This document shows positions 1 through 64,000 of a stretch of DNA of 64,000 nucleotides, piece after piece. Positions within the stretch are counted from its first letter, which is position 1. Every line of letters begins with the position of its first letter. The DNA is from Acidimicrobiales bacterium (GTDB lineage Bacteria; Actinomycetota; Acidimicrobiia; Acidimicrobiales; SKKL01): positions 1-64,000 of the forward strand of contig JAXHLR010000003.1 in the NCBI GenBank assembly GCA_034521975.1, in the 5' to 3' direction. The position numbers and the translations under genes were made by a program. Below the pieces are notes generated by a model. It searched no databases. It was not told where the DNA came from and saw nothing but the letters and a program-made list of their open reading frames with translations.

Positions 1-6
1 CTCCTT

Positions 7-43
7 CGGTTGAGCCGCAGGTGCAGCGCCGTCGGCTGAACCG
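7..43 (-). terminator. Possible hairpin after the exopolysaccharide operon
   Basis: An inverted repeat of 11-nt arms with one central mismatch (CGGTTGAGCCG at 7-17 and CGGCTGAACCG at 33-43) lies just after the stop of the last gene of the minus-strand operon. No T-run follows on that strand, so its role as a terminator is weakly supported. Confidence 0.25.
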
Positions 44-59
44 ACTCGCCGCCCGACGC

Positions 60-1520
60 TCAGAACTCCCGTGCCGATGGCGGGTTGGCGTCGGGTGCCC
101 AGGCCTCGGCGTTGCTCGCCAGGCGCAGCAGCACGACAGCGACGTTGCCCCGACCGATGCGGTGGTCGGGCAGGAACATGCCCGATTGGCCAGAACCCCG
201 TGTGACTCCGGTCGCGCGAGCCCACCGCAAGGCCGGCTCATAGGCCACCCCGCTCGGCACATCCACGAACCCGTGGTGGGTCGGTTCGTCGGGCGCACCG
301 GCAGCCATCCAGAGCAGGACGACCAGCTCGGCCCTGCTGATCGGCTGGTTCGGCTCGAATCGAGATCCGGGAGCGAGCTGGTCGAGCATCCCGACCGAAC
401 GTGCCCATCTCAGCTCGGGGGAGAACGGAGCGGCCGGGCCCACGTCGAGGAATCCGTGCGGGACGTCGACCTGTGGCCGGTCCGCGAGACGCCACAGGAA
501 GCTGAGGGCTTGACGGCGGGTCACCGGGTTCCGGGTCCCGAACACGTCGTCGACCACCGTGATGTCGTGGTAGCGGGCCCAGGCAGCAGCTTGGCCGGTC
601 GGGCTCAGGTGTTCGACGTCGACGAAACCGGGGTCGGGGAGCGGGTCGGGGCGTGGTCGGGTCCACGGGGACGGTTCGGATGCGGTGCTCTGTCCTGATG
701 GACCGTTCGCGATGAGCCGGAAGCGGTAGGGGGTGCCGTTGATCAGCCCGCCGACGACACAGCTGGTCGCGGTGGTCGAACAGGTCCGACCACCGGGTTC
801 GGCTTGGACGAGGATGTTCCCGCTCGCCGATGACTGGATCTGTACTGGCCCCCAGGAGACCGTCACCGAGCGGTCTCCGGCGCGGGCCCACGGGGGGCCG
901 GGACGCTCGTTGGAGCGGCCACCGACGGCACCGCCCCCTCCGCCACCGCCCGAAGGAGGCGATGGAGGCGAAGGAGGCGACATCGTCGTGGTCGTGGTCG
1001 TCGGCGCCTCGGTGGTCGAGGTGGTCGAGGTCGTCGTGGTCGTCGGCGCCTCGGTGGTCGAGGTGGTCGAGGTCGTCGAGGTCGTCGAGGTCGTCGAGGT
1101 CGTCGTGGTCGTCGGTGGCGGTGGCTCCCACCCGGTCGGGCGCATCGACGCGTCCACGTCGCCGATGGGGACGCTGCTGACCTCGACCACCACGGCATCG
1201 CCGGCGGTGTTCGTGTCCTGCCAGTACTCCTCCACGTAGAGGTCGGTGAAGTCGACGAACCCGACCGTGAACAGACCCGTTGGCACCTCGGGCATGGTGT
1301 AGTGGCCCTCGGTGTCGGTGAACGCCGCGCTGCCGGCGGTGTGGTCGAGCGACTCGGCGTACACGTAGATGCCGACGAGGCCGAGACCGGTCTCCTCCGA
1401 CGTCACCCGACCCGAGATCGTGACCGGACCGACGGCGACCGCCGGCACGACGACGAGCATCGCCGCGAGCAGCAATGACGCGGACGCGGCGACGAACCAG
1501 CCTCGAAACCAGCGGGACAT
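60..1520 (-). CDS. Secreted surface protein: regulatory-like, FN3 and SLH domains
   Basis: Predicted exported cell-surface protein of about 486 aa. It starts with a signal peptide (MSRWFRGWF, then a run of A, L and V to about residue 30). A carboxypeptidase-regulatory-like beta-sandwich follows (about 33-130), then a low-complexity Thr/Ser/Glu/Pro linker and a short Pro/Gly-rich stretch. Next comes a fibronectin-III-like domain (about 215-300) and three SLH motifs (FVDV/FLDV-type) to the end. SLH motifs normally bind secondary cell-wall polymers, which suggests a wall-attached product. The ATG at 1520 overlaps the upstream stop as TGATG, so it is the last gene of the operon. A role in holding the polymer at the surface is inference from position. 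Confidence 0.8.
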   Translation of the reverse strand: MSRWFRGWFVAASASLLLAAMLVVVPAVAVGPVTISGRVTSEETGLGLVGIYVYAESLDHTAGSAAFTDTEGHYTMPEVPTGLFTVGFVDFTDLYVEEYWQDTNTAGDAVVVEVSSVPIGDVDASMRPTGWEPPPPTTTTTSTTSTTSTTSTTSTTEAPTTTTTSTTSTTEAPTTTTTTMSPPSPPSPPSGGGGGGGAVGGRSNERPGPPWARAGDRSVTVSWGPVQIQSSASGNILVQAEPGGRTCSTTATSCVVGGLINGTPYRFRLIANGPSGQSTASEPSPWTRPRPDPLPDPGFVDVEHLSPTGQAAAWARYHDITVVDDVFGTRNPVTRRQALSFLWRLADRPQVDVPHGFLDVGPAAPFSPELRWARSVGMLDQLAPGSRFEPNQPISRAELVVLLWMAAGAPDEPTHHGFVDVPSGVAYEPALRWARATGVTRGSGQSGMFLPDHRIGRGNVAVVLLRLASNAEAWAPDANPPSAREF

Positions 1521-2575
1521 CAACACGGTTGCCTCCAGGCGGAGAGGTCACGGTCTTTGGCCATGGAGCTGAACCCCAGCGGAGCCGTGACGGGACAGAA
1601 CTCGGCGGGCGACAGGTCGTACTCCACGTGGAGCACCGCCTTGCCGGCCCGGACGAAGGGCAGGAGCAGGCCGCACTCGCCGTAGCGGGCGCACTCCTCG
1701 TTGATGGCGAAGTCGAACACGTCCACCAGTTCGCCGACCTGGTCCACATCGTTCTTCAAGGCGATCGACAGGCCTCGCTCGTGGGCGATGTTGGCCAGCC
1801 AGCGGTTGTAGACGAGCTGGTCCTCGGCGGTGAGGGGGAACCCGGTCTCGTTGACGTACCCGTCGATGTTGTCGGGCTCGACGGCGTCGAACCCCTTGTC
1901 GGCGCAGAGGTCGAAGCGGGCCTCGATGATCGGGGCGAGCAGGTCGATGCGACGGATGTCGAGCCACCGCTCCCCCGGCCAGCCGTTCGGGTTCCCGAGG
2001 ATCGACGAGGGGAACTCGTCGGCGTCGGAGCGCCAGTCCTCCCATGCGCCGACGCTCACGTAGCAGATGACCCGCCTGCCTCTTGCGTGGAGCTCTCCAA
2101 CGGTCGAGGCCGTGGTGTCGAAGCCGTCGAGGTCGTAGATGGGCACATCGATGCTGAGGTCGATGAGGCCGGACAGCTGCCACTGCCAGGGGGTGCCGGG
2201 GGTGGGAACCCATCGCGGAGGAGGTCGGCCAGTCGCGTCGGTGCCCCTCGCCGGTGCCGGATCGGGCGAGGACGAGGAGGTGACGCCATCGGACCCCGGC
2301 GGGTGAGCGGGCGGGTCTCCCGCCGGAGCCGATGGCGCGGGTGCAGCACTCGATGGAGCGGGGACGGATTCCGCACTCGTCGGTGTCGCACCCGGGTGCT
2401 CGACCACGAGGCCACCTGTGGTCGAGACTTCTTCGGTCAGAGCGGAGGGTCGGGGTTCTCCGTCCGAGGGACGGGTGGAGCCGATGGCGATCACGATCGT
2501 GACCACCGCACCGACCAACAGGAGAAGCGCCAGCAGCGGCAGCAGGCCACGAGCACGGAGTGATCCACGGTTCAC
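1520..2575 (-). CDS. GH114-type endo-alpha-1,4-polygalactosaminidase, membrane anchored
   Basis: Predicted 351-aa extracytoplasmic glycoside hydrolase. An N-terminal hydrophobic segment (about residues 9-30) acts as signal or anchor and is followed by a Ser/Pro/Ala-rich linker to about 115. The rest is a TIM-barrel of the GH114 (Ega3/PelA hydrolase) type, with the family blocks CYVSVGAWEDWR and GFDAVEPDNIDGY, the latter carrying the acidic residues typical of the active site. GH114 enzymes cut alpha-1,4 galactosamine-containing polymers such as fungal galactosaminogalactan and Pel. The GTG start at 2575 overlaps the upstream stop as GTGA, which fixes the start better than any upstream codon. 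In Pseudomonas the equivalent activity is one domain of PelA; here it is a separate gene. Confidence 0.85.
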   Translation of the reverse strand: MNRGSLRARGLLPLLALLLLVGAVVTIVIAIGSTRPSDGEPRPSALTEEVSTTGGLVVEHPGATPTSAESVPAPSSAAPAPSAPAGDPPAHPPGSDGVTSSSSPDPAPARGTDATGRPPPRWVPTPGTPWQWQLSGLIDLSIDVPIYDLDGFDTTASTVGELHARGRRVICYVSVGAWEDWRSDADEFPSSILGNPNGWPGERWLDIRRIDLLAPIIEARFDLCADKGFDAVEPDNIDGYVNETGFPLTAEDQLVYNRWLANIAHERGLSIALKNDVDQVGELVDVFDFAINEECARYGECGLLLPFVRAGKAVLHVEYDLSPAEFCPVTAPLGFSSMAKDRDLSAWRQPC

Positions 2576-3801
2576 CACCTGACCGCGAACATCTGGTCGG
2601 GGTCCTCGACGAACCCGGCACACGCGACGAGGCCGCCGGCGACGGCGAGGAGTGGCGCCACCCAGACGAACCCCACGGCACACACCAACACCCCTGCACC
2701 GGTCACCGCCAGACCCGTTCCCGGATGACCGGTCGCCTCGGCCACCACCGCGACCAGACCGACCAAGCCGACCATTGCCACCGTCACCGGGACCACCGCC
2801 GGCACCATGGTGCTCGCTGCCAGGATGAGGATGGCCACGACTCCCAGGTACGTCAGGAAGGTGACGACCAGCAGCCTGGCGACGAACTGACGACCGCGGA
2901 GGGTCGGGCCGTCTGACAGCGCCTCACCTCCGAGGAGGATCGGCACCCGCGTCCAGATCAGGTCGAGCTGGATGGTGGCGGCCGACAGGGCCACCAGCGT
3001 GGGGAGCACGGCGACGATGAGGGACTCCGTCCCGAGGTGCTCGGTGCTGCGGGTGGCCAGGAGGACCAACGTTCCGAAGGCGGCCATCGCCAGGGCAGGC
3101 ACGATCACGATCCGCCACGGCAATGCCGGTCGGGCACTGGGAACGGCGTGATGAAGGCTCATCGCTGCCAGACCGGCGACGGCGAGCAGCACTCCGACCG
3201 CTGGGTAGGCAGCATCTGCTCCGAGTCCTACGGCGGAGAGCGAGCCTCCCACCGCTGCGATCGTGGCCACGGGCAGTGCTTCGACCATGAGACCGAGCCC
3301 CACGAGGGCGATCAGCAGGCCGCCCCCGATGAGCCCGCCGGCGAGGACGCCGGTGACGACGGCGGCCACGGCCACGATCAGGGCGACGGAGGCGATGTCG
3401 TTGCGCATCACGGCCACGCCGTGGTGAGCCACCAGGTAGCGGCGGTGCAACAGCGCGACGATTCCGAGCGAGAACGGGAGGACGATCCGGGCCGTCGCGG
3501 TCAGTCGGTCGCTCCCGACGACCGACTCCAGGGGTTGGATCCACCCGATGGTGAGCGCAGCGAGCACGATCGACGCGATGTGACGGTGCATTCGATCCCG
3601 ACGTCTCGGGACCCCGACGACGGGCCCGACGTCGTGACGCCGGTAGGACACCTGATCACCGGCATCGAGCGCGACCCGGGGTCGAACCCCCGACCACGCT
3701 TCGAGCACGACGGCCAGCTCGAGGGGGTCCTGGACGGGGCGCCCCAGACGGGCCTCGGCACGAACACGAGCGAGCTCGGGGTCGAGTCCCGACGCGTTCA
3801 C
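2572..3801 (-). CDS. Polytopic membrane protein of the Pel-like operon (PelG position)
   Basis: A 409-aa protein with a soluble N-terminus of about 70 residues followed by roughly ten to twelve hydrophobic segments rich in A, V, L and G. No catalytic motif is visible. It is translationally coupled to both neighbours: the GTG start overlaps the PelF-like stop as GTGA, and its own stop overlaps the GH114 start. In known pel clusters the gene after pelF is pelG, a polytopic flippase-like protein that works with PelF. Position and topology fit that job, but I do not recognise PelG at sequence level, so the assignment is by context only. A different exporter or assembly protein is possible. Confidence 0.6.
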   Translation of the reverse strand: MNASGLDPELARVRAEARLGRPVQDPLELAVVLEAWSGVRPRVALDAGDQVSYRRHDVGPVVGVPRRRDRMHRHIASIVLAALTIGWIQPLESVVGSDRLTATARIVLPFSLGIVALLHRRYLVAHHGVAVMRNDIASVALIVAVAAVVTGVLAGGLIGGGLLIALVGLGLMVEALPVATIAAVGGSLSAVGLGADAAYPAVGVLLAVAGLAAMSLHHAVPSARPALPWRIVIVPALAMAAFGTLVLLATRSTEHLGTESLIVAVLPTLVALSAATIQLDLIWTRVPILLGGEALSDGPTLRGRQFVARLLVVTFLTYLGVVAILILAASTMVPAVVPVTVAMVGLVGLVAVVAEATGHPGTGLAVTGAGVLVCAVGFVWVAPLLAVAGGLVACAGFVEDPDQMFAVRW

Positions 3802-5267
3802 GCCGCCTCCCTGCTGGCGACCTCGGTGAGGAGGGTGCGGTATCGCTCGATGAAGGTGGCCTGCGAGTAGCGTTCCGCGACCCGACGGCGGCCTCGGAGG
3901 CCGAGCAGGTCCGCCAGGCCGGGATCCCGGATCAGGGCGGTCACCCCGTCGGCGAGCCGATCGACGTCGCCTGGTGGAGTGATGAACCCGCATCCCTCCA
4001 TCGAGTCGGCGACGCCTCCCACTGCAGTGGCGACGACCGGTCTGGCCTGCGACATCGCCTCGAGCAGGGAGATGGGCAGGCCTTCGGAGATGGAAGTCGA
4101 CAAGACGATGTCGCCATCGCACACGGCGGTCAGCGGCGCGCGGGTGGGGCCGAGGAAGCGGAACCGGTCGCCGAGGCCGAGACGGGCGTGGGCGTGGTAG
4201 CAGCTGGCGGCGTAGGACTCGCTGCCAGGCGACACCGGCCCGTGGTGTACGAAGCGGGCCTCGGGCACCCGCCGCACGACCTCGGCGGCGACCTCGATGA
4301 GGGTGTGGATGTCCTTGAGCGGGTCGATGCGCCCGACGGTGACGACTCGACCGCTGCGGGGAGGGGGAGCCGGCTCGTGGTCGGCAATGCCGATGCCGTT
4401 CGGCACCGGTCGGATGCGCTGGGTCGGCACTCCCAGGCCCTGCTCCCAGGGCAGGTGGGAGCTGGTGACGGGGGCGACGACGTCGGCGGCGTGATAGCCG
4501 ATGCGCGCCAGTCCTCGGGCGACGCGGGTGGCGACCCATCGGGGTCCGGGCCGCGCGCCGGACCGGCAGGCAGCGAGATAGGCCTCACGGACGTAGACAC
4601 CGTGCTCGGCGAGAACGATCGGCGTGCCGGTGAGGGCACGATCGACCACTGCGGGGATGGCGGCCCAGCCCGCGGCGGTGACCAGGTGCACGTCGACCGG
4701 TGGGGTGGGCTCTGCGGCGCAGGCCGCGACCCAGCCGAGAGTCCGGTACAGATCGAGGGTGGTCCAGCGGTCGAGCATCGGCGTTTCGCCGGGTTCGCCC
4801 GGTTGGGCGGTGACGAGATCAACCAGACGGGACCGGAACCGGCGCCACGCTCCCGGGTCACGGAACACGGCGAGGCTCTCGGGTCGGCGACGGAACGCCA
4901 CCAGCACCTCGATTGCCGCGTCGGGATCGCTGTCCCACCCGAGCAGAGAGGCGGCAAGGTCGGCCGGTAGGTCGAGCATCTCGAGGGGACGACGCCGGAG
5001 GTCCCAGCCGTCCACCCGGTGGGGGGTCAGGTCGTTCCACACCCTCACCCCGGGCAGGAGCCGGGCTCGCACCGGCACGTCGAACACGGACCGGATCATG
5101 GTGGTGCCGGGTGCGATCGGGAAGATGTTCCAGCCGAGGTCGGGCAGGTGCTCGATCAGCTGGGCGCACCAGGTGCTGACCCCGCCCACGACGAACGGGT
5201 AGGTGCCCTCGGTGGTGAGCAGCACTCTGGGCGAACCGGTGCCGGGCTGTCCGGGTGATCGACCCAT
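3798..5267 (-). CDS. PelF-type GT4 glycosyltransferase (DUF3492 + GT4)
   Basis: A 489-aa cytosolic glycosyltransferase. The N-terminus carries the PelF/DUF3492 signature TEGTYPFVVGGVSTW near residue 18. The C-terminal half is a GT4 domain with the nucleotide-sugar-binding GRIDPLKD block, a HHGP motif and the E-x7-E-like ISEGLPISLLE block. PelF polymerises N-acetylgalactosamine/N-acetylglucosamine from UDP-sugars for the Pel polysaccharide. The length agrees with PelF (about 500 aa). The ATG at 5267 lies one base after the stop of the deacetylase-like gene, and the 3' end overlaps the next start by GTGA. This is the strongest single indicator that the operon makes a Pel-like polymer. Confidence 0.88.
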   Translation of the reverse strand: MGRSPGQPGTGSPRVLLTTEGTYPFVVGGVSTWCAQLIEHLPDLGWNIFPIAPGTTMIRSVFDVPVRARLLPGVRVWNDLTPHRVDGWDLRRRPLEMLDLPADLAASLLGWDSDPDAAIEVLVAFRRRPESLAVFRDPGAWRRFRSRLVDLVTAQPGEPGETPMLDRWTTLDLYRTLGWVAACAAEPTPPVDVHLVTAAGWAAIPAVVDRALTGTPIVLAEHGVYVREAYLAACRSGARPGPRWVATRVARGLARIGYHAADVVAPVTSSHLPWEQGLGVPTQRIRPVPNGIGIADHEPAPPPRSGRVVTVGRIDPLKDIHTLIEVAAEVVRRVPEARFVHHGPVSPGSESYAASCYHAHARLGLGDRFRFLGPTRAPLTAVCDGDIVLSTSISEGLPISLLEAMSQARPVVATAVGGVADSMEGCGFITPPGDVDRLADGVTALIRDPGLADLLGLRGRRRVAERYSQATFIERYRTLLTEVASREAA

Positions 5268-5268
5268 C

Positions 5269-7299
5269 TCAGGACTCCGCGGCGATGGTCACGGTGACCG
5301 GTGACCCGGCACCGACCGAGACCCATCCAGAGCTGCGCCCCGCATAGGCCGTTCCGTGGTTCACGCCACCGATGGTTGATCCGGTGGGGGTGGTCAACGG
5401 CACATGGACCGTGCCGTTGGCCGACTCGATGGTGACCGTGCCGTCCTGGAGGTAGGCGGTGACACCAGCCTGGGCGTCCTCCCACACGTCGCTACGGCGG
5501 AGGGCGATGGCAGCCTGGGTCATCGTCGGTGCGACAATCGGCGTGTCGGGTGCGTAGATGCCCCGGTAGCGGGCGAGGAGCTCGTCGAGGACGGGGAGCA
5601 GGATCCGGTCCTCGGCCAGGTTCGACTGGTGGGCGTAGTGCGGGCGGGGGTCGTTGCCCATCACGTGGCCCAGGGCGATGCCCGCCTCGAGCGGGACGAT
5701 GTAGCTCTGGAACCCCGAAGCGGAGTCGAGCGGCGAGATGCAGGTGCTGCGGGGATCGATGGTGCAGATGCCGCTCCCGCCGTCCTCGGTCGAGGTGTAG
5801 ATCCAGTTGTACTCGTCGACCTCCTCTGCCTCGGTGCCCACGTTGTAGAAGATGTTCATCGGATGGCGGGGAACGGTCAGGGCCGACCCCACGAACCGCT
5901 GCTCGGGTTCGCGGGAAGCATCGGAGGCGACGTAGCTGATTCCGGCGGCGCCGAGGGCGGACACGAAGTTCGGGTTGTCCGCCGGTTGCTGCGGTTCGAC
6001 ACGGAGCCCCGAGTGCTCGCCGGGAACCAACTCGTTGGGGTCGAACGGGATGCGGCGTCGTTGGGCCCAACCGATGTTGCCGACCAGCTCCTCGACGATG
6101 GTCGGCTCGTCCAGGTACTGGGGATTCGCGGTGCCACCGACGCACTGCCAGGGGATGACGCTGAAGTCCTGGAGGCACCCCATGAACGGATGCGAGTAGG
6201 TGTGGTTGATCCACCGGAACCGGTGGCGGTTGGCCAGGAGCGACTCGCTGAGCGGATCGTGGACCTGAGTGGCGAAGGCCTCGTCGCTGCCCGCGCCGTT
6301 GTAGGCGAAGTCGAGGACGAACCCTTGGGCCTGTTGCCACTGGCGCACGGCGAGCAGGTCGTCGGCGGTCATCCGGATCGGTTCGGTCGGGTAGATCTCG
6401 GATCCATCGGGGTTGCGGGGGCAGTCATCCTCTGGGGTGCAGTTCCCGACGGTGCTCCAGCGGGCATCGGACATGAAGATGTCGTCGATGTGGACCGACA
6501 GGTAGTTCCGGGCGTACCCGAGGTTCACGCCGCGGGTGACCCAGTCGATGATCCCGGGGGCGAGTGCCCGCAAGTGGCCCTGATGGCGGTTGGCCCCCAT
6601 GGCCACGACCAGTTGCTCCCGACCGACGAGGGTGTGCACACCGATGAGGGGGGCGGACCAGCCTTCGCCGGGCACCGGCACCTCGACCAGGCTGGTGAAG
6701 GTCTCGCCGTCGGGAGGCGGGTCGAGCGGTGTGGCGAGATAACCCCAGGCGAAGGCGTCGACGGTGAGCGAGCCGGCGAGGTAGCCGAAGGGACCGGCCA
6801 GTCCGGCGGGGGTCACGGTGGCCACCGCTCCATCGAGCGGACCGTTGTACTGGGTCCAGTTCAGCCCGACCGATGGTCCGGCCCACACCCGGGCGTAGGC
6901 GCGCCGGATCCCGAAGTGGGCTTCGTAGGTGTCGAGTGCATCCATCTCGGCCTGGGTCACCTGACCGAGCACGACGACCTCGTTGGAGGGGAGGATCACC
7001 GCTTGGAACCGGGCTCGTTCGAGCTCACCAGCGACGTCGCTGAGGAAGGTGGCGTCGATGGCCGGGCGGGCAGGATCGTTCAGGTCCACGATGGTGCGGG
7101 GGGTGCCCCGCTGGTCGAGCTCGGAGATGAGCGCGTCGACCTGGGGACCGCCGTCGTCGAGGACGAGCACGATCAGGTCGACGCGCGGCCCCCCGGCCTG
7201 GGCGGGGCTCGACGTCGCCGGCAACGCTGCCAGCAAGACGAGGACCGCCACGATGAGGGTGACGGTCTTCCGGGCTCGACCAGTGGGGCGGTTCTTCAT
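5269..7299 (-). CDS. Agd3/PelA-like polysaccharide deacetylase (CE18 type)
   Basis: A 676-aa secreted protein with a signal peptide (basic start, hydrophobic stretch to about residue 35). An N-terminal beta-rich region (about 38-250) resembles the accessory carbohydrate-binding part of Agd3-type enzymes. The catalytic region carries HIDD at residues 270-273 and HTYSH at 366-370, matching the metal-binding aspartate and H-x3-H motifs of polysaccharide deacetylases. A small beta-sandwich closes the C-terminus. Agd3 and PelA deacetylate GalNAc residues to make the polymer cationic and adhesive. The ATG at 7299 overlaps the preceding stop as ATGA. The hydrolase that is fused to the deacetylase in Pseudomonas PelA is a separate gene here. 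Confidence 0.8.
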   Translation of the reverse strand: MKNRPTGRARKTVTLIVAVLVLLAALPATSSPAQAGGPRVDLIVLVLDDGGPQVDALISELDQRGTPRTIVDLNDPARPAIDATFLSDVAGELERARFQAVILPSNEVVVLGQVTQAEMDALDTYEAHFGIRRAYARVWAGPSVGLNWTQYNGPLDGAVATVTPAGLAGPFGYLAGSLTVDAFAWGYLATPLDPPPDGETFTSLVEVPVPGEGWSAPLIGVHTLVGREQLVVAMGANRHQGHLRALAPGIIDWVTRGVNLGYARNYLSVHIDDIFMSDARWSTVGNCTPEDDCPRNPDGSEIYPTEPIRMTADDLLAVRQWQQAQGFVLDFAYNGAGSDEAFATQVHDPLSESLLANRHRFRWINHTYSHPFMGCLQDFSVIPWQCVGGTANPQYLDEPTIVEELVGNIGWAQRRRIPFDPNELVPGEHSGLRVEPQQPADNPNFVSALGAAGISYVASDASREPEQRFVGSALTVPRHPMNIFYNVGTEAEEVDEYNWIYTSTEDGGSGICTIDPRSTCISPLDSASGFQSYIVPLEAGIALGHVMGNDPRPHYAHQSNLAEDRILLPVLDELLARYRGIYAPDTPIVAPTMTQAAIALRRSDVWEDAQAGVTAYLQDGTVTIESANGTVHVPLTTPTGSTIGGVNHGTAYAGRSSGWVSVGAGSPVTVTIAAES

Positions 7300-7673
7300 G
7301 CCGACACCGCGTCGCTGTTGGTGCTCCGCGTCGTGCTGCGACGCTCGGGCCGAACCCGCCGGTCGATCTCGGCGACGGGGACCAGCTCGACGAGCTGGGT
7401 GTGGAGCTGGCCTGCGAGGGTCTGAAGGTCGATCGAGGCCTGGATGAGCCCCTGACGCATCAACTCGAGCTCGAGCCATGCGGCCGACAGGTCGTTGGCC
7501 TCGACACTCGAATCGGCCGCGGTCGCCAGCATCCCGGCGATCGATCGAGGGACCGAGCTCGGGCTGACAGGGCGATACTGCTCGGCTCGGAGGCGTGCAT
7601 TCTCCTCACGGAGAGCGACGAGCTCGTCGTGCAGCGCATTGGGGCCGTCGTCTGGGATTGGGCGTCGTGGCAC
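7296..7673 (-). CDS. Small coiled-coil protein opening the Pel-like operon
   Basis: A 125-aa protein of no recognised family. Residues 14-32 (HDELVALREENARLRAEQ) form a leucine-zipper-like coiled coil, and the rest is predicted helical with no signal peptide or membrane segment. The GTG start at 7673 is preceded by a GGAGG about 12 nt upstream, and the stop overlaps the next ATG. As first gene of the operon it could be a regulatory or scaffold component, but nothing in the sequence shows PelD-like GAF/GGDEF or PelE-like TPR features. Confidence 0.6.
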   Translation of the reverse strand: MPRRPIPDDGPNALHDELVALREENARLRAEQYRPVSPSSVPRSIAGMLATAADSSVEANDLSAAWLELELMRQGLIQASIDLQTLAGQLHTQLVELVPVAEIDRRVRPERRSTTRSTNSDAVSA

Positions 7674-7814
7674 GGTTTTATCCGCCTCCGGTCATTGTGC
7701 GGCGTGTGACCGGCTCATTAGGCGCCCTTGCGGGAGTTCCAACAACCCTCACCAGGATGATCTCGACTACGTCATTGGGCGCATACACAACCGCAGTCGC
7801 GCGTCAGATTCGAT

Positions 7815-8423
7815 TCAGAGAGCCGGGCTCTCCCCGCCGAGCCCGACCGACTCGGCCAGGACCACCGCCGCGACCCGAGAGCGAACACCGAGCTTGGAGT
7901 AGATGGACCGCAGATGTGATCGAACCGTCGACGACTGGATGCCGAGATCGGCGGCGATCGCATCGGTGGCGACACCCGACGAGAGCATCGCCAGGACCTG
8001 CTGTTCCCTGGCCGACAAGCGCGTCAGACCCAGCGGTTCAGGAGCGATGAGGTTGACCGGTCCCCGCCGGCGTCGGTGGGTTTGGAGCGCTCTGAGCAGC
8101 TCAGCTCGCCCTGATGCATGGGTCATGACATGATCGACTCGCGCCTCCGACGCCCACCGGAGCACCACTGATGTCGCCCACTCGACGCGGGCGATCACGA
8201 TCGGCATCGCCTCACAACGGTCCAAGGCGGCGCGAAGCTCGTCCACTGGGGCGAGCGAATCGCTGACATCGATGATGCAGCCGTCCACGGTGTTCACGCC
8301 AAGTGCCTGGGCGAGCACGTCGAGTGAATGGACACTGACGACCACACGGTGCCCGTCAGCGGCCAGGAGCGCGACAAGCGATTCGATGAACAGATTCGAA
8401 TCACTACAAATCAACAGGTCCAT
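7815..8423 (-). CDS. LuxR/NarL-type regulator with degenerate receiver
   Basis: A 202-aa DNA-binding protein with a receiver-like N-terminal half (residues 1-125) and a LuxR-type HTH at the C-terminus (LTRLSAREQQVLAMLSSG...STVRSHLRSIYSKLGV). The receiver has only one of the usual N-terminal acidic residues (ICSDSN) and no clear conserved lysine, though an aspartate is present in IIDV. It lies 141 bp upstream of, and on the same strand as, the Pel-like operon, so it is a candidate for its local regulator. The ATG at 8423 is chosen because the receiver fold begins there; the longer open frame upstream runs into the divergent gene. Confidence 0.8.
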   Translation of the reverse strand: MDLLICSDSNLFIESLVALLAADGHRVVVSVHSLDVLAQALGVNTVDGCIIDVSDSLAPVDELRAALDRCEAMPIVIARVEWATSVVLRWASEARVDHVMTHASGRAELLRALQTHRRRRGPVNLIAPEPLGLTRLSAREQQVLAMLSSGVATDAIAADLGIQSSTVRSHLRSIYSKLGVRSRVAAVVLAESVGLGGESPAL

Positions 8424-8532
8424 GGCACACCCTCGCCAAGAGAAACATACTGCAGCAACGACGCGAATTGCTCGCGCTGTGGTGTGACGTAAAGCCCTGT
8501 CCATCTCCGCCGGATGGCGGCATAATGCGTTG

Positions 8533-9231
8533 GTGCTTCGCATCTTGATCGTCGACCGGGATCGTCTGATCACCGATGCTGTCTCGTCGTGGCTCGCTGG
8601 ACGGCCCGACATCGAGCTGTGCGCGACCGCCACCAACCTTGCCGACGCCGCAGCCCACCTCGCCGATGGCCGCTTCGATGCGCTGCTCATCGGTACCACC
8701 TTCGGCACCGACGTTCCTGGGTTCATCCGCCGCCTGGTTGAGACGCCGCCGGGTCCAGCGATCGTGGCCCTCGTTCGCCCCGACGATCCTGACGAGGCGG
8801 TGCGGATGTTCCGCGCGGGAGCGAGCGGGGTGGTCGACCGCTCAGCCTCACTGGCGGTCGTGTTCCAGACCCTGGCAGCAGCAGCCGGGGGCGACAAGGT
8901 CGTGCCACCCGACCTGGTCCCTCACCTGGTCGAGGCGCTGCACAGATCGCAACCCGAGGCCAACGAGTGGGAGCGGCGCGTGGCGAAGCTGTCGTCACGC
9001 GAGATCGAGGTGCTGGGTTGGATGATGGCCGGGCACAACCGGGCAGCAATCGCTCGGGAGCTGTACTTGTCGGTGAACACGGTGCGGACCCACATCGCCA
9101 ACGTGTTGTCGAAGTTGGACGCTCACTCGAGCGTCGAAGCGGTGTCGATCGGCCGGAGAGCCGGTCTCGTGCCCGCGGAGAACGCCGCGACCTCATCGGC
9201 ATCGGAGCGCGAGCTCCACCCACACCCCTGA
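8533..9231 (+). CDS. LuxR/NarL-type response regulator, atypical receiver
   Basis: A 232-aa protein with a receiver-like domain (residues 1-120) and a LuxR HTH (about 150-210, LSSREIEVLGWMMAG...VNTVRTHIANVLSKL). The first acidic pocket is present (VDRD), but the phosphoacceptor position reads LLIGTTFG without aspartate and the usual lysine is missing, so control by phosphorylation is unlikely. It is divergent from the LuxR-type gene at 7815, with a shared intergenic space of about 110 bp that should hold both promoters. The start could be the TTG at 8530 or the GTG at 8533; GTG is preferred. Confidence 0.8.
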   Translation: MLRILIVDRDRLITDAVSSWLAGRPDIELCATATNLADAAAHLADGRFDALLIGTTFGTDVPGFIRRLVETPPGPAIVALVRPDDPDEAVRMFRAGASGVVDRSASLAVVFQTLAAAAGGDKVVPPDLVPHLVEALHRSQPEANEWERRVAKLSSREIEVLGWMMAGHNRAAIARELYLSVNTVRTHIANVLSKLDAHSSVEAVSIGRRAGLVPAENAATSSASERELHPHP

Positions 9232-9252
9232 GCGGCGTGCGACGATGACGCG

Positions 9253-9561
9253 ATGATCGCGGCGTTCTCCATCACCCCGCTCGGCGGCGACGAGTCGGTC
9301 AGCGCAGCGGTGGCCGAGGCGGTCCGGCTGGTGCGCGACAGCGGCCTGCCCAACGAGACCAACGCCATGTTCACCAACGTGGAGGGCGACTGGGACGAGG
9401 TCATGGGCCTCATCAAGACGTGCGTCGACACGGTGTCGGAGTCCGCTCCCCGGGTGAGCGTGGTGATCAAGGTCGACCACCGGCCGGGGGTGACCGACGG
9501 GCTCACCAGCAAGGTCGCCTCGGTCGAGGCCCACCTGAACGAACCCGACGACCGGGACTGA
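9253..9561 (+). CDS. MTH1187/YkoF-family thiamine-binding-type protein
   Basis: A 102-aa protein with the ferredoxin-like fold pattern of the MTH1187 family (DUF77). It has an N-terminal beta strand (FSITPLGG), the LPNETNAMFTNVEGDWDEVM block typical of the family, and a final strand (VSVVIKVDHRPG). Members bind thiamine or related pyrimidines and often assemble as tetramers. No partner genes of thiamine metabolism lie next to it. It starts 21 bp after the response regulator and may be cotranscribed. Confidence 0.8.
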   Translation: MIAAFSITPLGGDESVSAAVAEAVRLVRDSGLPNETNAMFTNVEGDWDEVMGLIKTCVDTVSESAPRVSVVIKVDHRPGVTDGLTSKVASVEAHLNEPDDRD

Positions 9562-9681
9562 TCCCTTCGGCCCGGTGGCCAAGGTCGAACGGCCCTGCCC
9601 CCGCCACCCGACGGGTGAGACGATGACCGGAGAAGGGCTGGCACCGGTGTGTCGGCCAACACCCGATTGGGGGTGCCGAAT

Positions 9682-10362
9682 ATGTCGAGGAGATTGGCGT
9701 TTGCAGGGGCTGCCGCCGCGTTCATCGCCGTGGTGGCGATCGCGGCCTTGGTGTTCGGCGGGGGCGGCTTGCCCGATCCGGCCCGCCACGGCTTCTGTGC
9801 GCTCGACACCGACTTCGCCGCCGAGGCGGCTGCGGATCCGGTCGGGTTCGACCAGCAGATGGCCACCTCTGCCGGCCAGCAGCGGTTGGGTGAGGCACTC
9901 AGCGGTGCGCCCGATGCGGTCGCCGCCGAGGTGCGGGTCGTGGTCGAGGCGATCCGCGATCGTGGCCATCAGGCCTTCGACGATCCCGAGGTCGCCGCGG
10001 CCGCTGACCGGGTCGAGGCGTGGAAGGACCGGTTCTGCCAGGTCGTCACCACCACGACGTTCCCCTTCCCGGTCGGCAACGTCCCCGGTGTTCCCTTCGA
10101 GTGCCCGCCGGGGTTCGTGCGGGTCGAGGGGATGAGCGACGTCTACCAGGAGCTGCTCGAGCACCTGCAGATGACCGGTCAGTGGGCCGACACCAGCGAG
10201 GCCGAGGCGTTCCTCCAGGAGCAGATCCCACGGGTCGAGGGCTTCGAGGGAATGGGCGGGGTCACCTGCCTGCCCGCCGACATGGCCGGCGATGTCGATC
10301 CCGACGAGATCACCGAGCACTTGGAGCAGTACTTCCCGGAAGGCTACGACTTCGGGGAGTGA
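9682..10362 (+). CDS. Membrane-anchored hypothetical protein
   Basis: A 226-aa protein of unknown function. An N-terminal basic patch and one hydrophobic segment (LAFAGAAAAFIAVVAIAALVF) indicate a signal anchor. The exported part is acidic, helical and contains four cysteines spaced along it, which could form two disulfides. The ATG at 9682 places the anchor at the extreme N-terminus; a GTG at 9649 would add 11 residues. It ends 14 bp from the convergent peptidase gene. Confidence 0.65.
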   Translation: MSRRLAFAGAAAAFIAVVAIAALVFGGGGLPDPARHGFCALDTDFAAEAAADPVGFDQQMATSAGQQRLGEALSGAPDAVAAEVRVVVEAIRDRGHQAFDDPEVAAAADRVEAWKDRFCQVVTTTTFPFPVGNVPGVPFECPPGFVRVEGMSDVYQELLEHLQMTGQWADTSEAEAFLQEQIPRVEGFEGMGGVTCLPADMAGDVDPDEITEHLEQYFPEGYDFGE

Positions 10363-10376
10363 GCCGAGGCGACTGA

Positions 10377-11459
10377 TCAGGCGCTGACGCCGAGGTGCAG
10401 GTGGTCCTGGTGCACCGGATCGGTCCAGGACCAGCCACCGACCGGGTCGAAGGCCCAGGGGGCGCCGAGGCGGTCGATTCGGGCGGTGTCGTAGAGGTCC
10501 TGGCAGACGCGGTGAGCGAGCGAGTCGGTGTCGTGGCGCTGTTGGACGACCGCCACGTCGCCGACCGACCAGATGTCGACGGCACGGCCGACGCCGTGGG
10601 CGCTCAGGTTCGGCGTGCCGAACACGTGGGTGGGGTGTCCCCGCACACAGGTGACGGCGGCGATGGGGGTCCGGTCGGCCAGGTCGGCCATCTCGGCGAG
10701 GATCCGGTCGTCGACGATCCCCTCGTGGATGTCCCAGCGGATGCTGTCGGGCATCTGGATGTGGTCGTGCTCGAGCACCCGCAGGGCGTCGGGCGAGAGC
10801 TCCGACGGCGCCGGGACGGGCTGGCCCGAGGTGTCCTCGATGCCGGCGAGGCGCCACTGGAGCCCGTCGAGCACGACCCGCACGTCGACACAGCGTGAGA
10901 CGACGGTCTCGACCTGGTCGCGCCGGAGGTGCTGGTCGACGACCACCATGACCGACGCCGAGGTGGGGTTGCGGTGTGGGTGCAGGCCTCCGAGCTGGGG
11001 GTACACGACCCGGGCGGCGGAGTCGGTGTCGGCGACGAAGAGCACCTCGGTGGCGGCCAGCAGGTCGGCGGGGCGCAGGCCGTCGACGGCCAGGTCGAGT
11101 GCGGCGTCGACCGGGGCGGTCGGTTCGGTGGCGGCCTGGTAGGTCATGAGCGCCTCGACGACCCGCACCCCGGTCAGCTTGGCTTCGGTGAAGACCTCGT
11201 CGTCGATCGTCTGGTACGGCTCGAACCGGGGCGGCCCCGCGTCGGTGGTGGTCGTCGTCTCGGCGGCTGGATCGGGATCGGTCGCGACCGCGGTGGTCGA
11301 GGTCGTGGTCGACGGTGACGAGGTGACCGACACCGGGTCACCGGAGCGGCTCAACCGCCAGGCGACGGTGCCGCCGGTGGCGACGGCGACCGCTCCGGCC
11401 CCGACCAGTCCGAGCATCTGGCGCCGGGAGAGCTCGTCTCCCCCGGCCCTGCGGGTCAT
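10377..11459 (-). CDS. Tat-exported M15-like peptidoglycan peptidase
   Basis: A 360-aa protein with a twin-arginine signal (LSRRQMLGLVGAGAVAVATGG, residues 10-30), a Thr/Ser-rich linker and a globular C-terminal domain. The C-terminus has HGVGRAVDIW and HQDHLHLGV, which fit the zinc-binding pattern of M15/LAS peptidases (H-x6-D and D-H-x-H). This suggests a folded, possibly metallated enzyme acting on peptidoglycan cross-links outside the membrane. The ATG overlaps the upstream esterase stop as ATGA, so the pair is translationally coupled. Confidence 0.7.
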   Translation of the reverse strand: MTRRAGGDELSRRQMLGLVGAGAVAVATGGTVAWRLSRSGDPVSVTSSPSTTTSTTAVATDPDPAAETTTTTDAGPPRFEPYQTIDDEVFTEAKLTGVRVVEALMTYQAATEPTAPVDAALDLAVDGLRPADLLAATEVLFVADTDSAARVVYPQLGGLHPHRNPTSASVMVVVDQHLRRDQVETVVSRCVDVRVVLDGLQWRLAGIEDTSGQPVPAPSELSPDALRVLEHDHIQMPDSIRWDIHEGIVDDRILAEMADLADRTPIAAVTCVRGHPTHVFGTPNLSAHGVGRAVDIWSVGDVAVVQQRHDTDSLAHRVCQDLYDTARIDRLGAPWAFDPVGGWSWTDPVHQDHLHLGVSA

Positions 11460-12901
11460 TGGGTCCCGGTCCTCGCTCGCATCTCGCCCGACTGGGAGAA
11501 CCCGATCATGACCCACCCGCGGCTGTGGCCGTTGCCGAGCAGGTTGGTCCAGTAGGCCAGGCCGCCGCCGTCGGCCTCGCGGTCGAAGACGTTGCGGTAG
11601 AGCTGGCGCACGAAGCCGGCGTCGTCGAGCTCGCCGTAGGTGTTGCGGAACTCCGACGAGCGGGTGAAGTGCTCGGCCACGCTCGAGAGGGAGCGCCCGC
11701 GCAGGTAGGACCGGATCCAGTAGCCCTGCCCGCCGGCGTCGGGGTCGCGGGCGAACGATGCGGCGTAGAGGCGGGTGACCGCACCGCTGACCGAGGCGGA
11801 CGGTTCGCTCGTCGCCCGCTGGTGCACCATCCACTCGAGTCCGGGGTTGAACACGGCGTTGTGGCGACCGTTGAACAGCACCATGGTCACGTTGCCCGAC
11901 CGGCGCGAGAACAGCGGCGTGGGGTCGGGGCTACGGAAGTAGGTGGGCGCGGTGAGCGATCCCCGCAGGTGTGATGGCAGGGTCCAGCGGGCGATGGCGT
12001 CGGACTCGGCCGAGGTGAGGCGGTCCTCGGGGCGGGCGAGGTGGTTGAACGCCCAGACCGCGTGCTGTGGCAGCACCAGGGTGTCGCTCAGCCCGTGGCC
12101 GAGGTAGACGGGGACGTCGGCGTCGCGGGCGCGGTCGAGGTGGTTGATGGGGCTGCGGTGCCGGCACTGGTCGCGCGCCGAGGAGTTGGTGAGCGGGTTG
12201 CCGCCGCACGAGGCTTCGATCTGGGTGATGTAGTTGAACCGGGAGCTGTAGCGGTACCACTCGACGAGGTCGTAGATCGGGACCCACGACACCGCTCCGG
12301 AGATGCGGTCGGGGTGGCGTCCGGCCATGAGCAGCGACATCATGCCGCCGCCGGAGAAGCCGATGGTGTACACGTTGTTCATGTCGATGTCGGCGTGGCG
12401 GCCGGCCCAGTCGATGGCGTCGATGATGTCCTGAACGGCCAGGTCCGAGCCGGTGGCGTCGGGTGAGTTGGAGATGCCCCGGAAGTCGGGGTGGATCATC
12501 GCCCAGCCGTTGGCTCGCGCCCAGCGGGCGTAGGGGATGCTGGCGGTCTGGTCATAGCGCGAGCTCCACGAGTGCAGCGCCACCAGCAGGGGGCGGGGCC
12601 CGGGCTGTTCGGGGGGAAGCCACAGCGCGGGTTGCATCTGCCCGTCGATGGTGGAGGGGATGCGGACGTCGGCGATGCCCGGAACCTGCCGCTGCCAGGC
12701 GCTCACCCCGTTGCCGAGCAGGCCGGCGTTGGTGGCCGGGTAGACCCGGACGAACTGGGGTTGCACCCCTTGTTGGGCGGTGGCGTCGGAGGTGCGGTGG
12801 GCGGCGCCGGCGACGGTGGCCACCAGGGCGAGCGCGACGAGCACACCCAGGGTTCGCACCCGGGTGGGGTTCGACCGGCGGATCGCGGCAGGGGTTCGCA
12901 T
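11456..12901 (-). CDS. Secreted alpha/beta-hydrolase fused to DUF4214
   Basis: A 481-aa protein. It has a signal peptide (residues 1-40), then an alpha/beta-hydrolase domain of the prolyl-oligopeptidase/esterase type with the nucleophile motif GFSGGG near residue 180, an aspartate in the YLGHGLSDT block and a histidine in FNGRHNAVFNPG. The C-terminal 100 residues are a DUF4214 module (ARDPDAGGQGYW, then a second GGGLAYW block). DUF4214 is common on secreted proteins of Acidimicrobiia-like genomes and is thought to bind surface polymers; its use on an esterase here is notable. The natural substrate is not evident. Confidence 0.75.
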   Translation of the reverse strand: MRTPAAIRRSNPTRVRTLGVLVALALVATVAGAAHRTSDATAQQGVQPQFVRVYPATNAGLLGNGVSAWQRQVPGIADVRIPSTIDGQMQPALWLPPEQPGPRPLLVALHSWSSRYDQTASIPYARWARANGWAMIHPDFRGISNSPDATGSDLAVQDIIDAIDWAGRHADIDMNNVYTIGFSGGGMMSLLMAGRHPDRISGAVSWVPIYDLVEWYRYSSRFNYITQIEASCGGNPLTNSSARDQCRHRSPINHLDRARDADVPVYLGHGLSDTLVLPQHAVWAFNHLARPEDRLTSAESDAIARWTLPSHLRGSLTAPTYFRSPDPTPLFSRRSGNVTMVLFNGRHNAVFNPGLEWMVHQRATSEPSASVSGAVTRLYAASFARDPDAGGQGYWIRSYLRGRSLSSVAEHFTRSSEFRNTYGELDDAGFVRQLYRNVFDREADGGGLAYWTNLLGNGHSRGWVMIGFSQSGEMRARTGTQ

Positions 12902-12918
12902 GGTGGGGAGGTTACGAG

Positions 12919-14076
12919 TCAGGCCCGCAACAGTTCGTGCACCTTCAGGCGTTGTCCGCCCCGGAGCAGCGCCTTGCGGTAGATCGTACCGCCGACGCGG
13001 GCGAGGACGAGCACGGTGGCGATGCCGAGGCCGACCGCGGCGGCGATCTCGAGCCCGCTGGCGGCGCCGGCGCCGATCCGCACCGGCATGACCATGGGGG
13101 CGCTGAAGGGGATGATGGAGATCACCCGGGCGATGGTGCTGCCCGGGTCTTCGGCGGCCTGGATGGTGGCCAGGTAGGACAGCACGAGGATGGCGCTGAG
13201 CGGCCCGACCGCGGTGCCGAGGTCCTCCTGACGGTCGACGAGCGCGCCGAGCGACCCGAAGGCGACCGCGTAGACGGCGTATCCGAGGACGAACCACCCG
13301 ATGGCGGAGACGACGTCGAGCGCGGCGGCGTCGGGCACGTCGACCCATCCGCCGGCGATGGCGGCGGCGAAGGGGATGGCTCCGGCGCAGAGGATGATGA
13401 GGACCGACACGCCGAGGCCGAGCACCTTGCCGGCCAGCAGGTGCGCGGGGCGCACGGTGGTGACCAGCACCTCGGCGATGCGGGTCGACTTCTCGATGGC
13501 GACGCCCTGGGCGACGCTCATGCCTCCCATGAAGATGGCGAGGTAGAGCACCAGCCCGGTGAGCCAGGCGACGCCTGCCCGCCCTGACTCTTCGTCGTCG
13601 ACGCGAACCTCGGTGGGTGGGGTGGGGGCGAGCGCGGCGGCGATGGTCTCGTCTTCGAGTCCGGTGCCGTCGAGGACCTGGCGGACCGAGGCCGAGGAGA
13701 CGGCCTGGTTGACGATGCCGACGAGGGTCTCGGAGGAGTCGTCGCGACGGATGAGGTAGGTCTCGTCGGGTTCGAAGGCGACCGCGACCGAGTCGTCGCC
13801 CTCGTCGACGGCGGTGGTGGCGGCGTCGCGGTCGTCGTGGGTGGTGAGCTCGAGCTCGGCGTCGAAGGCGGCGACGAGGGTCTCGAGGTCGGCTTCGAGC
13901 CCGGTGGGGACGTCGCCGGCGAGCCCGAGGTGGTAGGTGGTGTCGCTGTCGATGAGCCGGGGGATGATGATGCCGCCGGCGACGATCACCATGAACAGTC
14001 CGATGGTGAACCAGTAGGAGCGGGCCCGGAACGACTCCATGAGGTCGCGTCCGGCGACGAGACGCACGTGGTTCAT
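12919..14076 (-). CDS. ABC transporter permease (NatB/ABC-2 type)
   Basis: A 385-aa ABC-2 type permease. Topology is the usual one: one membrane segment near residue 20, a large extracytoplasmic loop (about 45-210), then five further segments. It partners the ATPase gene at 14073 and overlaps its stop by ATGA. NatAB-type pairs export sodium, drugs or peptides; the substrate cannot be inferred. Confidence 0.85.
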   Translation of the reverse strand: MNHVRLVAGRDLMESFRARSYWFTIGLFMVIVAGGIIIPRLIDSDTTYHLGLAGDVPTGLEADLETLVAAFDAELELTTHDDRDAATTAVDEGDDSVAVAFEPDETYLIRRDDSSETLVGIVNQAVSSASVRQVLDGTGLEDETIAAALAPTPPTEVRVDDEESGRAGVAWLTGLVLYLAIFMGGMSVAQGVAIEKSTRIAEVLVTTVRPAHLLAGKVLGLGVSVLIILCAGAIPFAAAIAGGWVDVPDAAALDVVSAIGWFVLGYAVYAVAFGSLGALVDRQEDLGTAVGPLSAILVLSYLATIQAAEDPGSTIARVISIIPFSAPMVMPVRIGAGAASGLEIAAAVGLGIATVLVLARVGGTIYRKALLRGGQRLKVHELLRA

Positions 14077-15005
14077 GCCGTCACCGCCTCGCGGAAGAGC
14101 TGGCTGAGTCGTGGCAGCTCGAGCCCGAAGTCGTGGACGGTGCCCGCGGCCCGGGCCTGGTCGAGCACTCGCAGTGGGTCGGTGCCGGGGTCGAGCTTGA
14201 GCAGGGTCTCGCTGGCGTCGTGGGACACGACGGCGGCGCCGTCGAGTCGCTGGGTCCAGCCGGGGTCGACGGCGTCGAGGGAGAGGCGCAGGATGCGATC
14301 GTCGGACTGTTGCTTGAGGGTCCGCAGCTCGCCGTCGAGGACGACGGTGCCCTCGTTGATGAGGATGATCGACTCGCAGATGTCTTCGACCAGGTCGAGC
14401 TGGTGGCTGGAGAACACCACGGTGCGGCCGCCGGAGGCTTGCTTGCGGATGACCTCGGTCAGCTCGTCGACCGCGGTGGGGTCGAGGCCGGAGAAGGGTT
14501 CGTCGAGCACGAGCACGTCGGGGTCGTGGACCAGCGACGCGGCGAGCTGGATGCGTTGTTGCATGCCGCCGGAGAGGCGTTCGATCTTGTCGTCGGCCCG
14601 GTCGCTGAGGTTGAGCGCGGCGAGCAGCTCGTCGGTGCGGGTGGCGGCGTCGGCCTTGGACAGGCCCTTGAGCCGCCCCATGTAGATGAGCTGGTCGCGA
14701 GCCCGCATCTTCACGTAGAGGCCGCGTTCCTGGGTCATGTAGCCCCAGCGGTCGCGGCCGGCCGGTGTCGCCTCTTGGCCGTTCCAGCTCACGTGGCCTT
14801 CGTCGGGGGCGATCACTCCCAGCATGACCCGCATGCTGGTGGTCTTGCCGGCTCCGTTGGGTCCGAGCAGGCCGACGACGCGACCCGGCGGCACCTTGAA
14901 CGTCACGTCGTCGAGCACCTGCCGTCCGCCGAGGCGGACCGACACCGCGTCCATCTGCAGCACTGGTGTGCACCCCTCGCTCGCCTGCTTGCTGCGTGCC
15001 GGCAC
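14073..15005 (-). CDS. ABC transporter ATP-binding protein (NatA type)
   Basis: A 310-aa ATPase. The Walker A GPNGAGKTT, signature LSGGMQQR, Walker B DVLVLDEPFSGLDP and H-loop SSHQLD are all present. The C-terminal extension after residue 220 is typical of NatA-type exporters. It energises the permease encoded directly downstream. The GTG at 15005 gives an N-terminal extension of about 15 residues before the domain; a start nearer MDAVSVRLGG is also possible. Confidence 0.88.
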   Translation of the reverse strand: MPARSKQASEGCTPVLQMDAVSVRLGGRQVLDDVTFKVPPGRVVGLLGPNGAGKTTSMRVMLGVIAPDEGHVSWNGQEATPAGRDRWGYMTQERGLYVKMRARDQLIYMGRLKGLSKADAATRTDELLAALNLSDRADDKIERLSGGMQQRIQLAASLVHDPDVLVLDEPFSGLDPTAVDELTEVIRKQASGGRTVVFSSHQLDLVEDICESIILINEGTVVLDGELRTLKQQSDDRILRLSLDAVDPGWTQRLDGAAVVSHDASETLLKLDPGTDPLRVLDQARAAGTVHDFGLELPRLSQLFREAVTA

Positions 15006-15041
15006 AACCTATCGGGCGGTGTTGCCACTGCGAACGCGCAC

Positions 15042-15067
15042 GGGGCGGGGCCCGTAGGCCCCGCCCC
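15042..15067 (-). terminator. GC-rich hairpin downstream of the broken LPxTG gene
   Basis: A perfect 11-bp stem (GGGGCGGGGCC / GGCCCCGCCCC) with a 4-nt loop lies between the end of the surface-protein gene and the ABC operon. No T-run follows, so termination strength is uncertain. Confidence 0.45.
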
Positions 15068-15100
15068 TCACGTCATCTCAGTTGGTTGCCTGCTCTGTGC

Positions 15101-16041
15101 TCAGGCGAGCTCTTCGCGGCGACCCGAACGCATCAGCGCCACGCCAGCGAGCAGCGATGCGATGCCGATGCCGGCGAGCAGGGAGCTGTCCACTCCGGTG
15201 CGCGGCAGCGAGGTGGGCGAAGTCGCAGGCGGATCGACGTGGCGGGCGCCGCCGTGGTGGGCGCCGACCGGTGGTGGACGGCTGAGTGGGCTGCTCGACG
15301 ATGCCGCCGACCACGATCTCGTCGCTCGCTGGCGTTCTCATCGACCTCGTCCTGGCTGATCGTGTCGTCGGTCGTGTCGTCCGTCGGTGTCGTCGGTCGT
15401 GTCGTCCGTGGTGCCGTCGTCGTGTCGTCCGTCGTCGTCGTCGGTCGTCGTCGTCGTGTCGTGTCGTCGGTCGTGTCGTCCGTGGTGTCGTCGGTCGTGT
15501 CGTCCGTGGTGTCGTCCGTGGTGTCGTCCGTGGTGTCGTCGGTCGTGTCGTCCGTGGTGTCGTCGGTCGTGTCGTCCGTGGTGTCGTCCTCGGCGCAGAA
15601 CTTGATGTTGGAGATGCCAGGTGGGCCGCCCGACTCACCGGCATCCTCCAGGCCGGAGTTGGTGAAGGATCCGCTCGAGGTCCTGCGGCGGTTCGAAGTG
15701 CGACGATGATCGTTGTCGGTGCCGCCCTTGACGACGATCACACGCAACAGTGCACGTCGGACCGCTGGAGATCCAGGTCGACCGCTCTGGTCGCTGACAT
15801 CGGCATCGTGCCAGATCGTGACGCCGCTTCCCGACTCGAGAACGTAGTTGCCGGCGTCGTTCACCTCGAACTTCGCCAGCAGTACCGTGCCCGCGGGGCA
15901 GTCGTCGTTGCCGCCGCCAGCGTGCGATCCGCCGTGGCCAGCATTGGCCACCCCGGGGGCGATGGCGGCGAGGAGGGCGAAGATGCCGAAGATGGCGAAC
16001 GAGAGTGCGCCGGCTCGCTTGCGGCGATGAGATGCGTGCAT
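15101..16041 (-). pseudogene. LPxTG-type surface protein with several frameshifts
   Basis: The start is clear: an AAGGAG site, ATG at 16041 and a signal peptide (MHASHRRKRAGAL and on). A domain follows that ends in ISNIKFCAED, then a TDDTTDDT repeat linker. The C-terminus is also clear but in a different frame: LPRTG, a hydrophobic segment and a basic tail (SGRREELA) ending at the TGA at 15103-15101. Between them at least three frames are needed: EIVVGGIVEQPTQPSTTG reads in one, SAPTTAAPATS in another and the sorting signal in the third. The middle domain (about 15.66-15.80 kb) also seems shifted. This is either an indel-rich repeat region in the assembly or a decaying gene. It resembles the intact protein at 23883. 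Confidence 0.7.
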
Positions 16042-16260
16042 GGGGGAGTTCTCCTTGATCCGTCCAGGCGGGTGACGGACGAAAAGGAGCCCGGCACCCT
16101 GTGGTGTGCCCGGGGCCGGGTTCGCTGTGGCTCCACGCAGACGCTGCGACCAGACTTGTCTGCGGTTCAAAGCCTCCCCGAGTGCATCAACGGCGGTCCG
16201 TGGCAAACCTCCGTGCTGCTCTCTCAGAGTGGTTATGTTCACTCTGTGTGCAAGGATACG
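16042..16260 (-). promoter_or_regulatory. Structured leader RNA (copy A) before LPxTG gene
   Basis: Read on the minus strand, this 5' region shares a long colinear set of blocks with the region before the LPxTG gene at 23883. Shared blocks include GATGCACTCGGGGA, CTGGTCGCAGC, GGAGCC, CGAACCCGGCCCCGGG and TTTCGTCCGTCACCC. A 7-bp stem CGCAGAC/GTCTGCG (16158-16164 with 16136-16142) encloses a loop whose last 11 bases are identical to those of the other copy. Downstream, GGAGCC (16129-16134) can pair with GGCTCC (16086-16091), followed by TTTT, which looks like an intrinsic terminator placed before the ribosome-binding site. A riboswitch-like attenuator is inferred; I do not recognise the class. 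Confidence 0.6.
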
Positions 16261-16355
16261 GCGAGCCACCCTGAGTGACAAGGGGTGGTCCCCGAAATGG
16301 TTCGGGAGGCCCATGGGGGGAGCGTCCCACCTTGCACCGACAACTCGGGGCCGGG

Positions 16356-16677
16356 TCAGGCAGCGGGCCGGATACGGGCCAGCAGGCGGGCGGTCCGCTG
16401 GCGGAAACGGTACTTGGTGGACCTCGAGATCCGGTCGGCGACGTACGCAACCCCGGGCGACCCGGCGGACCCGGCCCTTGTGCATCTCGGCCCGCATGGC
16501 GTCGGAGACCACCTTGCTCGGTCGGCCCCAGACCACCAGGCCACGATCGGTGACCGAGCGCACCAGCTCGTCGACGGTGAGGGGCCGCCCGGCGTCGAAC
16601 AGGGCGAGGGTGAGGAGGGAGCGGAGATCCCACCCGCTGACAGAGTTGGCCGGTCGTGGTGGTGGAAGGGTCGACAT
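16356..16677 (-). pseudogene. Small winged-helix DNA-binding protein, frameshifted
   Basis: The ATG at 16677 opens a frame with WDLRSLLTLALFDAGRPLTV and GRPSKVVSDAMRAEMHKGRV, an HTH-like unit seen in small actinobacterial proteins of about 100 aa. The frame then degenerates. A neighbouring frame restores a sensible end (AYVADRISRSTKYRFRQR... to the stop at 16356). The switch lies in a CCCGGGG run near 16455, where a two-base loss or one-base gain would explain it. The intact product would be about 107 aa. It lies upstream of leader A on the same strand. Confidence 0.5.
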
Positions 16678-16731
16678 GGCCCCAGTGTCCCCGGTGCCAG
16701 TGACAGCGAACTGCCGACCCCGTACGCGGAT

Positions 16732-16753
16732 TGTCGGCGAGAGGTGGGACGGT
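16732..16753. repeat. 22-bp element shared with the repeats near 34.4 and 35.7 kb
   Basis: On the minus strand this 22-bp stretch is identical to the core of the two long direct repeats (34382-34403 and 35678-35699 on the plus strand). Here it lies about 55 bp upstream of the start of the small winged-helix gene. Chance identity of 22 bases within 64 kb is unlikely. Confidence 0.55.
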
Positions 16754-16788
16754 GCGTGCATCGCCGACCCCGCCACCCGCCCGGGCTC

Positions 16789-18042
16789 TCAGCTCCCGAA
16801 GTCCCACCCTCCGTCGGCCTCGAAGCCCTTGAGGACGTTCTTGGCGATGAGGATCTGGTGCACCTCGTCGGGCCCGTCGGCCAGCCGCAGCGTGCGGGCC
16901 CCGAGGTACATCCCGGCCAGGGGCAGGTCGTTGGTGATCCCGGCCGCGCCCCACACCTGGATCGCCCGGTCGACCACCCGGTGGAAGGCGGCGGGCACCG
17001 CGATCTTGATGGCCGAGATGTCGGTGCGGGCACCCTGGAGCCCCCGGTCGACCTTCTCGGCGCAGTCGATGGTCATGAGGCGGGCGGACTGCACGTCGAT
17101 GTAGCTGTCGGCGATGAAGCCCTGGACGAACTGCTTGTCCTTGAGCAGGCCACCGTGCACCTGGCGGGTGTTGGCCCGCTCGACCATGAGGTCGAAGGCC
17201 CGCCACATGGCGCCCACCGAGTTCATGCAGTGGAACACCCGCCCCGCTCCCAACCGGTCCTGGGCGGCCTGGTGGCCCTCGCCGACCTTGCCGAGGGCGT
17301 TGGTGACCGGCACCCGCACGTCGTTGTACTTGACCTCGCAGTGGTCGGACTCGTGACGACCCCAGATCCCGATGCCCCGCACGATGTCGACGCCCTTGGT
17401 GGCGGTGGGCACGATGATCTGGACCATGTCGCCGCTGCGGCCCTCGGCCCCCTCGGGATCGTCCACCCGGCACATGACGATGAAGAAGTCGGCGCCGATG
17501 CCGTTGGAGGTGAACCACTTGTGGCCGTTGATGACCCACTCGTCGCCGTCGAGACGGGCGCTGGTGTCGAGCGACCGTGGGTCGGAGCCGGGGTTGTGGG
17601 GTTCGGTCATCGAGAACCCGGACTCCATGTCGCCCTCGATGAGGGGCATGAGCCACTTGTCCTTCTGCTCCTGGGTGCCGTACTTCACCAGGATCGTCTG
17701 GTTGCCCGAGTTGGGAGCGACCACCCCGAACAGCGATGCGGCGCCGGGCGAGTACGCGAGGATCTCGTTCATGTAGGCGTGGGCGAGGAAGTCGAGGCCC
17801 ATGCCGCCGTACTCCTGGGGCAGGTGCGGGGCCCAGAGTCCGGCCTCCCACACCTTGGCCTTGACGTGCTCGCGCGCCTCGGACGACGCCCGGCGCTCGG
17901 CGTCGGTGGGCCGACCGCGACGACCCGCCCAGAGCTGGTCCTCGTTGGGAAGGATCTCGTTGTTGACGATCTCGGCGGTGCGCAGGCGGATGTCGTTGAT
18001 GCGCTCGTCGAGGGTGGGGATGGGCTTCACCTGCATGGCCAT
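16789..18042 (-). CDS. Acyl-CoA dehydrogenase family protein
   Basis: A 417-aa flavoenzyme of the acyl-CoA dehydrogenase fold, in the subgroup resembling ACAD10/11. The N-terminal helical domain contains WAPHLPQEYGGMGLDFLA, and the middle beta domain has FSMTEPHNPGSDP and WVINGHKWFTSNG. The C-terminal helical domain has VWGAAGITNDLPLAGMYLGARTLRLADGPDEVH with the FAD-binding pattern. It would oxidise an acyl-CoA in fatty-acid or branched-chain breakdown, passing electrons to ETF. The ATG at 18042 precedes the conserved start; a longer frame upstream runs through the promoter region. It is divergent from livK. Confidence 0.88.
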   Translation of the reverse strand: MAMQVKPIPTLDERINDIRLRTAEIVNNEILPNEDQLWAGRRGRPTDAERRASSEAREHVKAKVWEAGLWAPHLPQEYGGMGLDFLAHAYMNEILAYSPGAASLFGVVAPNSGNQTILVKYGTQEQKDKWLMPLIEGDMESGFSMTEPHNPGSDPRSLDTSARLDGDEWVINGHKWFTSNGIGADFFIVMCRVDDPEGAEGRSGDMVQIIVPTATKGVDIVRGIGIWGRHESDHCEVKYNDVRVPVTNALGKVGEGHQAAQDRLGAGRVFHCMNSVGAMWRAFDLMVERANTRQVHGGLLKDKQFVQGFIADSYIDVQSARLMTIDCAEKVDRGLQGARTDISAIKIAVPAAFHRVVDRAIQVWGAAGITNDLPLAGMYLGARTLRLADGPDEVHQILIAKNVLKGFEADGGWDFGS

Positions 18043-18227
18043 GGCGAGGGTTCTCCGGTTGATTGTCTGGCACGTGTCCCCGACGTTAGGAGCCAAGTGC
18101 CCACACCGGTAGGGCCCTTGGTCCCACGTCGCGGAGCGGCCACCGCCCACCGCCCAGCTGTACAGCGTTAGGTCGCGAGCCGAGATCGATTGAGCGGCTC
18201 CCACAGGAGGGTTACTCTGCGGGGCAT

Positions 18228-18243
18228 CCACGAACCATCGTGG
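18228..18243. promoter_or_regulatory. Inverted repeat upstream of livK
   Basis: CCACGA-ACCA-TCGTGG is a perfect 6-bp inverted repeat with a 4-nt centre, followed five bases later by the palindrome ACCTATAGGT (18248-18257). Both sit in the 235-bp space between the divergent acyl-CoA dehydrogenase and livK genes and could be operator sites. Confidence 0.35.
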
Positions 18244-18277
18244 GTTGACCTATAGGTGAACGAAAGAGAACTCACTC

Positions 18278-19651
18278 ATGCGCACATCGAGTCGGTTGTG
18301 GCGACTGCTCGCCATCCTGATGGCCTTCTCGCTCCTTGCCGCGGCCTGCGGCAACGACGATGACGACGCCGCGGGCGACGACAACGGCGACGACGGGACC
18401 GAGGAACCGGACAACGGCGACGACGGGACCGAGGAACCGGACAACGGCGACGACGGGACCGAGGAACCGGGCATCGACACCGACCCCATCGAGGTCGACT
18501 TCGACACCGAGACCCTCACCATCGGCACCCTGTTGCCCGAGACCGGCGACCTCGCCTTCCTCGGCCCACCCATGGTCCAGGCAGTGGAGATGGCCGTTCG
18601 CGACATCAACGACGCCGGCGGCGTGCTCGGCAACGACGTGGTCCTCGAGCCCGGCGACAGCGGCACCGATCCCGGCGTCGCCAACACCACCGTCGACCGC
18701 CTGCTCGGCACGGTGGGGGTCAACGCCATCGTCGGCGCGGCCGCCTCGGGCATCACCACCCAGCTGGTCGACAAGATCACCGGGTCCGGTGTCGTCGAGT
18801 GCTCGCCGTCGAACACCGCGGCGTCGCTGCGCAACGCCGGCCAGGACGGCTACTACTTCCGCACCGCCCCCGGCGACGATCTGCAGGGCCCCGTGCTCGC
18901 CGAGACCGTGCTCAACGACGGCCACAGCAACGTCGCCGTGCTGGTCCGGGCCGACGACTACGGCGTCGGGTTCGGCGATGCCATCGTCGAAACCCTCGAG
19001 GATGGCGGCGCCACCGTGGTCTACAACGACTCGTACGACCCCCGGGCCACCAACTTCGATGCCGAGGTGCAGGCCATCGCCGGCGAGAGCCCCGACGCCA
19101 TCGTCCTCATCGCCTTCGAGGAGGGGATCCAGATCATCCAGACCATGATCGAGGAGGGCATCGGCCCCGCGGAGGTGTCGCTCTACACCGGCGACGGGCT
19201 CGCCACCGGCGACCTGGGCGAGAGCATCGACCCCGAGAACCCGGGTGTCGCCGAGGGCATCACCGGCACCGCCCCCTCGGCCAACCCCGAGACGGGTGCG
19301 GCGTTCTTCCCCGAAGCGTTCGGCGAGTTCGCCCCCGATGTCGACGCGATCTTCTCCTCGCAGTCCTATGACTGCGCGGTGCTCATCGCCCTCGCCACCG
19401 CTCAGGCCGGCACCGCCGACCCCGCCGAGATCCGCGACAACATGGAATCGGTCTCGGGACCCGAGGGGACCGAGTGCTCGACCTTCTCCGAGTGCATCGA
19501 ACTGATCGACGCCGGCGAGGAGATCGACTACCAGGGCGCATCGGGCCCCATCGACCTGGACGGCAGCGATCCATCGGTCGCCTCCTATGACGTCAACGTC
19601 TACGACGAGAACGGCGAGCTGCAGCTCGTCGACCAGGTCGTCGCCCAGTAG
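18278..19651 (+). CDS. livK: Branched-chain amino-acid ABC transporter substrate-binding lipoprotein
   Basis: A 457-aa periplasmic-binding-type lipoprotein. The signal ends in the lipobox LAAAC with the cysteine near residue 24. An acidic Asp/Asn/Gly/Glu/Pro linker follows, then a Leu/Ile/Val-binding type I domain (IGTLLPETGDLAFLGPPM, VNAIVGAAASG, SYDPRATNFDAEVQAI). It would capture branched-chain amino acids or similar amides for the LivHMGF transporter. Unusually it is convergent with the rest of the transporter genes, separated by a strong bidirectional hairpin. Confidence 0.88.
   Translation: MRTSSRLWRLLAILMAFSLLAAACGNDDDDAAGDDNGDDGTEEPDNGDDGTEEPDNGDDGTEEPGIDTDPIEVDFDTETLTIGTLLPETGDLAFLGPPMVQAVEMAVRDINDAGGVLGNDVVLEPGDSGTDPGVANTTVDRLLGTVGVNAIVGAAASGITTQLVDKITGSGVVECSPSNTAASLRNAGQDGYYFRTAPGDDLQGPVLAETVLNDGHSNVAVLVRADDYGVGFGDAIVETLEDGGATVVYNDSYDPRATNFDAEVQAIAGESPDAIVLIAFEEGIQIIQTMIEEGIGPAEVSLYTGDGLATGDLGESIDPENPGVAEGITGTAPSANPETGAAFFPEAFGEFAPDVDAIFSSQSYDCAVLIALATAQAGTADPAEIRDNMESVSGPEGTECSTFSECIELIDAGEEIDYQGASGPIDLDGSDPSVASYDVNVYDENGELQLVDQVVAQ
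18380..18469 (+). repeat. Three perfect 30-bp tandem repeats in the livK linker
   Basis: A 30-bp unit encoding DNGDDGTEEP is repeated three times without a mismatch, forming the linker between the lipid anchor and the binding domain. Perfect identity implies recent slippage, so copy number may vary between strains. Confidence 0.9.
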
Positions 19652-19679
19652 CGACACCGGTCGAGACACCAGCACGACA

Positions 19680-19709
19680 GCGGGGCCCGGTCACCAGGCC
19701 GGGCCCCGC
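19680..19709. terminator. Bidirectional terminator between livK and livF
   Basis: GCGGGGCCCGG (19680-19690) and CCGGGCCCCGC (19699-19709) form a perfect 11-bp stem with an 8-nt loop. It lies between the convergent ends of livK and livF, 28 and 12 bp from their stops. Confidence 0.7.
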
Positions 19710-19721
19710 CCGCGTCCGGGC

Positions 19722-20456
19722 TCAGGCCTGCTGGGCGAGGGTCCCGAGGTAGAGCTCGATCACCTTGGGGTCGTGCAACAGATCGATGCCCGAGCCCTCG
19801 TGGGCGTTGCGACCCTGGTCGAGCACGTAGGCCCGGTCGGCGACCTGCAGGCAGCGACGGGCGTTCTGTTCGACCATCACCATCGACACGCCGGACTCGT
19901 TGATCAGCCGCACCCGGCGGAACACCTCGTCCTGGTTCGACGGCGACAGCCCCGCCGACGGCTCGTCGAGGAACAGCACCGTCGGCTCCATCATCAGCGC
20001 CCGTCCCATGGCCAGCATCTGGCGCTCGCCGCCCGAGAGCAGCCCGGCCCGCTGGTGTCGACGGTCGGCGAGCAGCGGGAACAGCTCGGCGACGACCGCA
20101 AACCGCTCGTCGAAGCGCTTGGGATCCTGGTACACCCCCATCTCGAGGTTCTCCTCGATGGTGAGGTTGGGGAACACGTTGTCGGACTGGGGGACGTATC
20201 CGACGCCCTTGGCCACCAGGGCGTGGGCCTTGAGGTTGGTGATGTCGTCACCACGGAGCCGGACCGAGCCCGACCGGATCGTCACCAGCCCGAACATGGC
20301 CTTGACCAACGTGGACTTGCCGGCGCCGTTGGGCCCGATGATGCCGACCAGCTCGCCGGCGCCGAGCTCGAAGTTGGTGCCGGTGAGGATGTCGAGGCCG
20401 GGCAGGTACCCGGCGACGACATCGGTGGCCACCAGCACCGGCTCGCTGCTGGTCAC
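19722..20456 (-). CDS. livF: Branched-chain amino-acid ABC transporter ATPase LivF
   Basis: A 244-aa ABC ATPase. Walker A IGPNGAGKST, signature LSGGERQM, Walker B VLFLDEPSAGLSP and the final VMVEQNARR block are those of LivF. It couples ATP use to the LivHM permeases. The GTG start at 20456 overlaps the livG stop as GTGA. Confidence 0.92.
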   Translation of the reverse strand: MTSSEPVLVATDVVAGYLPGLDILTGTNFELGAGELVGIIGPNGAGKSTLVKAMFGLVTIRSGSVRLRGDDITNLKAHALVAKGVGYVPQSDNVFPNLTIEENLEMGVYQDPKRFDERFAVVAELFPLLADRRHQRAGLLSGGERQMLAMGRALMMEPTVLFLDEPSAGLSPSNQDEVFRRVRLINESGVSMVMVEQNARRCLQVADRAYVLDQGRNAHEGSGIDLLHDPKVIELYLGTLAQQA

Positions 20457-21344
20457 GACTCGTCCTCCTCGGCGACCGATGGCACGACCCCAGGGGCGTC
20501 GACGGGCACGTCCTGCTCCGCGAGGTGGGTGCCGAGGTAGGCGTCGATCACCTTGGGGTCGCTGCCGACGGAGCGCGGCAACCCCTCTGAGATCACCGCA
20601 CCCTCGGCCAGACACACCACCCAGTCGCTGATGCCCATGACCACGTCCATGTCGTGCTCGATGAAGATGACGGTGAGGCCCTCGTCGCGCAGCGCGGCCA
20701 CGTGGCCGAGCAGCGACTGGACCAGGGCGGGGTTGACGCCGGCCATCGGTTCGTCGAGCAGGATGACCTTGGGCCGCACCATCAGGGCCCGGGCCATCTC
20801 CAGCAGCTTGCGCTGTCCGCCCGACAGGGTGCCGGCGTACTCGTGACGCATCTGGGTGAGGTTGAACCGCTCGAGCAGCGCCTCGGCCTGCTGGTGGACC
20901 TCGGCCTCCTGGTGTCGCCACCGGAACGGGAGGAGCGCCTCGCGGAGCCGCTCCCCGTTCTGGCCGGACGCGCCGAGCAACAGGTTGTCGAGCACGGTCA
21001 TCTTGGCCAGCGCCTTGGTGAGCTGGAAGGTGCGGACCATGCCGTGCCGGGCGATGGCGTGGGGCGGCTTGCCTTGGAGCGGCGTCGCCGTCGAGCGACC
21101 AGGTGCCCGAGTCGGCGGTGTCGAAGCCGGTGAGCAGGTTGAACAGGGTCGTCTTGCCGGCGCCGTTGGGTCCGATCATCGAGGTGATGAGCCCGCGCTG
21201 CACCTCGAGGTGGTCGACGTCGACCGCCTTGAGCCCACCGAAGGAGCGCGAGACGTCGTCGACGACGAGGATCGGGTCGGTCTTGGCCACGCCCGGTTCC
21301 GGAGCGATGGTGGCCATGGGGTGCTGGGGATCGTCAACGTGCAC
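20453..21344 (-). pseudogene. livG: LivG ATPase, interrupted by a frameshift
   Basis: The N-terminal part (GTG at 21344; SFGGLKAVDVDHLEV, Walker A IGPNGAGKTT, LLTGFDTADSGTWSLDGD) and the C-terminal part (GKPPHAIARHGMVRTFQL, signature LSGGQRKL, Walker B VILLDEPMAGVNP) are both well conserved but lie in different frames. The break is near 21085, after GDA, in a GC-rich stretch. Two missing bases or one extra would restore a normal LivG of about 295 aa. The other four liv genes are intact, which favours a sequencing or assembly indel over a dead gene. It overlaps livM upstream and livF downstream. Confidence 0.85.
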
Positions 21345-22326
21345 CGACCATCACCTCCTCGCGCCGGCCGAACACGCCCTGGGGTCGCCAGATCATCAGG
21401 GCCATGAGCAGGAGCCCGGTGACCACGAAGCGCACGGCGAACATCTGCTGGCTGGTGAGCAGCCACTCGGGGATGATCCCCTGATCGATGCCCTCGCGCA
21501 GCAACCCTTCGGCAAACAGCAACAGGAACCAGAACATGACCGCGCCGGCCATGGCCCCCTTGATGGTGGCGGCACCGCCGAGGATCATGACGGTCCACAC
21601 GAAGAACGTCTGCTGGGGCAGGTAGCTGTTGGGATCGACCGCGGAGGCTTCGATGGCGAGCAGCATCCCGGCCAGCGCGCCCATGACGCCGCCGATGCAC
21701 AGGCTCTGGATCTTGATCACGAAGGCGTTCTTGCCCAGGGCCCTGGCCGCGTCCTCGTCTTCGCGGATGGCCTTGACCACCCGACCCCACGGGGCCCGCA
21801 TGAGCGCCCACACCACCAGGGTGCACAGGAGGGCGACGGACCAGCCGACCAGCATGACCCAGAGCTGGCGCTCGCCGAAGGTGATCCGCCAGAACCCGTA
21901 GTTGCCGGGCGAGATGGGGTTGAGGTCGAAGAAGTCGGTGCTGATGCCCTGCAGACCGAACACGCCACCGGTGACGCCTTCGAGCGCCCGCGACCGGATC
22001 GAGATGCGGATGATCTCGCCCACGGCGATGGTGGTGATGGCCAGGTACTCGACGCGGAGCCGCAGGGTGGTGCCGCCGAGCACGAGGCCGAGCACGACCG
22101 CGGCCACCATGCCGGCGGGGATGCCGAGCCACAGCGAGAAGCCCGAGTCGACCACGGCGGCCATGGTGTAGGCGCCGATGGCCATGAAGGCGACGTGGCC
22201 GAAGTTCAACAGGCCGGTGAAGCCGAAGTGCAGGTTGAGGCCAACCGCGGCGATGGCGAACGCGGCCGCGTTGGGGCCCAGCGCTCCCCGCAGGGCGTCG
22301 GCGAAGACCCGGACCAGGTCGTCCAT
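21334..22326 (-). CDS. livM: Branched-chain amino-acid ABC transporter permease LivM
   Basis: A 330-aa permease with eight or so membrane segments. It has the family blocks GLNLHFGFTGLLNFGHVAFMAIGAY, AITTIAVGEIIRI and RAPWGRVVKAIREDEDAARALG. It pairs with LivH. The ATG at 22326 overlaps the livH stop as TGATG and its own end overlaps the livG start. Confidence 0.92.
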   Translation of the reverse strand: MDDLVRVFADALRGALGPNAAAFAIAAVGLNLHFGFTGLLNFGHVAFMAIGAYTMAAVVDSGFSLWLGIPAGMVAAVVLGLVLGGTTLRLRVEYLAITTIAVGEIIRISIRSRALEGVTGGVFGLQGISTDFFDLNPISPGNYGFWRITFGERQLWVMLVGWSVALLCTLVVWALMRAPWGRVVKAIREDEDAARALGKNAFVIKIQSLCIGGVMGALAGMLLAIEASAVDPNSYLPQQTFFVWTVMILGGAATIKGAMAGAVMFWFLLLFAEGLLREGIDQGIIPEWLLTSQQMFAVRFVVTGLLLMALMIWRPQGVFGRREEVMVGAR

Positions 22327-23753
22327 CAGCCGAACCGCTCCCGCACCCCGAGGATGCCCTGGGGCCGCACCAACAAGATGATGACCAGCACCAGCAGGGC
22401 GAACATCAGCTTCAGCTCGGCGGGGAACCAGTAGGTGGACAGCTGGGTGACCAGCCCGACGACCAGGCCGCCGAACATGGCGCCGTAGGCGGTGCCGAGC
22501 CCGCCGAGGATCACCGCCGAGAACAGCATGAGCAGCACGTGGTCACCCATGTTCCACCGGATCGACTCGGCGATGCCGAAGAACACCCCGCTGAGCCCGG
22601 CGAGCGCGCCGCCCACGATCCAGGTGACGATCACGACCCGGCTGACGTCGATGCCGCTCGACTCGGCCAGGTCCTTGTTGACCGACACGGCGCGCATGGC
22701 GGTGCCGATGCGGGTGTTCTTCAGGGCCCAGCCGACGGCGACGAGCACAACGGTGGCCGCGGCCATGGTGATCCACGACTTGGGGGTGAGCGACACCGGC
22801 CCGAGGCTCCACGAGGACTGGAGGCGGAAGTCGAGGTAGAAGTCGCGCCGGCTCCCGTAGAGCACGAGGTAGAGGTGGCGAACCACCAGACCGAGACCGA
22901 TCGAGATGACGAGGGCGGCGATGTCGCCGGAGCGGCGACGGCGGACGGGTCCGAAGATCCCGACCTCCCACAGCCCGGCGAAGCCCGCGGACAGCACCAC
23001 GGCGATCGCCGCAGCCAGCACGAGCGGCATGGTGGGGAAGGGCCCGTAGCCGCGCTCGAGCCAGAAGGCGACGACGGCTCCGAAGGCCAGCAGCTCGCCG
23101 TGGGCGAAGTTCACCAGTCCGGTGACGCCGTAGACCATCGACAGGCCGAGCGCGCCGAGGGCGATCATCAGCCCGAACTTGAGGCCCTCGGCGGTGAGGT
23201 TGCTCAACCGGTCGAGGCGCGAGGCGAACTCGACCTGGCGTTCGCCGATGGCGAAGATGACGGTGGCCGACGATCCGGGGCGAACGTTGGGGGTGAGGGT
23301 GCTGCGGTCGGGGTTCTGCAGCGACACCCCCTCGGGCAGGGTGTCGGTGTCGATGGTGACCGAGACCCGGCCCGGTTCGGGGACGGCGACGGACCAGATG
23401 CCTTCCTCGTCGCTCTCGACGGTGCCGATCGGTTCGCCGTCCTCGGTCTCGACGGTGATGGTCACCCCGGTGACGGGGAGCTGCTCCTGGTCCTCGAGGC
23501 GACCGCCGACCGACTGCTCGCCGGGTTCGGGGATCTCGACCTCCTCGGCGTCGGCTTCGGGAGAAGGCGCGCCGGGATCCAGATCGGTCTCCTGGGCGTG
23601 GGCCGCGGGAACCGAGAGCGCGAGCGACCCGACGGTGGCCAACAGCAGGCCCAGCAGGGTCGCCGCCGTGATCGCCTGGGTTGTGCGCTGGTTGCGGAGG
23701 CGGTGTGGCACGGGCGGCGGCTCGGCGGTGGAGGATGCGCAGGGGACCCGCAC
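22326..23753 (-). CDS. livH: LivH permease with an N-terminal exported domain
   Basis: A 475-aa protein. Residues from about 170 to the end are an ordinary LivH permease (LGLSMVYGVTGLVNFAHGELLAFGA, GTAMRAVSVNKDLAESSGID, ILGGLGTAYGAMFGG). The first 165 residues are extra: a signal-peptide-like hydrophobic segment (about 28-52), an acidic linker and an Ig/carboxypeptidase-regulatory-like domain (GVTITVETEDGEPIGTVESDEEGIWSV) ahead of the first permease helix. This places a beta-sandwich outside the membrane. The start used is GTG; an internal GTG before PHRL would still include the signal. Confidence 0.88.
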   Translation of the reverse strand: MRVPCASSTAEPPPVPHRLRNQRTTQAITAATLLGLLLATVGSLALSVPAAHAQETDLDPGAPSPEADAEEVEIPEPGEQSVGGRLEDQEQLPVTGVTITVETEDGEPIGTVESDEEGIWSVAVPEPGRVSVTIDTDTLPEGVSLQNPDRSTLTPNVRPGSSATVIFAIGERQVEFASRLDRLSNLTAEGLKFGLMIALGALGLSMVYGVTGLVNFAHGELLAFGAVVAFWLERGYGPFPTMPLVLAAAIAVVLSAGFAGLWEVGIFGPVRRRRSGDIAALVISIGLGLVVRHLYLVLYGSRRDFYLDFRLQSSWSLGPVSLTPKSWITMAAATVVLVAVGWALKNTRIGTAMRAVSVNKDLAESSGIDVSRVVIVTWIVGGALAGLSGVFFGIAESIRWNMGDHVLLMLFSAVILGGLGTAYGAMFGGLVVGLVTQLSTYWFPAELKLMFALLVLVIILLVRPQGILGVRERFG

Positions 23754-23811
23754 ATCGGGCCCGCTCGGTGGTACAAGCTGCTACAGAGTAGCCAGGCCTG
23801 CAAACACGCTG

Positions 23812-23846
23812 CCGGGCGGAGCAGGTTCGGGGCCCACTCCGCCCGG
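23812..23846 (-). terminator. Hairpin after the LPxTG gene
   Basis: CCGGGCGGAG and CTCCGCCCGG form a perfect 10-bp stem with a 15-nt loop, 37 bp beyond the stop of the minus-strand LPxTG gene and upstream of livH. It likely separates the two transcripts. Confidence 0.5.
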
Positions 23847-23882
23847 TCTTGGTGTTGCTGATGTTGTTGGTGTTGCTGATCG

Positions 23883-24674
23883 TCAGCTGACGAGCTGGCG
23901 GCGGCGGACTGCGGCGAGCAGTGCGGCACCGGTCAGCAGGGCGGCGATGGCGACCAGGGTGGTTCCGGTGGTTTCCCCACCGGTGCGAGGCAGGGCCTCG
24001 ACGACCTCTCCAGCCACCTCAGCGGGGATGTCGGAGGTGGTGGTCTTCTCCACCTCGATACCCTCGACTGCCTCTTCGGGCTCGTCGGTGATGATCTCGT
24101 CGGGCCCGGCGGTCGTGGGCGGAGCCTCGGTGGTGGTCGTGGCCTCGGTGGTGGTCGTGGCCTCGGTCGTTGTGGTCGTGGCCTCGGTCGTTGTGGTCGT
24201 GGCCTCGGTCGTTGTGGTCGTGGCCTCGGTCGTTGTGGTCGTGGCCTCGGTCGTTGTGGTCGTGGCCTCCGTGGTGGTCGTGGTCACCTCGGCGAAGCGG
24301 ACGCCGTAGTGGCTGAAGCCATCTTCAGGGACGGTTCCGGGGTAGTCGACCTCGATGCCCTCGAGCGGACCCTCGAAGGGTCCGACCTCGACGACGCCCA
24401 TGTCGCTCGACTCATCACCCTTCTTCAGGCACAGCCAGACCTCGTAGCCCTCGTTCACGTCGAGGACCAAGGGACCGTCATCGGGCGTGAAGGTGATGCT
24501 GCCCCAGTCACCACTGGTGTTGCCCTCGTGGTTCTGGTCGTAGGCCGGGTGGTCCTTGCAGGTGTTGTAGTCCTCGTCGGCCGAGGCGAAGCCCCCTGTG
24601 GGGGCGAGTGCGAGGACGAGCGCCAGTACTGCGACCAGTGCGATCCTCTGTGTGAAGCGTGTCGATGTCCTCAT
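23883..24674 (-). CDS. LPxTG-anchored surface protein with Thr-rich stalk
   Basis: A 263-aa exported protein. It has a signal peptide (residues 1-32), a globular domain of about 95 residues with two cysteines, then a stalk of repeated Thr with EA spacers. The end is a sortase signal LPRTGG, a hydrophobic segment (TLVAIAALLTGAALLAAV) and the basic tail RRRQLVS. A class of sortase would attach it to peptidoglycan; no sortase gene is in the window. The start ATG follows a GGAGG. A structured leader precedes it. Function of the globular head is unknown. Confidence 0.85.
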   Translation of the reverse strand: MRTSTRFTQRIALVAVLALVLALAPTGGFASADEDYNTCKDHPAYDQNHEGNTSGDWGSITFTPDDGPLVLDVNEGYEVWLCLKKGDESSDMGVVEVGPFEGPLEGIEVDYPGTVPEDGFSHYGVRFAEVTTTTTEATTTTTEATTTTTEATTTTTEATTTTTEATTTTTEATTTTEATTTTEAPPTTAGPDEIITDEPEEAVEGIEVEKTTTSDIPAEVAGEVVEALPRTGGETTGTTLVAIAALLTGAALLAAVRRRQLVS

Positions 24675-24895
24675 CGGAGCCTCCTCCGTCCCGTGGGTGA
24701 CGGACGAAAGGCGAACCCTTGGCCCGCCACCCTGGTGGGTGGTTCCCGGGGCCGGGTTCGCCTTGGCTCCTCACAGGCGCTGCGACCAGTCCAGCCTGTG
24801 GATCGATGCTTCCCCGAGTGCATCTCGGGAGTCGTGGCGCTTCCGGGGTGCTCTCAGCGGGGGTGAACTCCTGGTTCACCCTCTGTGGTAATGAT
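24675..24895 (-). promoter_or_regulatory. Structured leader RNA (copy B) before LPxTG gene
   Basis: This matches leader A block by block. The 7-bp stem is CACAGGC/GCCTGTG (24794-24800 with 24772-24778), a compensatory change at two pairs relative to copy A, around a loop sharing CTGGTCGCAGC. GGCGAACCC (24754-24762) pairs with GGGTTCGCC (24710-24718) over 9 bp, extended to 11 by AA/TT, and is followed by TTT: a convincing intrinsic terminator before the start codon. Covariation plus a terminator argues for a regulatory RNA that controls readthrough; the ligand or protein is unknown. Confidence 0.65.
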
Positions 24896-24956
24896 ACGCC
24901 CGGCCGCTACGAAGGGTGAGGGTACTTCGACCTTTGTTCGGCCGTTTCTCGGCGGT

Positions 24957-25658
24957 TCAGGCGTCGACGCCGAGGCGGTCGAGCACCTCGTCGAGCGGAG
25001 CGACCATGCCGGTGTAGAAGGCGCCGAACTCGCCGTAGTGGGCCGAGGCGGTGTCGTAGCGCATGGTGTAGACGACCTCTTTGAGATCATCGGGGTGCAC
25101 GCCGAAGAGGGTGACGCCCCACTCGAAGTCGTCGAGCCCGGTCGAGCCGGTGACCACCTGCAGGATCCGTCCCGCGAACGTGCGGCCCGACGCGCCGTGC
25201 TCGTACATGAGCTCCTTGCGCTCGTCGTAGTCGAGGGTGTACCAGTTCGCCCCGACCCACCGGCGCTTGGACATGGGGTAGAAGCACCAGGCGTGCTTGC
25301 CCTCGGGTGGGAGCTGGGGGTGCAGGCGGGCCTGGAGCATCTCCTCGGGCATGCCCTTGGCGTACTCGGACACCTCGGTGAGCGACAGGTACGAGTCGGC
25401 CAGCTCGAGGCCCGAGCCCACCAGGGCGGTCTGCAGGTCCCGCAGCCGCCACAGGTCCTCGGACAACGCCATGATCGCCAGGTCGGCCTTGTGGCCGAAC
25501 ACGGCGACGGGCACGACCTGATCGCCGTCGGCCTGCGCCTTGGCGACGGCGGTGATGATGTCGTCGCGGCGGGTGTTGGCGGTGACCTTGAGGAACAGGT
25601 GCAGGACACCCAGCCCGGTGGTCGGGGACAGCGGCTCGGAGGAGGACGGCACGGTCAT
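24957..25658 (-). CDS. hemQ: Coproheme decarboxylase HemQ (chlorite-dismutase family)
   Basis: A 233-aa protein of the chlorite-dismutase-like fold. The family block YPMSKRR...NWYTLDYDERKELMYEHG is intact and contains the catalytic-type tyrosine, with a conserved histidine further on (SGRTFAGRILQVVTGSTGLDDFEWGV region and after). HemQ performs the last step of the coproporphyrin-dependent haem pathway of Actinobacteria and Firmicutes, turning coproheme into haem b. The ATG at 25658 gives the usual length. Confidence 0.9.
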   Translation of the reverse strand: MTVPSSSEPLSPTTGLGVLHLFLKVTANTRRDDIITAVAKAQADGDQVVPVAVFGHKADLAIMALSEDLWRLRDLQTALVGSGLELADSYLSLTEVSEYAKGMPEEMLQARLHPQLPPEGKHAWCFYPMSKRRWVGANWYTLDYDERKELMYEHGASGRTFAGRILQVVTGSTGLDDFEWGVTLFGVHPDDLKEVVYTMRYDTASAHYGEFGAFYTGMVAPLDEVLDRLGVDA

Positions 25659-25705
25659 GGCCTCACCGTAGCGAGTCAGGTGCTCCCGTCGGCCAGCCAC
25701 GTCGC

Positions 25706-26101
25706 CTACCCGTCTACGACTCGCACCTCGCAACGCGGACCGGGAGCCCTGGCCAGGCGACGGTCACTGGTGAGCAGGGGGCAACGCAACGTCTCGGCGA
25801 GTGCGACATAGGAGGCGTCGTAGGGACTGAGATTGGCCTTCAGCTCGGCTGCTCGGAGCATGAGCGCGAGCATCGGATAGCGAGCGACGGGCACGGCGAG
25901 CAGGTCGTCGACGGCGGCTCCGAACCGCTCCTCTCCGAGGTCACCGGCGAGCCAGCGCTTGCGCAGCACAGCCAGCACCTCCACGTCGATGAGCCCGGGA
26001 GAAGCCAGGTCATGGCCTCGCAATGCTTGTCGTGCCCGCGTTCCTTCAAGTCCGTCGTCGCCGATGGCGTTGGCCAACACCGACGCGTCGACGACGATCA
26101 C
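25706..26101 (-). CDS. VapC-type PIN-domain toxin
   Basis: A 131-aa PIN-domain ribonuclease. The acidic residues of the active site are visible: VVDASVLANAI at the N-terminus, DVEVLAVLRK in the middle, and SPYDASYVALAE with TSDRRLA at the C-terminus. VapC toxins cut RNA, often tRNA. The GTG start overlaps the antitoxin stop as GTGA, the normal arrangement. Confidence 0.88.
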   Translation of the reverse strand: MIVVDASVLANAIGDDGLEGTRARQALRGHDLASPGLIDVEVLAVLRKRWLAGDLGEERFGAAVDDLLAVPVARYPMLALMLRAAELKANLSPYDASYVALAETLRCPLLTSDRRLARAPGPRCEVRVVDG

Positions 26102-26331
26102 TCTCGCCCGCGGGCCGACTCGAGGTCAGCCACGGCCTGGTCGAAGCCGATCCGACCTCCGTGGCGCTCATCGGCGATCCGGTCGAGCACCTCGTCGAGG
26201 TCGGGGTGGGCGGCGATCCGACGCAGCTCGCGTGCGAGGTACTGCTGGAGCGACTGTCCAGCACGCTCGGCTCGTCGCTGCAGCTCGGCGTGGACGTTGT
26301 CGGGGACATCTCGGACGAGGACGTTCGGCAT
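26098..26331 (-). CDS. FitA/VapB-type antitoxin
   Basis: A 77-aa antitoxin. The N-terminal ribbon-helix-helix pattern (MPNVLVRDVPDNVHAELQRRAERAGQ) should bind DNA and the C-terminal tail should block the partner PIN toxin. A TTG upstream at 26346 is possible, but the ATG at 26331 fits the promoter just before it, suggesting a leaderless transcript. Confidence 0.82.
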   Translation of the reverse strand: MPNVLVRDVPDNVHAELQRRAERAGQSLQQYLARELRRIAAHPDLDEVLDRIADERHGGRIGFDQAVADLESARGRE

Positions 26332-26337
26332 GCTTTC

Positions 26338-26366
26338 ATTATGCAAGCGCGATCTGGGACTGACAA
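26338..26366 (-). promoter_or_regulatory. Promoter of the toxin-antitoxin pair
   Basis: On the minus strand TTGTCA (26366-26361) and CATAAT (26343-26338) are separated by 17 bp, close to the sigma-70-type consensus. Transcription would begin at or near the antitoxin ATG at 26331. Confidence 0.55.
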
Positions 26367-26376
26367 CCCTCGACGG

Positions 26377-28602
26377 TCAGGCGCCCCGAAGGGTGACCAC
26401 GGCGTTGTAGTCGGGGACCTTCGAGCCGGGTTCGCGGTCGTCGGGGCCGGCGGCGATGAGCACGTTGCCCTCGGGCCAGTGGACCTGCAGAGTGCGCTCG
26501 GGCAGGCGCACGACCCGCAGGTGACCCTCCATCGACCCGACCTCGTTCTCGAGCACCACGGGGTCGCCGTCGGCGAGGCCGAGCGAGGCGGCGTCGGCTT
26601 CGTCGATGTAGACGGCGTCGCGGGCGGCGCCGGTGAGGGGATCGGTCTCGGCCAGGATCATGGAGTTGAACTGCTTGCCCCGGCGGGTGGCGACGGCGAA
26701 GCGACCGGCGGGCAGCTCGGTGCGGGTGGGGGTGAGCGGGGTGAACCGGCCCCTTCCGCTGGGGGTGGGGAACTCGCCGCCGGCGCAGAGGTGGCGTCCG
26801 CCCCACTGGATGGCGTCGCCGGTGTCGGCCAGGGTCTCGATGCCGGCGTAGGTGGGTACGATCCGGGCGATCTCGGCCCGCAGGTCCTGGTTGGTGGGCC
26901 ACGAGAAGCGGGGGCGCAGGTCGGGGCGCACCCGGTTGGCGACGTCGGCGAAGAGGCGCCACTCGGAGCGGGCTTGGGCGGGTGGGCGGAGGATCTCGGG
27001 GGAGAAGGCGACCCGTCGTTCGGTGGTGGTCTCGGTGCCGCCGCCTTCCTGCTCGTAGCGGGTGGCGACGGGGAGCAGGATCACGTCGTCGCCGGGCACC
27101 AGCATCTGCGACGACACGACGATGTCCTGGTGGACCCGCAGCGGCACCGCTTCGAGGGCGTCGCCGACCCGGGCGGGGTCGGGCAGCACGTCGAGGAAGT
27201 TGCCGCCCGACATCCACAGCACGTCGAGGCGGCCGTCGGCGGCGGCGTCGACCATCTCGGGGGCGGTGAGTCCCGGCTGGTCGGGGATCTGGAACCCCCA
27301 CCGCTCCCCCAGCGACGCTGCGTTTGAGGCGGTGACGTCGTGGCCGCCGGGCAGCGAGGTGGCGTAGGCGCCCATCTCGGCGCCGCCCTGCACACCGGAG
27401 TGGCCGCGGATGGGCATGAGCCCGGCACCGTCGCGGCCCACGTTGCCCCGGGCGAGGCCGAGGTTCACGATGGCCCGCACCCCGTCGACCGAGTCGCGGT
27501 GCTGGGTGATGCCCATCGACCACAGCAGGATGGCGGCGTCGGCCGCGGCGTACTCGTCGACGAAGGATTCGACGTGGGCCCGGGTGAGCCCTGCGGCCTC
27601 CAGGAGGTCGTCGAGGGGCTGGGCGTCGAGGGCGGCGACGGTTTCGTCCCACCCTTCGGTGCTGGCGTCGATGAAGGCCCGGTCGATGCCGTCGCGTTCG
27701 ATCAGCACCTTGAGGGCGGCGTTGGCGAAGGCGACGTCGCCGCCGGGGCGCACGGGGATGTGCAGGTCGCACATCTTGGTGCCGAACAGGGCCGATTCGG
27801 GGCTGGAGGGCACCCAGTAGCGGTCGAGTCCGGGTTCGAGGTAGGGGTTGACGACCACGACCCGGCATCCGCGCCGGCGGGCCTGGTAGAGGTACTTCAT
27901 GAACACCGGCTGGTTGTTGGCCGGGTTCGACCCCCAGAGCACGACCAGGTCGCTCTCGATCACGTCGGTGAGCGAGCAGGTGGAGGCGGCCACGCCGATC
28001 GACGCCTTGAGTCCGAGGGTGGAGGGGGCGTGACAGACCCGGGCGGCGGAGTCGACCGAGGCGATGCCCATGGCCCGGGCGGCCTTGCCGGCCACGTAGT
28101 AGGTCTCGTTGGTGAGGCCCCGGCTGGTGAGGTAGAGGGCGGTGCGGTCGCCTCCGGCGGCGGCGATGCCACCGGCCAGCGCGTCGAGGGCCTCGTCCCA
28201 GCTGATGCGGTGGAAGCCACGGTCGCCCCGGCGGCGGCGCATGGGGTGGCCGAGCCGGCCGAAGCCCCGCAGTTCCTCACCGGTGCGCGAGCGCAGGACC
28301 TCGGCGTCGGCGAGGACGACGGGGTCGAGCGGGTCGGCGGTGTTGAGCTCGAGCAGGCGCAGCCGGGTGGTGCAGAGGTGCACGCCGTCGATGGTCCAGT
28401 CGTGGAACCCGGCGACGCCGAGGGCGCAGCCGTCGCACACCCCTTTGCGGAGGATGTCGAGGGCCCGCTTGGGGTGGGCGAGGTTGTCGAGGGCGACCTC
28501 GGCCATCTCGCGGTAGTGGTCGGGCTTCTGCTGGCCGATGCCGTTGGGGGCGAGCCCGGCCCACAGCTCGGGACGGATGGTGAGCCCGTCGGGCCGCCTC
28601 AT
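26377..28602 (-). CDS. FdhF/YdeP-family molybdopterin oxidoreductase
   Basis: A 741-aa molybdenum/tungsten bis-MGD enzyme of the FdhF/YdeP group. The N-terminus has CDGCALGV, a reduced cysteine set rather than the full four-cysteine iron-sulfur motif. The body contains LWGSNPANNQPVFMKYL, GMGITQH-type (WSMGITQHRDSVD) and RGNVGRDGAGLMPIRGHSGVQGG. The C-terminal cap begins near PTPSGRGRF. The substrate of this family is unsettled; YdeP has been linked to acid resistance and the group is often annotated as formate dehydrogenase-like. It overlaps fdhD by ATGA, so sulfuration of the cofactor is co-produced. Confidence 0.85.
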   Translation of the reverse strand: MRRPDGLTIRPELWAGLAPNGIGQQKPDHYREMAEVALDNLAHPKRALDILRKGVCDGCALGVAGFHDWTIDGVHLCTTRLRLLELNTADPLDPVVLADAEVLRSRTGEELRGFGRLGHPMRRRRGDRGFHRISWDEALDALAGGIAAAGGDRTALYLTSRGLTNETYYVAGKAARAMGIASVDSAARVCHAPSTLGLKASIGVAASTCSLTDVIESDLVVLWGSNPANNQPVFMKYLYQARRRGCRVVVVNPYLEPGLDRYWVPSSPESALFGTKMCDLHIPVRPGGDVAFANAALKVLIERDGIDRAFIDASTEGWDETVAALDAQPLDDLLEAAGLTRAHVESFVDEYAAADAAILLWSMGITQHRDSVDGVRAIVNLGLARGNVGRDGAGLMPIRGHSGVQGGAEMGAYATSLPGGHDVTASNAASLGERWGFQIPDQPGLTAPEMVDAAADGRLDVLWMSGGNFLDVLPDPARVGDALEAVPLRVHQDIVVSSQMLVPGDDVILLPVATRYEQEGGGTETTTERRVAFSPEILRPPAQARSEWRLFADVANRVRPDLRPRFSWPTNQDLRAEIARIVPTYAGIETLADTGDAIQWGGRHLCAGGEFPTPSGRGRFTPLTPTRTELPAGRFAVATRRGKQFNSMILAETDPLTGAARDAVYIDEADAASLGLADGDPVVLENEVGSMEGHLRVVRLPERTLQVHWPEGNVLIAAGPDDREPGSKVPDYNAVVTLRGA

Positions 28603-29435
28603 CGGGCGAACCGCCTCATCCGGCGTTCTCGCCGTCGAGCCGAGCCGGCGTAGAGGCGCAGGGTGCCGCCCCGGGCGAACCCGGCGAGGGTGATGCCGGC
28701 CCGGCGGGCGACCTCGACGGCCAGGGCCGAGGGGGCGCTGACGGCGACGACGGTGGAGAACCCGGCGGCCCACGCCTTCTGGACGATCTCGAACGAGGCC
28801 CGGCCGCTGACCGCCAGCCCCAGCCCGTTGGCGGGGACGGTCCCCTCGAGGACGAGGCGGCCGACGATCTTGTCGACCGCGTTGTGGCGGCCGATGTCCT
28901 CGCGCACCAGCACCGAGTGCCCGTCGGTGTCGAAGGCGGCGGCGCAGTGCACCGCACCGGTGTCGGAGAAGAGGTCCTGGTCGTCGCGCACGCGGTCGGG
29001 CACGGCGGCGAGGACCTGGCTGGAGAAGGCGGTGGGCGAGGCCAGGGGGGCGATGCGGTCGACCAGGTCGTCGATGGCGGTGGATCCGCACAGGCCGCAG
29101 GAGCTGGAGATCGAGCCGAGGCGGGCGACGGGTTCGGGGGCCCGCCCGCCGGTGGAGACCGACACCACGTTGAACTTGGTGTCGACGGCCGAGCCGGTGG
29201 CGCAGTAGCGGACGGTGTCGACGGCGGCGTCGGCGAGGAGGCCCTCGGCGTGGCACCAGCCGACGGCGAGGTCGAAGTCGTGGCCGGGCGTGCGCATGGT
29301 GGTGGCGACGAGGTGGTCGTCGAGGCGGATCTCGAGGGGTTCCTCCACCGCGAGGTTGGCCGGGGCGCGCGACACGGTGCCCTCGGCGGTGTCGAACACC
29401 TGGGTCAGATAGGTGGTGGTGCGGCCCCGTCCCAC
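28599..29435 (-). CDS. fdhD: Formate dehydrogenase accessory sulfurtransferase FdhD
   Basis: A 278-aa protein of the FdhD family. Seen are EEPLEIRLDD, GHDFDLAVGWCHAEGLL, the active-site CGLCG and the VREDIGRHNAVDKIVG block. FdhD moves sulfur from a cysteine desulfurase to the molybdenum cofactor of formate dehydrogenase-type enzymes, fitting the overlapping partner gene. The GTG at 29435 (VGRGRTTTYL) is the most sensible start; the open frame continues upstream without family character. Confidence 0.9.
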   Translation of the reverse strand: MGRGRTTTYLTQVFDTAEGTVSRAPANLAVEEPLEIRLDDHLVATTMRTPGHDFDLAVGWCHAEGLLADAAVDTVRYCATGSAVDTKFNVVSVSTGGRAPEPVARLGSISSSCGLCGSTAIDDLVDRIAPLASPTAFSSQVLAAVPDRVRDDQDLFSDTGAVHCAAAFDTDGHSVLVREDIGRHNAVDKIVGRLVLEGTVPANGLGLAVSGRASFEIVQKAWAAGFSTVVAVSAPSALAVEVARRAGITLAGFARGGTLRLYAGSARRRERRMRRFAR

Positions 29436-29588
29436 GGGGGTCAGGGTATCGGAGGTGGTCCCGGGCGAACCCGGGCGGTCCCGGGCGGGCGATCCCGGCA
29501 CTGGGCCGTTCGACCTACTAGGGTGACTCCAGCCACCCAGAGTGGCGCCACTCTTCCCCTCCGACACCGAGCCACGAGGAGCACACCG

Positions 29589-30212
29589 ATGGCGATCGCC
29601 GCCCGCCTTGGCCTGCGCCGGAACCGCGACGACCGCGCCGCTGCCGACGACGGCGCGATCGACCTGTTGTCGTCGTCGTTCCTCGGCTACAGCGCCGACG
29701 GGCGGGGCTGGGACCCAGCCGGCCAGCGCCTGATCGATCCGGTCGGCGACGACGATGCCCACTTGGCGCACCTCAGCGGCCGGGCCTACGCCGCGGTGCG
29801 CCGCGACGGCGGTCAGGTGATCGTGGTCAGCCTGCTCGGTCGTCACGAGGCCCGGGTCACCCGCTTCGACCAGTCGGGCACGGTGCCGGTCGAGATCCGC
29901 GAGTTCCGCGAGGTCGACGACCGGTTGTGGCTGCGCGGCATCAAGCGCACCAACGGTGGCGACACGGTGCCGGCCGACCAGCAGATCACCGACTGGTTCA
30001 CCTGGGTGCGGCCCGACACCTCGGCCACCTGGACCCGCTTCGATCAGCAGTCGCCCCAGGGTCGGGCCCACGAGCTGCGCCTCGACTGGAACCCCGGCGC
30101 CCACTGGTACGACCACCCCGCCTTCGGCGACTACGACGAGCTCGTCGGCGAGGCCAACCTGCTGGGCCGCCTGTGGCCCGACGTCGAACCCCTGGCGTTC
30201 CGCGGCCGCTGA
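29589..30212 (+). CDS. Hypothetical protein
   Basis: A 207-aa soluble protein of no recognised family. It is acidic with several Trp residues in its second half, no signal peptide and no membrane segment. A GAGGAGC precedes the ATG by about 8 nt. It is divergent from fdhD across about 150 bp. Confidence 0.6.
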   Translation: MAIAARLGLRRNRDDRAAADDGAIDLLSSSFLGYSADGRGWDPAGQRLIDPVGDDDAHLAHLSGRAYAAVRRDGGQVIVVSLLGRHEARVTRFDQSGTVPVEIREFREVDDRLWLRGIKRTNGGDTVPADQQITDWFTWVRPDTSATWTRFDQQSPQGRAHELRLDWNPGAHWYDHPAFGDYDELVGEANLLGRLWPDVEPLAFRGR

Positions 30213-30295
30213 GCGCCGCGGTCGCTGAGCGGCTCAGCGACCGGTCACGGCACGAGTCGCCGAACCGTCGATCGCCCGTCCGCGACAATGGGGGG

Positions 30296-30973
30296 ATGAA
30301 CCTCGATCGGGTCAGCGTGGTCATCCCGGTGTTCAACCGGCCGGCGATGGTCGTCGAAGCGGTCGACAGCGTCCTCGACCAAGAAGGGGTTGAGGTCGAG
30401 GTGATCGTGGTCGACGACGGTTCGACCGACGACACCCCGGAGGTGGTCGACCGACTCGCCGAGGTTCTGGGAGTGACGGCACTGCACCAACCCAACCGGG
30501 GCCCGGCGGCAGCGCGAAACGCCGGTGTCGCCGCCTGCACGGCACCGTGGCTCGCGTTCTTGGACTCCGACGACCTCATGCTCCCGGGACGCCTCCGCCG
30601 CCAGCTCGACGTGCTGGGCGAGACACCCTCGGCCAGCGCGGTGATCGGGCTCGGCCGGATCCAGATCGATCCGGGTGTCGAGCTCCCCGTCGAGATCGCG
30701 ACTCGACCCCCTGGCGATCGGGAGACGTCCTTCTACACGATCTCGATGCTCTTGGCCCGCCCCCTCTTCGAGGAGCTCGGGGGGTTCGACGAGTCGCGAC
30801 CGGTCGCCGAGGACTCCGACTTCCATGCCCGGCTGGTGGCGGCCGGCCACCGGGTCCACAAGCTCGATGAGCCGCTGTTCGTTCGGCGTGTGACCGGCGA
30901 CAACCTGATCTATGGCATCGACTACCGCTGGGAGATGTTCGACCTCATCCGCCGACACCGGCGCTCGAGCTGA
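30296..30973 (+). CDS. Family 2 glycosyltransferase
   Basis: A 225-aa GT-A fold transferase. It has SVVIPVFNRP, the nucleotide-binding IVVDDGSTDDT, the PNRGPAAARNAG helix, and the metal-binding LDSDD. The protein is short for a GT2 (usually 250-330 aa), with little beyond the catalytic core. It comes directly before the PqqD/HPr-kinase-like cassette and shares its direction. Confidence 0.82.
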   Translation: MNLDRVSVVIPVFNRPAMVVEAVDSVLDQEGVEVEVIVVDDGSTDDTPEVVDRLAEVLGVTALHQPNRGPAAARNAGVAACTAPWLAFLDSDDLMLPGRLRRQLDVLGETPSASAVIGLGRIQIDPGVELPVEIATRPPGDRETSFYTISMLLARPLFEELGGFDESRPVAEDSDFHARLVAAGHRVHKLDEPLFVRRVTGDNLIYGIDYRWEMFDLIRRHRRSS

Positions 30974-31059
30974 GGGTCCGCTGCACCAACGGTTCTCGTG
31001 CTGCCCTACGATTGGGCAAGCGGACGCATCGGCGTCCACGAGTCGCGGGAGGGTCTTGC

Positions 31060-31497
31060 TTGCTGCACCAGAGGTACCAGTTGAACGCGCAGTCGATCGT
31101 GGCCGAGGAGCTCGACGGAGAGGTCATCGCCATCGACATGTCGTCCGGCGTCTACTACAGCATGTCGGGCTGGGCGGCATGGGTCTGGTCGGCACTGGCC
31201 GCCGGCGCAACGCCCACCGAAGTGGCATCGATCCTCTCCGAGCGCGCCTCAACCCATGCCGCCTCCGACTCCGAGGAGGCTGTCGAGGCGTTCCTCGACC
31301 AGCTCCGCAGCGAAGGGTTGCTCGCCGAGCGTGGAGAGGATCGCGCCCCCGACCCGTTGCCTGACACTCCGGCCGGTGCTGATGCTGGAGACCTCCGGGT
31401 CGAGCGCTACACCGACATGGAGGACCTCATCCTCCTCGACCCGGTTCACGACGTCGACACCGCGGCCGGCTGGCCCAAGCCTGCCCCCGTCGAGTGA
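31060..31497 (+). CDS. PqqD-like protein with conserved acidic tail
   Basis: A 145-aa protein. Residues 1-90 form a PqqD/RRE-type winged fold (VIAIDMSSGVYYSMSGWAAWVWSAL, then a helical part ending in FLDQLRSEGLL). A disordered linker leads to a tail with YTDMEDLILLDPVHDVD and GWP. The RRE fold normally binds leader peptides in RiPP pathways. The start is a TTG after GGGAGGG. It opens a four-gene coupled cassette with GTGA overlaps. No separate precursor peptide is visible. Confidence 0.75.
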   Translation: MLHQRYQLNAQSIVAEELDGEVIAIDMSSGVYYSMSGWAAWVWSALAAGATPTEVASILSERASTHAASDSEEAVEAFLDQLRSEGLLAERGEDRAPDPLPDTPAGADAGDLRVERYTDMEDLILLDPVHDVDTAAGWPKPAPVE

Positions 31498-32534
31498 CCG
31501 ACGAACTCTCGACGAGGTTCACAGCCGAGCTCCAGCGGTCGTGGGAGGCCGCGTCGACGGGCACCGAGGTCTTCGACCGGGCGGTCTCGATCGCGGGGCT
31601 CACCTTCTGTGCCACCGCGGCGGGCGATTACCTCCTGGATCGCATCTGGCCCGCTCTCGGTCACCACGAAAGGTCCACGAACACGGCGAACCTCACGCTG
31701 CGGATGTGGGAGCTTCGGTCGAGCAATGCACCGAGGCCATCGCTGCCCACCGCCTTGTTCACCGACGATGGGCGGTTGAAGCACCACGGCGATCTGGGTG
31801 AGGTTCGGGTCCACTTCGACCCCGACAGCCAGATGCTGGTCGCCTTCGACCGTCGGGCCGGGCTCGCCTGGTGCTGCGTGGAGGATATGGCCCAGATCAC
31901 CTGGTGGGAGCGGGCGGCGCCGTTGCGGCGGCTGTTCGCGTGGTGGCTGGAGCTCCATGGCCGTCCGATGATCCACGCCGCCGCGGTCGGCAGTCCCGAC
32001 GGAGCGGTCCTGCTCGCGGGTCCCAGCGGGTCGGGCAAGTCGACCACCGCTCTGACGGCTGCTCGCGCCGGTTTGGGCTATCTCGATGACGATCACACGG
32101 TGGTCAGCTGCCACCCGTCACCGCGGGTGCACTCTCTCTTCTCCACCGCGAAGCTCCACCTCGACAGCCTCGACGGCGACCGGTCGTTCGCCAGCTACCT
32201 GCTCGATCCGGTCGGCGAGGGAGCCAAGGCAGTGGTGAGGATGGACCGGGTGCCGTGGGTGAACCTGGTCACCTCGGCTCCGGTGGCGGCAGTTGCCGCG
32301 ATCACGGTGAGTCCGACCGGCACCACTGAGCTGCGGCCGGCGAGCCCGGGACAGGTGCTCGGTGCCCTCGCGCCGTCGACGATCCTTCAGCTGCACGGAA
32401 CCGGCGCCGCGACCCTCTCGGCCTTGTCCCGGCTGGTGCGACAGGTGCCTACAGCCACCCTCGAGGTCGGATCCAACCCCGATGAGGTGGTCGCGGCGGT
32501 CAGCAGGCTCACCCGCGGCAGTGTGGAGTGGTGA
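31494..32534 (+). CDS. HPr-kinase-like ATPase
   Basis: A 346-aa protein whose C-terminal half resembles the HPr kinase/phosphorylase catalytic domain: a histidine in IHAAAV, Walker A GPSGSGKS near residue 178, and the YLDDDHTVV strand. The first 140 residues are a separate alpha/beta domain. Homologues act as kinases on lasso peptides, and others sit in polysaccharide loci with PqqD-like proteins. The GTG start overlaps the PqqD-like stop. Confidence 0.75.
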   Translation: MTDELSTRFTAELQRSWEAASTGTEVFDRAVSIAGLTFCATAAGDYLLDRIWPALGHHERSTNTANLTLRMWELRSSNAPRPSLPTALFTDDGRLKHHGDLGEVRVHFDPDSQMLVAFDRRAGLAWCCVEDMAQITWWERAAPLRRLFAWWLELHGRPMIHAAAVGSPDGAVLLAGPSGSGKSTTALTAARAGLGYLDDDHTVVSCHPSPRVHSLFSTAKLHLDSLDGDRSFASYLLDPVGEGAKAVVRMDRVPWVNLVTSAPVAAVAAITVSPTGTTELRPASPGQVLGALAPSTILQLHGTGAATLSALSRLVRQVPTATLEVGSNPDEVVAAVSRLTRGSVEW

Positions 32535-33217
32535 CGCGTTGGCGGGTCAGCGTGGTCATCGCGGTGCGCGACGGTGAGCGCTACCTGGGCGAGACGCTGG
32601 AGTCCATCACCACCCAGAGCCGCCCGGTCGACGAGGTGATCGTCGTCGACGACGGATCGACCGACGCGACGGTGCCGCTCGCCCGGTCGTTCGGCGAGAC
32701 CGTGACGGTCGTGGAGCAACCAGCCCGGGGAGCGGGGTCCGCCCGGAACACCGGCATCGCCTTGGCGACCGGCGAGGTGCTGGCATTGTGCGACGCCGAC
32801 GATCTGTGGGTCCGTTCCAAGACCGAGCGCCAGCTGGGGATGATCGAGGATCCGAGCCTGGCGGTGGCGGTGTTCTGCGGGGTGGAGGAGTTCCTCAGCC
32901 CCGACCTCGACCCCGACGCACGTCGTGGCCGGGCCCCCCGCACGCTCACCGGCCCGACCCGGATGGCGTCAGGGCTGCTGGCCACCCGCGCCGCGTTCGA
33001 CGCGACGGGACCCTTCCGTGAGGTCGATGGGGCCGACTGGTTCGACTGGTGCTCGCGGTTGGCCGACGCGGTGCCCGCGGTGCGCCACCATCCAGAGGTG
33101 CTGCTCCGCCGGCGTCTGCACGCGAACAACAGCACCCTGATCGGTGGCGACGCCTCGGCGGCACGGCTCGCGGCGGTTGCGGAGCATCTGCGTCGCCGGC
33201 GCGGGGCGCAGGGGTGA
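32531..33217 (+). CDS. Family 2 glycosyltransferase in the PqqD/kinase cassette
   Basis: A 228-aa GT-A glycosyltransferase with SVVIAVRDGERYLGETLES, VIVVDDGSTDAT, RGAGSARNTGI and the LCDADD metal site. It is compact, like the one at 30296. The GTG start overlaps the preceding stop and its stop overlaps the next start (both GTGA), so it is part of a single translational unit. Confidence 0.8.
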   Translation: MTRWRVSVVIAVRDGERYLGETLESITTQSRPVDEVIVVDDGSTDATVPLARSFGETVTVVEQPARGAGSARNTGIALATGEVLALCDADDLWVRSKTERQLGMIEDPSLAVAVFCGVEEFLSPDLDPDARRGRAPRTLTGPTRMASGLLATRAAFDATGPFREVDGADWFDWCSRLADAVPAVRHHPEVLLRRRLHANNSTLIGGDASAARLAAVAEHLRRRRGAQG

Positions 33218-34332
33218 GACGGCCGGGGCGGCTGGGCACCGGCTGGCCCGACGAGGTCGACCTGTCCCTGGTGCGGGCGGCGCTGGGCCCGCCGGATCGG
33301 ACCCTCTCGGAGTGGGAGCGCTTCACCGGCGCGGTGTCCCTCGCCGACGATCACGTCCCCGAACGGCACCGGCTCCTGTCCGCCGTCTGGGGCCAGCTCC
33401 ACCACGGAGCTCCCGGCCACCGCGACCTTCCGGTGCTGAAGGGCATCTCCCGCCGCACGTGGGTGAACAACCAGCGAGCGCTGTCCACCCTCGCCCGCGC
33501 CGTCGAGGCGCTGGGCTCGGGCTCGCGACCTTGGGCGCTGGCGCCGCACGCTCAGCTGGCGCTCGGCGACGACCTGGGCTGGCTCCCGTCCGACCCGCTC
33601 ACGCTGCTCGTCCCCGCCGTGGAGGTCGATCCCGTCACCGCCGCCCTGGTCGGGGCGGGCTGGTCGACAACGAGGGGTCGTGGCGCACCCTGGGTTCGGC
33701 CCCGGGTGGTGCGCGACCCGGCCGGCGGCGAGCTCCGGTTGTTGTCACGTGCCGGAGTCTGGTTGGTCGAACCGGACGAACCGCATCGGTCGCTGGATCC
33801 ACTGCTGGAGGCGGCCCGCCCGGCCACGGTGGGGCAGGCGACGGTGCCGGTCCTGGACCCGGCCGATGCGCTGGTCGCGCTCTGCTCAGAGGGTCCGACG
33901 CCGGGTTCGCCGGTTCCGCTGCGGTGGATGGTGTTGGTCGCTGCACTGGTCGGGGGGACGGACCTCACCCCAGAGCGGGTGGCTGCCACCAGCCGACGGT
34001 TCCGGATCGAGCCGCTCGTGCGGGGCGCGCTCGAGTTCCTCTCCGAGGTGGTGGATGTCGGCGATGCCGACCAGCTCCGTGCGCTGGTGCCGGAGGGCGG
34101 TACCGTCGGGCACCGGCAGTTGGACCGTGCCCTGGTGGCCCGGCGGGGGCCGGCGGCCGGACTGCGAGCGGAGTGGGTGCGCAACCGCCGATCCTGGTCC
34201 GGGCGCGAAGCGGTCACCCGCCTTCCCGGCTTCTTGACCTCACGCTGGGGGCTCGACTCGGCCTGGCAGCTCCCCGGTGCGGTCGCCGGCCGCGTCACGG
34301 CGACGGTCGGGCGCAAGCCATTCCGAGGTTGA
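33214..34332 (+). CDS. Nucleotidyltransferase-like protein (NTP_transf_5 type)
   Basis: A 372-aa protein resembling the uncharacterised nucleotidyltransferase family often found with HPr-kinase-like and PqqD-like genes. The family core would be LKG...SDIDLLV; here the equivalent stretch reads LPSDPLTLLVPAVEV, losing the second aspartate, so catalysis may be weak or absent. The C-terminal half is helical. The GTG start overlaps the GT2 stop. Confidence 0.6.
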   Translation: MRRPGRLGTGWPDEVDLSLVRAALGPPDRTLSEWERFTGAVSLADDHVPERHRLLSAVWGQLHHGAPGHRDLPVLKGISRRTWVNNQRALSTLARAVEALGSGSRPWALAPHAQLALGDDLGWLPSDPLTLLVPAVEVDPVTAALVGAGWSTTRGRGAPWVRPRVVRDPAGGELRLLSRAGVWLVEPDEPHRSLDPLLEAARPATVGQATVPVLDPADALVALCSEGPTPGSPVPLRWMVLVAALVGGTDLTPERVAATSRRFRIEPLVRGALEFLSEVVDVGDADQLRALVPEGGTVGHRQLDRALVARRGPAAGLRAEWVRNRRSWSGREAVTRLPGFLTSRWGLDSAWQLPGAVAGRVTATVGRKPFRG

Positions 34333-34338
34333 CGCCCT

Positions 34339-34480
34339 CCGGCTCGAACAGGGTGTCGGCCCGCTCCCGGCGGAGGCGAGGACCGTCCCACCTCTCGCCG
34401 ACAGACTCGGGCCGGCGAGCTGGTCCAGGGATGGTTCATGCCCTTGGAGGCGTCGGCCACCTACGCCGAGTCCGGCACGG
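34339..34480. repeat. Long direct repeat, left copy
   Basis: About 142 bp matching 35635-35782 with a long central block of near identity (from CCCGCTCCCGGCGG through GAGCTGGTCCAGGG) and weaker matches at both ends. The two copies bracket the ATP-binding gene, and the right part of this copy overlaps the first codons of that gene. Confidence 0.85.
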
Positions 34481-35523
34481 AGGTGCGTGGCCCCGAGGTC
34501 ACCACCCCGACCACGGTCGCCGTCGACTTGACCGTTCGATGCTCCGATGAACGACGCGAGCTGACCTTCGATCGCGGCCAGGCTGCCTATGAACGCACCC
34601 CCATGGACGGCGAGCTGAATCCTCATTTGGTCGAGAGCTACGCCGAGGCCGTCGGAGCGACTGACGAGCGTCGGCTCCTGAAGGCACGCGGTCTGATCCT
34701 TGATGATGACCGGACCACCGTGGGCAGCATCCTCCTCTTCGGGATCCAGCCGCAGGCACAGTTGCCGCACGCCCATGTGCGCGTCGTCCGCCATCGTGGG
34801 ACCACCGCCGAAACGGGCACCCGCCAGCAGATGCTCTCCGACATTCGCATCGAGGGTCCTATCCCCCATCAGTTGGCGGAGGCTCGCAGCGTGATCAAGG
34901 AGCAGCTTCCTGTCCGCCAAGCCCTCGGCGCCGACGGCCGTTTCGGTCCCGTCGGGATCGTTCCCGAGGATGCCTGGATGGAGGGACTCGTAAACGCCGT
35001 CGTGCACCGCTCATACTCGACATCCGGGGACCACATCAGGGTCACTGTCTTTGACGACCGCATCGAGTTCGAGAGCCCAGGGCGTTTCCCGGGTGTGGTC
35101 GACATCGCTGACCCCCGTGCGCTCACGCGCTTCGCACGCAATCCTCGGATCGCACGCGTGTGCGCAGATCTTCGCTTCGGCCAGGAGCTCGGCGAGGGCA
35201 TCCGCCGCATGTTCGAGGAGATGCGGCTGGCCGGCCTCGCCGACCCCGAGTACCACCAGACCGCGGGAAGCGTCCGACTGACGCTCCGCGCCTCACCAGT
35301 TGACAGGGCCCTCGACGCTCGGCTTCCCGCTCGCTGGCGGCAGGCGATGCAGATCATCCGGGACAGCGGCAGGTCCAGCACTGGCGAGGTGCAGGATTCC
35401 CTCGGCGTGTCCCGGCCGGTGACGATCCGCCTGCTGCGAGCGATGGAGGAGGCGGGGCTCATTGCCTGGATCGGGAAGTCCGAGCGAGACCCTCGCGCCT
35501 ACTGGGAACCTCGGGTTGAATGA
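34438..35523 (+). CDS. ATP-binding/wHTH protein (AlbA-HATPase type), N-terminally truncated
   Basis: A 361-aa protein of the group with an AlbA_2 DNA-binding domain and a RecG-like HATPase domain. The HATPase part is clear (MEGLVNAVVHRSYSTSGDHIRVTVFDDRIEFESPGRFP; FGQELGEGIRRMFEEM) and a C-terminal winged helix follows (STGEVQDSLGVSRPVTIRLLRAMEEAGLI). The N-terminus is abnormal: the first 20-25 residues are encoded by the left direct repeat and the join enters the AlbA domain part-way. It therefore looks like a gene that lost its 5' third. It may still be expressed from the ATG at 34438. Confidence 0.65.
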   Translation: MPLEASATYAESGTEVRGPEVTTPTTVAVDLTVRCSDERRELTFDRGQAAYERTPMDGELNPHLVESYAEAVGATDERRLLKARGLILDDDRTTVGSILLFGIQPQAQLPHAHVRVVRHRGTTAETGTRQQMLSDIRIEGPIPHQLAEARSVIKEQLPVRQALGADGRFGPVGIVPEDAWMEGLVNAVVHRSYSTSGDHIRVTVFDDRIEFESPGRFPGVVDIADPRALTRFARNPRIARVCADLRFGQELGEGIRRMFEEMRLAGLADPEYHQTAGSVRLTLRASPVDRALDARLPARWRQAMQIIRDSGRSSTGEVQDSLGVSRPVTIRLLRAMEEAGLIAWIGKSERDPRAYWEPRVE

Positions 35524-35634
35524 CATTCAGGTACTTCCAAGGGTGCCTTGCCAACACCGAGCGGGCGGAAGTCACCCCGCTCTCAAGTCGAATTTAGAGC
35601 AGGTTGAGAGCAGCCAGCTCGCGGGCGAGCACGC

Positions 35635-35782
35635 CCGGCTCGAACATGGGGTTCGCCCGCTCCCGGCGGGGGCGGGGACCGTCCCACCTCTCGCCGACAG
35701 ACTCGGGCCGGCGAGCTGGTCCAGGGGTGGTTCATACCCCTCGAGGCGTCCGCCACCACCACCTTCTCCGAGTCCGGCACGG
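35635..35782. repeat. Long direct repeat, right copy
   Basis: Right-hand copy of the repeat starting at 34339, ending 11 bp before the bioY stop. The preceding 110 bp (35524-35634) contain no gene I can support. The copies differ by small substitutions and a short length change in the last third. Confidence 0.85.
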
Positions 35783-35793
35783 CCCTGGCCGCG

Positions 35794-36381
35794 CTACCCG
35801 TTGCGGTCGACGAGTTTCCAGGCGGTCGGCAGCAGCAGGGCGGCGGCGAGTGCTTTGATGGCGTCACCGGCGAGGAAGGGATACACGCCGAGCTCGAGGC
35901 CGGTCGCGAGGTCGACATCGAGGAACGCCATGAGCCATGGCAGCCCCGCGGCGTAGATCAGCAGCGATCCGAGGCACGCCGCCGCGAACGTCGTGAGCAC
36001 CGACCGGTCAGCGTGTCGGCGGGCGAGCGCGCCGACGGCGATCGCGGCCAGCACGTAGCCGACGATGTAGCCGAACGAGGCGAACGACCAACCCGAGGTC
36101 TGCGACGCGAAGATCGGTGCACCCATGACGCCGAGCGCGAGGTACAGCGTCGTGCTGAGCGCCGCTCGTACCGGTCCGAGCGTGGCGCCGCTGAGCAGCA
36201 CGGCGAAGGTCGCCAACGACAGCGGTACCGGCGTGAACCACAGCGGCACCGCGACCTGGCCGGCGACGATCAAGAACGCGGTGCTGCCGAGCACAAGGGC
36301 GACATCGCGGGTCCGCGAGGCCGGGATCAGGTCGGCGAGCACCAGCCGGCCCGGAGCAGTCGTGGTGGTGGCAGCGGTCAT
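35794..36381 (-). CDS. bioY: Biotin transporter substrate-binding subunit BioY
   Basis: A 195-aa membrane protein of the ECF S-component BioY family, with five to six hydrophobic segments. Family blocks seen are VAVPLWFTPVPLSLATFAVLLSGATLGP, YLALGVMGAPIF, and the final GVYPFLAGDAIKALAAALLLPTAW. The ATG at 36381 has AGGAGG six bases upstream; the earlier ATG at 36387 abuts the Shine-Dalgarno and is unlikely. No bioM or bioN is adjacent. Two BioQ-type operators lie just upstream. Confidence 0.92.
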   Translation of the reverse strand: MTAATTTTAPGRLVLADLIPASRTRDVALVLGSTAFLIVAGQVAVPLWFTPVPLSLATFAVLLSGATLGPVRAALSTTLYLALGVMGAPIFASQTSGWSFASFGYIVGYVLAAIAVGALARRHADRSVLTTFAAACLGSLLIYAAGLPWLMAFLDVDLATGLELGVYPFLAGDAIKALAAALLLPTAWKLVDRNG

Positions 36382-36392
36382 CAACATCCTCC

Positions 36393-36420
36393 TGAACAGC
36401 GTTCATTGAACGACGTTCAA
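36393..36420. promoter_or_regulatory. Tandem TGAAC-N3-GTTCA operators between bioY and tetR
   Basis: TGAACAGCGTTCA (36393-36405) is followed at once by TTGAACGACGTTCAA (36406-36420). The half-site spacing matches the 13-bp palindrome reported for BioQ, a TetR-type biotin regulator in Actinobacteria. The sites lie 11 bp from the bioY ATG and 37 bp from the tetR start, so they can repress both. Confidence 0.75.
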
Positions 36421-36457
36421 GTTAGGCTGCGGGGCGCGTTCGGTCAACAATGGAGCG

Positions 36458-37036
36458 ATGACCGACCGGATCACGCCGGCAGACGTCGTCGGCGTCGCCC
36501 TCGAACTGCTCGCCCACGGCGGCCTGCATGCACTCGCCATGCGTCGGATCGCGACCGAGCTGGGCGTGCAGCAGAGCGCCCTGTACTGGCACTTCGACAA
36601 CAAACAGCAGTTGCTCGCCGCCGTCGCCGACCAAGTCGTCGCCCCCGTCTCGGTCCCTGCCAGTGCGGACTGGTCGACCCGGGTCGAGGCGTTGGCGTCG
36701 CGGCTGCGCGACGAACTGCTCCGGTATCCCGACGGGGCGGAGCTGGTCGCCACCGCCTTCGCGTTTCGCCTCGGCGCGCGCCAGCCGTTCCGCCAGTTCG
36801 CCGACGAACTGGCGGGCGGCGGCCTGGGGCTCGACGACGCGGAGATCGCGGCGTCGGTGCTCTTGCACTTCGTCCTCGGCTACGTGACCGACGAACAACA
36901 ACACCACCAAGCGGCCGCGCTCGGAGCGATCGACCCCGCTGGCGACGGACACGACACACAGTCGACCCACGACCGATTCGTCAGAGCGCTCCGCCTGATC
37001 GTCAGCGGCATCGACGCGCAGCTGCGGGCAACGTAG
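36458..37036 (+). CDS. TetR-family regulator, probably BioQ-like
   Basis: A 192-aa TetR-type repressor. The N-terminal HTH (ITPADVVGVALELLAHGGLHALAMRRIATELGVQQSALYWHFDNKQQLLAAVAD) is typical, and the C-terminal ligand domain resembles the TetR_C class. It is divergent from bioY with two perfect operators between them, so control of biotin uptake is the simplest reading; the effector is unknown. Confidence 0.85.
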   Translation: MTDRITPADVVGVALELLAHGGLHALAMRRIATELGVQQSALYWHFDNKQQLLAAVADQVVAPVSVPASADWSTRVEALASRLRDELLRYPDGAELVATAFAFRLGARQPFRQFADELAGGGLGLDDAEIAASVLLHFVLGYVTDEQQHHQAAALGAIDPAGDGHDTQSTHDRFVRALRLIVSGIDAQLRAT

Positions 37037-37087
37037 CTGGTCACCGCACCGGTTCGTGCTGCGCTGCCCGTGAGACCAGCTTGGGTA

Positions 37088-37113
37088 GTAGACTACTCAT
37101 ATGGGTAGACTAC
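37088..37113 (+). promoter_or_regulatory. Tandem GTAGACTAC operators before the MNT/HEPN pair
   Basis: The 9-bp palindrome GTAGACTAC occurs at 37088-37096 and 37105-37113, a 17-bp repeat distance (about 1.6 helical turns), with flanking bases extending the symmetry. It lies 22 bp before the start of the wHTH-nucleotidyltransferase gene, whose N-terminus could bind it. Confidence 0.65.
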
Positions 37114-37135
37114 TACACGAGACGGGAGGCAACCC

Positions 37136-37756
37136 ATGGACCTGACACAGCCGATCCGCTCGGTGGTCCCCGGTGTGCGCGGCGAAGTGCTCGCGGTGCT
37201 GGCCAGGACCGATCGTCCCCTCACCGGGCGGGGCGTCGCCGAACTGACCAATGGCCGAGCGAGCGCGAAGGGAGTGAACCTGGCCCTTCGGTCGCTGACC
37301 GACGCCGGCATCGTGCTCGTGGAGGACCATCCGCCGGCCAAGCTCTATCGGCTCAACCGCGACCACCTGGCGGCGGGGGCGATCGGTGAGCTCGCTTCTC
37401 TGCGCACACGGTTGATCGATCTGATGCGCGAGCAGCTTGCCGGGTGGGACCCATCACCGGCTCAGGCGTGGCTCTTCGGTTCGGCGGCACGCGGCGACGG
37501 CGATGAGGACAGCGACATCGACGTCCTGGTTGTGGCCCGCGACGCCGCCGACCTCGACGATCCGGCATGGATCGACCAGGTCGAGGCGTTCGGCGCCGTC
37601 GTCCGCGCTTCCAGTGGAAACGCCTGCTCGGTCATCGAGTACACGACATCGGAACTCGACCAGCTGGCCGATGACGGTGGACGTCTCGCTCGCGATCTTC
37701 GCCACGAAGCCATACCGCTGGCTGGCCGCTCAGCACGTCGACTGGAGCAGCCATGA
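37136..37756 (+). CDS. wHTH-nucleotidyltransferase (MNT-type antitoxin)
   Basis: A 206-aa protein with an N-terminal winged helix (residues 10-70) and a minimal nucleotidyltransferase domain. The core AWLFGSAARGDGDEDSDIDVLVV has the GS and DxD residues for catalysis. In HEPN/MNT modules the MNT partner adds AMP to the HEPN toxin to neutralise it. The presence of its own DNA-binding domain and upstream tandem palindromes suggests autoregulation. A GGGAGG lies 7 nt before the ATG. Confidence 0.82.
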   Translation: MDLTQPIRSVVPGVRGEVLAVLARTDRPLTGRGVAELTNGRASAKGVNLALRSLTDAGIVLVEDHPPAKLYRLNRDHLAAGAIGELASLRTRLIDLMREQLAGWDPSPAQAWLFGSAARGDGDEDSDIDVLVVARDAADLDDPAWIDQVEAFGAVVRASSGNACSVIEYTTSELDQLADDGGRLARDLRHEAIPLAGRSARRLEQP

Positions 37757-38133
37757 GCGCAACGAGCGAAGCGCGTGCCCATCTCAACAAGGCGCAAGAG
37801 TTCCTCGATGCGGCCGAGATCAGCGCCGACCTCGAACTGTTCAACGCCGCCGCGTCCGCCGCGGTGACCAGCGGCATCAACGCCAAGGACGCTATCTGCC
37901 TCGCGCTGACCGGCCGCAGCAACAAGACCGACGCCCATGCTGACGCAGTGGCAGAGCTCAAGGCGGCCCACTCGACATTGGGAGGTGCCGCCACTGCATT
38001 GGGTCGTCTGCTCAGGCTCAAGTCGAAGTCCCAGTATCAGAGCGTCGACGTTGCCAGGTCGGATGCGTCGAAGGCCATCGAGTGGGCGGCCAGACTGGTC
38101 GACACGGCCGCCCGCGTTGTCACCCGACAGTGA
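37753..38133 (+). CDS. HEPN-domain toxin-like protein
   Basis: A 126-aa all-helical protein with HEPN character (AHLNKAQEFLDAAEISADLELFNAAASAAVTSGINAKDAICLALTG). The canonical Rx4-6H ribonuclease motif is not obvious; KTDAHADAV may stand in its place. The ATG overlaps the MNT stop as ATGA, the usual order for this module. Confidence 0.75.
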   Translation: MSATSEARAHLNKAQEFLDAAEISADLELFNAAASAAVTSGINAKDAICLALTGRSNKTDAHADAVAELKAAHSTLGGAATALGRLLRLKSKSQYQSVDVARSDASKAIEWAARLVDTAARVVTRQ

Positions 38134-38217
38134 TGGAGGCTTCCCACCACCAGGGCGGACGGCGGACCGGCGACCGTCGGTATCGCAAGTACCGCACCAC
38201 GGCGTCGGACTGAGCGT

Positions 38218-38618
38218 CTAGCCCTGGGCTAGTCGATGTCGGGACCTGGTGACGGGGGCTGAAATGCCGACCATGGTGTCGATGCGGCCGAGGTCGGTTT
38301 CCCAGGTCAGGACTTCTCGTTCGACCAGCACCTCAGGGGTGATGTCGTCTCCGGCGAGGATGTACTCGACCTCGTGGAACTCCAGGTGGTGGACCCACCG
38401 CTCCGGGTCAAACACGTGACCGCCGGAGATCGGTCGCGACGCGAGGGACGAAGCGGCGTCTTGTGGGGGAACTCCCAGGGGACGTCGTCCTCGGTGGGAG
38501 GCTCAGCGTCCTTCAGCATCTCGCGCCACTCCTCGAAAGTGAGTTCGCGCAGCAGCGGCCGTTCAGCGATCCGCTCTTGGTCGCGCTCCCATCGCCTGCT
38601 GTGCTTCATGGGCTCCAT
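38218..38618 (-). pseudogene. Hypothetical protein split by a C-run frameshift
   Basis: The first frame (MEPMKHSRRWERDQERIAERPLLRELTFEEWREMLKDAEPPTEDDVPWEF is its content, start 38618 or 38609) loses protein character after the CCCCC run near 38467-38471. A neighbouring frame continues sensibly (PISGGHVFDPERWVHHLEFHEVEYILAGD, then VEREVLTWETDLG) to the stop at 38218. One base gained or lost in the run explains both. The joined product would be about 130 aa, acidic and soluble, with no known family. Confidence 0.5.
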
Positions 38619-38669
38619 GATAGGGGGCCTTTGTGTCGGCGGTACAGGGAGCACGGGCCAACCGGGAGC

Positions 38670-38966
38670 TCAGAGCCCGAGGGCGGTGCTGATCCGGTTC
38701 TTCAGCTCGTCGGAGTCGGCGAAGAGCACCACCAGGCGCTGGCGGGTGACCTGACCGCTCGACAGGGCATCGAGCCAGTGGTGGTAGCCCCCAGGATCGG
38801 GATCACGGCCGAGGGCGTGCTGGTAGAGCAGGGTGATGAACTCGCCGTCGTCGTCGATGCCGAAGGTGCGCGCACGTGACACGCTGCGCTCCGGTAGGGT
38901 GCTCGCGGCGGCCGTGCGTCGGCGCTGACCAGGGTCATGGCTCCCCGGTGGCTGGAAGGGTCCCAC
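38670..38966 (-). CDS. Small DUF4214-domain protein
   Basis: The frame ends in a single DUF4214 unit (FITLLYQHALGRDPDPGGYHHWLDAL, then a helix with VVLFADSDELKNRI). The GTG start at 38966 gives 98 aa, but a downstream start or a lost 5' part is equally possible since no signal peptide is visible. A DUF4214 module is also fused to the esterase at 11456. Confidence 0.5.
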   Translation of the reverse strand: MGPFQPPGSHDPGQRRRTAAASTLPERSVSRARTFGIDDDGEFITLLYQHALGRDPDPGGYHHWLDALSSGQVTRQRLVVLFADSDELKNRISTALGL

Positions 38967-39022
38967 GTAGGGGTCAGAACGATGAACATCGCAGGAGTTG
39001 ATGGCGGCGGGAAGTCGAGGCG

Positions 39023-41332
39023 ATGAGCGCGCTCATCGTCGAGGGCGTTCCCGGCATGCGACGTGTCCTCCGGGGTCACCTGCGCGATCGAGGCGTGGAG
39101 GTGAGGACAGCGGGGTCGGTCGGCGAGGCCCGAGAGGAGATCGGTCGCCAATCGTTCCTCGTGGTCATCGTCGATCTGGTGCTGCCCGACGGTTCTGGGC
39201 TCGACGTGCTCGACACGCTCCGTGGTTCCGGATCGGTGGCCCACGTGATCGTCATGAGCGATTCCCCGGCCGACGCTGATCGCGTCGCCGCGCTCGAGCA
39301 CGGTGCCGACGACTACGTGGTCAAACCGTTCCTGATGCGCCAGCTCGCGGCGCGCGTCCTTGCGGTCAGGAGGCTCGTCGATCCCGTCAACGACGCTCGG
39401 CTGCACATCGGTGCCGTCGTCGTCGACCTGCGGACCCGCGACGCGCAGGTAGATGGTCGACGTCTCGACCTCACCGACAAGGAGTTCGACCTCCTCGCCT
39501 ATCTCACGGCGCGACCGGGGCACACCTTCAGCAAGGCCCACCTGCTCTGGGCGGTGTGGGGTGCGGACGCCGGTCTCTCGCTGAGGACGGTGGCCGACCA
39601 CATCCGCAAGCTTCGGACCAAGGTCGAAGACGACGCTTCCCGGCCACGCATCCTGCGCACCGTCCGCGGCTCGGGGTACCGGTTGGAGCGATCCGACCAG
39701 GACCATCCTGACGGTGGCGCCGGCCCGGGCCCGGTTGCGGGCTCGCTCGTCCATGTCCAGGGCCGCATCGTGAAGGCCGACCAGGCCACCGCCACACTCC
39801 TCGGGTTCGACGCTGCCGGCGAGCTGACGGGTCGCCAGATCTTCGAGTTCGCCACACCGGGTGACATGGAGCCCGCTCGGCAGCGCATGGCGGCAACCGC
39901 ACCCGAACCGCGACCGCGCACTCAGCTGATCGATCTGGAACACACCGACGGCACGCAGGCTTCGGTCGAGGTCGCGTCGGAGCCTTGCCTCTGGAGGGGC
40001 AGCAGCGCCGAGCGCCTCCGGTTCACCCACGTGCCCGACGTGTCGGCCCGGCTGCGACGTCTCGTCACCGGCGTCTTGAGCGAGGTGGCCGACGCGGTGA
40101 TCATCACCGATCTCCATTTCCACGTGCGCAGCTGGAACACCGCCGCCGAACGGCTCTACGGCTGGAGGGAGGAGGAGGTGCTGGGACGCCACGTGCTCGA
40201 CGTCCTGCAGTGGGCCGGCGATGCCGGTGCGCTCGCCGCGACGTGGGAGGGCCTCGAGGTCAGCGGACGGTGGCGAGGTGAGAGCCAACAGGTCACGAGA
40301 GACGGTTCGACGATCGGGGTTCTGGCCTCCACCACCTTGCTTCGAGACGACGACGGTGGCCCGGTACTCATCGTGTCGGTCAATCGTCCGATGCCGCCCG
40401 AGGCGACAACCCGCCAGGCTCAGGACGCACTCGACGACGAGGAGATCCGTCTCGGACTGGAGAACGACGAGTTCGAGGTGTACTTCCAGCCCGTGGTGGC
40501 TCTCGCCGACGGTTCGGTGCTCGCCATGGAGGCACTGGCCCGCTGGAACCACCCGACGCGCGGCCTGCTGGCGCCGGACAGCTTCATTCCCGCAGCTGAG
40601 CGCAGCGGAGCCATCGTCGAGCTCGGCGGCGTCGTTCTCGAGAAGGCGTGCATCCAGACCGCCGAGTGGCGGCGGGCGGGTCACGAGATCGACGTGACGG
40701 TCAACCTGTCGGCCCGGCAGCTCTCCCACCCCGAGTTCGTCGACCGCACCACCGCCGCGCTGGCGTCATCGGGCCTCGAAGCCGGCCGCTTGTGGCTCGA
40801 GGTGACCGAGACCTCGCTCGTCGAGGAGGTCGACCGTGCCGGCGAGGTGCTCTTCCGCCTGGCCGACCTCGGCGTGAACATCGCGATCGACGACTTCGGA
40901 ACCGGCTGGGCCAGCCTCACCTACCTGCGGAGCTTCCCGATACACGCCCTCAAGATCGACAGCAGCTTCGTCGCCGGCGTCGGCCGCAACGTCAACGACA
41001 CGGCGATCGTCCGGTCGATCCTGTCGCTTGGCACCGACCTCGACCTGTTCGTGATCGCCGAGGGGATCGAGACGCTCGCCCAGCAGAAGGTGTTGCAGAG
41101 GTTGGGATGCACCCTCGGCCAGGGATTCCTGTACGCCCGGCCCGCCCCGGCAAGTGCCGTGTCGATCGGCGAGCGACGCTCGGCTCACCCCCTGTCGACG
41201 ACGTCCACGTGGCGTCGACGCGGACCACACCGCCGCCAGGTCCCATCCCGGCCGACGATCGACCCGGTTCGTCATCTGTCGACGGCCCAGATCGTGGCGG
41301 CGGAATCACGACGGGACGACGACTCGTCGTAG
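39023..41332 (+). CDS. REC-wHTH-PAS-PAS-EAL protein (c-di-GMP phosphodiesterase)
   Basis: A 769-aa regulator. Residues 1-120 are a receiver with phosphoacceptor in VVIVDLVLPDGSG and lysine in VVKPF. Residues 130-225 are an OmpR/PhoB-type winged helix (LTDKEFDLLAYLTARPGHTFSKAHLL, then VADHIRKLRTKV). Two PAS-like domains follow (about 240-330 and 345-465). The EAL domain (about 480-725) keeps the EAL motif (MEALARW), NLSARQL, EVTETS, IDDFGTGW, LKIDSSF and EGIET, so it should hydrolyse c-di-GMP. A disordered basic tail closes it. A DNA-binding and c-di-GMP-degrading activity in one chain is uncommon and would couple transcription to second-messenger removal. Confidence 0.88.
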   Translation: MSALIVEGVPGMRRVLRGHLRDRGVEVRTAGSVGEAREEIGRQSFLVVIVDLVLPDGSGLDVLDTLRGSGSVAHVIVMSDSPADADRVAALEHGADDYVVKPFLMRQLAARVLAVRRLVDPVNDARLHIGAVVVDLRTRDAQVDGRRLDLTDKEFDLLAYLTARPGHTFSKAHLLWAVWGADAGLSLRTVADHIRKLRTKVEDDASRPRILRTVRGSGYRLERSDQDHPDGGAGPGPVAGSLVHVQGRIVKADQATATLLGFDAAGELTGRQIFEFATPGDMEPARQRMAATAPEPRPRTQLIDLEHTDGTQASVEVASEPCLWRGSSAERLRFTHVPDVSARLRRLVTGVLSEVADAVIITDLHFHVRSWNTAAERLYGWREEEVLGRHVLDVLQWAGDAGALAATWEGLEVSGRWRGESQQVTRDGSTIGVLASTTLLRDDDGGPVLIVSVNRPMPPEATTRQAQDALDDEEIRLGLENDEFEVYFQPVVALADGSVLAMEALARWNHPTRGLLAPDSFIPAAERSGAIVELGGVVLEKACIQTAEWRRAGHEIDVTVNLSARQLSHPEFVDRTTAALASSGLEAGRLWLEVTETSLVEEVDRAGEVLFRLADLGVNIAIDDFGTGWASLTYLRSFPIHALKIDSSFVAGVGRNVNDTAIVRSILSLGTDLDLFVIAEGIETLAQQKVLQRLGCTLGQGFLYARPAPASAVSIGERRSAHPLSTTSTWRRRGPHRRQVPSRPTIDPVRHLSTAQIVAAESRRDDDSS

Positions 41333-41360
41333 CGGTGCCCGGACTGGCTGGAGGGCGGCG

Positions 41361-41588
41361 CTACCCGGGGCGGCCGCCGGCGTCGGTGAGCTCGAGGTCG
41401 CGGTTGCCGGTGGTCTCGACCGCCACCAGGGGCTGGTCGCCCAGCCGCACGTCGATCTGCAGCCGGTCGGGATGGAACACCGGTTGGGCGTCCCACACCA
41501 GCCGGTAACCGTCGGTCGGCGCGTGGCCGAACAGGTCGAGCTCGATGGTGGTGGTCTCGCCCGGGTAGAGACGGCGGCGACGAGGTGA
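41361..41588 (-). pseudogene. C-terminal fragment of a DUF4012-like protein
   Basis: An open stretch reading LYPGETTTIELDLFGHAP, then GYRLVWDAQPVFHPDRLQIDV and a short beta-rich end resembles the terminal domain of DUF4012 proteins, which are large exported proteins found in actinobacterial polysaccharide loci. The rest of the gene (several hundred residues) is absent, and no start is evident. The interval 41589-41783 holds no gene I can support. Confidence 0.35.
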
Positions 41589-41783
41589 TGACGGGTGGTG
41601 GCCACAGAGATGCTCCCCGGTTGCGTGGCGTGACTGGACGGGCACGCTGAGCGCAACCCCCGCCTGCTCACACGCCCCAGATGCCGCCGACTGTTTGGCC
41701 GCGCCCCAGAACGATCTGGAGCCGGGAGCATCGAGCGCCCGGATAGCCTCCGCTCCCATGCGTGTCGGCGACTCTCCAGCCCG

Positions 41784-42731
41784 GTGGGGCGGTTGGTGAC
41801 CGCCGCCCCGTCTGCACCACGCTCCATCGCGGTCGCGGTCGCCACACGTGAACGACCGGTCGGGTTGTCGAGGTTGCTGCGGTCGCTCGATGAGTGCGAG
41901 CTCCCTCACGGTGTCGAGGTCGAGGTGCTCGTGGTCGACAACGACCCGGGAGGTGGGGCGCGTCGGACCCTCGATGACCTCGAGCTGGGCGTGGCGGTCC
42001 GCTACGTGCACGAGCCGCGCCTGGGCATCCCCTTCGCCCGGAACCGGGCGCTCGACGAGACCGGCGGCTTCGACCTCATCGCGTTCGTGGACGACGACGA
42101 GGTGGTCGAACCCGGGTGGCTGGTGGCGCTGTATGACACCCTCGTTGGCTACGACGCGGACGCGGCGACCGGTCCGGTGGCCTACGAGCTTCCTGACCAC
42201 ACCCCCGAGTGGGTGCACCGGGGCGGGTTCTTCGAACCGCCCGACCTCGCCGACGGCGAACTTCGATCGTGGGCGGCGACGAACAACGTGCTGGTCCGGC
42301 GGGCCGCGCTGGTGGAGCGCGGGCTCCGGTTCGACGAGACACGCCCGCTCTTCGGCGGCACCGACCGGTGGCTCTTTCGCGACCTGGCGAGTCGAGGGGG
42401 CACCATCCGGTGGTCACAGCAGGCGCTCGTCCGCGAGATCGTGCCGGCGAACCGCACGACGGCCCGGTGGCTCGCGAGGAGATCGTTTCGGGTCGGCATC
42501 GGTCTCGCGATGGAGCAGCGGCGCACAGAAGGCCTGGCGGGTGCCGCCCGCGTCTCGCTGCGGGCGGCGGGGGGTCAGTGCCGCTACGCCGTCCGCCGCC
42601 TGCTCCTGACCAGGCGCGAGGGCCGGGCGTCAGCGGTTCACGCCCTCCGTGCCCTTGCCCAGGCCGTTGGGCGGGTCTGTGGCCTGTTCGGGATCTCCTT
42701 CGCCGAGTACCGCCACGTCGACGGCGAGTAG
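41784..42731 (+). CDS. Family 2 glycosyltransferase
   Basis: A 315-aa GT-A transferase. It has AVAVATRERPVGLSRLLRSL, EVLVVDNDPGG, PRLGIPFARNRALDE, the metal site FVDDDE and a later block with FGGTDRWLFRDLASRGG. The C-terminal 80 residues form a helical, basic tail that may sit on the membrane. Start is GTG at 41784, with GTG at 41796 an alternative. It begins the second polysaccharide region. Confidence 0.82.
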   Translation: MGRLVTAAPSAPRSIAVAVATRERPVGLSRLLRSLDECELPHGVEVEVLVVDNDPGGGARRTLDDLELGVAVRYVHEPRLGIPFARNRALDETGGFDLIAFVDDDEVVEPGWLVALYDTLVGYDADAATGPVAYELPDHTPEWVHRGGFFEPPDLADGELRSWAATNNVLVRRAALVERGLRFDETRPLFGGTDRWLFRDLASRGGTIRWSQQALVREIVPANRTTARWLARRSFRVGIGLAMEQRRTEGLAGAARVSLRAAGGQCRYAVRRLLLTRREGRASAVHALRALAQAVGRVCGLFGISFAEYRHVDGE

Positions 42732-42786
42732 GGGGAGCATCGGCGGCAGCCGGCGGCCTCCGGGCGCCCAGCTATCCTCGCCTCCC

Positions 42787-43569
42787 ATGCACGTTGCACC
42801 GGTGAGGCTGTTGTGGACCGGAGGGTGGGACTCGACCTTCCGGCTCTTGCAGCTGTGTCTCGTCGAGGGCCGCGAGGTGCAGCCGATCTATGTGATCGAC
42901 CCCGACCGGCCGAGCACACGGACCGAGCTGTTGACCATGAGGCGCATCCGCGAACGGATCGTCGAGCGAGGCGCGGGCGGTCTCGTCTCGCCCACCGAGG
43001 TGCACGTCCGTACCGACTACGAGGTCCCCGACACCGTGAGCGAGGCCTTCGAGCGGGTCGCGGCACGGGTGACCGTCGGCACCCAGTTTCGGTGGCTCGC
43101 CGCGGTCGCCATCGCCAACGGCTGGCACGACGTCGAGATCGGGATGCACCGGTGGGAGAGCGCGCGCCCGTTCACCGAGCTCGCGTTCGGCGGACAGGTC
43201 TCCGCTCATCCCACGATCGCCGACCCCGATGTGCGCCAGCTGCTCGGCGCGTGGTCGTTCCCGCTGCTCTCGCTGTCGAAGCGCGACATGGGTGCCATCG
43301 CCGAGCGGGAGGGGTTCCTGGACATCTTGTCGCTCCGATGGTTCTGCCACCACCCGATCGCGGGACGCCCATGCGGCTTCTGCGTTCCATGTGTCGATGC
43401 CCGGCAGGAGGGCGCCGCGACAGGGTCCGCCTTCTTCAGCAAGCCGGTCATCCTCATGCTGAGGGGCTGCCGGTTCATGCTGCACCGATACCGCAGGGCC
43501 AGGACCTTCGCCGAACGGGCCCGGCAGAAGCTGGGCGGACGAAAGAAGCCTGCCGAGTCACACAGTTAG
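42787..43569 (+). CDS. PP-loop ATPase resembling QueC (7-deazaguanine synthase-like)
   Basis: A 260-aa protein with an N-terminal PP-loop (RLLWTGGWDSTFRLL) and a C-terminal CGFC-x2-C cluster (GRPCGFCVPCVDARQ) like the zinc site of QueC. QueC makes preQ0 from carboxy-deazaguanine. None of queD, queE or folE is nearby, and the gene lies among glycosyltransferases, so a role in activating a carboxylate for a surface polymer or modified nucleotide is possible. Its 3' end overlaps the convergent asparagine-synthetase-like gene by 12 bp. Confidence 0.65.
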   Translation: MHVAPVRLLWTGGWDSTFRLLQLCLVEGREVQPIYVIDPDRPSTRTELLTMRRIRERIVERGAGGLVSPTEVHVRTDYEVPDTVSEAFERVAARVTVGTQFRWLAAVAIANGWHDVEIGMHRWESARPFTELAFGGQVSAHPTIADPDVRQLLGAWSFPLLSLSKRDMGAIAEREGFLDILSLRWFCHHPIAGRPCGFCVPCVDARQEGAATGSAFFSKPVILMLRGCRFMLHRYRRARTFAERARQKLGGRKKPAESHS

Positions 43570-45330
43570 CAGAGCCCGGTCGAGAGCGACTGCGATCTGT
43601 GCGACTCTCAGGACTCTGCTCGGGTGCGAGTCCTGCTTCACCGTGTATCCGGCGAGTTCCTGTGCCCGGTCCACAGCATCTCGAGGGAGTACGGCCAGCT
43701 GGGTCAGGGCAGCTCGCGTTCGCACCTCGGCCGTCTGCCACGGTCCTGGGCTCGGTGCCCCGGGACGATGTCCACGCACCTTGTGATGCAGGGCGAAGGC
43801 AGCGCCGACGGCTGCGGCGGGAAGGAGGTTCGCGCGAGGTCCGAGGCGAGGAATCTGGCCTTCGGACCGGGGCACCCACCCACTGCGCCCCATGGCGTGG
43901 CCGAAAGCGCGATGGAAGAAGACCCGGTTGAGCTTCTGTACCTCGGGAACCACCGACACGCACTGCGCGACGTTCCCCATCAGGAACGGGGAAGCCGACC
44001 GGAGTCGAGCGCGGTTGGAAGCGAGGAACCCGTACGCCGGCTTGTCCGAGAGCGGCCAGATCTCCAGCCAGGAGGACAGATCCTCCGCTGGCCGCATCGA
44101 CTCGATCAGCGCAGCCTTTCGGGCGACTCGATCGGCCACCGCCGAATCGAGCTCTGGGTCGGCGAAGCCCGCGTCAGTCCTGGCACGAGCGAGCCCCAGA
44201 GCCACTCCGCGGTAGGAGCGCTGCCGCTGGCGAAGGTACGCCGCCTTCAGCAGGATGTCTGCGCCAAAGCCATCGAGAAAGAGATCGACCTCGAGGTTCT
44301 CACAGAGCCCGCTCGAGTGCGCATGCGCCAGATCCACGCCGGGTCCGACGTCCTCGACAAGCTCTGTGAGGGCTCGGGTGTAGTGGTCGGGGGCCCGGTA
44401 GCGGATCGCGAGTGGGAGGCTGAGCCGTCGCGCAGCCAGGTCCGCGAGCCGGTACTCGCGGTTGAGGGCATCGAGAAATATCACTGCCTTCAGCTCGCCA
44501 TCTTCAGGAACGCGCTCGCTGGCCAGCGCTCCGATCACCCGCGAGTCCTCACCACCGCTGAACATGATCGTGGTCCGCGGGTGGTGCCCAAGCAACCAAT
44601 CCAGGTTCTCCACCATCGCGTCGCGGGTCGCATCGGCGACGTCACCGAGCTCATCGGTGGTGATCGACCCATTGCGTGTTGGCCGCCAGTAGGAGTGACC
44701 TTCGAGGTTTGCCGGCATCCCGGCGTCACCGGGTGGAAGCTCCAGGATCCGTCCCGGCCACATGCGCTGGACGTCTTCGTAGGCGGTGTGTGGCGAGGTG
44801 ATGGCACCGCGCTCTGCGAACTCCCGGATCGAGGTCTCGTCCACTCGCCCGCGCCCGGCGACCCTGGCGACATCCACCAACTGGGTCCCGATGCACCAGT
44901 CCCCGCGACTTCCGACGAGGGTCGTGGTGTAGACGGGGATCGAGCCCATGTGATCGACGAAGCACAGGAGCCCCTCACGCGACAGGACCATTCCTGCAAG
45001 GTGCCCCGTGAGCCTCGTTCGCAACGTATGACCCAACTCAGCCGCCGTAGGATCCACGACTTGTAGCGACAGCGCGATCGCTCGGGCGTCGAGCCCCCCG
45101 GCCCGGCTGCCTGCGAGCACGACCGTTCTTCCGGTCTCCGCATCGGTGTACAGGTCGACCCCGCCTCGGACCAACAGCCGACACCAGCTGGCCGCTTGGG
45201 GCACCTCACGGTACCCGTTGCTCCGAATCATCTCGTCCTGGCTCGTTGCGAGCACGACGAGCCAACCAGGTGGGCTCCCACTCACACCATCCAGTTCATC
45301 GACTCCGATCGCCGGACCCTTCCCTTCCAC
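43558..45330 (-). CDS. Asparagine-synthetase-like protein
   Basis: A 590-aa protein of the asparagine-synthetase B fold. The N-terminal part resembles a glutamine amidotransferase (LTGHLAGMVLSREGLLCFVDHMGSIPVYT), but the nucleophile cysteine is not at the N-terminus, so ammonia must come from elsewhere or a different nucleophile is used. The synthetase half has the PP-loop IMFSGGEDSRVIGALA. Relatives include cyclases for lasso peptides and amide-forming enzymes in surface-sugar loci. The GTG at 45330 is a formal start; ATG (MIRSNGYREV) about 33 residues later is also possible. GC content is a little lower than in neighbours. Confidence 0.75.
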   Translation of the reverse strand: MEGKGPAIGVDELDGVSGSPPGWLVVLATSQDEMIRSNGYREVPQAASWCRLLVRGGVDLYTDAETGRTVVLAGSRAGGLDARAIALSLQVVDPTAAELGHTLRTRLTGHLAGMVLSREGLLCFVDHMGSIPVYTTTLVGSRGDWCIGTQLVDVARVAGRGRVDETSIREFAERGAITSPHTAYEDVQRMWPGRILELPPGDAGMPANLEGHSYWRPTRNGSITTDELGDVADATRDAMVENLDWLLGHHPRTTIMFSGGEDSRVIGALASERVPEDGELKAVIFLDALNREYRLADLAARRLSLPLAIRYRAPDHYTRALTELVEDVGPGVDLAHAHSSGLCENLEVDLFLDGFGADILLKAAYLRQRQRSYRGVALGLARARTDAGFADPELDSAVADRVARKAALIESMRPAEDLSSWLEIWPLSDKPAYGFLASNRARLRSASPFLMGNVAQCVSVVPEVQKLNRVFFHRAFGHAMGRSGWVPRSEGQIPRLGPRANLLPAAAVGAAFALHHKVRGHRPGAPSPGPWQTAEVRTRAALTQLAVLPRDAVDRAQELAGYTVKQDSHPSRVLRVAQIAVALDRALLTV

Positions 45331-45502
45331 CTCAAGCTAGAGGACCCGGAGGCTAGCGGAGCCAATCGAACAGGACGCTGGAAACCTTGCCCTGTCCCAC
45401 ACGAGCCTGGGGCGGATGTCACTCCGTGCCACGCGATCGGCAACCGGCGTACATCCACAGGGGCTACGGTGGTCCCAGATGTCGTAGAGCGAGAGGGGCT
45501 CA

Positions 45503-46201
45503 GTGGTGCGATCCACCACCGACGCAGGGGCGTCGACCCCGGTCGAGAGGACGAGGCGGCGTCCGGGCCAGCGCTCGGTCGACCTCGCCGTCGGTCTGGT
45601 CGCCTCGGTGGCCACGGCTCCGCTGATCGCGGTGCTGTTGGTCGGCTCGGCGGTGGTGTTCCGCGCCAACCCGCTGTTCGTGCAGCGGCGCGTGGGCCTT
45701 GGCGGCAAGCTCATCCCGGTGCCGAAGATCCGCACCCTGCCACCGCAGGCGCCGACCGCGGCCGACAAGCACGAGCTGGTCGCGGTGGAGATCCCGGCGT
45801 GGGGTCGGTGGTTGCGGGGCCTGCATCTCGACGAGCTGCCCCAGTTCTGGTCGATGGTGGCCGGCCACATGAGCCTGGTGGGTCCACGCCCGGAGATGCC
45901 GCGGCTCGCGGCGCAGTTCGATCCCGAGTTCGCCGCGGCACGCACCACGGTGCGGCCGGGCATCACCGGGCTGTGGCAGATCTCCGAGGCGGTGTCGGGG
46001 CTGATCCACGATGCACCGGAGTACGATCTGGCCTATCTGCAGCTCGCCAGTGGCCGCTTCGACGCCTGGGTGCTGGGCCGGACGGTTCGCCAGTACCTGC
46101 CCGGCGGGCGGGCGGTCACACTCGACGATCTTCCCGCCTGGGTTCAGATCGAGCCCCAGCAGGCCGACGCATACTCCATGACGACGTCGGGAGGCCGATG
46201 A
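45503..46201 (+). CDS. Undecaprenyl-phosphate sugar-phosphate transferase
   Basis: A 232-aa bacterial sugar transferase of the short (PglC-like) type. There is one membrane segment (about 27-52), then PLFVQRRVGLGGKLIPVPKIRT, LRGLHLDELPQFWSMVAGHMSLVGPRPEMP and RPGITGLWQIS, all family hallmarks. It loads the first sugar phosphate on undecaprenyl phosphate. It is coupled to the GDP-fucose synthase gene by ATGA. Confidence 0.9.
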   Translation: MVRSTTDAGASTPVERTRRRPGQRSVDLAVGLVASVATAPLIAVLLVGSAVVFRANPLFVQRRVGLGGKLIPVPKIRTLPPQAPTAADKHELVAVEIPAWGRWLRGLHLDELPQFWSMVAGHMSLVGPRPEMPRLAAQFDPEFAAARTTVRPGITGLWQISEAVSGLIHDAPEYDLAYLQLASGRFDAWVLGRTVRQYLPGGRAVTLDDLPAWVQIEPQQADAYSMTTSGGR

Positions 46202-47169
46202 TGATGGACCGAGACGCACCGATCTTCGTGGCGGGCCACCGGGGCCTGGTGGGGTCAGCGGTGGTCCGTCGCCTCGAGGCCGAGGGCTGCACCAACATCC
46301 TCACCGCCACCCGCGACCAGCTCGACCTGCGCGACCAGGCGGCGGTCACCTACTGGTTCCGGGCCAACCGGCCCGAGTACGTGTTCCTGGTGGCGGGCAC
46401 CGTCGGCGGCATCATGGCCAACTCCACCCGTCCGGCCGAGTTCATCTACGACAACTTGATGATCCACGCCACGGTGGTCCACGCCGCCCACGAGTTCGGC
46501 GCCCGCAAGCTGTTGTACCTGGGCAGCTCGTGCATCTACCCGCGTGAAGCACCCCAGCCGATGACCGAGGACGCGCTGCTCACCGGGCTGTTGGAGCCCA
46601 CCAACGAGGCCTATGCCATCGCCAAGATCGCCGGCATCAAGCTGTGCGAGAGCTACCGCAGCCAGTACGGCGACGACTTCATCTCGGCCATGCCCACCAA
46701 CCTGTACGGCCCGGGCGACAACTTCGATCTCGAGGGCGGCCACGTACTGCCGGCGCTGATGCGCCGGTTCCACGAGGCGAAGCTGGCTGGGGTCAACGAG
46801 CTGCAGGTGTGGGGCACCGGGAGCCCCAAGCGCGAGTTCCTCCACGTCGACGACCTGGCCGACGCCTGCCTGTTCCTGATGGACCACTACAGCGGCAACA
46901 CCCACATCAACGTCGGCACCGGCGAGGATCTCGCCATCCGCGAGCTGGCCGAGAGCATGCGCGACGTGGTGCATCCTGACGCCGAGCTGGTGTGGGACAC
47001 CTCCAAGCCCGACGGGTCGCCCCGCAAGCTGCTCGACGTGTCGAAGCTGCACGACCTGGGCTGGAAGCACCGAATCGACCTGCGCATCGGCATCGAGGAC
47101 ACCTACGCCTGGTTCTGTGCCCAGGACCCCGCTACCTTGCGGGGAGCGGACGCCGAGCTGGTGAGCTGA
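46198..47169 (+). CDS. fcl: GDP-L-fucose synthase
   Basis: A 323-aa short-chain dehydrogenase/epimerase. The NAD(P) site GHRGLVGSA, LGSSCIYP, and the catalytic YAIAKIAG are present, together with NLYGPGDNFDLEGGHVLPALMRRFHEA, the diagnostic WcaG/Fcl block. It makes GDP-L-fucose from GDP-4-keto-6-deoxymannose; the matching dehydratase gmd is not in the window. The ATG at 46198 overlaps the upstream stop as ATGA. Confidence 0.93.
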   Translation: MMMDRDAPIFVAGHRGLVGSAVVRRLEAEGCTNILTATRDQLDLRDQAAVTYWFRANRPEYVFLVAGTVGGIMANSTRPAEFIYDNLMIHATVVHAAHEFGARKLLYLGSSCIYPREAPQPMTEDALLTGLLEPTNEAYAIAKIAGIKLCESYRSQYGDDFISAMPTNLYGPGDNFDLEGGHVLPALMRRFHEAKLAGVNELQVWGTGSPKREFLHVDDLADACLFLMDHYSGNTHINVGTGEDLAIRELAESMRDVVHPDAELVWDTSKPDGSPRKLLDVSKLHDLGWKHRIDLRIGIEDTYAWFCAQDPATLRGADAELVS

Positions 47170-47251
47170 GGGCTGCGTGGGCGGCAAGCAGGATCTCAGG
47201 GGCAGCGGAATCCTCGGCGAAGCTGCCTCATCGGTACCGGGCGTCCCCAGT

Positions 47252-47962
47252 GTGAAGCGGGTGGTCCGAAGCTCTGCCCGCGCCTATACGGCACTCCGAG
47301 AGCACCTTGCGAGTAGGCGCCAGTCGGCTCAGGCAGCCGCGGACATTCGCGCGCTCGTGGCGTTGAGCACCATCCCAACCGGGTATTTGCCCTGGTCTGG
47401 GTCGGCGCTTCAGCCCACGACCGCCCAGCGGCTGCTCAACAACATCGTCGTGAATGAGCGAAGACGAATCGTGGAACTCGGCGCCGGAGTCAGCACGTTG
47501 CTGATTGCAGGACTGAACCGCTCGCTGGGTCTTCATCTACATCTCACTAGCGTCGATCAGAGCGCGGAGTGGCTCGAATTCATTGGATCGCGGGCAAGGG
47601 AGATCGACCCAACGCTCGCCATACAGTGCATCCATGCACCGCTGAGGCCATACGGCAGCGGCCCGTTCCGGATCAACCGGTGGTACGAACGTGACGCGAT
47701 AGCGGAGATAGCCGGCCCGATCGACCTCTTGATCGTGGACGGCCCAACCGCTGGCGAGCGGCACACTGCACACGACCGATGGCCCGCGCTTCCTGAGCTC
47801 CTCGAACAGCTCTCCGACTCCTGTGCTGTGCTGATGGACGACACGCACCGAAGGGGCGAACGGAGAATCGTCAGGGACTGGCGCACATCCAACCCGGACT
47901 TTGCCATTCGCCGAATGGTGCAGGCGACCTTTCTCAGTCGTGGCACGTCGTGGACCACCTGA
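47252..47962 (+). CDS. Class I SAM methyltransferase-like protein
   Basis: A 236-aa protein. The SAM motif I is RRIVELGAGVSTLLIAG, followed by HLTSVDQSAEWLEFI and IDLLIVDGPTAG, which fits a small-molecule methyltransferase acting in a polysaccharide pathway. The GTG at 47252 (VKRVVRSS) is preferred; a GTG at 47177 would add 25 residues with no family character. It overlaps the next gene by 13 bp. Confidence 0.75.
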   Translation: MKRVVRSSARAYTALREHLASRRQSAQAAADIRALVALSTIPTGYLPWSGSALQPTTAQRLLNNIVVNERRRIVELGAGVSTLLIAGLNRSLGLHLHLTSVDQSAEWLEFIGSRAREIDPTLAIQCIHAPLRPYGSGPFRINRWYERDAIAEIAGPIDLLIVDGPTAGERHTAHDRWPALPELLEQLSDSCAVLMDDTHRRGERRIVRDWRTSNPDFAIRRMVQATFLSRGTSWTT

Positions 47963-48750
47963 GCGCCACCACCCACGAACTGGAGTCCGGCACAGGGCAG
48001 GCGCGGCACATGCGGATCTGTACGGCCCGCATCGATGCGCTCGACGCCAACGCGTCCGCGGACGCAATCATTGCTAGAGCAGGCACGCCAACGGCGGTTC
48101 ACTTGTGCAATGCGTACACCTTGTCTATCGCGTCGAAGGAGCCGATGTTCGCTGCTCTGCTGGACCGGGGTGACCTGAACCTGCCCGATGGCATGCCCCT
48201 TGTTTGGATCGCACGACGCCTGGGGATACCGCTTTCCGGTCGAGCCTACGGCCCCGACGTGATGGCGAACGTGCTGGACCGTGGTCGCGCCCTCGGGCTC
48301 AGGCACTATCTCTTCGGAAGCTCGACCAACGTCCTCGAGTCGCTCACTACACGGATCGAGGAGCGCTGGCCGGGGGCCAACATCGTCGGAGCGGAGTCGC
48401 CACCGTATCGTGAGCTCACCGACACGGAGGCTGAGGCCGCCACGAAGCGGATCAGCTCTACCTCGCCCGACGTCGTTTGGGTGGGCCTCGGAACGCCGGC
48501 GCAGGACCGTTTCGTCGACCGGTTCCGTGACCGGATCAGTGCCCCGCTCGTCGCGGTCGGCGCCGCCTTCGACTTCCACGCGGGAACGAAGAAGCAGGCG
48601 CCGATCCCCCTGCAGCGAGTGGGGTTGGAGTGGGCTTGGCGTCTAGCCAACGAACCCCGGCGCCTCGCCGGTCGCTACGTTCTTGGCAACACCCGGTTCA
48701 TCGCGGCCAACGTAAGGGAGCGACCCCGACTCGTCGCCGGGGACCGATGA
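47950..48750 (+). CDS. WecG/TagA/CpsF-family glycosyltransferase
   Basis: A 266-aa transferase of the WecG/TagA/CpsF type. It has HLCNAYTLSIAS, LNLPDGMPLVWIARRLG, HYLFGSSTNVLESL, PDVVWVGLGTPAQDRFV and GAAFDFHAGTKKQAP. It adds the second sugar of the lipid-linked repeat, often ManNAc-type. An internal ATG at 48010 fits the domain start; the GTG at 47950 adds 20 residues. Confidence 0.9.
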   Translation: MDHLSATTHELESGTGQARHMRICTARIDALDANASADAIIARAGTPTAVHLCNAYTLSIASKEPMFAALLDRGDLNLPDGMPLVWIARRLGIPLSGRAYGPDVMANVLDRGRALGLRHYLFGSSTNVLESLTTRIEERWPGANIVGAESPPYRELTDTEAEAATKRISSTSPDVVWVGLGTPAQDRFVDRFRDRISAPLVAVGAAFDFHAGTKKQAPIPLQRVGLEWAWRLANEPRRLAGRYVLGNTRFIAANVRERPRLVAGDR

Positions 48751-49961
48751 ACGCGGACTCGGCTATCGCCAGGGATCGGCCACGACCCCGAGCAGCATCG
48801 CGGGTGCTGGTGGTGTTCCGGGGTCAGGGGCCCGAGGCCTACCCGGGCATCGTTGCGGGATGGGAGCAGCTCGCAGCGAAGGGAGAGATCCAGCACTTCG
48901 AGCACCTGGCGATCGACACCAAGGTCCCGCCAGATCCAGCGCGGGTGTGGAGTGAGATCTGCAACCGGGTGGTCGAGGGCGACCTCGACACCTTGGTGTT
49001 GCACCACTTCCACACGCAGATGCTCGGCGATCCCCGCCCCTGGCTTGAACAGCTCCGAAAGCAGGTACCCAACCTGTTCATCACGACGCTGAACGGCGAT
49101 GCGTTCACGAACGGATACCTGGGCCGTCCAGCCCCACCCAAGATGCTCCTGCAAGCGGCCGAGATGTCCGACCTCGTCCTCACGACCTCGATGGGCACGC
49201 TCGGCGATCTACTGGCACGCCACGCCACCGCACCCGTGGTGTGGCAACCCAATGGTGTGTTCCCCGAGCGTTTCCAAGTGCCTGTCCCACTCGGTCAACC
49301 TGATTTCGATGTGGTGTTCATCGGTAGCAACAACCGGTCCCGGAACCTGCTCAAGCCCTATCATTGGATGGCCCGTCGGCGCGAACGCATGATCCGAGGG
49401 CTTGCTTCACGCTTCGGTGCCCGGCTGGGGGTGTTCGGCCATGGTTGGGAGGGAGTCCCCGGGTGGCAGGGGCCGGTGCCGTTCAACAAGCAGTGGGGGG
49501 CCGCGCGACGAGGCAAAGTGGTGGTGGGCGGTGTTCCCTTCAGCACCAACCGCTACTACCTGTCGAACCGTCCCTTCATCCAGATCGCCGCCGGGGTCCC
49601 GTTCGTCGATCTTCGTGTCGACGGAATCGGCTTGATCCTCCGCGACGGCGAGCACTGGCATCTTGGCGACGACATCGACTCCCTGATCGACCTGTGCAGC
49701 CACTTCGTCTCGTTGCCCGATGATGAATGGCAAGAGCTTGGTCGTGCCGCTGCAGACGAGATGCTCGAACGTCACACCGAACCGGTTCGGGTGAGGTCGA
49801 CACTCAATACGATCCGAGCTGTCCAGGCGAGTCGCCGAGTCCCGGTTTCTCCGGTTCGCCCTGACCTCTCCGCGTTCCTCCCCGAGGTCGACGTCGCGGC
49901 GGAGCTACCCCTCGCCACCCGCAACTGGCCAGCTGCCTCTGAGCAAAGGACCGGCAGGTGA
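48747..49961 (+). CDS. Glycosyltransferase, GT1/GT4-like
   Basis: A 404-aa protein of GT-B character. The first half has RVLVVFRGQGPEAY and TLVLHHFHTQML, the second VWQPNGVFPERF, FIGSNNR, GVFGHGWEG and YYLSNRPFIQIAAGVPFVDL, the last resembling the capsule-type glycosyltransferase end. It is coupled on both sides by ATGA and GTGA. Confidence 0.75.
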   Translation: MNADSAIARDRPRPRAASRVLVVFRGQGPEAYPGIVAGWEQLAAKGEIQHFEHLAIDTKVPPDPARVWSEICNRVVEGDLDTLVLHHFHTQMLGDPRPWLEQLRKQVPNLFITTLNGDAFTNGYLGRPAPPKMLLQAAEMSDLVLTTSMGTLGDLLARHATAPVVWQPNGVFPERFQVPVPLGQPDFDVVFIGSNNRSRNLLKPYHWMARRRERMIRGLASRFGARLGVFGHGWEGVPGWQGPVPFNKQWGAARRGKVVVGGVPFSTNRYYLSNRPFIQIAAGVPFVDLRVDGIGLILRDGEHWHLGDDIDSLIDLCSHFVSLPDDEWQELGRAAADEMLERHTEPVRVRSTLNTIRAVQASRRVPVSPVRPDLSAFLPEVDVAAELPLATRNWPAASEQRTGR

Positions 49962-51286
49962 GCGCGCTCGCGGACCCGGATCGCTTGCTGCTGCTCCTGG
50001 GATTGATCGCTGCGCTCGGGCCGTTCATCGGCCTCACGGTCGTAGCCATCCGCCAGCCTCCACTGGGGATCGTCCTGCTGCTGGCGACCGAGGGGCTGAG
50101 CTACCTCATTGCGATGCCAGAGGTGGCGGCCGGACCGATGGACCTGACACCACGAGACGTGGTGTTCATCATCCTGGGGCTCGCCACGGTGGTTCGCTCA
50201 CGGTGGGTGAGACCGCAGCAGCTGACGTTGCTGGTCGTTGGCGCCGTGGTCGCGTTGGGCATCGTTCGCTCGCTAGCCACGTTCGGCGTCGGTGGTGCCG
50301 ACATGGAGTTCCGACCGGAGACGTGGTTCATCGTCGCCGCTCTCTACGGCTCGACCTTCTCCACCGCCGAGGTCCGCGAGACGCTGTGGCGCGTCTTCCA
50401 GCTCGGTTTGGCGATGAGCGGAGTCGCGATTGTTCAGTGGCTGGTGAACGCGGATAGCCTCACGCCGGGACCACTCGTCGACAGCATCACCGCCGATCGT
50501 CCCATCGTGGCCGCTCAAGCCGTGCTGATCGCACACACCACGGTGATGGGCCTGTGGCTGTGGTTGCAGCGCCATCCTGGCCGCTGGGTCATCTGGGCGA
50601 CGGCAGGTTCGCTCGTGCTGGTGGTGCTAACTCGGCACCGGTCGGTGTGGGTGGCGACCGTCGTGATGCTCGGTTTGACCTTCCTGTTGGTCAGCGGGAC
50701 CAACGGGCGGCGCGTGGCCATCGTCGGGGTGTCGTTCGCTGCCGCGCTGGTGTTCATGGTGGGCAACCTGGCGCTCATCGGAGACGTCGACGACACCCTG
50801 TCCACTGCGGCAACCGATCTCACCAACTGGGAGTGGCGCCAGGATCGGTGGGGCCAGATCTGGGACGAGCACGCCGCCCGCGGCCCGGTAGCGAGCGTGT
50901 TCGGCTCGGAGTACGGCTATCCGTGGCTCACCACCCCCGATGGCGGCCGGGGGGTGTCGCCGCACAACCTCTACATCCGGATCATGGTCCGGCTGGGGCT
51001 CGTCGGCGCGGTCGCTCTCTTCGGCACCTACCTCTGGTTCGTCGGGCGCCACCTCCGTGTGAGGTCCGTCCCCTCACACGGCCAAATCCTCGCCATCCTC
51101 CTGGTGGGCCACCTCGTGTACTACGTGCCGTACGGCACCACGCCGGTGCTCGGGCTCGTGCTGGGCGCAGCCGCGGCCTGGGACCACCAGGTACGGCGGC
51201 GAAACAGGACACGATCCGACGCTCTGGACGGGGAGCTCGTTCGACGCCCCACGGTCGCCGCCTATACCCCGAGGACCGATCGGTAG
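49958..51286 (+). CDS. O-antigen-polymerase-like (Wzy/WaaL) membrane protein
   Basis: A 442-aa protein with about eleven hydrophobic segments and one larger external loop (about 270-325) bearing FGSEYGYPW and SPHNLYIRIMVRLG, the pattern of O-antigen ligases/polymerases. It would join lipid-linked repeat units. The GTG start overlaps the previous stop. It overlaps the convergent gene by 25 bp. Confidence 0.8.
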   Translation: MSALADPDRLLLLLGLIAALGPFIGLTVVAIRQPPLGIVLLLATEGLSYLIAMPEVAAGPMDLTPRDVVFIILGLATVVRSRWVRPQQLTLLVVGAVVALGIVRSLATFGVGGADMEFRPETWFIVAALYGSTFSTAEVRETLWRVFQLGLAMSGVAIVQWLVNADSLTPGPLVDSITADRPIVAAQAVLIAHTTVMGLWLWLQRHPGRWVIWATAGSLVLVVLTRHRSVWVATVVMLGLTFLLVSGTNGRRVAIVGVSFAAALVFMVGNLALIGDVDDTLSTAATDLTNWEWRQDRWGQIWDEHAARGPVASVFGSEYGYPWLTTPDGGRGVSPHNLYIRIMVRLGLVGAVALFGTYLWFVGRHLRVRSVPSHGQILAILLVGHLVYYVPYGTTPVLGLVLGAAAAWDHQVRRRNRTRSDALDGELVRRPTVAAYTPRTDR

Positions 51287-52473
51287 ATGTCCAGGTAGGC
51301 CTCGGTGACGGACTCCATCGAGAACTCGCGGGCTACACGGTCGAACGCTCGAGCCCGCATCGCCGGCCAGGCGGGCGCGTCCGCTGCGATAGCGAGGACC
51401 ATGTCGGCGATGGCTCGCGAGGACCGCACGTCCACGAGGCTTCCGGCGGTGCCGTTGCCTAGAACCCACGGGACGGCTCCGCTCCGCTCGCCGCCAATGA
51501 CGAGCGTCCCCTCGACCATGGCCTCGATCAATGTTCTCCCGAACGACTCCTCGAGCGACGGGTGCACCAGCAGCTCGATCGAGCGCATGAAGCCAGGGAT
51601 CTCGTCCGACGGGAGCGGCCCGACGAACTCGACCCCGTGGGCCAGGCTGCGCTCCAATGCCCATCGTTGGGCCTTGCCGTCGGGCTCAAAGCCTGAACCG
51701 ACCAGTCGGAGCCTGGAGTCGGGCAACTCCGCTCGGATCCGGCTGAACGCCTTGATGAGCGTTCCCACGTTCTTTCGACCCCCGAAGCCGTTGTTGACCG
51801 ATCCGATGGTGAGCGCCGGTTGCGGTTCGCGGTCGGGCAATGCGTCGGGCACCTGGACTCCGTTGGGGATCACAGGTACGTCGCGGCGGTACCAATGCTT
51901 GACCTTGCCAGCGATGTACGGAGAGTTCGCGGTGAGGTGGGGGGCACTCCTCAGGACCCGTGCCTGCATAGCCAAGCGCACCAGACGATACGGGTGGGGG
52001 TGATACCGCAGAATCTGGGGACCCCAGTCGCGCACCGTAACGATTGTTGGAATCTCCGTTCGGAGCGCAGCGAGGGCAAATTCATAGGTCCAGTGCGCAT
52101 GAAGGACGTCGGGAGGGTCGGCTCGAATCGCCCCGATGAGCGAGTCGATCTCAGTTCGGAAGAAGTCTCGCGCCCGGCCTTCAGTCCTCATCGGCAGAAC
52201 ATGGATTCGTAGTCGGTCGCCGCTCATGGAGCAATGGTCACGAGGGTCTGCCGAGAGCGTGTAGACGCTCACCTCCGATCCTTGAGCGTGCAGACCAACG
52301 ACAAGCTCCGATGTGACACGAGCCGCATAGCCCTCTGTCGAGGCACGCGGCCCGTCGATCATGGGACTGAGAACATTGAGATCAACTGGGGCTACCACGC
52401 CAATATGTCGAGGGGTAGAGCGACTGTCTGAGGAACCGCTGTCCGACGAAAGCTCGTGATTCAATCGGGCCAT
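51262..52473 (-). CDS. Family 4 glycosyltransferase
   Basis: A 403-aa GT-B transferase. Seen are [16 protein letters not shown] with [73 protein letters not shown] and the [21 protein letters not shown]-x7-E block. It would add a sugar from a nucleotide donor to the repeat unit. Confidence 0.88.
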
Positions 52474-53120
52474 GCTGTACCCACAACTTTGGCTGGACTA
52501 CCTGCAGCGATTGCGCCACTGGGTACGTCGCCCGTCACGACCGAGCCCGCTCCGATAACCGCATCATCTCCGATTGAGACGCCCTTGAGTACAATTGAGC
52601 GAGCACCGATGAAGACATTGCTACCAATGCGCACCCTATCGTTAAGCGAACCCAGCGGCTTGGGCGCATGCCGATGGCGGATCGGAGAGATCGCGTGAAA
52701 GTCTGTGTCGGCAATCATTACATCCGCACCGATCAGGCAATTATTTCCGATCTCAATTGACCGCACCGAACAAAGGCTCACGCCACTGAGCCCGGTACCC
52801 GCGCCGATGCTGATCTGTGCGCCGACTTCCATAGTACGAAGGATGACGGGGCGAGAGACGCCGAGAGCGGTTGCGTGCGCGACAGAAATCATCGAAACCT
52901 TGTCCCCAATGACGATGCTTGACCGGCTATGTAGTTGCACAATTGGTAAGCCGATTAGCTTGGCGTCGCTACCTACCTCAACACCCCGCAGGCGAAGCCA
53001 CGTTCTGAGCAAAGGGGACAACCGACTCCATGCAACCAGCCGCATCAAGGAAGTGGGCGACAGGCCTGTTGATCGCCTAGTCCTGCGCACCATCAACATC
53101 CAAACCGTGAATACGGGCAA
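52461..53120 (-). CDS. Left-handed beta-helix acyltransferase
   Basis: A 219-aa hexapeptide-repeat protein ([84 protein letters not shown]). It should O- or N-acetylate a sugar. The gene is poorer in G+C than its neighbours and uses more A/T third positions, suggesting separate origin. It overlaps the GT4 gene by 13 bp. Confidence 0.85.
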
Positions 53121-53132
53121 TTCCAGATGAGG

Positions 53133-53963
53133 TCATCTCATACCTCGGATGAGAGTCACAAGTGCTCGGATGTAGGGCGAGATGAACGCAACGGGCCATC
53201 GGTGGCGACCTCCATGGCGCCGGGTGTAGACGTACCAGTCCCGGATCGGGAGACCCTTGCGGCCGAAGAGAGTGCGCAGTGATGGCGTCGCCGGTGGGTT
53301 CCTGCTGCAGACCCCGACGGCGCCAGGGCCGAGGAGAACGGGAACCCCTGCCGCGGCAGCCCGGAGGCCGTAGTCGTTGTCACCGGTGGCGTGGGAGAAC
53401 ACCGGATCGAGAATCCCGATCCGTTCGACCGCAGCGTGTGGGACCAGCACGACATTGCCGTTGAAGGTGTCGACGGGGACGAAGTCGTGATCATCGGGCT
53501 CGACCTTGCTCATGCGACCGGGGTGCCAGCCGCTGGTGAGGATCGATCCGCCATAGGTCAACTGCCCGGTGTCGGGATCGACGACCGAGCCGACGACGAT
53601 GGCTGGCTCGCGGCCCTCGCCCAAGCGCTCCTCAACCCGTTCGAGCAGACGGGCGAGTGCACCGGGGAGGAACTCAACGTCATCGTTGACCCACAGGTAC
53701 GCGTCGAAGGAGCCGGTTAGTGCCTGCTTCCAGGCGAGCTCCATGCCCCGACACCAGAAGAGACTGCCGTCGGCGGAGATCACATGGACCTCGGGGAACT
53801 CGGCAACCACCGCCTCCGACGTTCCGTCCGTGCTGCCGTCATCGGTGAGGAACACCTCGAAGGCGAACCGCCCGTCCAGGTCGTCGTGGAGCGAGCGCAG
53901 GCAGGCCAGGGTCTTCTCGCGCCGGTTGTGACAGGTGAGCAGCACCGCCATACGTTGGCTCAT
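53133..53963 (-). CDS. Family 2 glycosyltransferase
   Basis: A 276-aa GT-A enzyme: MAVLLTCHNRREKTLACL, FLTDDGSTDGT, ADGSLFWCRGMELAWKQAL, LWVNDDVEFLPGAL and FSHATGDNDYGLRAAAAG. This set resembles rhamnosyl- or galactofuranosyl-type transferases. It overlaps the upstream GT4 stop by ATGA. Confidence 0.85.
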   Translation of the reverse strand: MSQRMAVLLTCHNRREKTLACLRSLHDDLDGRFAFEVFLTDDGSTDGTSEAVVAEFPEVHVISADGSLFWCRGMELAWKQALTGSFDAYLWVNDDVEFLPGALARLLERVEERLGEGREPAIVVGSVVDPDTGQLTYGGSILTSGWHPGRMSKVEPDDHDFVPVDTFNGNVVLVPHAAVERIGILDPVFSHATGDNDYGLRAAAAGVPVLLGPGAVGVCSRNPPATPSLRTLFGRKGLPIRDWYVYTRRHGGRHRWPVAFISPYIRALVTLIRGMR

Positions 53964-55270
53964 TGCTGGCCTCGCTCCTCGACGCGATGAGGAGCCCGCT
54001 CCAACGCCTCCAGCACACCGTGGGAGAACCGCTTGACCATCTCGTCGATCGTCAACTCAGATCCGACCGCTCGCGCTCCGGCAGACAACCGCTTCGATCG
54101 CTCGGCATCGGACAAGAGGTCGGCGACCTGATCAGCGATGACCTGTGGATCGTTCGAGTCGACGATGAGCCCGCTCACATCGTGCTGCACGTAGCTCGCC
54201 TCTGGCCCGTGGGGGAACCGTGACGAGATGACGGGTGGAACCCCGAGCCTCAACGCTTCGTTGATCGCCAATCCTGCCGCCGATGGGTAAAGCGCAACAT
54301 CGGCGATCGCCCAGTACCGTGCGCGCCCCTCAGTCGTATCCCCCGGCACGCGCACCACCCAGGGGCGCGCTGCCCTCGCCTGTTCGACCGTTGTGGCCAA
54401 CTCTCCGTCACCGACTATCAGGAGCGCGAACCCTGGATGCCGTGTCCTTATGCGTTGCGCGATCGCAATCAGAAGGTCGGGCCGCTTGTTCGGATATAGC
54501 GCCCCCATGAAAAGACCAATCGGTCCAGCACCTACGCCGAGTTCCGAACGGAGGGCCTGATGCTCCTCGTTCGTTAGTTGGGCGCGAACCGTAGCGAGGC
54601 CCTCTGTGTCAAGCGTGTTCTGGACCGAGGTCACCCGATCCTTGGGCATGCCACGATCAACCACGGCATCAACGCTCGGCTCGTTGTAGGCGAACCACCA
54701 ATCCAGGTGGCGCATCCGCCACCGATTGAGCTTCTCTGCCAGGTCGTCTCGACCCGGCTTGGCGAAGTCGGTCCCGTGCCCGAAGATTGCTGTGCGTCGA
54801 TTCCGAACAGCCCGAGCGGCCAGGATCGACCAGGCCGTGGGATAGGCGATGCTCTCTGGCAACACGACAAGGTCAGCGTTCAACCACTCTGGAGGGAACG
54901 CTGAGACGAGCACCTCTCGACCTAGCGGTCGCCAACGCTTGGCCCGAAGCGGCATTGACGGGCAGGTATCGCGCAGCTCCCCAGGCTGGTTGGTGTGCAA
55001 CGCGGCGTGAGTGTGCGCTGCGATGAATGTGACCCCAGCCTCCCCCAGGCGCGCTTGCACCATGTGGAGGAAGGCGCGCCGGTACTCCCGAAACCCCTGC
55101 GCTAGCCACACGACCGACTGGCTCACGTGCTTGTTCCAGATCGAGGATTCGAGGCTCCCTCCTCGGTCGGCCGAATCAGGTTCATCACTACACACCAGTG
55201 TGGCACCTCCGCCGCCGTCCAGACCGATCGGCAGCTGATGCCAAGGCGCACGAATCTGGTGAACCTGCAT
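53960..55270 (-). CDS. Family 4 glycosyltransferase
   Basis: A 436-aa GT-B protein. The C-terminal half has IGLFMGALYPNKRPDLLIAIAQ, LIVGDGELATTV and a YPSAAGLAINEALRLGVPPVISS block with a weak E-x7-E. The N-terminal 35 residues (MQVHQIRAPWH and on) do not look like a GT4 start; a later start near MVQARLG is possible. Confidence 0.8.
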   Translation of the reverse strand: MQVHQIRAPWHQLPIGLDGGGGATLVCSDEPDSADRGGSLESSIWNKHVSQSVVWLAQGFREYRRAFLHMVQARLGEAGVTFIAAHTHAALHTNQPGELRDTCPSMPLRAKRWRPLGREVLVSAFPPEWLNADLVVLPESIAYPTAWSILAARAVRNRRTAIFGHGTDFAKPGRDDLAEKLNRWRMRHLDWWFAYNEPSVDAVVDRGMPKDRVTSVQNTLDTEGLATVRAQLTNEEHQALRSELGVGAGPIGLFMGALYPNKRPDLLIAIAQRIRTRHPGFALLIVGDGELATTVEQARAARPWVVRVPGDTTEGRARYWAIADVALYPSAAGLAINEALRLGVPPVISSRFPHGPEASYVQHDVSGLIVDSNDPQVIADQVADLLSDAERSKRLSAGARAVGSELTIDEMVKRFSHGVLEALERAPHRVEERGQQ

Positions 55271-55663
55271 CGGAGCTACTGTGGGCTACGAGTAGGCGGA
55301 CCGTCTCAACCTCCCCTACGAGAAGGTGAAATAGCCTGGAAGCCAAATGTTTGGTAATGGGGAAAGGAGCCGTGGGACTCCCATTGGCCATGTACCCGGT
55401 GGGAGCCTGATGCGACGTGGCCGGCTTCGAGCTCGACAAGGCACGAGTAGAGTCACTCTCCAGTGGGACCAGCGCGAACGAGCAGATGGTGTGGCACGCC
55501 TCCAGCTCCGACGGCTCGCTCCGCAAGCTTGGAGAACCCGTGCTGGTACTGCACCATGCCGAGCGGCAGGGGATCGAATCAGCGGTCGAGCGGTTCTGTG
55601 TTCAAGAGGCCGGCGCGCTGCCCGAACATGCATCCCGGCTAGGGCATCTCAACGGCGGGGTGA
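55271..55663. other. Intergenic stretch with one doubtful short frame
   Basis: Between the divergent glycosyltransferases, a GTG at 55417 opens a plus-strand frame (VAGFELDKARVESLSSGTSANEQ; VLHHAERQGIESAVERF) that has protein-like composition for about 80 residues, then runs on in the wrong frame over the next gene. It may be a remnant or a small gene of unknown function. Otherwise nothing is recognisable. Confidence 0.25.
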
Positions 55664-56575
55664 TTGAATTTGACCGAGTACCTCCGACCAGCGGCGGTCA
55701 CCGCAGGTGGTCCCGCCACCCGACACCTCGTCATCACACGTCTGAACCTGCCCATGGGCTCCCGCTGGAACCAGCGTGCATGGATCGAAGAACGACTCGC
55801 TGTCTGCCTGGCGCAAACAGCGCCGGCTGTTCGACACCAGACCAGAAGCGACTTCGAGTGGTGGTGGATCGCCTGTCGAACGGCTCCTCAGGCGGACCAA
55901 CTGATCATGGACGCGGCTACTCGGGCCGGATCCCAGCTCGAGTGGGCTGATCCACAGGCGAAGAACCCGCTAAAGGACGCTGTCGATCGAATCGTGGGGA
56001 CATCACCTGCAAGAGTCCTGGTAACACGTCTGGACTCTGACGACGTGCTTCACGAGCGGTTCGTTGAGAGCGTCCAACGGTGCGCCCGCAAGTGCGAGGG
56101 ACCCTTCGAGTTGATCAACCCGCTCATCGGCGCTATGTGGTGCGACGGCTATATCGCCATCTGGCCCTACATCGCATCCAACTTCCTCACGAGTGTCACG
56201 GATTGGGAGGGAGCGGGCACGATCCAGACAGCATATGACTTCAGCCATGATCTCGCATACGAACATGCACCGGTCCGCCAGATTGCCGGACTCCCACTCT
56301 GGATGGTGATCTCGCACGGAGCTAACAGGTCATCCAGCCATCTCAGAGGGATTCACATACCCGGTCGCTTGATGCGACGGCGATTCACCTTCGAAGGCTT
56401 GCACCACGAACCGTGGTCACCACGTCTGTTCGTGCAAACCGCTGGTGGCTTAGCGTGGGCGCTCGTCCGGCGAGATGGCAGTCGCGAACGGCTAGCGCAT
56501 CTAGCCGAGAGTTCGCTGCGGTGGCCCCTACGGGCCTTGCGCTCAAGAAGGCGCTCCACGACCGGTGGCCGGTGA
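55664..56575 (+). CDS. Putative rhamnosyltransferase-like glycosyltransferase
   Basis: A 303-aa protein of the putative rhamnosyl transferase type. Seen are RHLVITRLNLPMG, a basic region with WIEERLAVCLAQTAPAVRHQ, SDFEWWWIA and LVTRLDSDDVLHERFVESV, the last being the metal site. The start is a TTG at 55664; an ATG in LPMGSRW would remove the first strand. It is followed by an insertion-sequence remnant. Confidence 0.7.
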   Translation: MNLTEYLRPAAVTAGGPATRHLVITRLNLPMGSRWNQRAWIEERLAVCLAQTAPAVRHQTRSDFEWWWIACRTAPQADQLIMDAATRAGSQLEWADPQAKNPLKDAVDRIVGTSPARVLVTRLDSDDVLHERFVESVQRCARKCEGPFELINPLIGAMWCDGYIAIWPYIASNFLTSVTDWEGAGTIQTAYDFSHDLAYEHAPVRQIAGLPLWMVISHGANRSSSHLRGIHIPGRLMRRRFTFEGLHHEPWSPRLFVQTAGGLAWALVRRDGSRERLAHLAESSLRWPLRALRSRRRSTTGGR

Positions 56576-57545
56576 CCCTGCGGTGGCGCAAGCACCGGTG
56601 GTGCTGTCCGAGACGGTGGTGTCGGGTGGGGTCGCGGACCCATGAAGGCCCTAACATCGCCGCTCCCGGGTTGGGGTTGTCGGGTCGGGCCAGCCGGTGG
56701 TTTCAAGTCAGCCACAACACAGGGTGACGTTCCAGGTTGGTCGTTGTGGCCGAGCGGTGAGCGAAGTTGCCGCTGCACTCGGCGCGGACTGGCACGCGGT
56801 GAACGACGCAGTCACGGCATACGGTCAAGCTCTGCTCAACGCCGATGACACCAGGGTCGGCGAAATCGAAGCTCTCGGGGTCGACAAAGCGCCCTTCGCC
56901 CGCTTCGGGCGGTTGTGGACCCAGGCGTGGTCCACCCAGATCGTCGACGTGGCGACCGGTCAGCTTCTCGATGTGATCGAAGGGCGCTCCGCCGCGGGGC
57001 TCTGCGACTGGCTGTCGGATCAGGACCAAGCATAGCGCGACGCGGTCTGTTGGGCGGTGCCGGACCTGTCGGGGCCGTGGCGGTTAGCGTTCGATACGAT
57101 GCTGGCCGGCGCCACCCAAGTCGCCGATCCGTTTCATTGTGATCAAGCTCGCCAACCAGCGCCTCGACTCGACGAGGTCCGGCGCCGGGTCCACAACGAC
57201 ACGACGTGTCATCGGGGCCGCGAAGACGATCCGCTGTATCGCTGCCGGCGGCTGCTCACCAAGGCCGACGAACGCCTCGACGAGGCAGGCCGCACGAAGC
57301 TTCTCGGCCTGCTTCGGTCGAGTATCCGCCCCTCGATCCGCCCGGTGGTGGATTTGCCCGGGGGCACTACGAGGGCCGGTTGACCGACAGGAGGCTGTCC
57401 GGGCCATCTACAACCTCGACGACGCCGACCTCGCCGACGAGTTCGTCGCGCGTCTTGCGGTCGATCTTCAAGACGAGTCCTGCCCACAAGAGGTCCGCCA
57501 GCTCGGACGCACGATGGTGTGTTGGCGACAATTGGTCATGAGCCG
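56570..57545 (+). mobile_element. ISL3-family transposase remnant
   Basis: Pieces of an ISL3 transposase read in at least three frames. A zinc-finger stretch (WRKHRWCCP with two further cysteines) near 56580 comes first. Then come the central domain (EVAAALGADWHAVNDAV, LGVDKAPFARFG, VIEGRSAAGLCDWLSD) and the pieces ATQVADPFH and GREDDPLYRCRRLLTKADERL. Last is VRAIYNLDDADLADEFV, DESCPQEVRQLGRT. The last 100 or so residues are missing: the remnant stops next to the nitrobindin-like gene. No terminal inverted repeats were found. The element is dead. Confidence 0.75.
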
Positions 57546-57558
57546 CGGCGCCAACCGG

Positions 57559-58023
57559 TCATTCGTCGACCCGGGCCAGCTCGGCGCTCAGGTGCTGGGT
57601 GAGGGGCTCGCCCACGGCGGCCATCCACATCGCGTAGCGCAGGGTGTCGCCGTCGACGGTGATGATCCGTTCGACGGCATCGACCCGCTTGGCGGTGGTG
57701 GTGTGGTTCACCGCAACGCTGCGCAGCTCGATGCGGCCAGGGCTGACGAAGCCCTCGGACACCTCGGCGTGACCGGTCGGGTGCGACACCACGACCTCGA
57801 CCCGGTCCGGGGGCGACGGCCGCCAGTACCCCGACTCGACGTGGAGCGGGTCGCCGGTGACCGAGTCGGTGGTGCGCTGCTGGTACACCAGGAACCGCTT
57901 GCCGGTGTCGGCGAACCGGACCCGCTCGTCGTAGTCGAACGGGTCGATGGTGGGGTACTCGCCGTGGCCGCGTCCCTCCCACGTTCCGACCAGCATCGCG
58001 AGCGCTTCCAGATCGGGGTGCAT
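57559..58023 (-). CDS. Nitrobindin-like heme-binding beta-barrel protein
   Basis: A 154-aa protein with the nitrobindin/DUF1794 motif LVGTWEGRGHGEYPTI, then FLVYQQRT, ESGYWRPSP, and SVAVNHTTTAKRVDAVERIITVDGDTLRY. Members are ten-stranded barrels, several of which bind ferric haem and isomerise peroxynitrite. It is the first recognisable gene after the IS remnant, on the opposite strand. Confidence 0.82.
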   Translation of the reverse strand: MHPDLEALAMLVGTWEGRGHGEYPTIDPFDYDERVRFADTGKRFLVYQQRTTDSVTGDPLHVESGYWRPSPPDRVEVVVSHPTGHAEVSEGFVSPGRIELRSVAVNHTTTAKRVDAVERIITVDGDTLRYAMWMAAVGEPLTQHLSAELARVDE

Positions 58024-58033
58024 GGGCTCAACG

Positions 58034-59716
58034 CTACTGGTGGGTCGACGAGTCGACCGAGCCGTGATCCGGCAGCGGACCCCACTCGGGGCCGGCCGGC
58101 TCCCGACCGTCCGGGCGGCGCCCAGCAGGCGCCACTCGACGAGACCCGTATCCGGTCACCCGGGTAGTGCTCCCCCGGTTGAGCACCGTGCCAAGAAGGC
58201 GGGCCCCCGCCCGATCCATCTCGGTGACCACCTCGGCCACCTCGTCGTCACGGGTCCGGCCCGCCTCGACGACCACGACCACCCCGTCGAGCCACGGAAC
58301 GGCGGCGAACACGTCGGCCGCGGCCAGCGCAGGGGGAAGGTCGACGATCACCAGGTCGGCCTGGGCGGCAACGGAGGCGACGAGGCTGCTGGCCCGGGCT
58401 CCGGCCAACAGCTCGGCGGGATCCTCCGGAGCAGCCCCGGCGGTGATCACCACCAGCCCGGACTGGTCGGCAAGGCGATGGGCAGCGGACTCGAGGCCCA
58501 CGTCGCCACCGAGCACGCTGGTGAACCCCGGAGCCTCGTCGACACCGAACAGCTCGTGGATGCGTGGCTGGCGCATGTCGCAATCCACCAACACCACCCG
58601 CTGTCCGGACCGAGCACACGCCAGGGCCAGGTTGGCTGCGGTGGTGCTGGCCCCACAGCCCGGCGTGACCCCCACCACCCCGAGGGTGTGTCCCGCCTCG
58701 GGCCCCAAGGCGCTGCGCAACGCGGCGCGCAGCACCCGGTAGGAGTCGGCGCTGGCCGACTGCGGCGCATCGCGCAGCGCCAATGCGTCGCCCGCACCCG
58801 AACGAGCAAGTCGCGGGATCGTGGCCAGCACCGGCAGACCCATCGCCGCCGCCTCGAGCTCACGCGGGGTGCAGAGGGAGCGGTCGAGGTACTCGAGGAC
58901 GAAGACCGCCCCCACACCGAGCATGAGCCCGACCACGACCGCGAGCGCGAGGTTGCGAGACGTGGCGGGCTCGAACGGGGCTCCCGGCACCGCGGCCTCG
59001 GAGACGACCTCGGCCCCGCCGTCCTGCACGAACTCGACCACCAGCGCCAGCCGATCGATCTGGGCGCCCACCTCGGCCAGCTCGCCCTCCACCGCCTGGG
59101 CCCGCCGGTGGTGATCGGCCCGGACCCGGTCGAGCTCGAAGCTGCGGTTGGCGCTCTCGGGGTCGACGCCAGCCTCGGCCACCGCCAGCTCGTCGCGCAT
59201 CTCGTCCAGCTCGGAGGTGAGCTCCGCCTCGCGCTCCTCGAGACGCTCCAGCGCGCCCCGGTACTCCTCGAGCAACAGCTCGCGTCGGTGCTCGATGAAG
59301 GTCTGCGCGTGCAGCCCTGCGGCCTCGGCGGCACGCTCCGCAGAGTCGCTCACCGCGCTGAAGGTCAGAAGGCGCGCCTCCTCGTCGGAGCGGACCGAGA
59401 GCTGCGGCTCGGACCCGACCACCGCCCGCACCTCGTCGGTGACCTCGGTGGAGCCGGCGGTGCGCACCTCGTCGCCGACGGCGGGCATCGCCTCTGACAC
59501 GTCGACCCCGAGGACCGCAGCCGAGCTGGGCTCGGTGAGCAGCACCTCGGCCTCGGCCCGGTAGCGCGACGGCTGGGTGAAGGTCGCCAGTGCCGCGGCG
59601 GCCACCACCAGCACCACCGCCACCACGATCACCCACCACCTGCGGATCAGCACCACCAGGTAGTCGCGCAGCTCGATCTCGCCAGGATCTCGTTCGGGCA
59701 CCATCGTCGCGACCAT
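58034..59716 (-). CDS. Wzz/BY-kinase-like polysaccharide co-polymerase with degenerate P-loop
   Basis: A 560-aa protein of the chain-length determinant plus tyrosine-kinase type. It has a first membrane segment (about 27-50), an extracellular coiled-coil region (about 110-230), a second segment (about 265-285) and a cytosolic ATPase domain. Walker A' (VVLVDCDMRQPRIHELF) and Walker B (LVIVDLPPAL) are normal, but Walker A reads VTPGCGASTTAANLA with Ala in place of the essential Lys. There is no C-terminal tyrosine cluster (one Tyr only). Kinase activity is therefore unlikely; chain-length control may remain. The ATG at 59716 is chosen; MVPERD four codons on is possible. Confidence 0.85.
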   Translation of the reverse strand: MVATMVPERDPGEIELRDYLVVLIRRWWVIVVAVVLVVAAAALATFTQPSRYRAEAEVLLTEPSSAAVLGVDVSEAMPAVGDEVRTAGSTEVTDEVRAVVGSEPQLSVRSDEEARLLTFSAVSDSAERAAEAAGLHAQTFIEHRRELLLEEYRGALERLEEREAELTSELDEMRDELAVAEAGVDPESANRSFELDRVRADHHRRAQAVEGELAEVGAQIDRLALVVEFVQDGGAEVVSEAAVPGAPFEPATSRNLALAVVVGLMLGVGAVFVLEYLDRSLCTPRELEAAAMGLPVLATIPRLARSGAGDALALRDAPQSASADSYRVLRAALRSALGPEAGHTLGVVGVTPGCGASTTAANLALACARSGQRVVLVDCDMRQPRIHELFGVDEAPGFTSVLGGDVGLESAAHRLADQSGLVVITAGAAPEDPAELLAGARASSLVASVAAQADLVIVDLPPALAAADVFAAVPWLDGVVVVVEAGRTRDDEVAEVVTEMDRAGARLLGTVLNRGSTTRVTGYGSRRVAPAGRRPDGREPAGPEWGPLPDHGSVDSSTHQ

Positions 59717-59868
59717 AGCTGCCGAGGCCCGCTGCGCCCGGCCCGCCACCCAGGGAGCGCAATGGCACCCGATGCTACGCTTCCACCCGGCGGCGAGGCA
59801 GTCCGACCCGCTGGGCGCGACCGTCGACCCCCGCCGCGAACCCCCACGACACGGAGCGAACGGCCAAG

Positions 59869-62358
59869 GTGACCAACCCGATCGGTGAAGGTCTCGCCCA
59901 GACGACCGCGATCGAACCGGACCGGGTCTCGGTGAGAGACGACGACCGGCAGGTGAGCTTCGCCGAACTCGACGCCATCGCCGGGACGATCGCTCGGAGG
60001 GTCCTCGAGGCCGGTCCCGGCTGCGAGTACGTTCCGGTGGTCGTCGACCGCTCGGCCGCCTCGGTCATGGCGATCCACGGCCTGATCCGCTCAGGCCACG
60101 CGGCGGCCATCATCGAAGCCGACGTGCCCCCGGCCCGGATCGAGCATCTGCTGGCCCGCCTGTCACACCCAGAGCTCGCGGTCGTGGCCCGTCCCGAGCT
60201 GGCCTCGCTGCTGCCGGAGGACACCAGCACGATCTGCGCCACCGACGAGACCGACGACCCTGTCGGACCACAACCCGTCGAAGCCGACGATCCCGCCATG
60301 GTGCTCTTCACCTCGGGGTCGACCGGCCAACCGAAGGGGGTCATCCACAGCTGGCGAACCCTCGCCGCGCTCCACGAACGGCGCAAGACCCGCCAGGCCG
60401 AACGAGGCCTGCCGGGTCCCCGGCCCCTGATCTCGCCGCTGGGGTTCGCCGCCGGGCTCACCCGCCTGATCGAGGTGTCGATCGGGTGCACCGTGGTGGT
60501 GAAGGACCCCACACAGCTCCAGCCCGTTCAGCTCCTCGAGTGGTTCGACACCGAAGGGTTCGAGTCGGTCGCGCTGGTGCCCTCGCTGGCGATCGCCGCC
60601 GCGGCCCAATGGCCGGCGGGGCGACGACTGGAGCATGCTCGACTGGTCACCACCCACGGCGAGGCCCTCACCTGGGAACACGTCCACTCGCTCCGTCAGG
60701 TGCTTCGCCCCGACGCGACGATCGACGCCGGCTACGGCGCCTCGGAAGCTCCCGGCTCGGCGATCCGCTACCTGATCGGTCCCGACACACCCCTCGGAAC
60801 CGGACGGGTGCCGCTGGGCCGCCCAGCCGACCCGGAGAAGCTCCGCCTGCACCCGTGGGGCGACGACCCCGGCGACCCGATGGAGATCGTCCTCCGGGGC
60901 AACGTCGCGCTCGGCTACCTGGGCGAGCCGGAACTGAGCGCCCAACGGTTCTTCGTCGACGAGGACGGGATTCGCTGCTGGCGCAGCGGCGATCTGGCCT
61001 CGTGCAACCCCGACGGCGACCTGGTCCACCGGGGCCGGGCCGACGAGATGGTGAAGATCTACGGGCAGCTCGTCGAACCGGCCGAGGCCGAGGGAGTCCT
61101 GCGGTCGATCCCGGGGATCACCGACGCGGTCGTCCTGCCCGACCGCTCCTCGGGGCATCCACGCCTCGTCGGCCACGTCGCCGTCGAACCCGGTCACCCG
61201 GTGCGGGCCGGCGACGCCTACCAGGCGCTCATCGACGAGCTGCCGGCCCACACCCGGCCGGCGATCCTGGTCCGCCACGACCGCCTGCCACTCACCGATC
61301 GCGGCAAGGTCGACCGTCGCAAGCTCGCCGAAGAGCCTCCAACACCCTGGCGGGACCGCTCCACACGACGCCCGCAGGGAGGCCACGAGTGGTTCGTGGT
61401 CGGCCAGGCCCACCGCATCCTCGAGCGGGAGGTTGGCCCCGACGACGACATCTGGAAGCTGGGACTCGACTCGCTCAAGGCGCTCGAGCTGGTCTCGGTG
61501 CTCGACGAACTGGGCGAGCGCGAGATCGAGATCGCCGACCTGATCGAGTTGCGCACCCCCGCCGCCATCGCCGCCGCCGTGGCCGAGGCGCCCCACGAAC
61601 GGACCTCCACCGCGGTCACCCTCGTCGACCGGGGCGACGGCACGCCCCTGTTCATCGTCCCCGGGGGCGGCGAGTCGGCGATCGTGTACCGCTCCCTCGC
61701 CCAGGAGCTCGAGGGCACACACCCGGTCGTGGTGCTCGAACCGCAGGGAATGCACGTCCCCAGCCGCCCCGACACCACGCTCGACCAGATCGTGAACCGC
61801 GCCGTCGACCAGATCATCCCCCGCATCGGCGACGGCCCCGCGGTCGTCGCCGGGCACTCGGCCGGCGGCCTCATCGCCTATGCCATCGGCGAGCGCCTGG
61901 CCGACCAGGGACAGCGATGCCACGTCGTGCTGCTCGACACCGCACCGAACCGCCCCAGCGGCCCTCGTCCGCGCCGCCGGCTCGCCAAGCTCGCCGCCAA
62001 GGCCCGAACCCACCCACTCCCGTCCCTACCCCGCGCGGTGCTGCGCCGAGCCGCCTACGAGTGGCGTGTCCGGACAGCGATGCGTCACGCCGGTCGTCGA
62101 CCGGCCCGAACCGTGGCCGACTATCGAGCCAGCGCCCGGGTGCGCGCCAAGGCGTTGCGCCCGTACCAACCCGGTCCCGCACGCTTCCCAGTGACCATCA
62201 TCCAACCCCACCACAGCCGTGCCGCCTCGCGCTGGCAGCCCCTCGCTCCGGACCTCACCGTGCACGAGGTCGGCGGTGACCACCGGTCGATGGTCGAACA
62301 CCCCCACGCGACCGATGTCGCCCGCCACCTGGGTGCGGTCCTCTCGACCCCGCGGTGA
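59869..62358 (+). CDS. A-PCP-TE protein (adenylation, carrier, thioesterase)
   Basis: An 829-aa three-domain protein. The adenylation domain (1-500) has the core FTSGSTGQPKGV, GYGASEA, WRSGDLA and the C-terminal GKVDRRKL. The carrier (about 515-580) has LGLDSLKALEL with the phosphopantetheine serine. The thioesterase (about 590-829) has GHSAGG, an aspartate in LLDTAP and the histidine GGDHRSM. No condensation domain is present. The protein could activate a carboxylate, load it and release it to an acceptor. Location inside a polysaccharide locus suggests an amino-acid or acyl decoration. The GTG at 59869 is the start. Confidence 0.82.
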   Translation: MTNPIGEGLAQTTAIEPDRVSVRDDDRQVSFAELDAIAGTIARRVLEAGPGCEYVPVVVDRSAASVMAIHGLIRSGHAAAIIEADVPPARIEHLLARLSHPELAVVARPELASLLPEDTSTICATDETDDPVGPQPVEADDPAMVLFTSGSTGQPKGVIHSWRTLAALHERRKTRQAERGLPGPRPLISPLGFAAGLTRLIEVSIGCTVVVKDPTQLQPVQLLEWFDTEGFESVALVPSLAIAAAAQWPAGRRLEHARLVTTHGEALTWEHVHSLRQVLRPDATIDAGYGASEAPGSAIRYLIGPDTPLGTGRVPLGRPADPEKLRLHPWGDDPGDPMEIVLRGNVALGYLGEPELSAQRFFVDEDGIRCWRSGDLASCNPDGDLVHRGRADEMVKIYGQLVEPAEAEGVLRSIPGITDAVVLPDRSSGHPRLVGHVAVEPGHPVRAGDAYQALIDELPAHTRPAILVRHDRLPLTDRGKVDRRKLAEEPPTPWRDRSTRRPQGGHEWFVVGQAHRILEREVGPDDDIWKLGLDSLKALELVSVLDELGEREIEIADLIELRTPAAIAAAVAEAPHERTSTAVTLVDRGDGTPLFIVPGGGESAIVYRSLAQELEGTHPVVVLEPQGMHVPSRPDTTLDQIVNRAVDQIIPRIGDGPAVVAGHSAGGLIAYAIGERLADQGQRCHVVLLDTAPNRPSGPRPRRRLAKLAAKARTHPLPSLPRAVLRRAAYEWRVRTAMRHAGRRPARTVADYRASARVRAKALRPYQPGPARFPVTIIQPHHSRAASRWQPLAPDLTVHEVGGDHRSMVEHPHATDVARHLGAVLSTPR

Positions 62359-62371
62359 CGGAGCGCGCCGG

Positions 62372-63478
62372 GTGAGACCGAACCGCCCGACCGGTCGGAC
62401 CTACATCGTGGTCACCAGGTGGACCGGACACCGGCTTCACTACGTGCGGCTGCTGGCATCGGCCAGCCTCGATCGTGGCCGACCGGTCACGGTCCTCCTG
62501 CCCGACGCCGCGACCGCATCCCCCGAGTACCAGGTCCACCTCGGCGACCTCGACCCGCTCGACCGTGAGCTGCTGGCCGACAGCAACGTCGCCCACGCGG
62601 TGCGGCGGGCGAGCGAGCTGGCGGGAACCGAAGACCTGGTGGTGTTCCCCGACGGCGACGCCGCCCTGGCCCCCCTCGCCCTCCACTCGCTCACCCGCCG
62701 CCTGCGGACCCGAACCAGCGTGCTGCTCATGCGGACCCCGACGCGTGGCGTCCCGTGGCAGCTCCGCTCGCTGGCCGTCGCCATGGCCAAGGCGCTACTC
62801 GTGCGCGTGGCCCGACCCCCGATCTCGATCCGACAGCTCACCGACTCGCTGCGCTTCGGCCAGCCGCACCCGCTCTTCGGATCGGTCTCCCCAGTCCCCG
62901 ATCCCGTGGCGACCACGCACTGGCCGACCAGAGCAGAGGCACGGCGAACGCTCGGGCTCGACCCGGACGCCTTCATCGTCCTCGCTCCGGGGGTGATGCG
63001 GGCCAACAAGCACCCGACCCTCATCCTCGACGCCTGGCAGCGGTCACCGCTGCACCACCGGCGCGGCGTCCGTCCGCTCCTGGTGCTCGCAGGGAACCAG
63101 CACCCCCGCCAACGGGCGGGGATCGAGGATCGCGCCCGCCACGACCCAACGATCGAGACCCACGACCGGTACCTGCCGACCCCCGAGCTCGAGGCCTACA
63201 TCGCCGCCGCCGACGGCGTCGTCCTCGTCAGCGCCAGCGAGTCGCCGAGCGGCACGCTAGCCACCGCCATCGCCGCCCAACGGCCGATCCTGGTCAGCGC
63301 GAGCAACCGCTCGAAAGCCCTCGTCGACCACCACGGCATCGGCGTGACCTGTGACGCCAACCAGGAGGCGCTCGCCCGCGGGTTCGACCAGCTCCACCAG
63401 CTCGCCCCGATCGAGCAGTGGCCTCGGTCCGCCCCGGTCGAGGCCTTCACCACCCCGCTCCTGGAACCAGACGAGTAG
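62372..63478 (+). CDS. Glycosyltransferase, GT4-like
   Basis: A 368-aa GT-B protein. The N-terminus is strand-loop-helix (TYIVVTRWTGHRLHYVRLLASASL) and the C-terminal half has LAPGVMRANKHPTLILDAWQRS, LLVLAGNQ, and an AAADGVVLVSASESPSGTLATAIA region like the E-x7-E helix though with changed residues. The GTG at 62372 is 14 bp after the stop of the preceding gene. Confidence 0.72.
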   Translation: MRPNRPTGRTYIVVTRWTGHRLHYVRLLASASLDRGRPVTVLLPDAATASPEYQVHLGDLDPLDRELLADSNVAHAVRRASELAGTEDLVVFPDGDAALAPLALHSLTRRLRTRTSVLLMRTPTRGVPWQLRSLAVAMAKALLVRVARPPISIRQLTDSLRFGQPHPLFGSVSPVPDPVATTHWPTRAEARRTLGLDPDAFIVLAPGVMRANKHPTLILDAWQRSPLHHRRGVRPLLVLAGNQHPRQRAGIEDRARHDPTIETHDRYLPTPELEAYIAAADGVVLVSASESPSGTLATAIAAQRPILVSASNRSKALVDHHGIGVTCDANQEALARGFDQLHQLAPIEQWPRSAPVEAFTTPLLEPDE

Positions 63479-63482
63479 CGCG

Positions 63483-64000
63483 ATGAAGAACCGGCGTCTG
63501 GACCCGATCGAGATGGCCCTCAGCCGCTTGTCGCGCCTCGCCCCGTCCACCGCCGCCTGGCTCGACTGGCAGCGACGGGGATCGCTCTGGCGGTGGGGCG
63601 GCCCCATGAACGGACAACCGGTTCGACAGGCGCTCGTCCGCCGGCTCGTCGCCGCCACGACTCCCACGGCGATCATCGAGACCGGGACCTACCGAGGCGA
63701 CACCACCCTCTTCCTCGCCGACATCGCCGACTGCGAGATCCACTCCTGTGAGATCGACCCCAGGTTCCACGCCTTCGCGCAACGACGCCTCGGACGCCGC
63801 GACGACATCCACCTCGCGCTCACCGCGTCCCACCACTTCCTGAGGACCTACGCAGACACCCAGCCGACCCGCGACGACGTGCTCTTCTACCTCGACGCGC
63901 ACTGGCAGGGCGACATCCCCCTTCACGATGAGCTCGAGATCATCTCCACCCGCTTCACCCGCAGCGTGGTGCTCATCGACGACTTCCGGGTGCCCGACGA
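63483..64000 (+). CDS. SAM methyltransferase-like protein (truncated by the window)
   Basis: The first 172 codons of a methyltransferase-type protein. Motif I is AIIETGTYRGDTTLFLA, then IHSCEIDP, and DVLFYLDAHWQGDIPLHDELEII. The gene starts with ATG 5 bp after the upstream stop and is open to the end of the window. Homologues decorate surface sugars or small molecules. Confidence 0.75.
   Translation, partial: MKNRRLDPIEMALSRLSRLAPSTAAWLDWQRRGSLWRWGGPMNGQPVRQALVRRLVAATTPTAIIETGTYRGDTTLFLADIADCEIHSCEIDPRFHAFAQRRLGRRDDIHLALTASHHFLRTYADTQPTRDDVLFYLDAHWQGDIPLHDELEIISTRFTRSVVLIDDFRVPD

Follow-up and report, generated by a model that had tools for sequence, protein, structure and literature searches.

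Which protein exports a GalNAc polymer where PelG is absent? The question is raised by an operon at one end of the window, by which we mean the whole 64,000-nucleotide stretch of Acidimicrobiales DNA that was analysed. The fungal galactosaminogalactan (GAG) cluster consists of uge3, sph3, ega3, agd3 and gtb3. Bamford et al. 2020 (PMC7229062) reported agd3 homologues from 45 bacterial species, Actinobacteria among them. The operons combine a cytoplasmic glycosyltransferase with a multi-spanning membrane protein and usually a GH114 gene, and the authors discuss transfer to fungi. PelG is a protein of the MOP superfamily (PMC13254593), and Gtb3 has been called a glycosyltransferase and predicted integral membrane protein (PMC4817252, PMC7229062). 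Two points of the first-pass annotation of this DNA had to be corrected. It ascribed GH114 and CE18 parts to the Pseudomonas pel operon, but PelA of Pseudomonas consists of GH166 and CE21 (PMC12054363, PMC13254593). It also implied that a split of the PelA functions is new; Gram-positive pel loci, however, normally have separate genes for deacetylase and hydrolase (Whitfield et al. 2020, PMC7112168), as agd3 operons are also known to have (PMC7229062).

The operon and its enzymes

Six minus-strand genes run from 7673 to 60, joined by overlaps of 1-7 nt or a single-base gap. The stop/start overlaps and one-base gap read earlier from the sequence are borne out by the gene coordinates. The genes are given below in 5′ to 3′ order, followed by two regulator genes.

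7296..7673, minus strand: P0005, 125 aa, cytoplasmic coiled-coil protein (LREENARLRA); homologue profile E 2e-6
5269..7299, minus strand: Agd3-type deacetylase (CE18 and a CBM87-like N-terminal part), secreted; family profile to Agd3 6nwz, E 5e-63
3798..5267, minus strand: PelF-type GT4 (DUF3492 and GT4); NF038011, 122.2 bits; PF11997, E 3e-25
2572..3801, minus strand: POLY, predicted MOP-fold membrane protein with about 12 TM helices, 409 aa; predicted structure; tied to pelF
1520..2575, minus strand: GH114 endo-alpha-1,4-polygalactosaminidase; PF03537, E 2.4e-85, 285.9 bits
60..1526, minus strand: secreted surface protein with CarboxypepD_reg-like part, Thr-rich stalk, Fn3 and SLH; PF00395, E 2.2e-7; PF00041, E 8e-6
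7815..8897, minus strand, likely start ATG 8423: LuxR/NarL-type regulator directly upstream of the operon; PF00196, E 1.2e-16
8530..9231, plus strand: divergent LuxR-type response regulator; PF00196, E 1.2e-16; Response_reg, E 5e-6

Overlaps of 4 nt join P0005 (7673-7296) to the deacetylase gene (7299-5269), pelF (5267-3798) to the POLY gene (3801-2572), and the latter to the GH114 gene (2575-1520), while a 1-nt gap separates the deacetylase gene from pelF. The SLH gene spans 60 to 1526 or 1520 and overlaps the GH114 gene by 1-7 nt, depending on the choice of start codon. A listed frame at 2572-4539 was rejected as the POLY gene; it starts too early, overlaps pelF, and was taken as noncoding upstream of 3801. 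Profiles built without the window sequences picked the correct ORFs of the window for the deacetylase (3.7e-165), PelF (2.5e-153), POLY (1.9e-16) and P0005 (2e-6). The operon is real and intact, and chance is excluded. Base 1 of the window is the contig edge; genes 3′ of the SLH gene are out of view, and the operon may extend further. The LuxR/NarL-type gene is a possible candidate for its regulator. No sigma-70-type promoter or terminator was found by consensus in 7000-8700, which is weakly informative in such a GC-rich genome.

The glycosyltransferase exceeded the NCBIfam equivalog cut-off for PelF (100 bits). Its EX7E motif (E395/E403), R313 and K318 were invariant in the alignment, and it is the sole DUF3492 gene in the genome. 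Its identity to PelFs outside its own clade is only about 30%. The GH114 protein, likewise the only one encoded in the genome, has an N-terminal membrane anchor and a low-complexity linker. Its nearest solved relative is Ega3 of Aspergillus fumigatus (6oj1, E 1.6e-53), and the acidic catalytic region is kept, with EPDNIDG and INEECARY aligning with Ega3. These two assignments of the first-pass annotation, and that of an SLH surface protein, were thus upheld by the profile scores listed above.

The Agd3-like deacetylase carrying HIDD and HTYSH, as it had been called, was recovered at the level of its family. The family profile was composed of the window protein and 11 bacterial relatives; positions 37-637 of this profile matched Agd3 over the whole length, across three domains. 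The single window sequence scored 13.7 bits against a Pfam cut-off of 27.6 for Agd3_CE, and its homologues exceeded the cut-offs for Agd3_CE and CBM87_Agd3. The protein carries HIDD and NHTYSHP motifs, and its D272, D273, H366, H370 and H557 align with D377, D378, H510, H514 and H668 of Agd3. By this alignment, D272 would be the base, D273, H366 and H370 the metal ligands and H557 the acid, with the CM1 DD, CM2 HxxxH and CM4 His present. Fungal Agd3, when added to the tree of bacterial deacetylases, had a branch length of 2.84 and no resolved position. Hydrolase and deacetylase are encoded separately, and Ega3 and Agd3 are their nearest solved relatives. As proposed earlier, the operon would seem to be of the GalNAc-polymer type and closer to the fungal cluster.

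Two further proteins complete the operon. Homologues of P0005, which has no Pfam match, adjoin pelF in three Solirubrobacter clusters (L016-L018) and in genome G629 (L070, detected at 4.1e-16). A profile of these four homologues, with the window sequence left out, gave one match among the 384 ORFs of the window, namely P0005. This protein probably partners the synthase in the cytoplasm. Since no homologue of the SLH protein was found in the related clusters, this protein appears to be lineage-specific.

POLY and its pairing with one PelF lineage

POLY had no sequence match in Pfam, NCBIfam or PDB, and its relatives had none in Pfam. It has an N-terminal helical domain (QDPLELAVVLEAWSGV), and its relatives have an N-terminal motif in common, LExAAxLExxGxTDxxAxxxYGxxDVFxLAE, the second half of which is eroded in the window clade. 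Structure prediction had been suggested earlier for this product, to which the first-pass annotation gave no name beyond polytopic protein. The AlphaFold2 model, built with 30 relatives, had a pLDDT of 78.5 and a pTM of 0.72. When it was compared with known structures by VIA-align, the top matches were MOP proteins only (best a MATE protein, Z 18.4, with 325 residues aligned at 4.4 Å); no unrelated fold came above Z 8.9. A second model of the family, made from a distant member (the C-terminal half of the fusion protein of locus L029), had a pLDDT of 84.1; each of its 50 rows of matches was a MOP protein, the best with Z 20.1 (354 residues aligned at 4.5 Å). Foldseek E-values are weak by themselves, with a best of 0.03 for the window model and 1e-3 for the second. 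From these models, POLY is predicted to consist of a conserved helical domain at the N-terminus followed by a MOP (MATE/MurJ/Wzx) fold. The polytopic genes of L023 and L026 were rejected as members of the family, the former encoding a cytosine permease (Pfam) and the latter an ammonium-transporter-like protein by eye.

The POLY profile matched 27 of 396 genomes of the phylum (8 genera). DUF3492 was above the cut-off in 32 genomes, among them all 27 with POLY (Fisher p 4e-37 over the 396 genomes, not corrected for phylogeny, with POLY in 8 genera). Of the five DUF3492 genomes outside the 27, three (G308, G337 and G598) carry PelG, and G536 has a diverged POLY-like gene directly 3′ of pelF and beside Agd3; the fifth is G612. 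In 28 of 30 loci the POLY gene follows pelF immediately on the 3′ side, in one it is one gene apart, and in one it is fused with pelF; among the 18 loci found via POLY alone, it is directly 3′ of pelF in 17. The fusion, in L029 of genome G143 (10125-13346), is a single frame of 1073 aa beside an Agd3-type gene and may be comparable with fungal Gtb3. No second PelF-POLY fusion was found among 7 genomes of that family. As a single instance in a fragmented assembly, the fusion could be an assembly or sequencing effect.

In a tree of 40 PelF proteins, 34 of POLY type were separated from 6 of PelG type by a 100/100 branch of length 1.75; this separating branch is long, the PelG-type rows number only six, and the root is not known. 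Genomes G337 and G308 have PelF, PelG and an Agd3-type deacetylase in one run, preceded in G337 by a GAF-GGDEF and a TPR protein. GAF-GGDEF (PelD-like), TPR (PelE-like), PelF, PelG and an Agd3-type CE18/CBM87 deacetylase follow one another at L085 (3993-11270) and L103. Since the Agd3-type deacetylase is paired there with a true PelG, Agd3-type enzymes serve both exporter types.

Proposed function and rival readings

We consider it likely that the operon serves to make, export and process an exopolysaccharide resembling Pel or galactosaminogalactan, rich in GalNAc and partly de-N-acetylated, of the sticky, positively charged sort found in fungal and Pseudomonas biofilms; here we infer which sugar is used, that POLY exports the polymer, that a complex forms and what the SLH protein does. 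PelF would polymerise UDP-GalNAc at the inner face of the membrane. We propose POLY to be the polymer exporter in place of PelG: with its MOP fold and its N-terminal helical domain serving for docking, it would move the chain through the membrane and probably forms a complex with PelF and P0005. On the outer side, the Agd3-type enzyme would strip acetyl groups to leave a cationic chain, the membrane-anchored GH114 enzyme would cut the deacetylated stretches, and the SLH protein may anchor the matrix to the cell surface.

There is another possible interpretation of POLY, namely that it is a highly diverged PelG in an ordinary Gram-positive pel operon of which pelD and pelE have been lost or hidden. 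PelG is itself a MOP-superfamily protein (PMC13254593), POLY has the same predicted fold and the same position after pelF, and one pair of alignments gave a colinear profile-profile match with PelG at 0.007. Another pair, however, gave 0.52. PF16933 (PelG) matched neither POLY nor anything else in the genome, in a search whose control found Thermotoga. Moreover, POLY begins with its own N-terminal domain and not with the PelG start MAGIGFEL, and the PelF partners fall into two separate groups. The PelD search of the genome (PF16963) gave no match either and was counted against this interpretation, with its control blank too; PelE was not recognised in the operon of the window. By sequence, POLY is not recognisable as PelG and belongs to an unnamed family outside the PelG family, and we regard its being a diverged PelG as possible but rather unlikely.

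Two alternatives concern the product rather than the exporter. Instead of a GalNAc homopolymer like Pel, the operon might make another amino-sugar or mixed polymer (of galactose and GalNAc as in fungal GAG, or with a uronic acid). Galactose does occur in fungal GAG, whose production involves Agd3 and Ega3; a UDP-sugar dehydrogenase gene occurs in the cluster L027, and in one genus a second PelF-POLY cluster has no deacetylase. On the other hand, the operon has a single glycosyltransferase, of PelF type, and CE18 and GH114 enzymes have been specific for GalNAc/GalN polymers where tested (literature), so that a mixed polymer seems doubtful to us. That the cluster is decaying or not expressed and yields no functional polymer is very improbable. 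The distribution is sporadic, with the deacetylase in 6 of 298 genomes of the order, the homologous deacetylase gene of G019 is broken by stops, and part of the N-terminal POLY motif has eroded in the clade of the window protein; all six genes are, however, intact and tightly coupled, and the catalytic residues of the deacetylase are conserved.

The reading with POLY as the exporter of a GalNAc-rich polymer can be set beside the known systems. With the agd3 operons of Bamford et al. the operon has in common an Agd3 homologue, a GH114 hydrolase, a cytoplasmic glycosyltransferase and a multi-spanning membrane protein. Those authors gave the membrane protein no name and did not describe its fold, whereas here it belongs to a family with a predicted MOP fold that goes with one lineage of PelF; P0005 joins the set as a conserved small partner of coiled-coil type. 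The Gram-positive pelDEA(DA)FG operons share the PelF-type GT4, separate deacetylase and hydrolase genes and a MOP-type protein after pelF; unlike them, the operon has an Agd3-type deacetylase and a GH114 hydrolase, and no PelG-family exporter was found. Its likeness to the fungal GAG cluster lies in the Agd3- and Ega3-type enzymes and in a glycosyltransferase with a membrane export function, but the latter two are on two genes (fused in L029), and the operon is without a sph3- or uge3-type gene. A PelF-type polymerase and the deacetylase and hydrolase functions are held in common with Pseudomonas pelABCDEFG, in which, by contrast, PelA is one protein; the outer-membrane parts PelB and PelC are not expected here. 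The split of the PelA functions and the gene set are thus largely published. Added here are the family of the proposed exporter POLY, its predicted fold and its pairing with a PelF lineage, which we did not find described in the papers on agd3 and pel operons cited here.

The family provides a candidate exporter for widespread actinobacterial exopolysaccharide operons of a chemically unproven class (e.g. in Solirubrobacter and Nonomuraea), some of which hold all functions of the fungal GAG cluster side by side, and it makes the question posed at the outset testable. A broader hypothesis, which we offer tentatively and with more doubt than belief, is that alpha-1,4-GalNAc polymers have two independent synthase-exporter classes. 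One would be PelF-PelG; the other would join a second lineage of PelF to a MOP-fold exporter of its own and was found here in Actinomycetota, Deinococcota and Bacillota. On this view, fungal Gtb3 would derive by fusion from the second class and would have come from bacteria along with agd3 and ega3. A bacterial origin of the fungal cluster becomes testable by comparing the membrane half of Gtb3 with the POLY family.

Related clusters and neighbouring loci

Related clusters also hold genes for a UDP-sugar epimerase, a nucleotidyltransferase and Spherulin4 (GH135/Sph3-like); with these additions, the five functions that make up the fungal GAG cluster are met again around the pelF-POLY pair in bacteria. 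No epimerase or Spherulin4 gene adjoins the operon of the window, and a genome search with PF12138 (Spherulin4) gave no match, its control being blank as well.

Several clusters differed in content. Agd3 is missing from a second PelF-POLY cluster that members of one genus carry (L080, L082, L083, L086 and L088). An SDR, a Spherulin4 and a MoeB/ThiF-like protein come after the cluster in L083; genes of equal sizes follow it in others. A UDP-glucose/GDP-mannose dehydrogenase gene lies inside the Agd3-PelF cluster of L027 (8087-9697), which suggests that the polymer of that cluster contains a uronic acid. L028 (G019:C5:83000-99608) is a decaying cluster, with two adjacent pelF genes and an Agd3-type gene that is interrupted by stop codons and shifts of frame.

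Elsewhere in the window, the product of 11456-13348 is probably a secreted alpha/beta hydrolase (peptidase S9/esterase-like) that carries a DUF4214 domain at its C-terminus. A second polysaccharide locus at 45196-56575 encodes an epimerase-domain protein, a Wzy_C/O-antigen ligase-like protein, two GT4 and one GT2, a hexapeptide transferase and a rhamnosyltransferase-like protein. The GC content drops to 0.61-0.63 at 52-56 kb.

Follow-up and report, generated by a model that had tools for sequence, protein, structure and literature searches.

The window, that is, the whole 64,000-nucleotide stretch of DNA analysed here, carries at 31060-34332 a cassette of four genes encoding a PqqD/RRE-like protein, an HprK-like kinase, a GT2 glycosyltransferase and an NTP_transf_5-like protein. 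The sequence-only reading had described four genes coupled by GTGA overlaps, and both the open reading frames and the DNA bear this out: GTGA occurs at 31494, 32531 and 33214, and these three overlaps join the four genes. The first gene (31060..31497, forward strand like the rest of the cassette; TTG start as first annotated) encodes the PqqD-like RRE protein with its C-terminal tail, followed by the kinase gene (31494..32534; cassette HprK model 313 bits), the GT2 gene (32531..33217; PF00535 96.6 bits, cassette GT2 model 213 bits) and the gene of the NTP_transf_5 (PF14907) homologue (33214..34332). Directly 5' of the PqqD gene lies another GT2 gene (30296..30973, forward strand; PF00535 117 bits, cassette GT2 model 186 bits), which belongs to the same GT2 family as the GT2s in other bacteria's cassettes. 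The window's cassette contains no ABC gene. A tRNA-Thr call at 34041-34141, inside the NTP_transf_5 gene, was taken as spurious. The asparagine-synthetase-like gene previously noted about 11 kb away does exist (43558-45330, reverse strand), but it matches weakly (22.9 vs 21 bits; no match at E<=1e-4 in a second search) and lies outside the conserved gene set. The Asn_synthase search, run on the window's genome only, placed this match 9 to 11 kb from the cassette on the opposite strand, and the asparagine-synthetase-like cyclase family was absent from the gene clusters identified around cassettes.

The PqqD-like protein is, as judged by the sequence and modelled fold of its relatives, a lasso-type RRE. 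The window protein matches the PF05402 PqqD profile at 38.1 bits (cut-off 23.4), the profile of its relatives matches the lasso RRE TbiB1 with an E value of 1.8e-18, and the best Foldseek matches of a modelled relative are 5v1u and 5v1v, the TbiB1-leader complexes. The tail noticed earlier, YTDMEDLILLDPVHDVD, is present and runs on to GWP; its conserved core, YTDMEDLILLDPVHDVDTAAGWP, is encoded at 31408..31476 on the forward strand. Aligning PqqD-like proteins from such cassettes had been proposed as a check, and conservation proved to peak in the tail: among 14 relatives collected without using the tail, the mean pairwise identity was 59% in the tail, 31% in the domain and 15% in the linker. 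Across relatives the invariant segment reads DMQDLLLLDPIHEVDxxGWP. Thirteen of the 17 class relatives that were found via the kinase alone carry the tail, a recurrence far beyond chance. In 11 pairs of related loci, the numbers of codons with non-synonymous and with synonymous-only differences were 33:94 (tail), 120:45 (linker) and 244:235 (domain), a codon pattern by which the tail is evidently under strong purifying selection. No Ser, Thr or Tyr is invariant in the tail; a Ser or Thr stands at position -1 in 72 of 91 tails, and six of the 91 lack any Ser or Thr between that position and the end. Fifteen of 16 whole genomes hold one tail copy and one genome holds two; a free tail peptide elsewhere was rejected as a candidate, the sole second copy in these 16 genomes being another tailed PqqD.

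Tailed PqqD proteins are spread over many bacterial phyla, with 222 relatives found, and are nearly always accompanied by HprK, GT2 and NTP_transf_5 genes; locus statistics refer to the best 80 of the 222 relatives. Where 8 kb or more of downstream sequence was available (58 loci), the partners were GT2 (54), HprK (53), NTP_transf_5 (50) and ABC (30). The kinase was undetected at five of these 58 loci, two of which lack HprK, GT2 and NTP_transf_5 together. Polysaccharide-type genes lie near many cassettes. The phylum-survey count stands at 6/396 because one hit (G438 / L139) was not a tailed PqqD and was discounted. A first scan of genome contigs with the kinase as query returned no match. The recurrence of one peptide-binding protein beside the same enzymes in very different bacteria points to a pathway that has drawn little notice and whose binding protein may itself contain the peptide substrate. 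The literature searched, mostly outside subscription journals, yielded no account of such a tailed PqqD.

The window kinase matches HprK-type models weakly, and a homologue adopts the PEPCK/HprK fold in a structure model. The His-Lys-Asp-Asp catalytic motif (His, P-loop Lys, Asp-Asp) was found by pattern in 81 of 85 kinase homologues and is intact in the window's kinase; of the remaining four, one has Glu-Asp instead and three lack a canonical P-loop by pattern. The fourth gene stays below the cut-off of PF14907 (22.5 vs 31.2 bits), and it scores 141 bits with a model derived from the NTP_transf_5 genes of the cassettes themselves. A check of alignment columns showed that the family-conserved KG, R and DxD residues are missing from the window protein, DxD being present in most relatives (86 and 87% of 90). 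The window homologue is therefore probably inactive. An intact NTP_transf_5 gene is located on another contig of the same genome.

In most of the 80 loci, a [F/Y/W]xxPx[L/V] motif directly precedes the tail core: at positions that were not included in the pattern used for the tail scan, an aromatic residue stands at -10 in 72 loci, Pro at -7 in 75, and L, V, F, I or M at -5 in all 80. The consensus of motif and core, fused to the RRE, is FxxPxLEKYTDMQDLLLLDPIHEVDExGWP. The published RRE-recognition motif of leader peptides is [Y/W]xxPx[L/V/I/F/A], according to the LPP (linear polyphosphorylated peptide) report (PMC13381572, Nat Commun 2026); the residues of the tail motif identify it as the one with which leader peptides of lasso and LPP systems attach to RREs of this type. 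The aromatic residue and Pro occur together in only seven of the 14 class sequences, and the [FYW]xxP motif is absent before the tail core of the window copy. Both AlphaFold2 models were built from one relative (L079) rather than the window protein. They predict the RRE fold with an extra strand at LEKF (residues 113-116; block pLDDT 81-88), so that the motif folds onto the RRE and the invariant core is left free (pLDDT ~50). The prediction for most relatives is that the recognition motif binds its own RRE in cis. A prediction of the PqqD-kinase complex had been proposed earlier. Modelled as an artificial single chain and judged by pTM and pLDDT, the L079 RRE and kinase reached a pTM of 0.88, near the ceiling allowed by the disordered part and hence suggestive of a defined arrangement of the two, but the conserved core (pLDDT ~50) was not placed on the kinase.

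The absence of a precursor peptide from the cassette, as originally described, holds in the tests made. We clustered 4544 short ORFs (40-130 aa, at most 6 kb from the tail, 80 loci), a length range that peptides of fewer than 40 codons escape, and no cluster occurred in more than three loci; the clusters listed are uninformative since they were drawn from three Chloroploca sister loci. The proposed search for a lasso peptidase in related genomes likewise revealed no conserved B2 or SipW-type partner of the tailed PqqD. The B2 peptidase model (Transglut_core3) found no match in the window's genome (98.7% complete) and matched at two of 80 loci (L087 and L088), within some 10 kb, where each B2 gene is adjoined by its own untailed PqqD. 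SipW-type (TIGR02228) matches in the 16 genomes tested lay only on contigs other than that of the tail. The 138 unassigned neighbour ORFs (of 197 found) scanned against Pfam matched 130 families, of which the 25 most frequent include no peptidase. With the tail conserved and no conserved precursor, B2 or SipW-type partner among relatives, neither of the outcomes that were to count against a self-contained cassette was seen.

We read the gene set as a self-presenting, RiPP-like modification system in which an RRE with its own precursor-like tail is modified by the cassette enzymes, with a probability of about 0.45. The lasso-type RRE bears its precursor-like peptide via a variable linker; the [FYW]xxPx[L/V] segment is predicted to dock in cis in the leader-binding groove, and the invariant core behind it would be held out to the enzymes. 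The analogy with paeninodin, pseudomycoidin and LPP suggests (poly)phosphorylation of the presented protein by the kinase, after which the NTP_transf_5 enzyme may put a sugar or nucleotide on the phosphate and the GT2s may lengthen the product; an ABC exporter, additionally present at about half of the loci, could participate. With no leader peptidase partner found, the product probably stays on the RRE protein, and surface-glycan synthesis could then use the RRE protein as its peptide-bound acceptor or carrier. A more far-reaching version, which we consider unlikely as a whole, would make the RRE, permanently fused to its invariant substrate, recogniser, leader and acceptor in one across many phyla, on which the kinase, NTP_transf_5 and GT2 build a phospho-linked glycan, and the synthesis of surface glycans would start from or be carried on this protein as a primer or carrier.

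That the PqqD-fused tail is itself the kinase substrate, as the sequence-only reading suggested, gains from the RRE motif and the predicted cis binding: a substrate fused to its RRE becomes more concrete because the motif begins the tail in most relatives. The tail has no invariant Ser or Thr, however, and the core remains unplaced on the kinase; known kinases of the HprK-like RiPP type act on a conserved Ser. RiPP products do not usually keep a nearly invariant core across phyla, and such a core would suit a docking element equally well. The tail could instead be a docking or regulatory element, with the motif keeping the RRE folded or closed, the core recruiting the kinase, NTP_transf_5, GT2 or exporter, and a glycan, lipid or unlinked peptide as the true acceptor. 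We regard this as possible if somewhat doubtful: the almost invariant core without an obligatory hydroxyl, the GT2s as commonest partners and the polysaccharide-type surroundings favour it, whereas the segment follows RiPP-precursor order (recognition motif, then free peptide) and the model leaves the core undocked from the kinase. It appears very improbable that the cassette is part of an ordinary lasso or LPP cluster with its precursor and peptidase encoded elsewhere in the genome. The cassette enzymes do match those of paeninodin and LPP clusters, and two loci do have a B2-type gene nearby, yet those genes have untailed PqqD proteins of their own, the peptidase and short-ORF searches argue against it, and the RRE recognition site would already be filled in cis.

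For the window itself, decay of the cassette, such that the full product is no longer made, has to be weighed. The loss of the NTP_transf_5 residues and of the recognition motif points in this direction, as does the missing kinase in one same-genus relative and two other same-family relatives searched; on the other side, the tail core and the kinase motif are preserved, the GT2 reading frames are unbroken, and the intact NTP_transf_5 on another contig also speaks against it. We think such a loss of the full product rather unlikely. The window copy is divergent in any case, with a recognition motif and NTP_transf_5 active site that have decayed and a kinase, GT2s and tail core that look intact.

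RiPP enzymes normally require a separate precursor peptide, and genome mining searches for one. A widespread cassette with a precursor-like tail on the recognition domain would be overlooked by such precursor-based mining. The fusion would also yield an RRE-peptide complex within one molecule, convenient for expression and study, and the cassette could connect RiPP enzymes with polysaccharide synthesis.

Four kinds of known system come closest to the cassette. The lasso RREs TbiB1 and TfuB1, whose structures include the leader peptide (5v1u, 5v1v, 6jx3), resemble the cassette PqqD domain in fold and sequence but bind a separate leader peptide, whereas the cassette RRE is predicted to hold a leader-like segment in cis. 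In the HPr-rel-A system (NCBIfam TIGR04352, TIGR04353), judged by model names only, a PqqD-family chaperone likewise accompanies an HprK-related kinase; the window proteins do not reach its models (kinase 26.4 vs cut-off 200 bits, PqqD 16.8 vs 35 bits). The lasso peptides paeninodin and pseudomycoidin, according to a review (PMC9266682), also combine an RRE with an HprK-like kinase bearing the His-Lys-Asp-Asp motif, and the nucleotidyltransferase-like PsmN, which has a counterpart in our cassette, yields a hexose on the phosphorylated Ser; unlike these systems, the cassette has no cyclase or B2 partner, conserved C-terminal Ser or separate precursor. LPP, as described in its report (PMC13381572), shares the discrete lasso-type RRE, HprK-like kinase, NTP transferase and MsbA-like exporter, a set matched here by kinase, NTP_transf_5 and ABC genes at 53, 50 and 30 of 58 loci, as well as the [Y/W]xxPx[L/V/I/F/A]-type motif, the lack of a cyclase and a frequent location in polysaccharide loci. 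According to that report, the LPP precursor is separate, with a variable C-terminus and the motif YxxPxVLxHQxIxFETxxS, a SipW-like peptidase is present and LPP is reported only from Bacillota; in contrast, the precursor-like part of our cassette is RRE-fused and nearly invariant, no such peptidase is linked, many phyla are represented and GT2s are constant partners. The LPP authors leave the link between RiPP enzymes and polysaccharide synthesis open (PMC13381572). In our reading, the cassette is a variant of the phosphorylated RiPP systems (paeninodin/LPP) in which the RRE and a precursor-like peptide are joined in cis in one chain.

The tail of the PqqD-like protein is more conserved than the linker before it, settling in the affirmative a question raised by the sequence-only reading. 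Mean pairwise identity among 14 tailed class sequences, the window's included, was 59% in the tail (24 columns), 15% in the linker (36 columns) and 31% in the domain (79 columns), with a D, D, P, H and G of the tail invariant; these sequences were unselected for the tail, because they were found through the kinase. Across 11 pairs of related loci, 8 of them drawn from the tail-selected scan set, codons with non-synonymous versus synonymous-only differences numbered 244:235 in the domain, 120:45 in the linker and 33:94 in the tail. That scan, run on 84,980 species' genomes with a PqqD alignment and a single pattern located in the tail, matched 293 stretches; 222 of these encoded relatives, from which the best 80 were retained. 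Carriers include Actinobacteria, Chloroflexi, Alpha-, Beta- and Deltaproteobacteria, Verrucomicrobia, Acidobacteria, Planctomycetes, Cyanobacteria, Bacteroidetes, Nitrospirota, Gemmatimonadetes, Bacillota and others. Occurrence is patchy, at 7/396 genomes in the window's phylum (one of the 7 spurious) and 5/251 in that of a Dehalococcoidia MAG (L056). In loci of Thermodesulfovibrionia/Nitrospirota (L080, L111, L120) and Gemmatimonadetes (L125), a second WP-containing unit stands behind the first GWP (e.g., SGWPNVNENKGWPTRDPD), as if the last part of the tail sequence had been duplicated.

A lasso-type recognition motif precedes the tail in most of the scanned relatives. Counted backward from the D of DMQD, at positions all outside the scan pattern, the best 80 of 222 loci have F/Y/W at -10 (72/80), P at -7 (75/80) and L/V/F/I/M at -5 (80/80). 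The resulting [FYW]xxPx[L/V] matches [Y/W]xxPx[L/V/I/F/A], described in PMC13381572 as the leader-peptide motif for binding discrete lasso RREs; YxxP is listed among lasso recognition sequences in PMC12710340. The motif is weaker in the class set (aromatic 8/14, Pro 9/14, both 7/14), and both residues are absent from the window's protein. A second, divergent tailed PqqD in the Aestuariivirga genome of locus L101 (L148, 7164-7613, minus strand) ends in DDMTSIITMDPIHDIDPQRGWP and is without the [FYW]xxP motif.

An AlphaFold2 model of the PqqD protein of one relative, L079, rather than of the window's copy (91 alignment rows; mean pLDDT 83.3, pTM 0.73), shows an RRE fold followed by a linker. Its best PDB matches were TbiB1 complexed with leader, and profile comparison of the tailed relatives reached TbiB1 at E 1.8e-18. 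In the model, residues 113-116 directly behind the motif P (LEKF; block pLDDT 81-87) form an additional strand, which we infer may occupy the leader groove of the RRE in cis, because of its presence and confidence rather than from the coordinates themselves; the conserved tail core has pLDDT ~51-54. The complex prediction proposed earlier was run as one artificial chain of the L079 PqqD and its in-frame kinase (one TGA read through, 79 rows; mean pLDDT 90.7), with the LEKF strand again present and the kinase part matching PEPCK folds at E ~1e-10. The pTM of 0.88, for an artificial chain without PAE, suggests a mutual placement of RRE and kinase. The tail core (pLDDT ~50) was not placed on the kinase.

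The claim of a cassette without precursor peptide agrees with the searches, in which no short ORF family was common to more than 3 of the best 80 of 222 loci and no free tail peptide occurred in 16 genomes. The lasso leader peptidase B2, sought near the cassette in relatives, matched in 2/80 loci, and in both an untailed PqqD of its own accompanies the B2 gene. SipW-type peptidase matches in the 16 genomes lay on contigs other than the tail's, and the window's genome (3.3 Mb, 10 contigs, 98.7% complete) had no Transglut_core3 match. With the window's kinase as sole query (E<=1e-10), 18/395 class genomes matched, the window's among them, and 13 of the other 17 have a tailed PqqD gene. On the 3.6 kb contig of L045 a kinase match but no PqqD is visible. 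Three loci, L050, L051 and L052, whose kinases matched least well among the 18, have an untailed PqqD with a B2-type peptidase (Transglut_core3) and lack a GT2 of the cassette family; therefore, by gene content, tailed and untailed PqqD look like two cluster kinds, with the peptidase absent from the tailed kind. Contig C10 of the window's genome (96830-98918, L153 and L155) also carries an untailed PqqD (65.5 bits) adjoining an intact NTP_transf_5 gene (129 bits), around which the B2 and GT2 models had no match and the kinase model a very weak one.

The four cassette genes occupy 31060-34332 on the plus strand, in the order PqqD-like protein, HprK-like kinase, GT2 glycosyltransferase and NTP_transf_5-like protein, and their reported GTGA coupling is borne out by overlaps at 31494, 32531 and 33214. 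Another member of that GT2 family (30296-30973) precedes the PqqD-like gene, and a WecG-type transferase, an O-antigen-ligase-like gene, GT4 enzymes and an epimerase lie at ~45-55 kb of the window. The asparagine-synthetase-like gene reported 11 kb away has a match (44056-44571, minus strand), although a weak one. Two c-di-GMP-II-GCG riboswitches on the minus strand (16105-16186 and 24741-24822; 51 and 48.4 bits against a cut-off of 47.9) are possibly connected with a response regulator that combines DNA-binding, PAS and EAL domains (39023-41332). Counted with models built from the scanned loci themselves, partners in the best 80 of 222 were GT2 (71/80), HprK (67/80), NTP_transf_5 (65/80) and ABC exporters (38/80), and among the 58 loci that extend 8 kb or more downstream 54/58, 53/58, 50/58 and 30/58, respectively; L059 and L075 (2/58) had no model match for GT2, HprK or NTP_transf_5. 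In these two, L107 and L129, the tailed PqqD adjoins ABC exporters and AMP-binding/PP-binding genes, and the remaining partners were largely or entirely undetected. An NAD-dependent epimerase/dehydratase-like gene separates PqqD and kinase in L041 (5046-6032, minus) and L042 (10653-11624, minus). A natural HprK-like kinase-GT2 fusion in L095 (12260-14074; PF07475 25 bits, below cut-off; PF00535 117 bits) is supporting sequence evidence for a working link of the two enzymes.

The His/P-loop Lys/Asp-Asp motif described for lasso kinases in PMC9266682 is present in 81/85 kinases, the window's included. NTP_transf_5 relatives (n=90) conserve K-G (80%, 92%), R (98%) and DxD (86%, 87%), all missing from the window's protein; an intact copy lies elsewhere in its genome, near the untailed PqqD on C10. 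Several class loci (L041, L042, L036) pair one intact (KG/R/DxD) with one degenerate gene, a pairing that hints at a heterodimer or at a pseudoenzyme partner.

Building on the demonstrated cassette architecture, tail conservation, RRE type and partner genes, we propose that the motif before the tail would dock in cis on the RRE, as predicted, and that, by analogy with paeninodin, pseudomycoidin and linear polyphosphorylated peptides (LPP), the HprK-like kinase would phosphorylate, NTP_transf_5 would add sugar and the GT2s would extend. PsmN is reported to yield hexose on phosphorylated Ser, a host glycosyltransferase not being excluded (PMC9266682). The acceptor is the weak point of this mechanism. 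Position -1 is S or T in 72/91 tails, and 6/91 have neither from -1 to the end, so the tail has no obligatory S/T acceptor, while LppK requires Ser, S3T having abolished phosphorylation (PMC13381572). We therefore keep, as a real though somewhat doubtful possibility, that the tail is a docking or regulatory element and not a substrate.

No NCBIfam model names the tailed PqqD family; the matching models describe different PqqD families, and for the window's protein and L079 all models listed score under their cut-offs. In the literature searched, we found no description of an RRE fused to an invariant, recognition-motif-bearing tail, of a cluster of this kind lacking a linked peptidase, or of its occurrence in multiple phyla. 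The enzyme set of the cassette is the one already known from LPP and paeninodin; what sets it apart from them is the RRE-tail fusion with its recognition motif, without a linked peptidase and spread over phyla.
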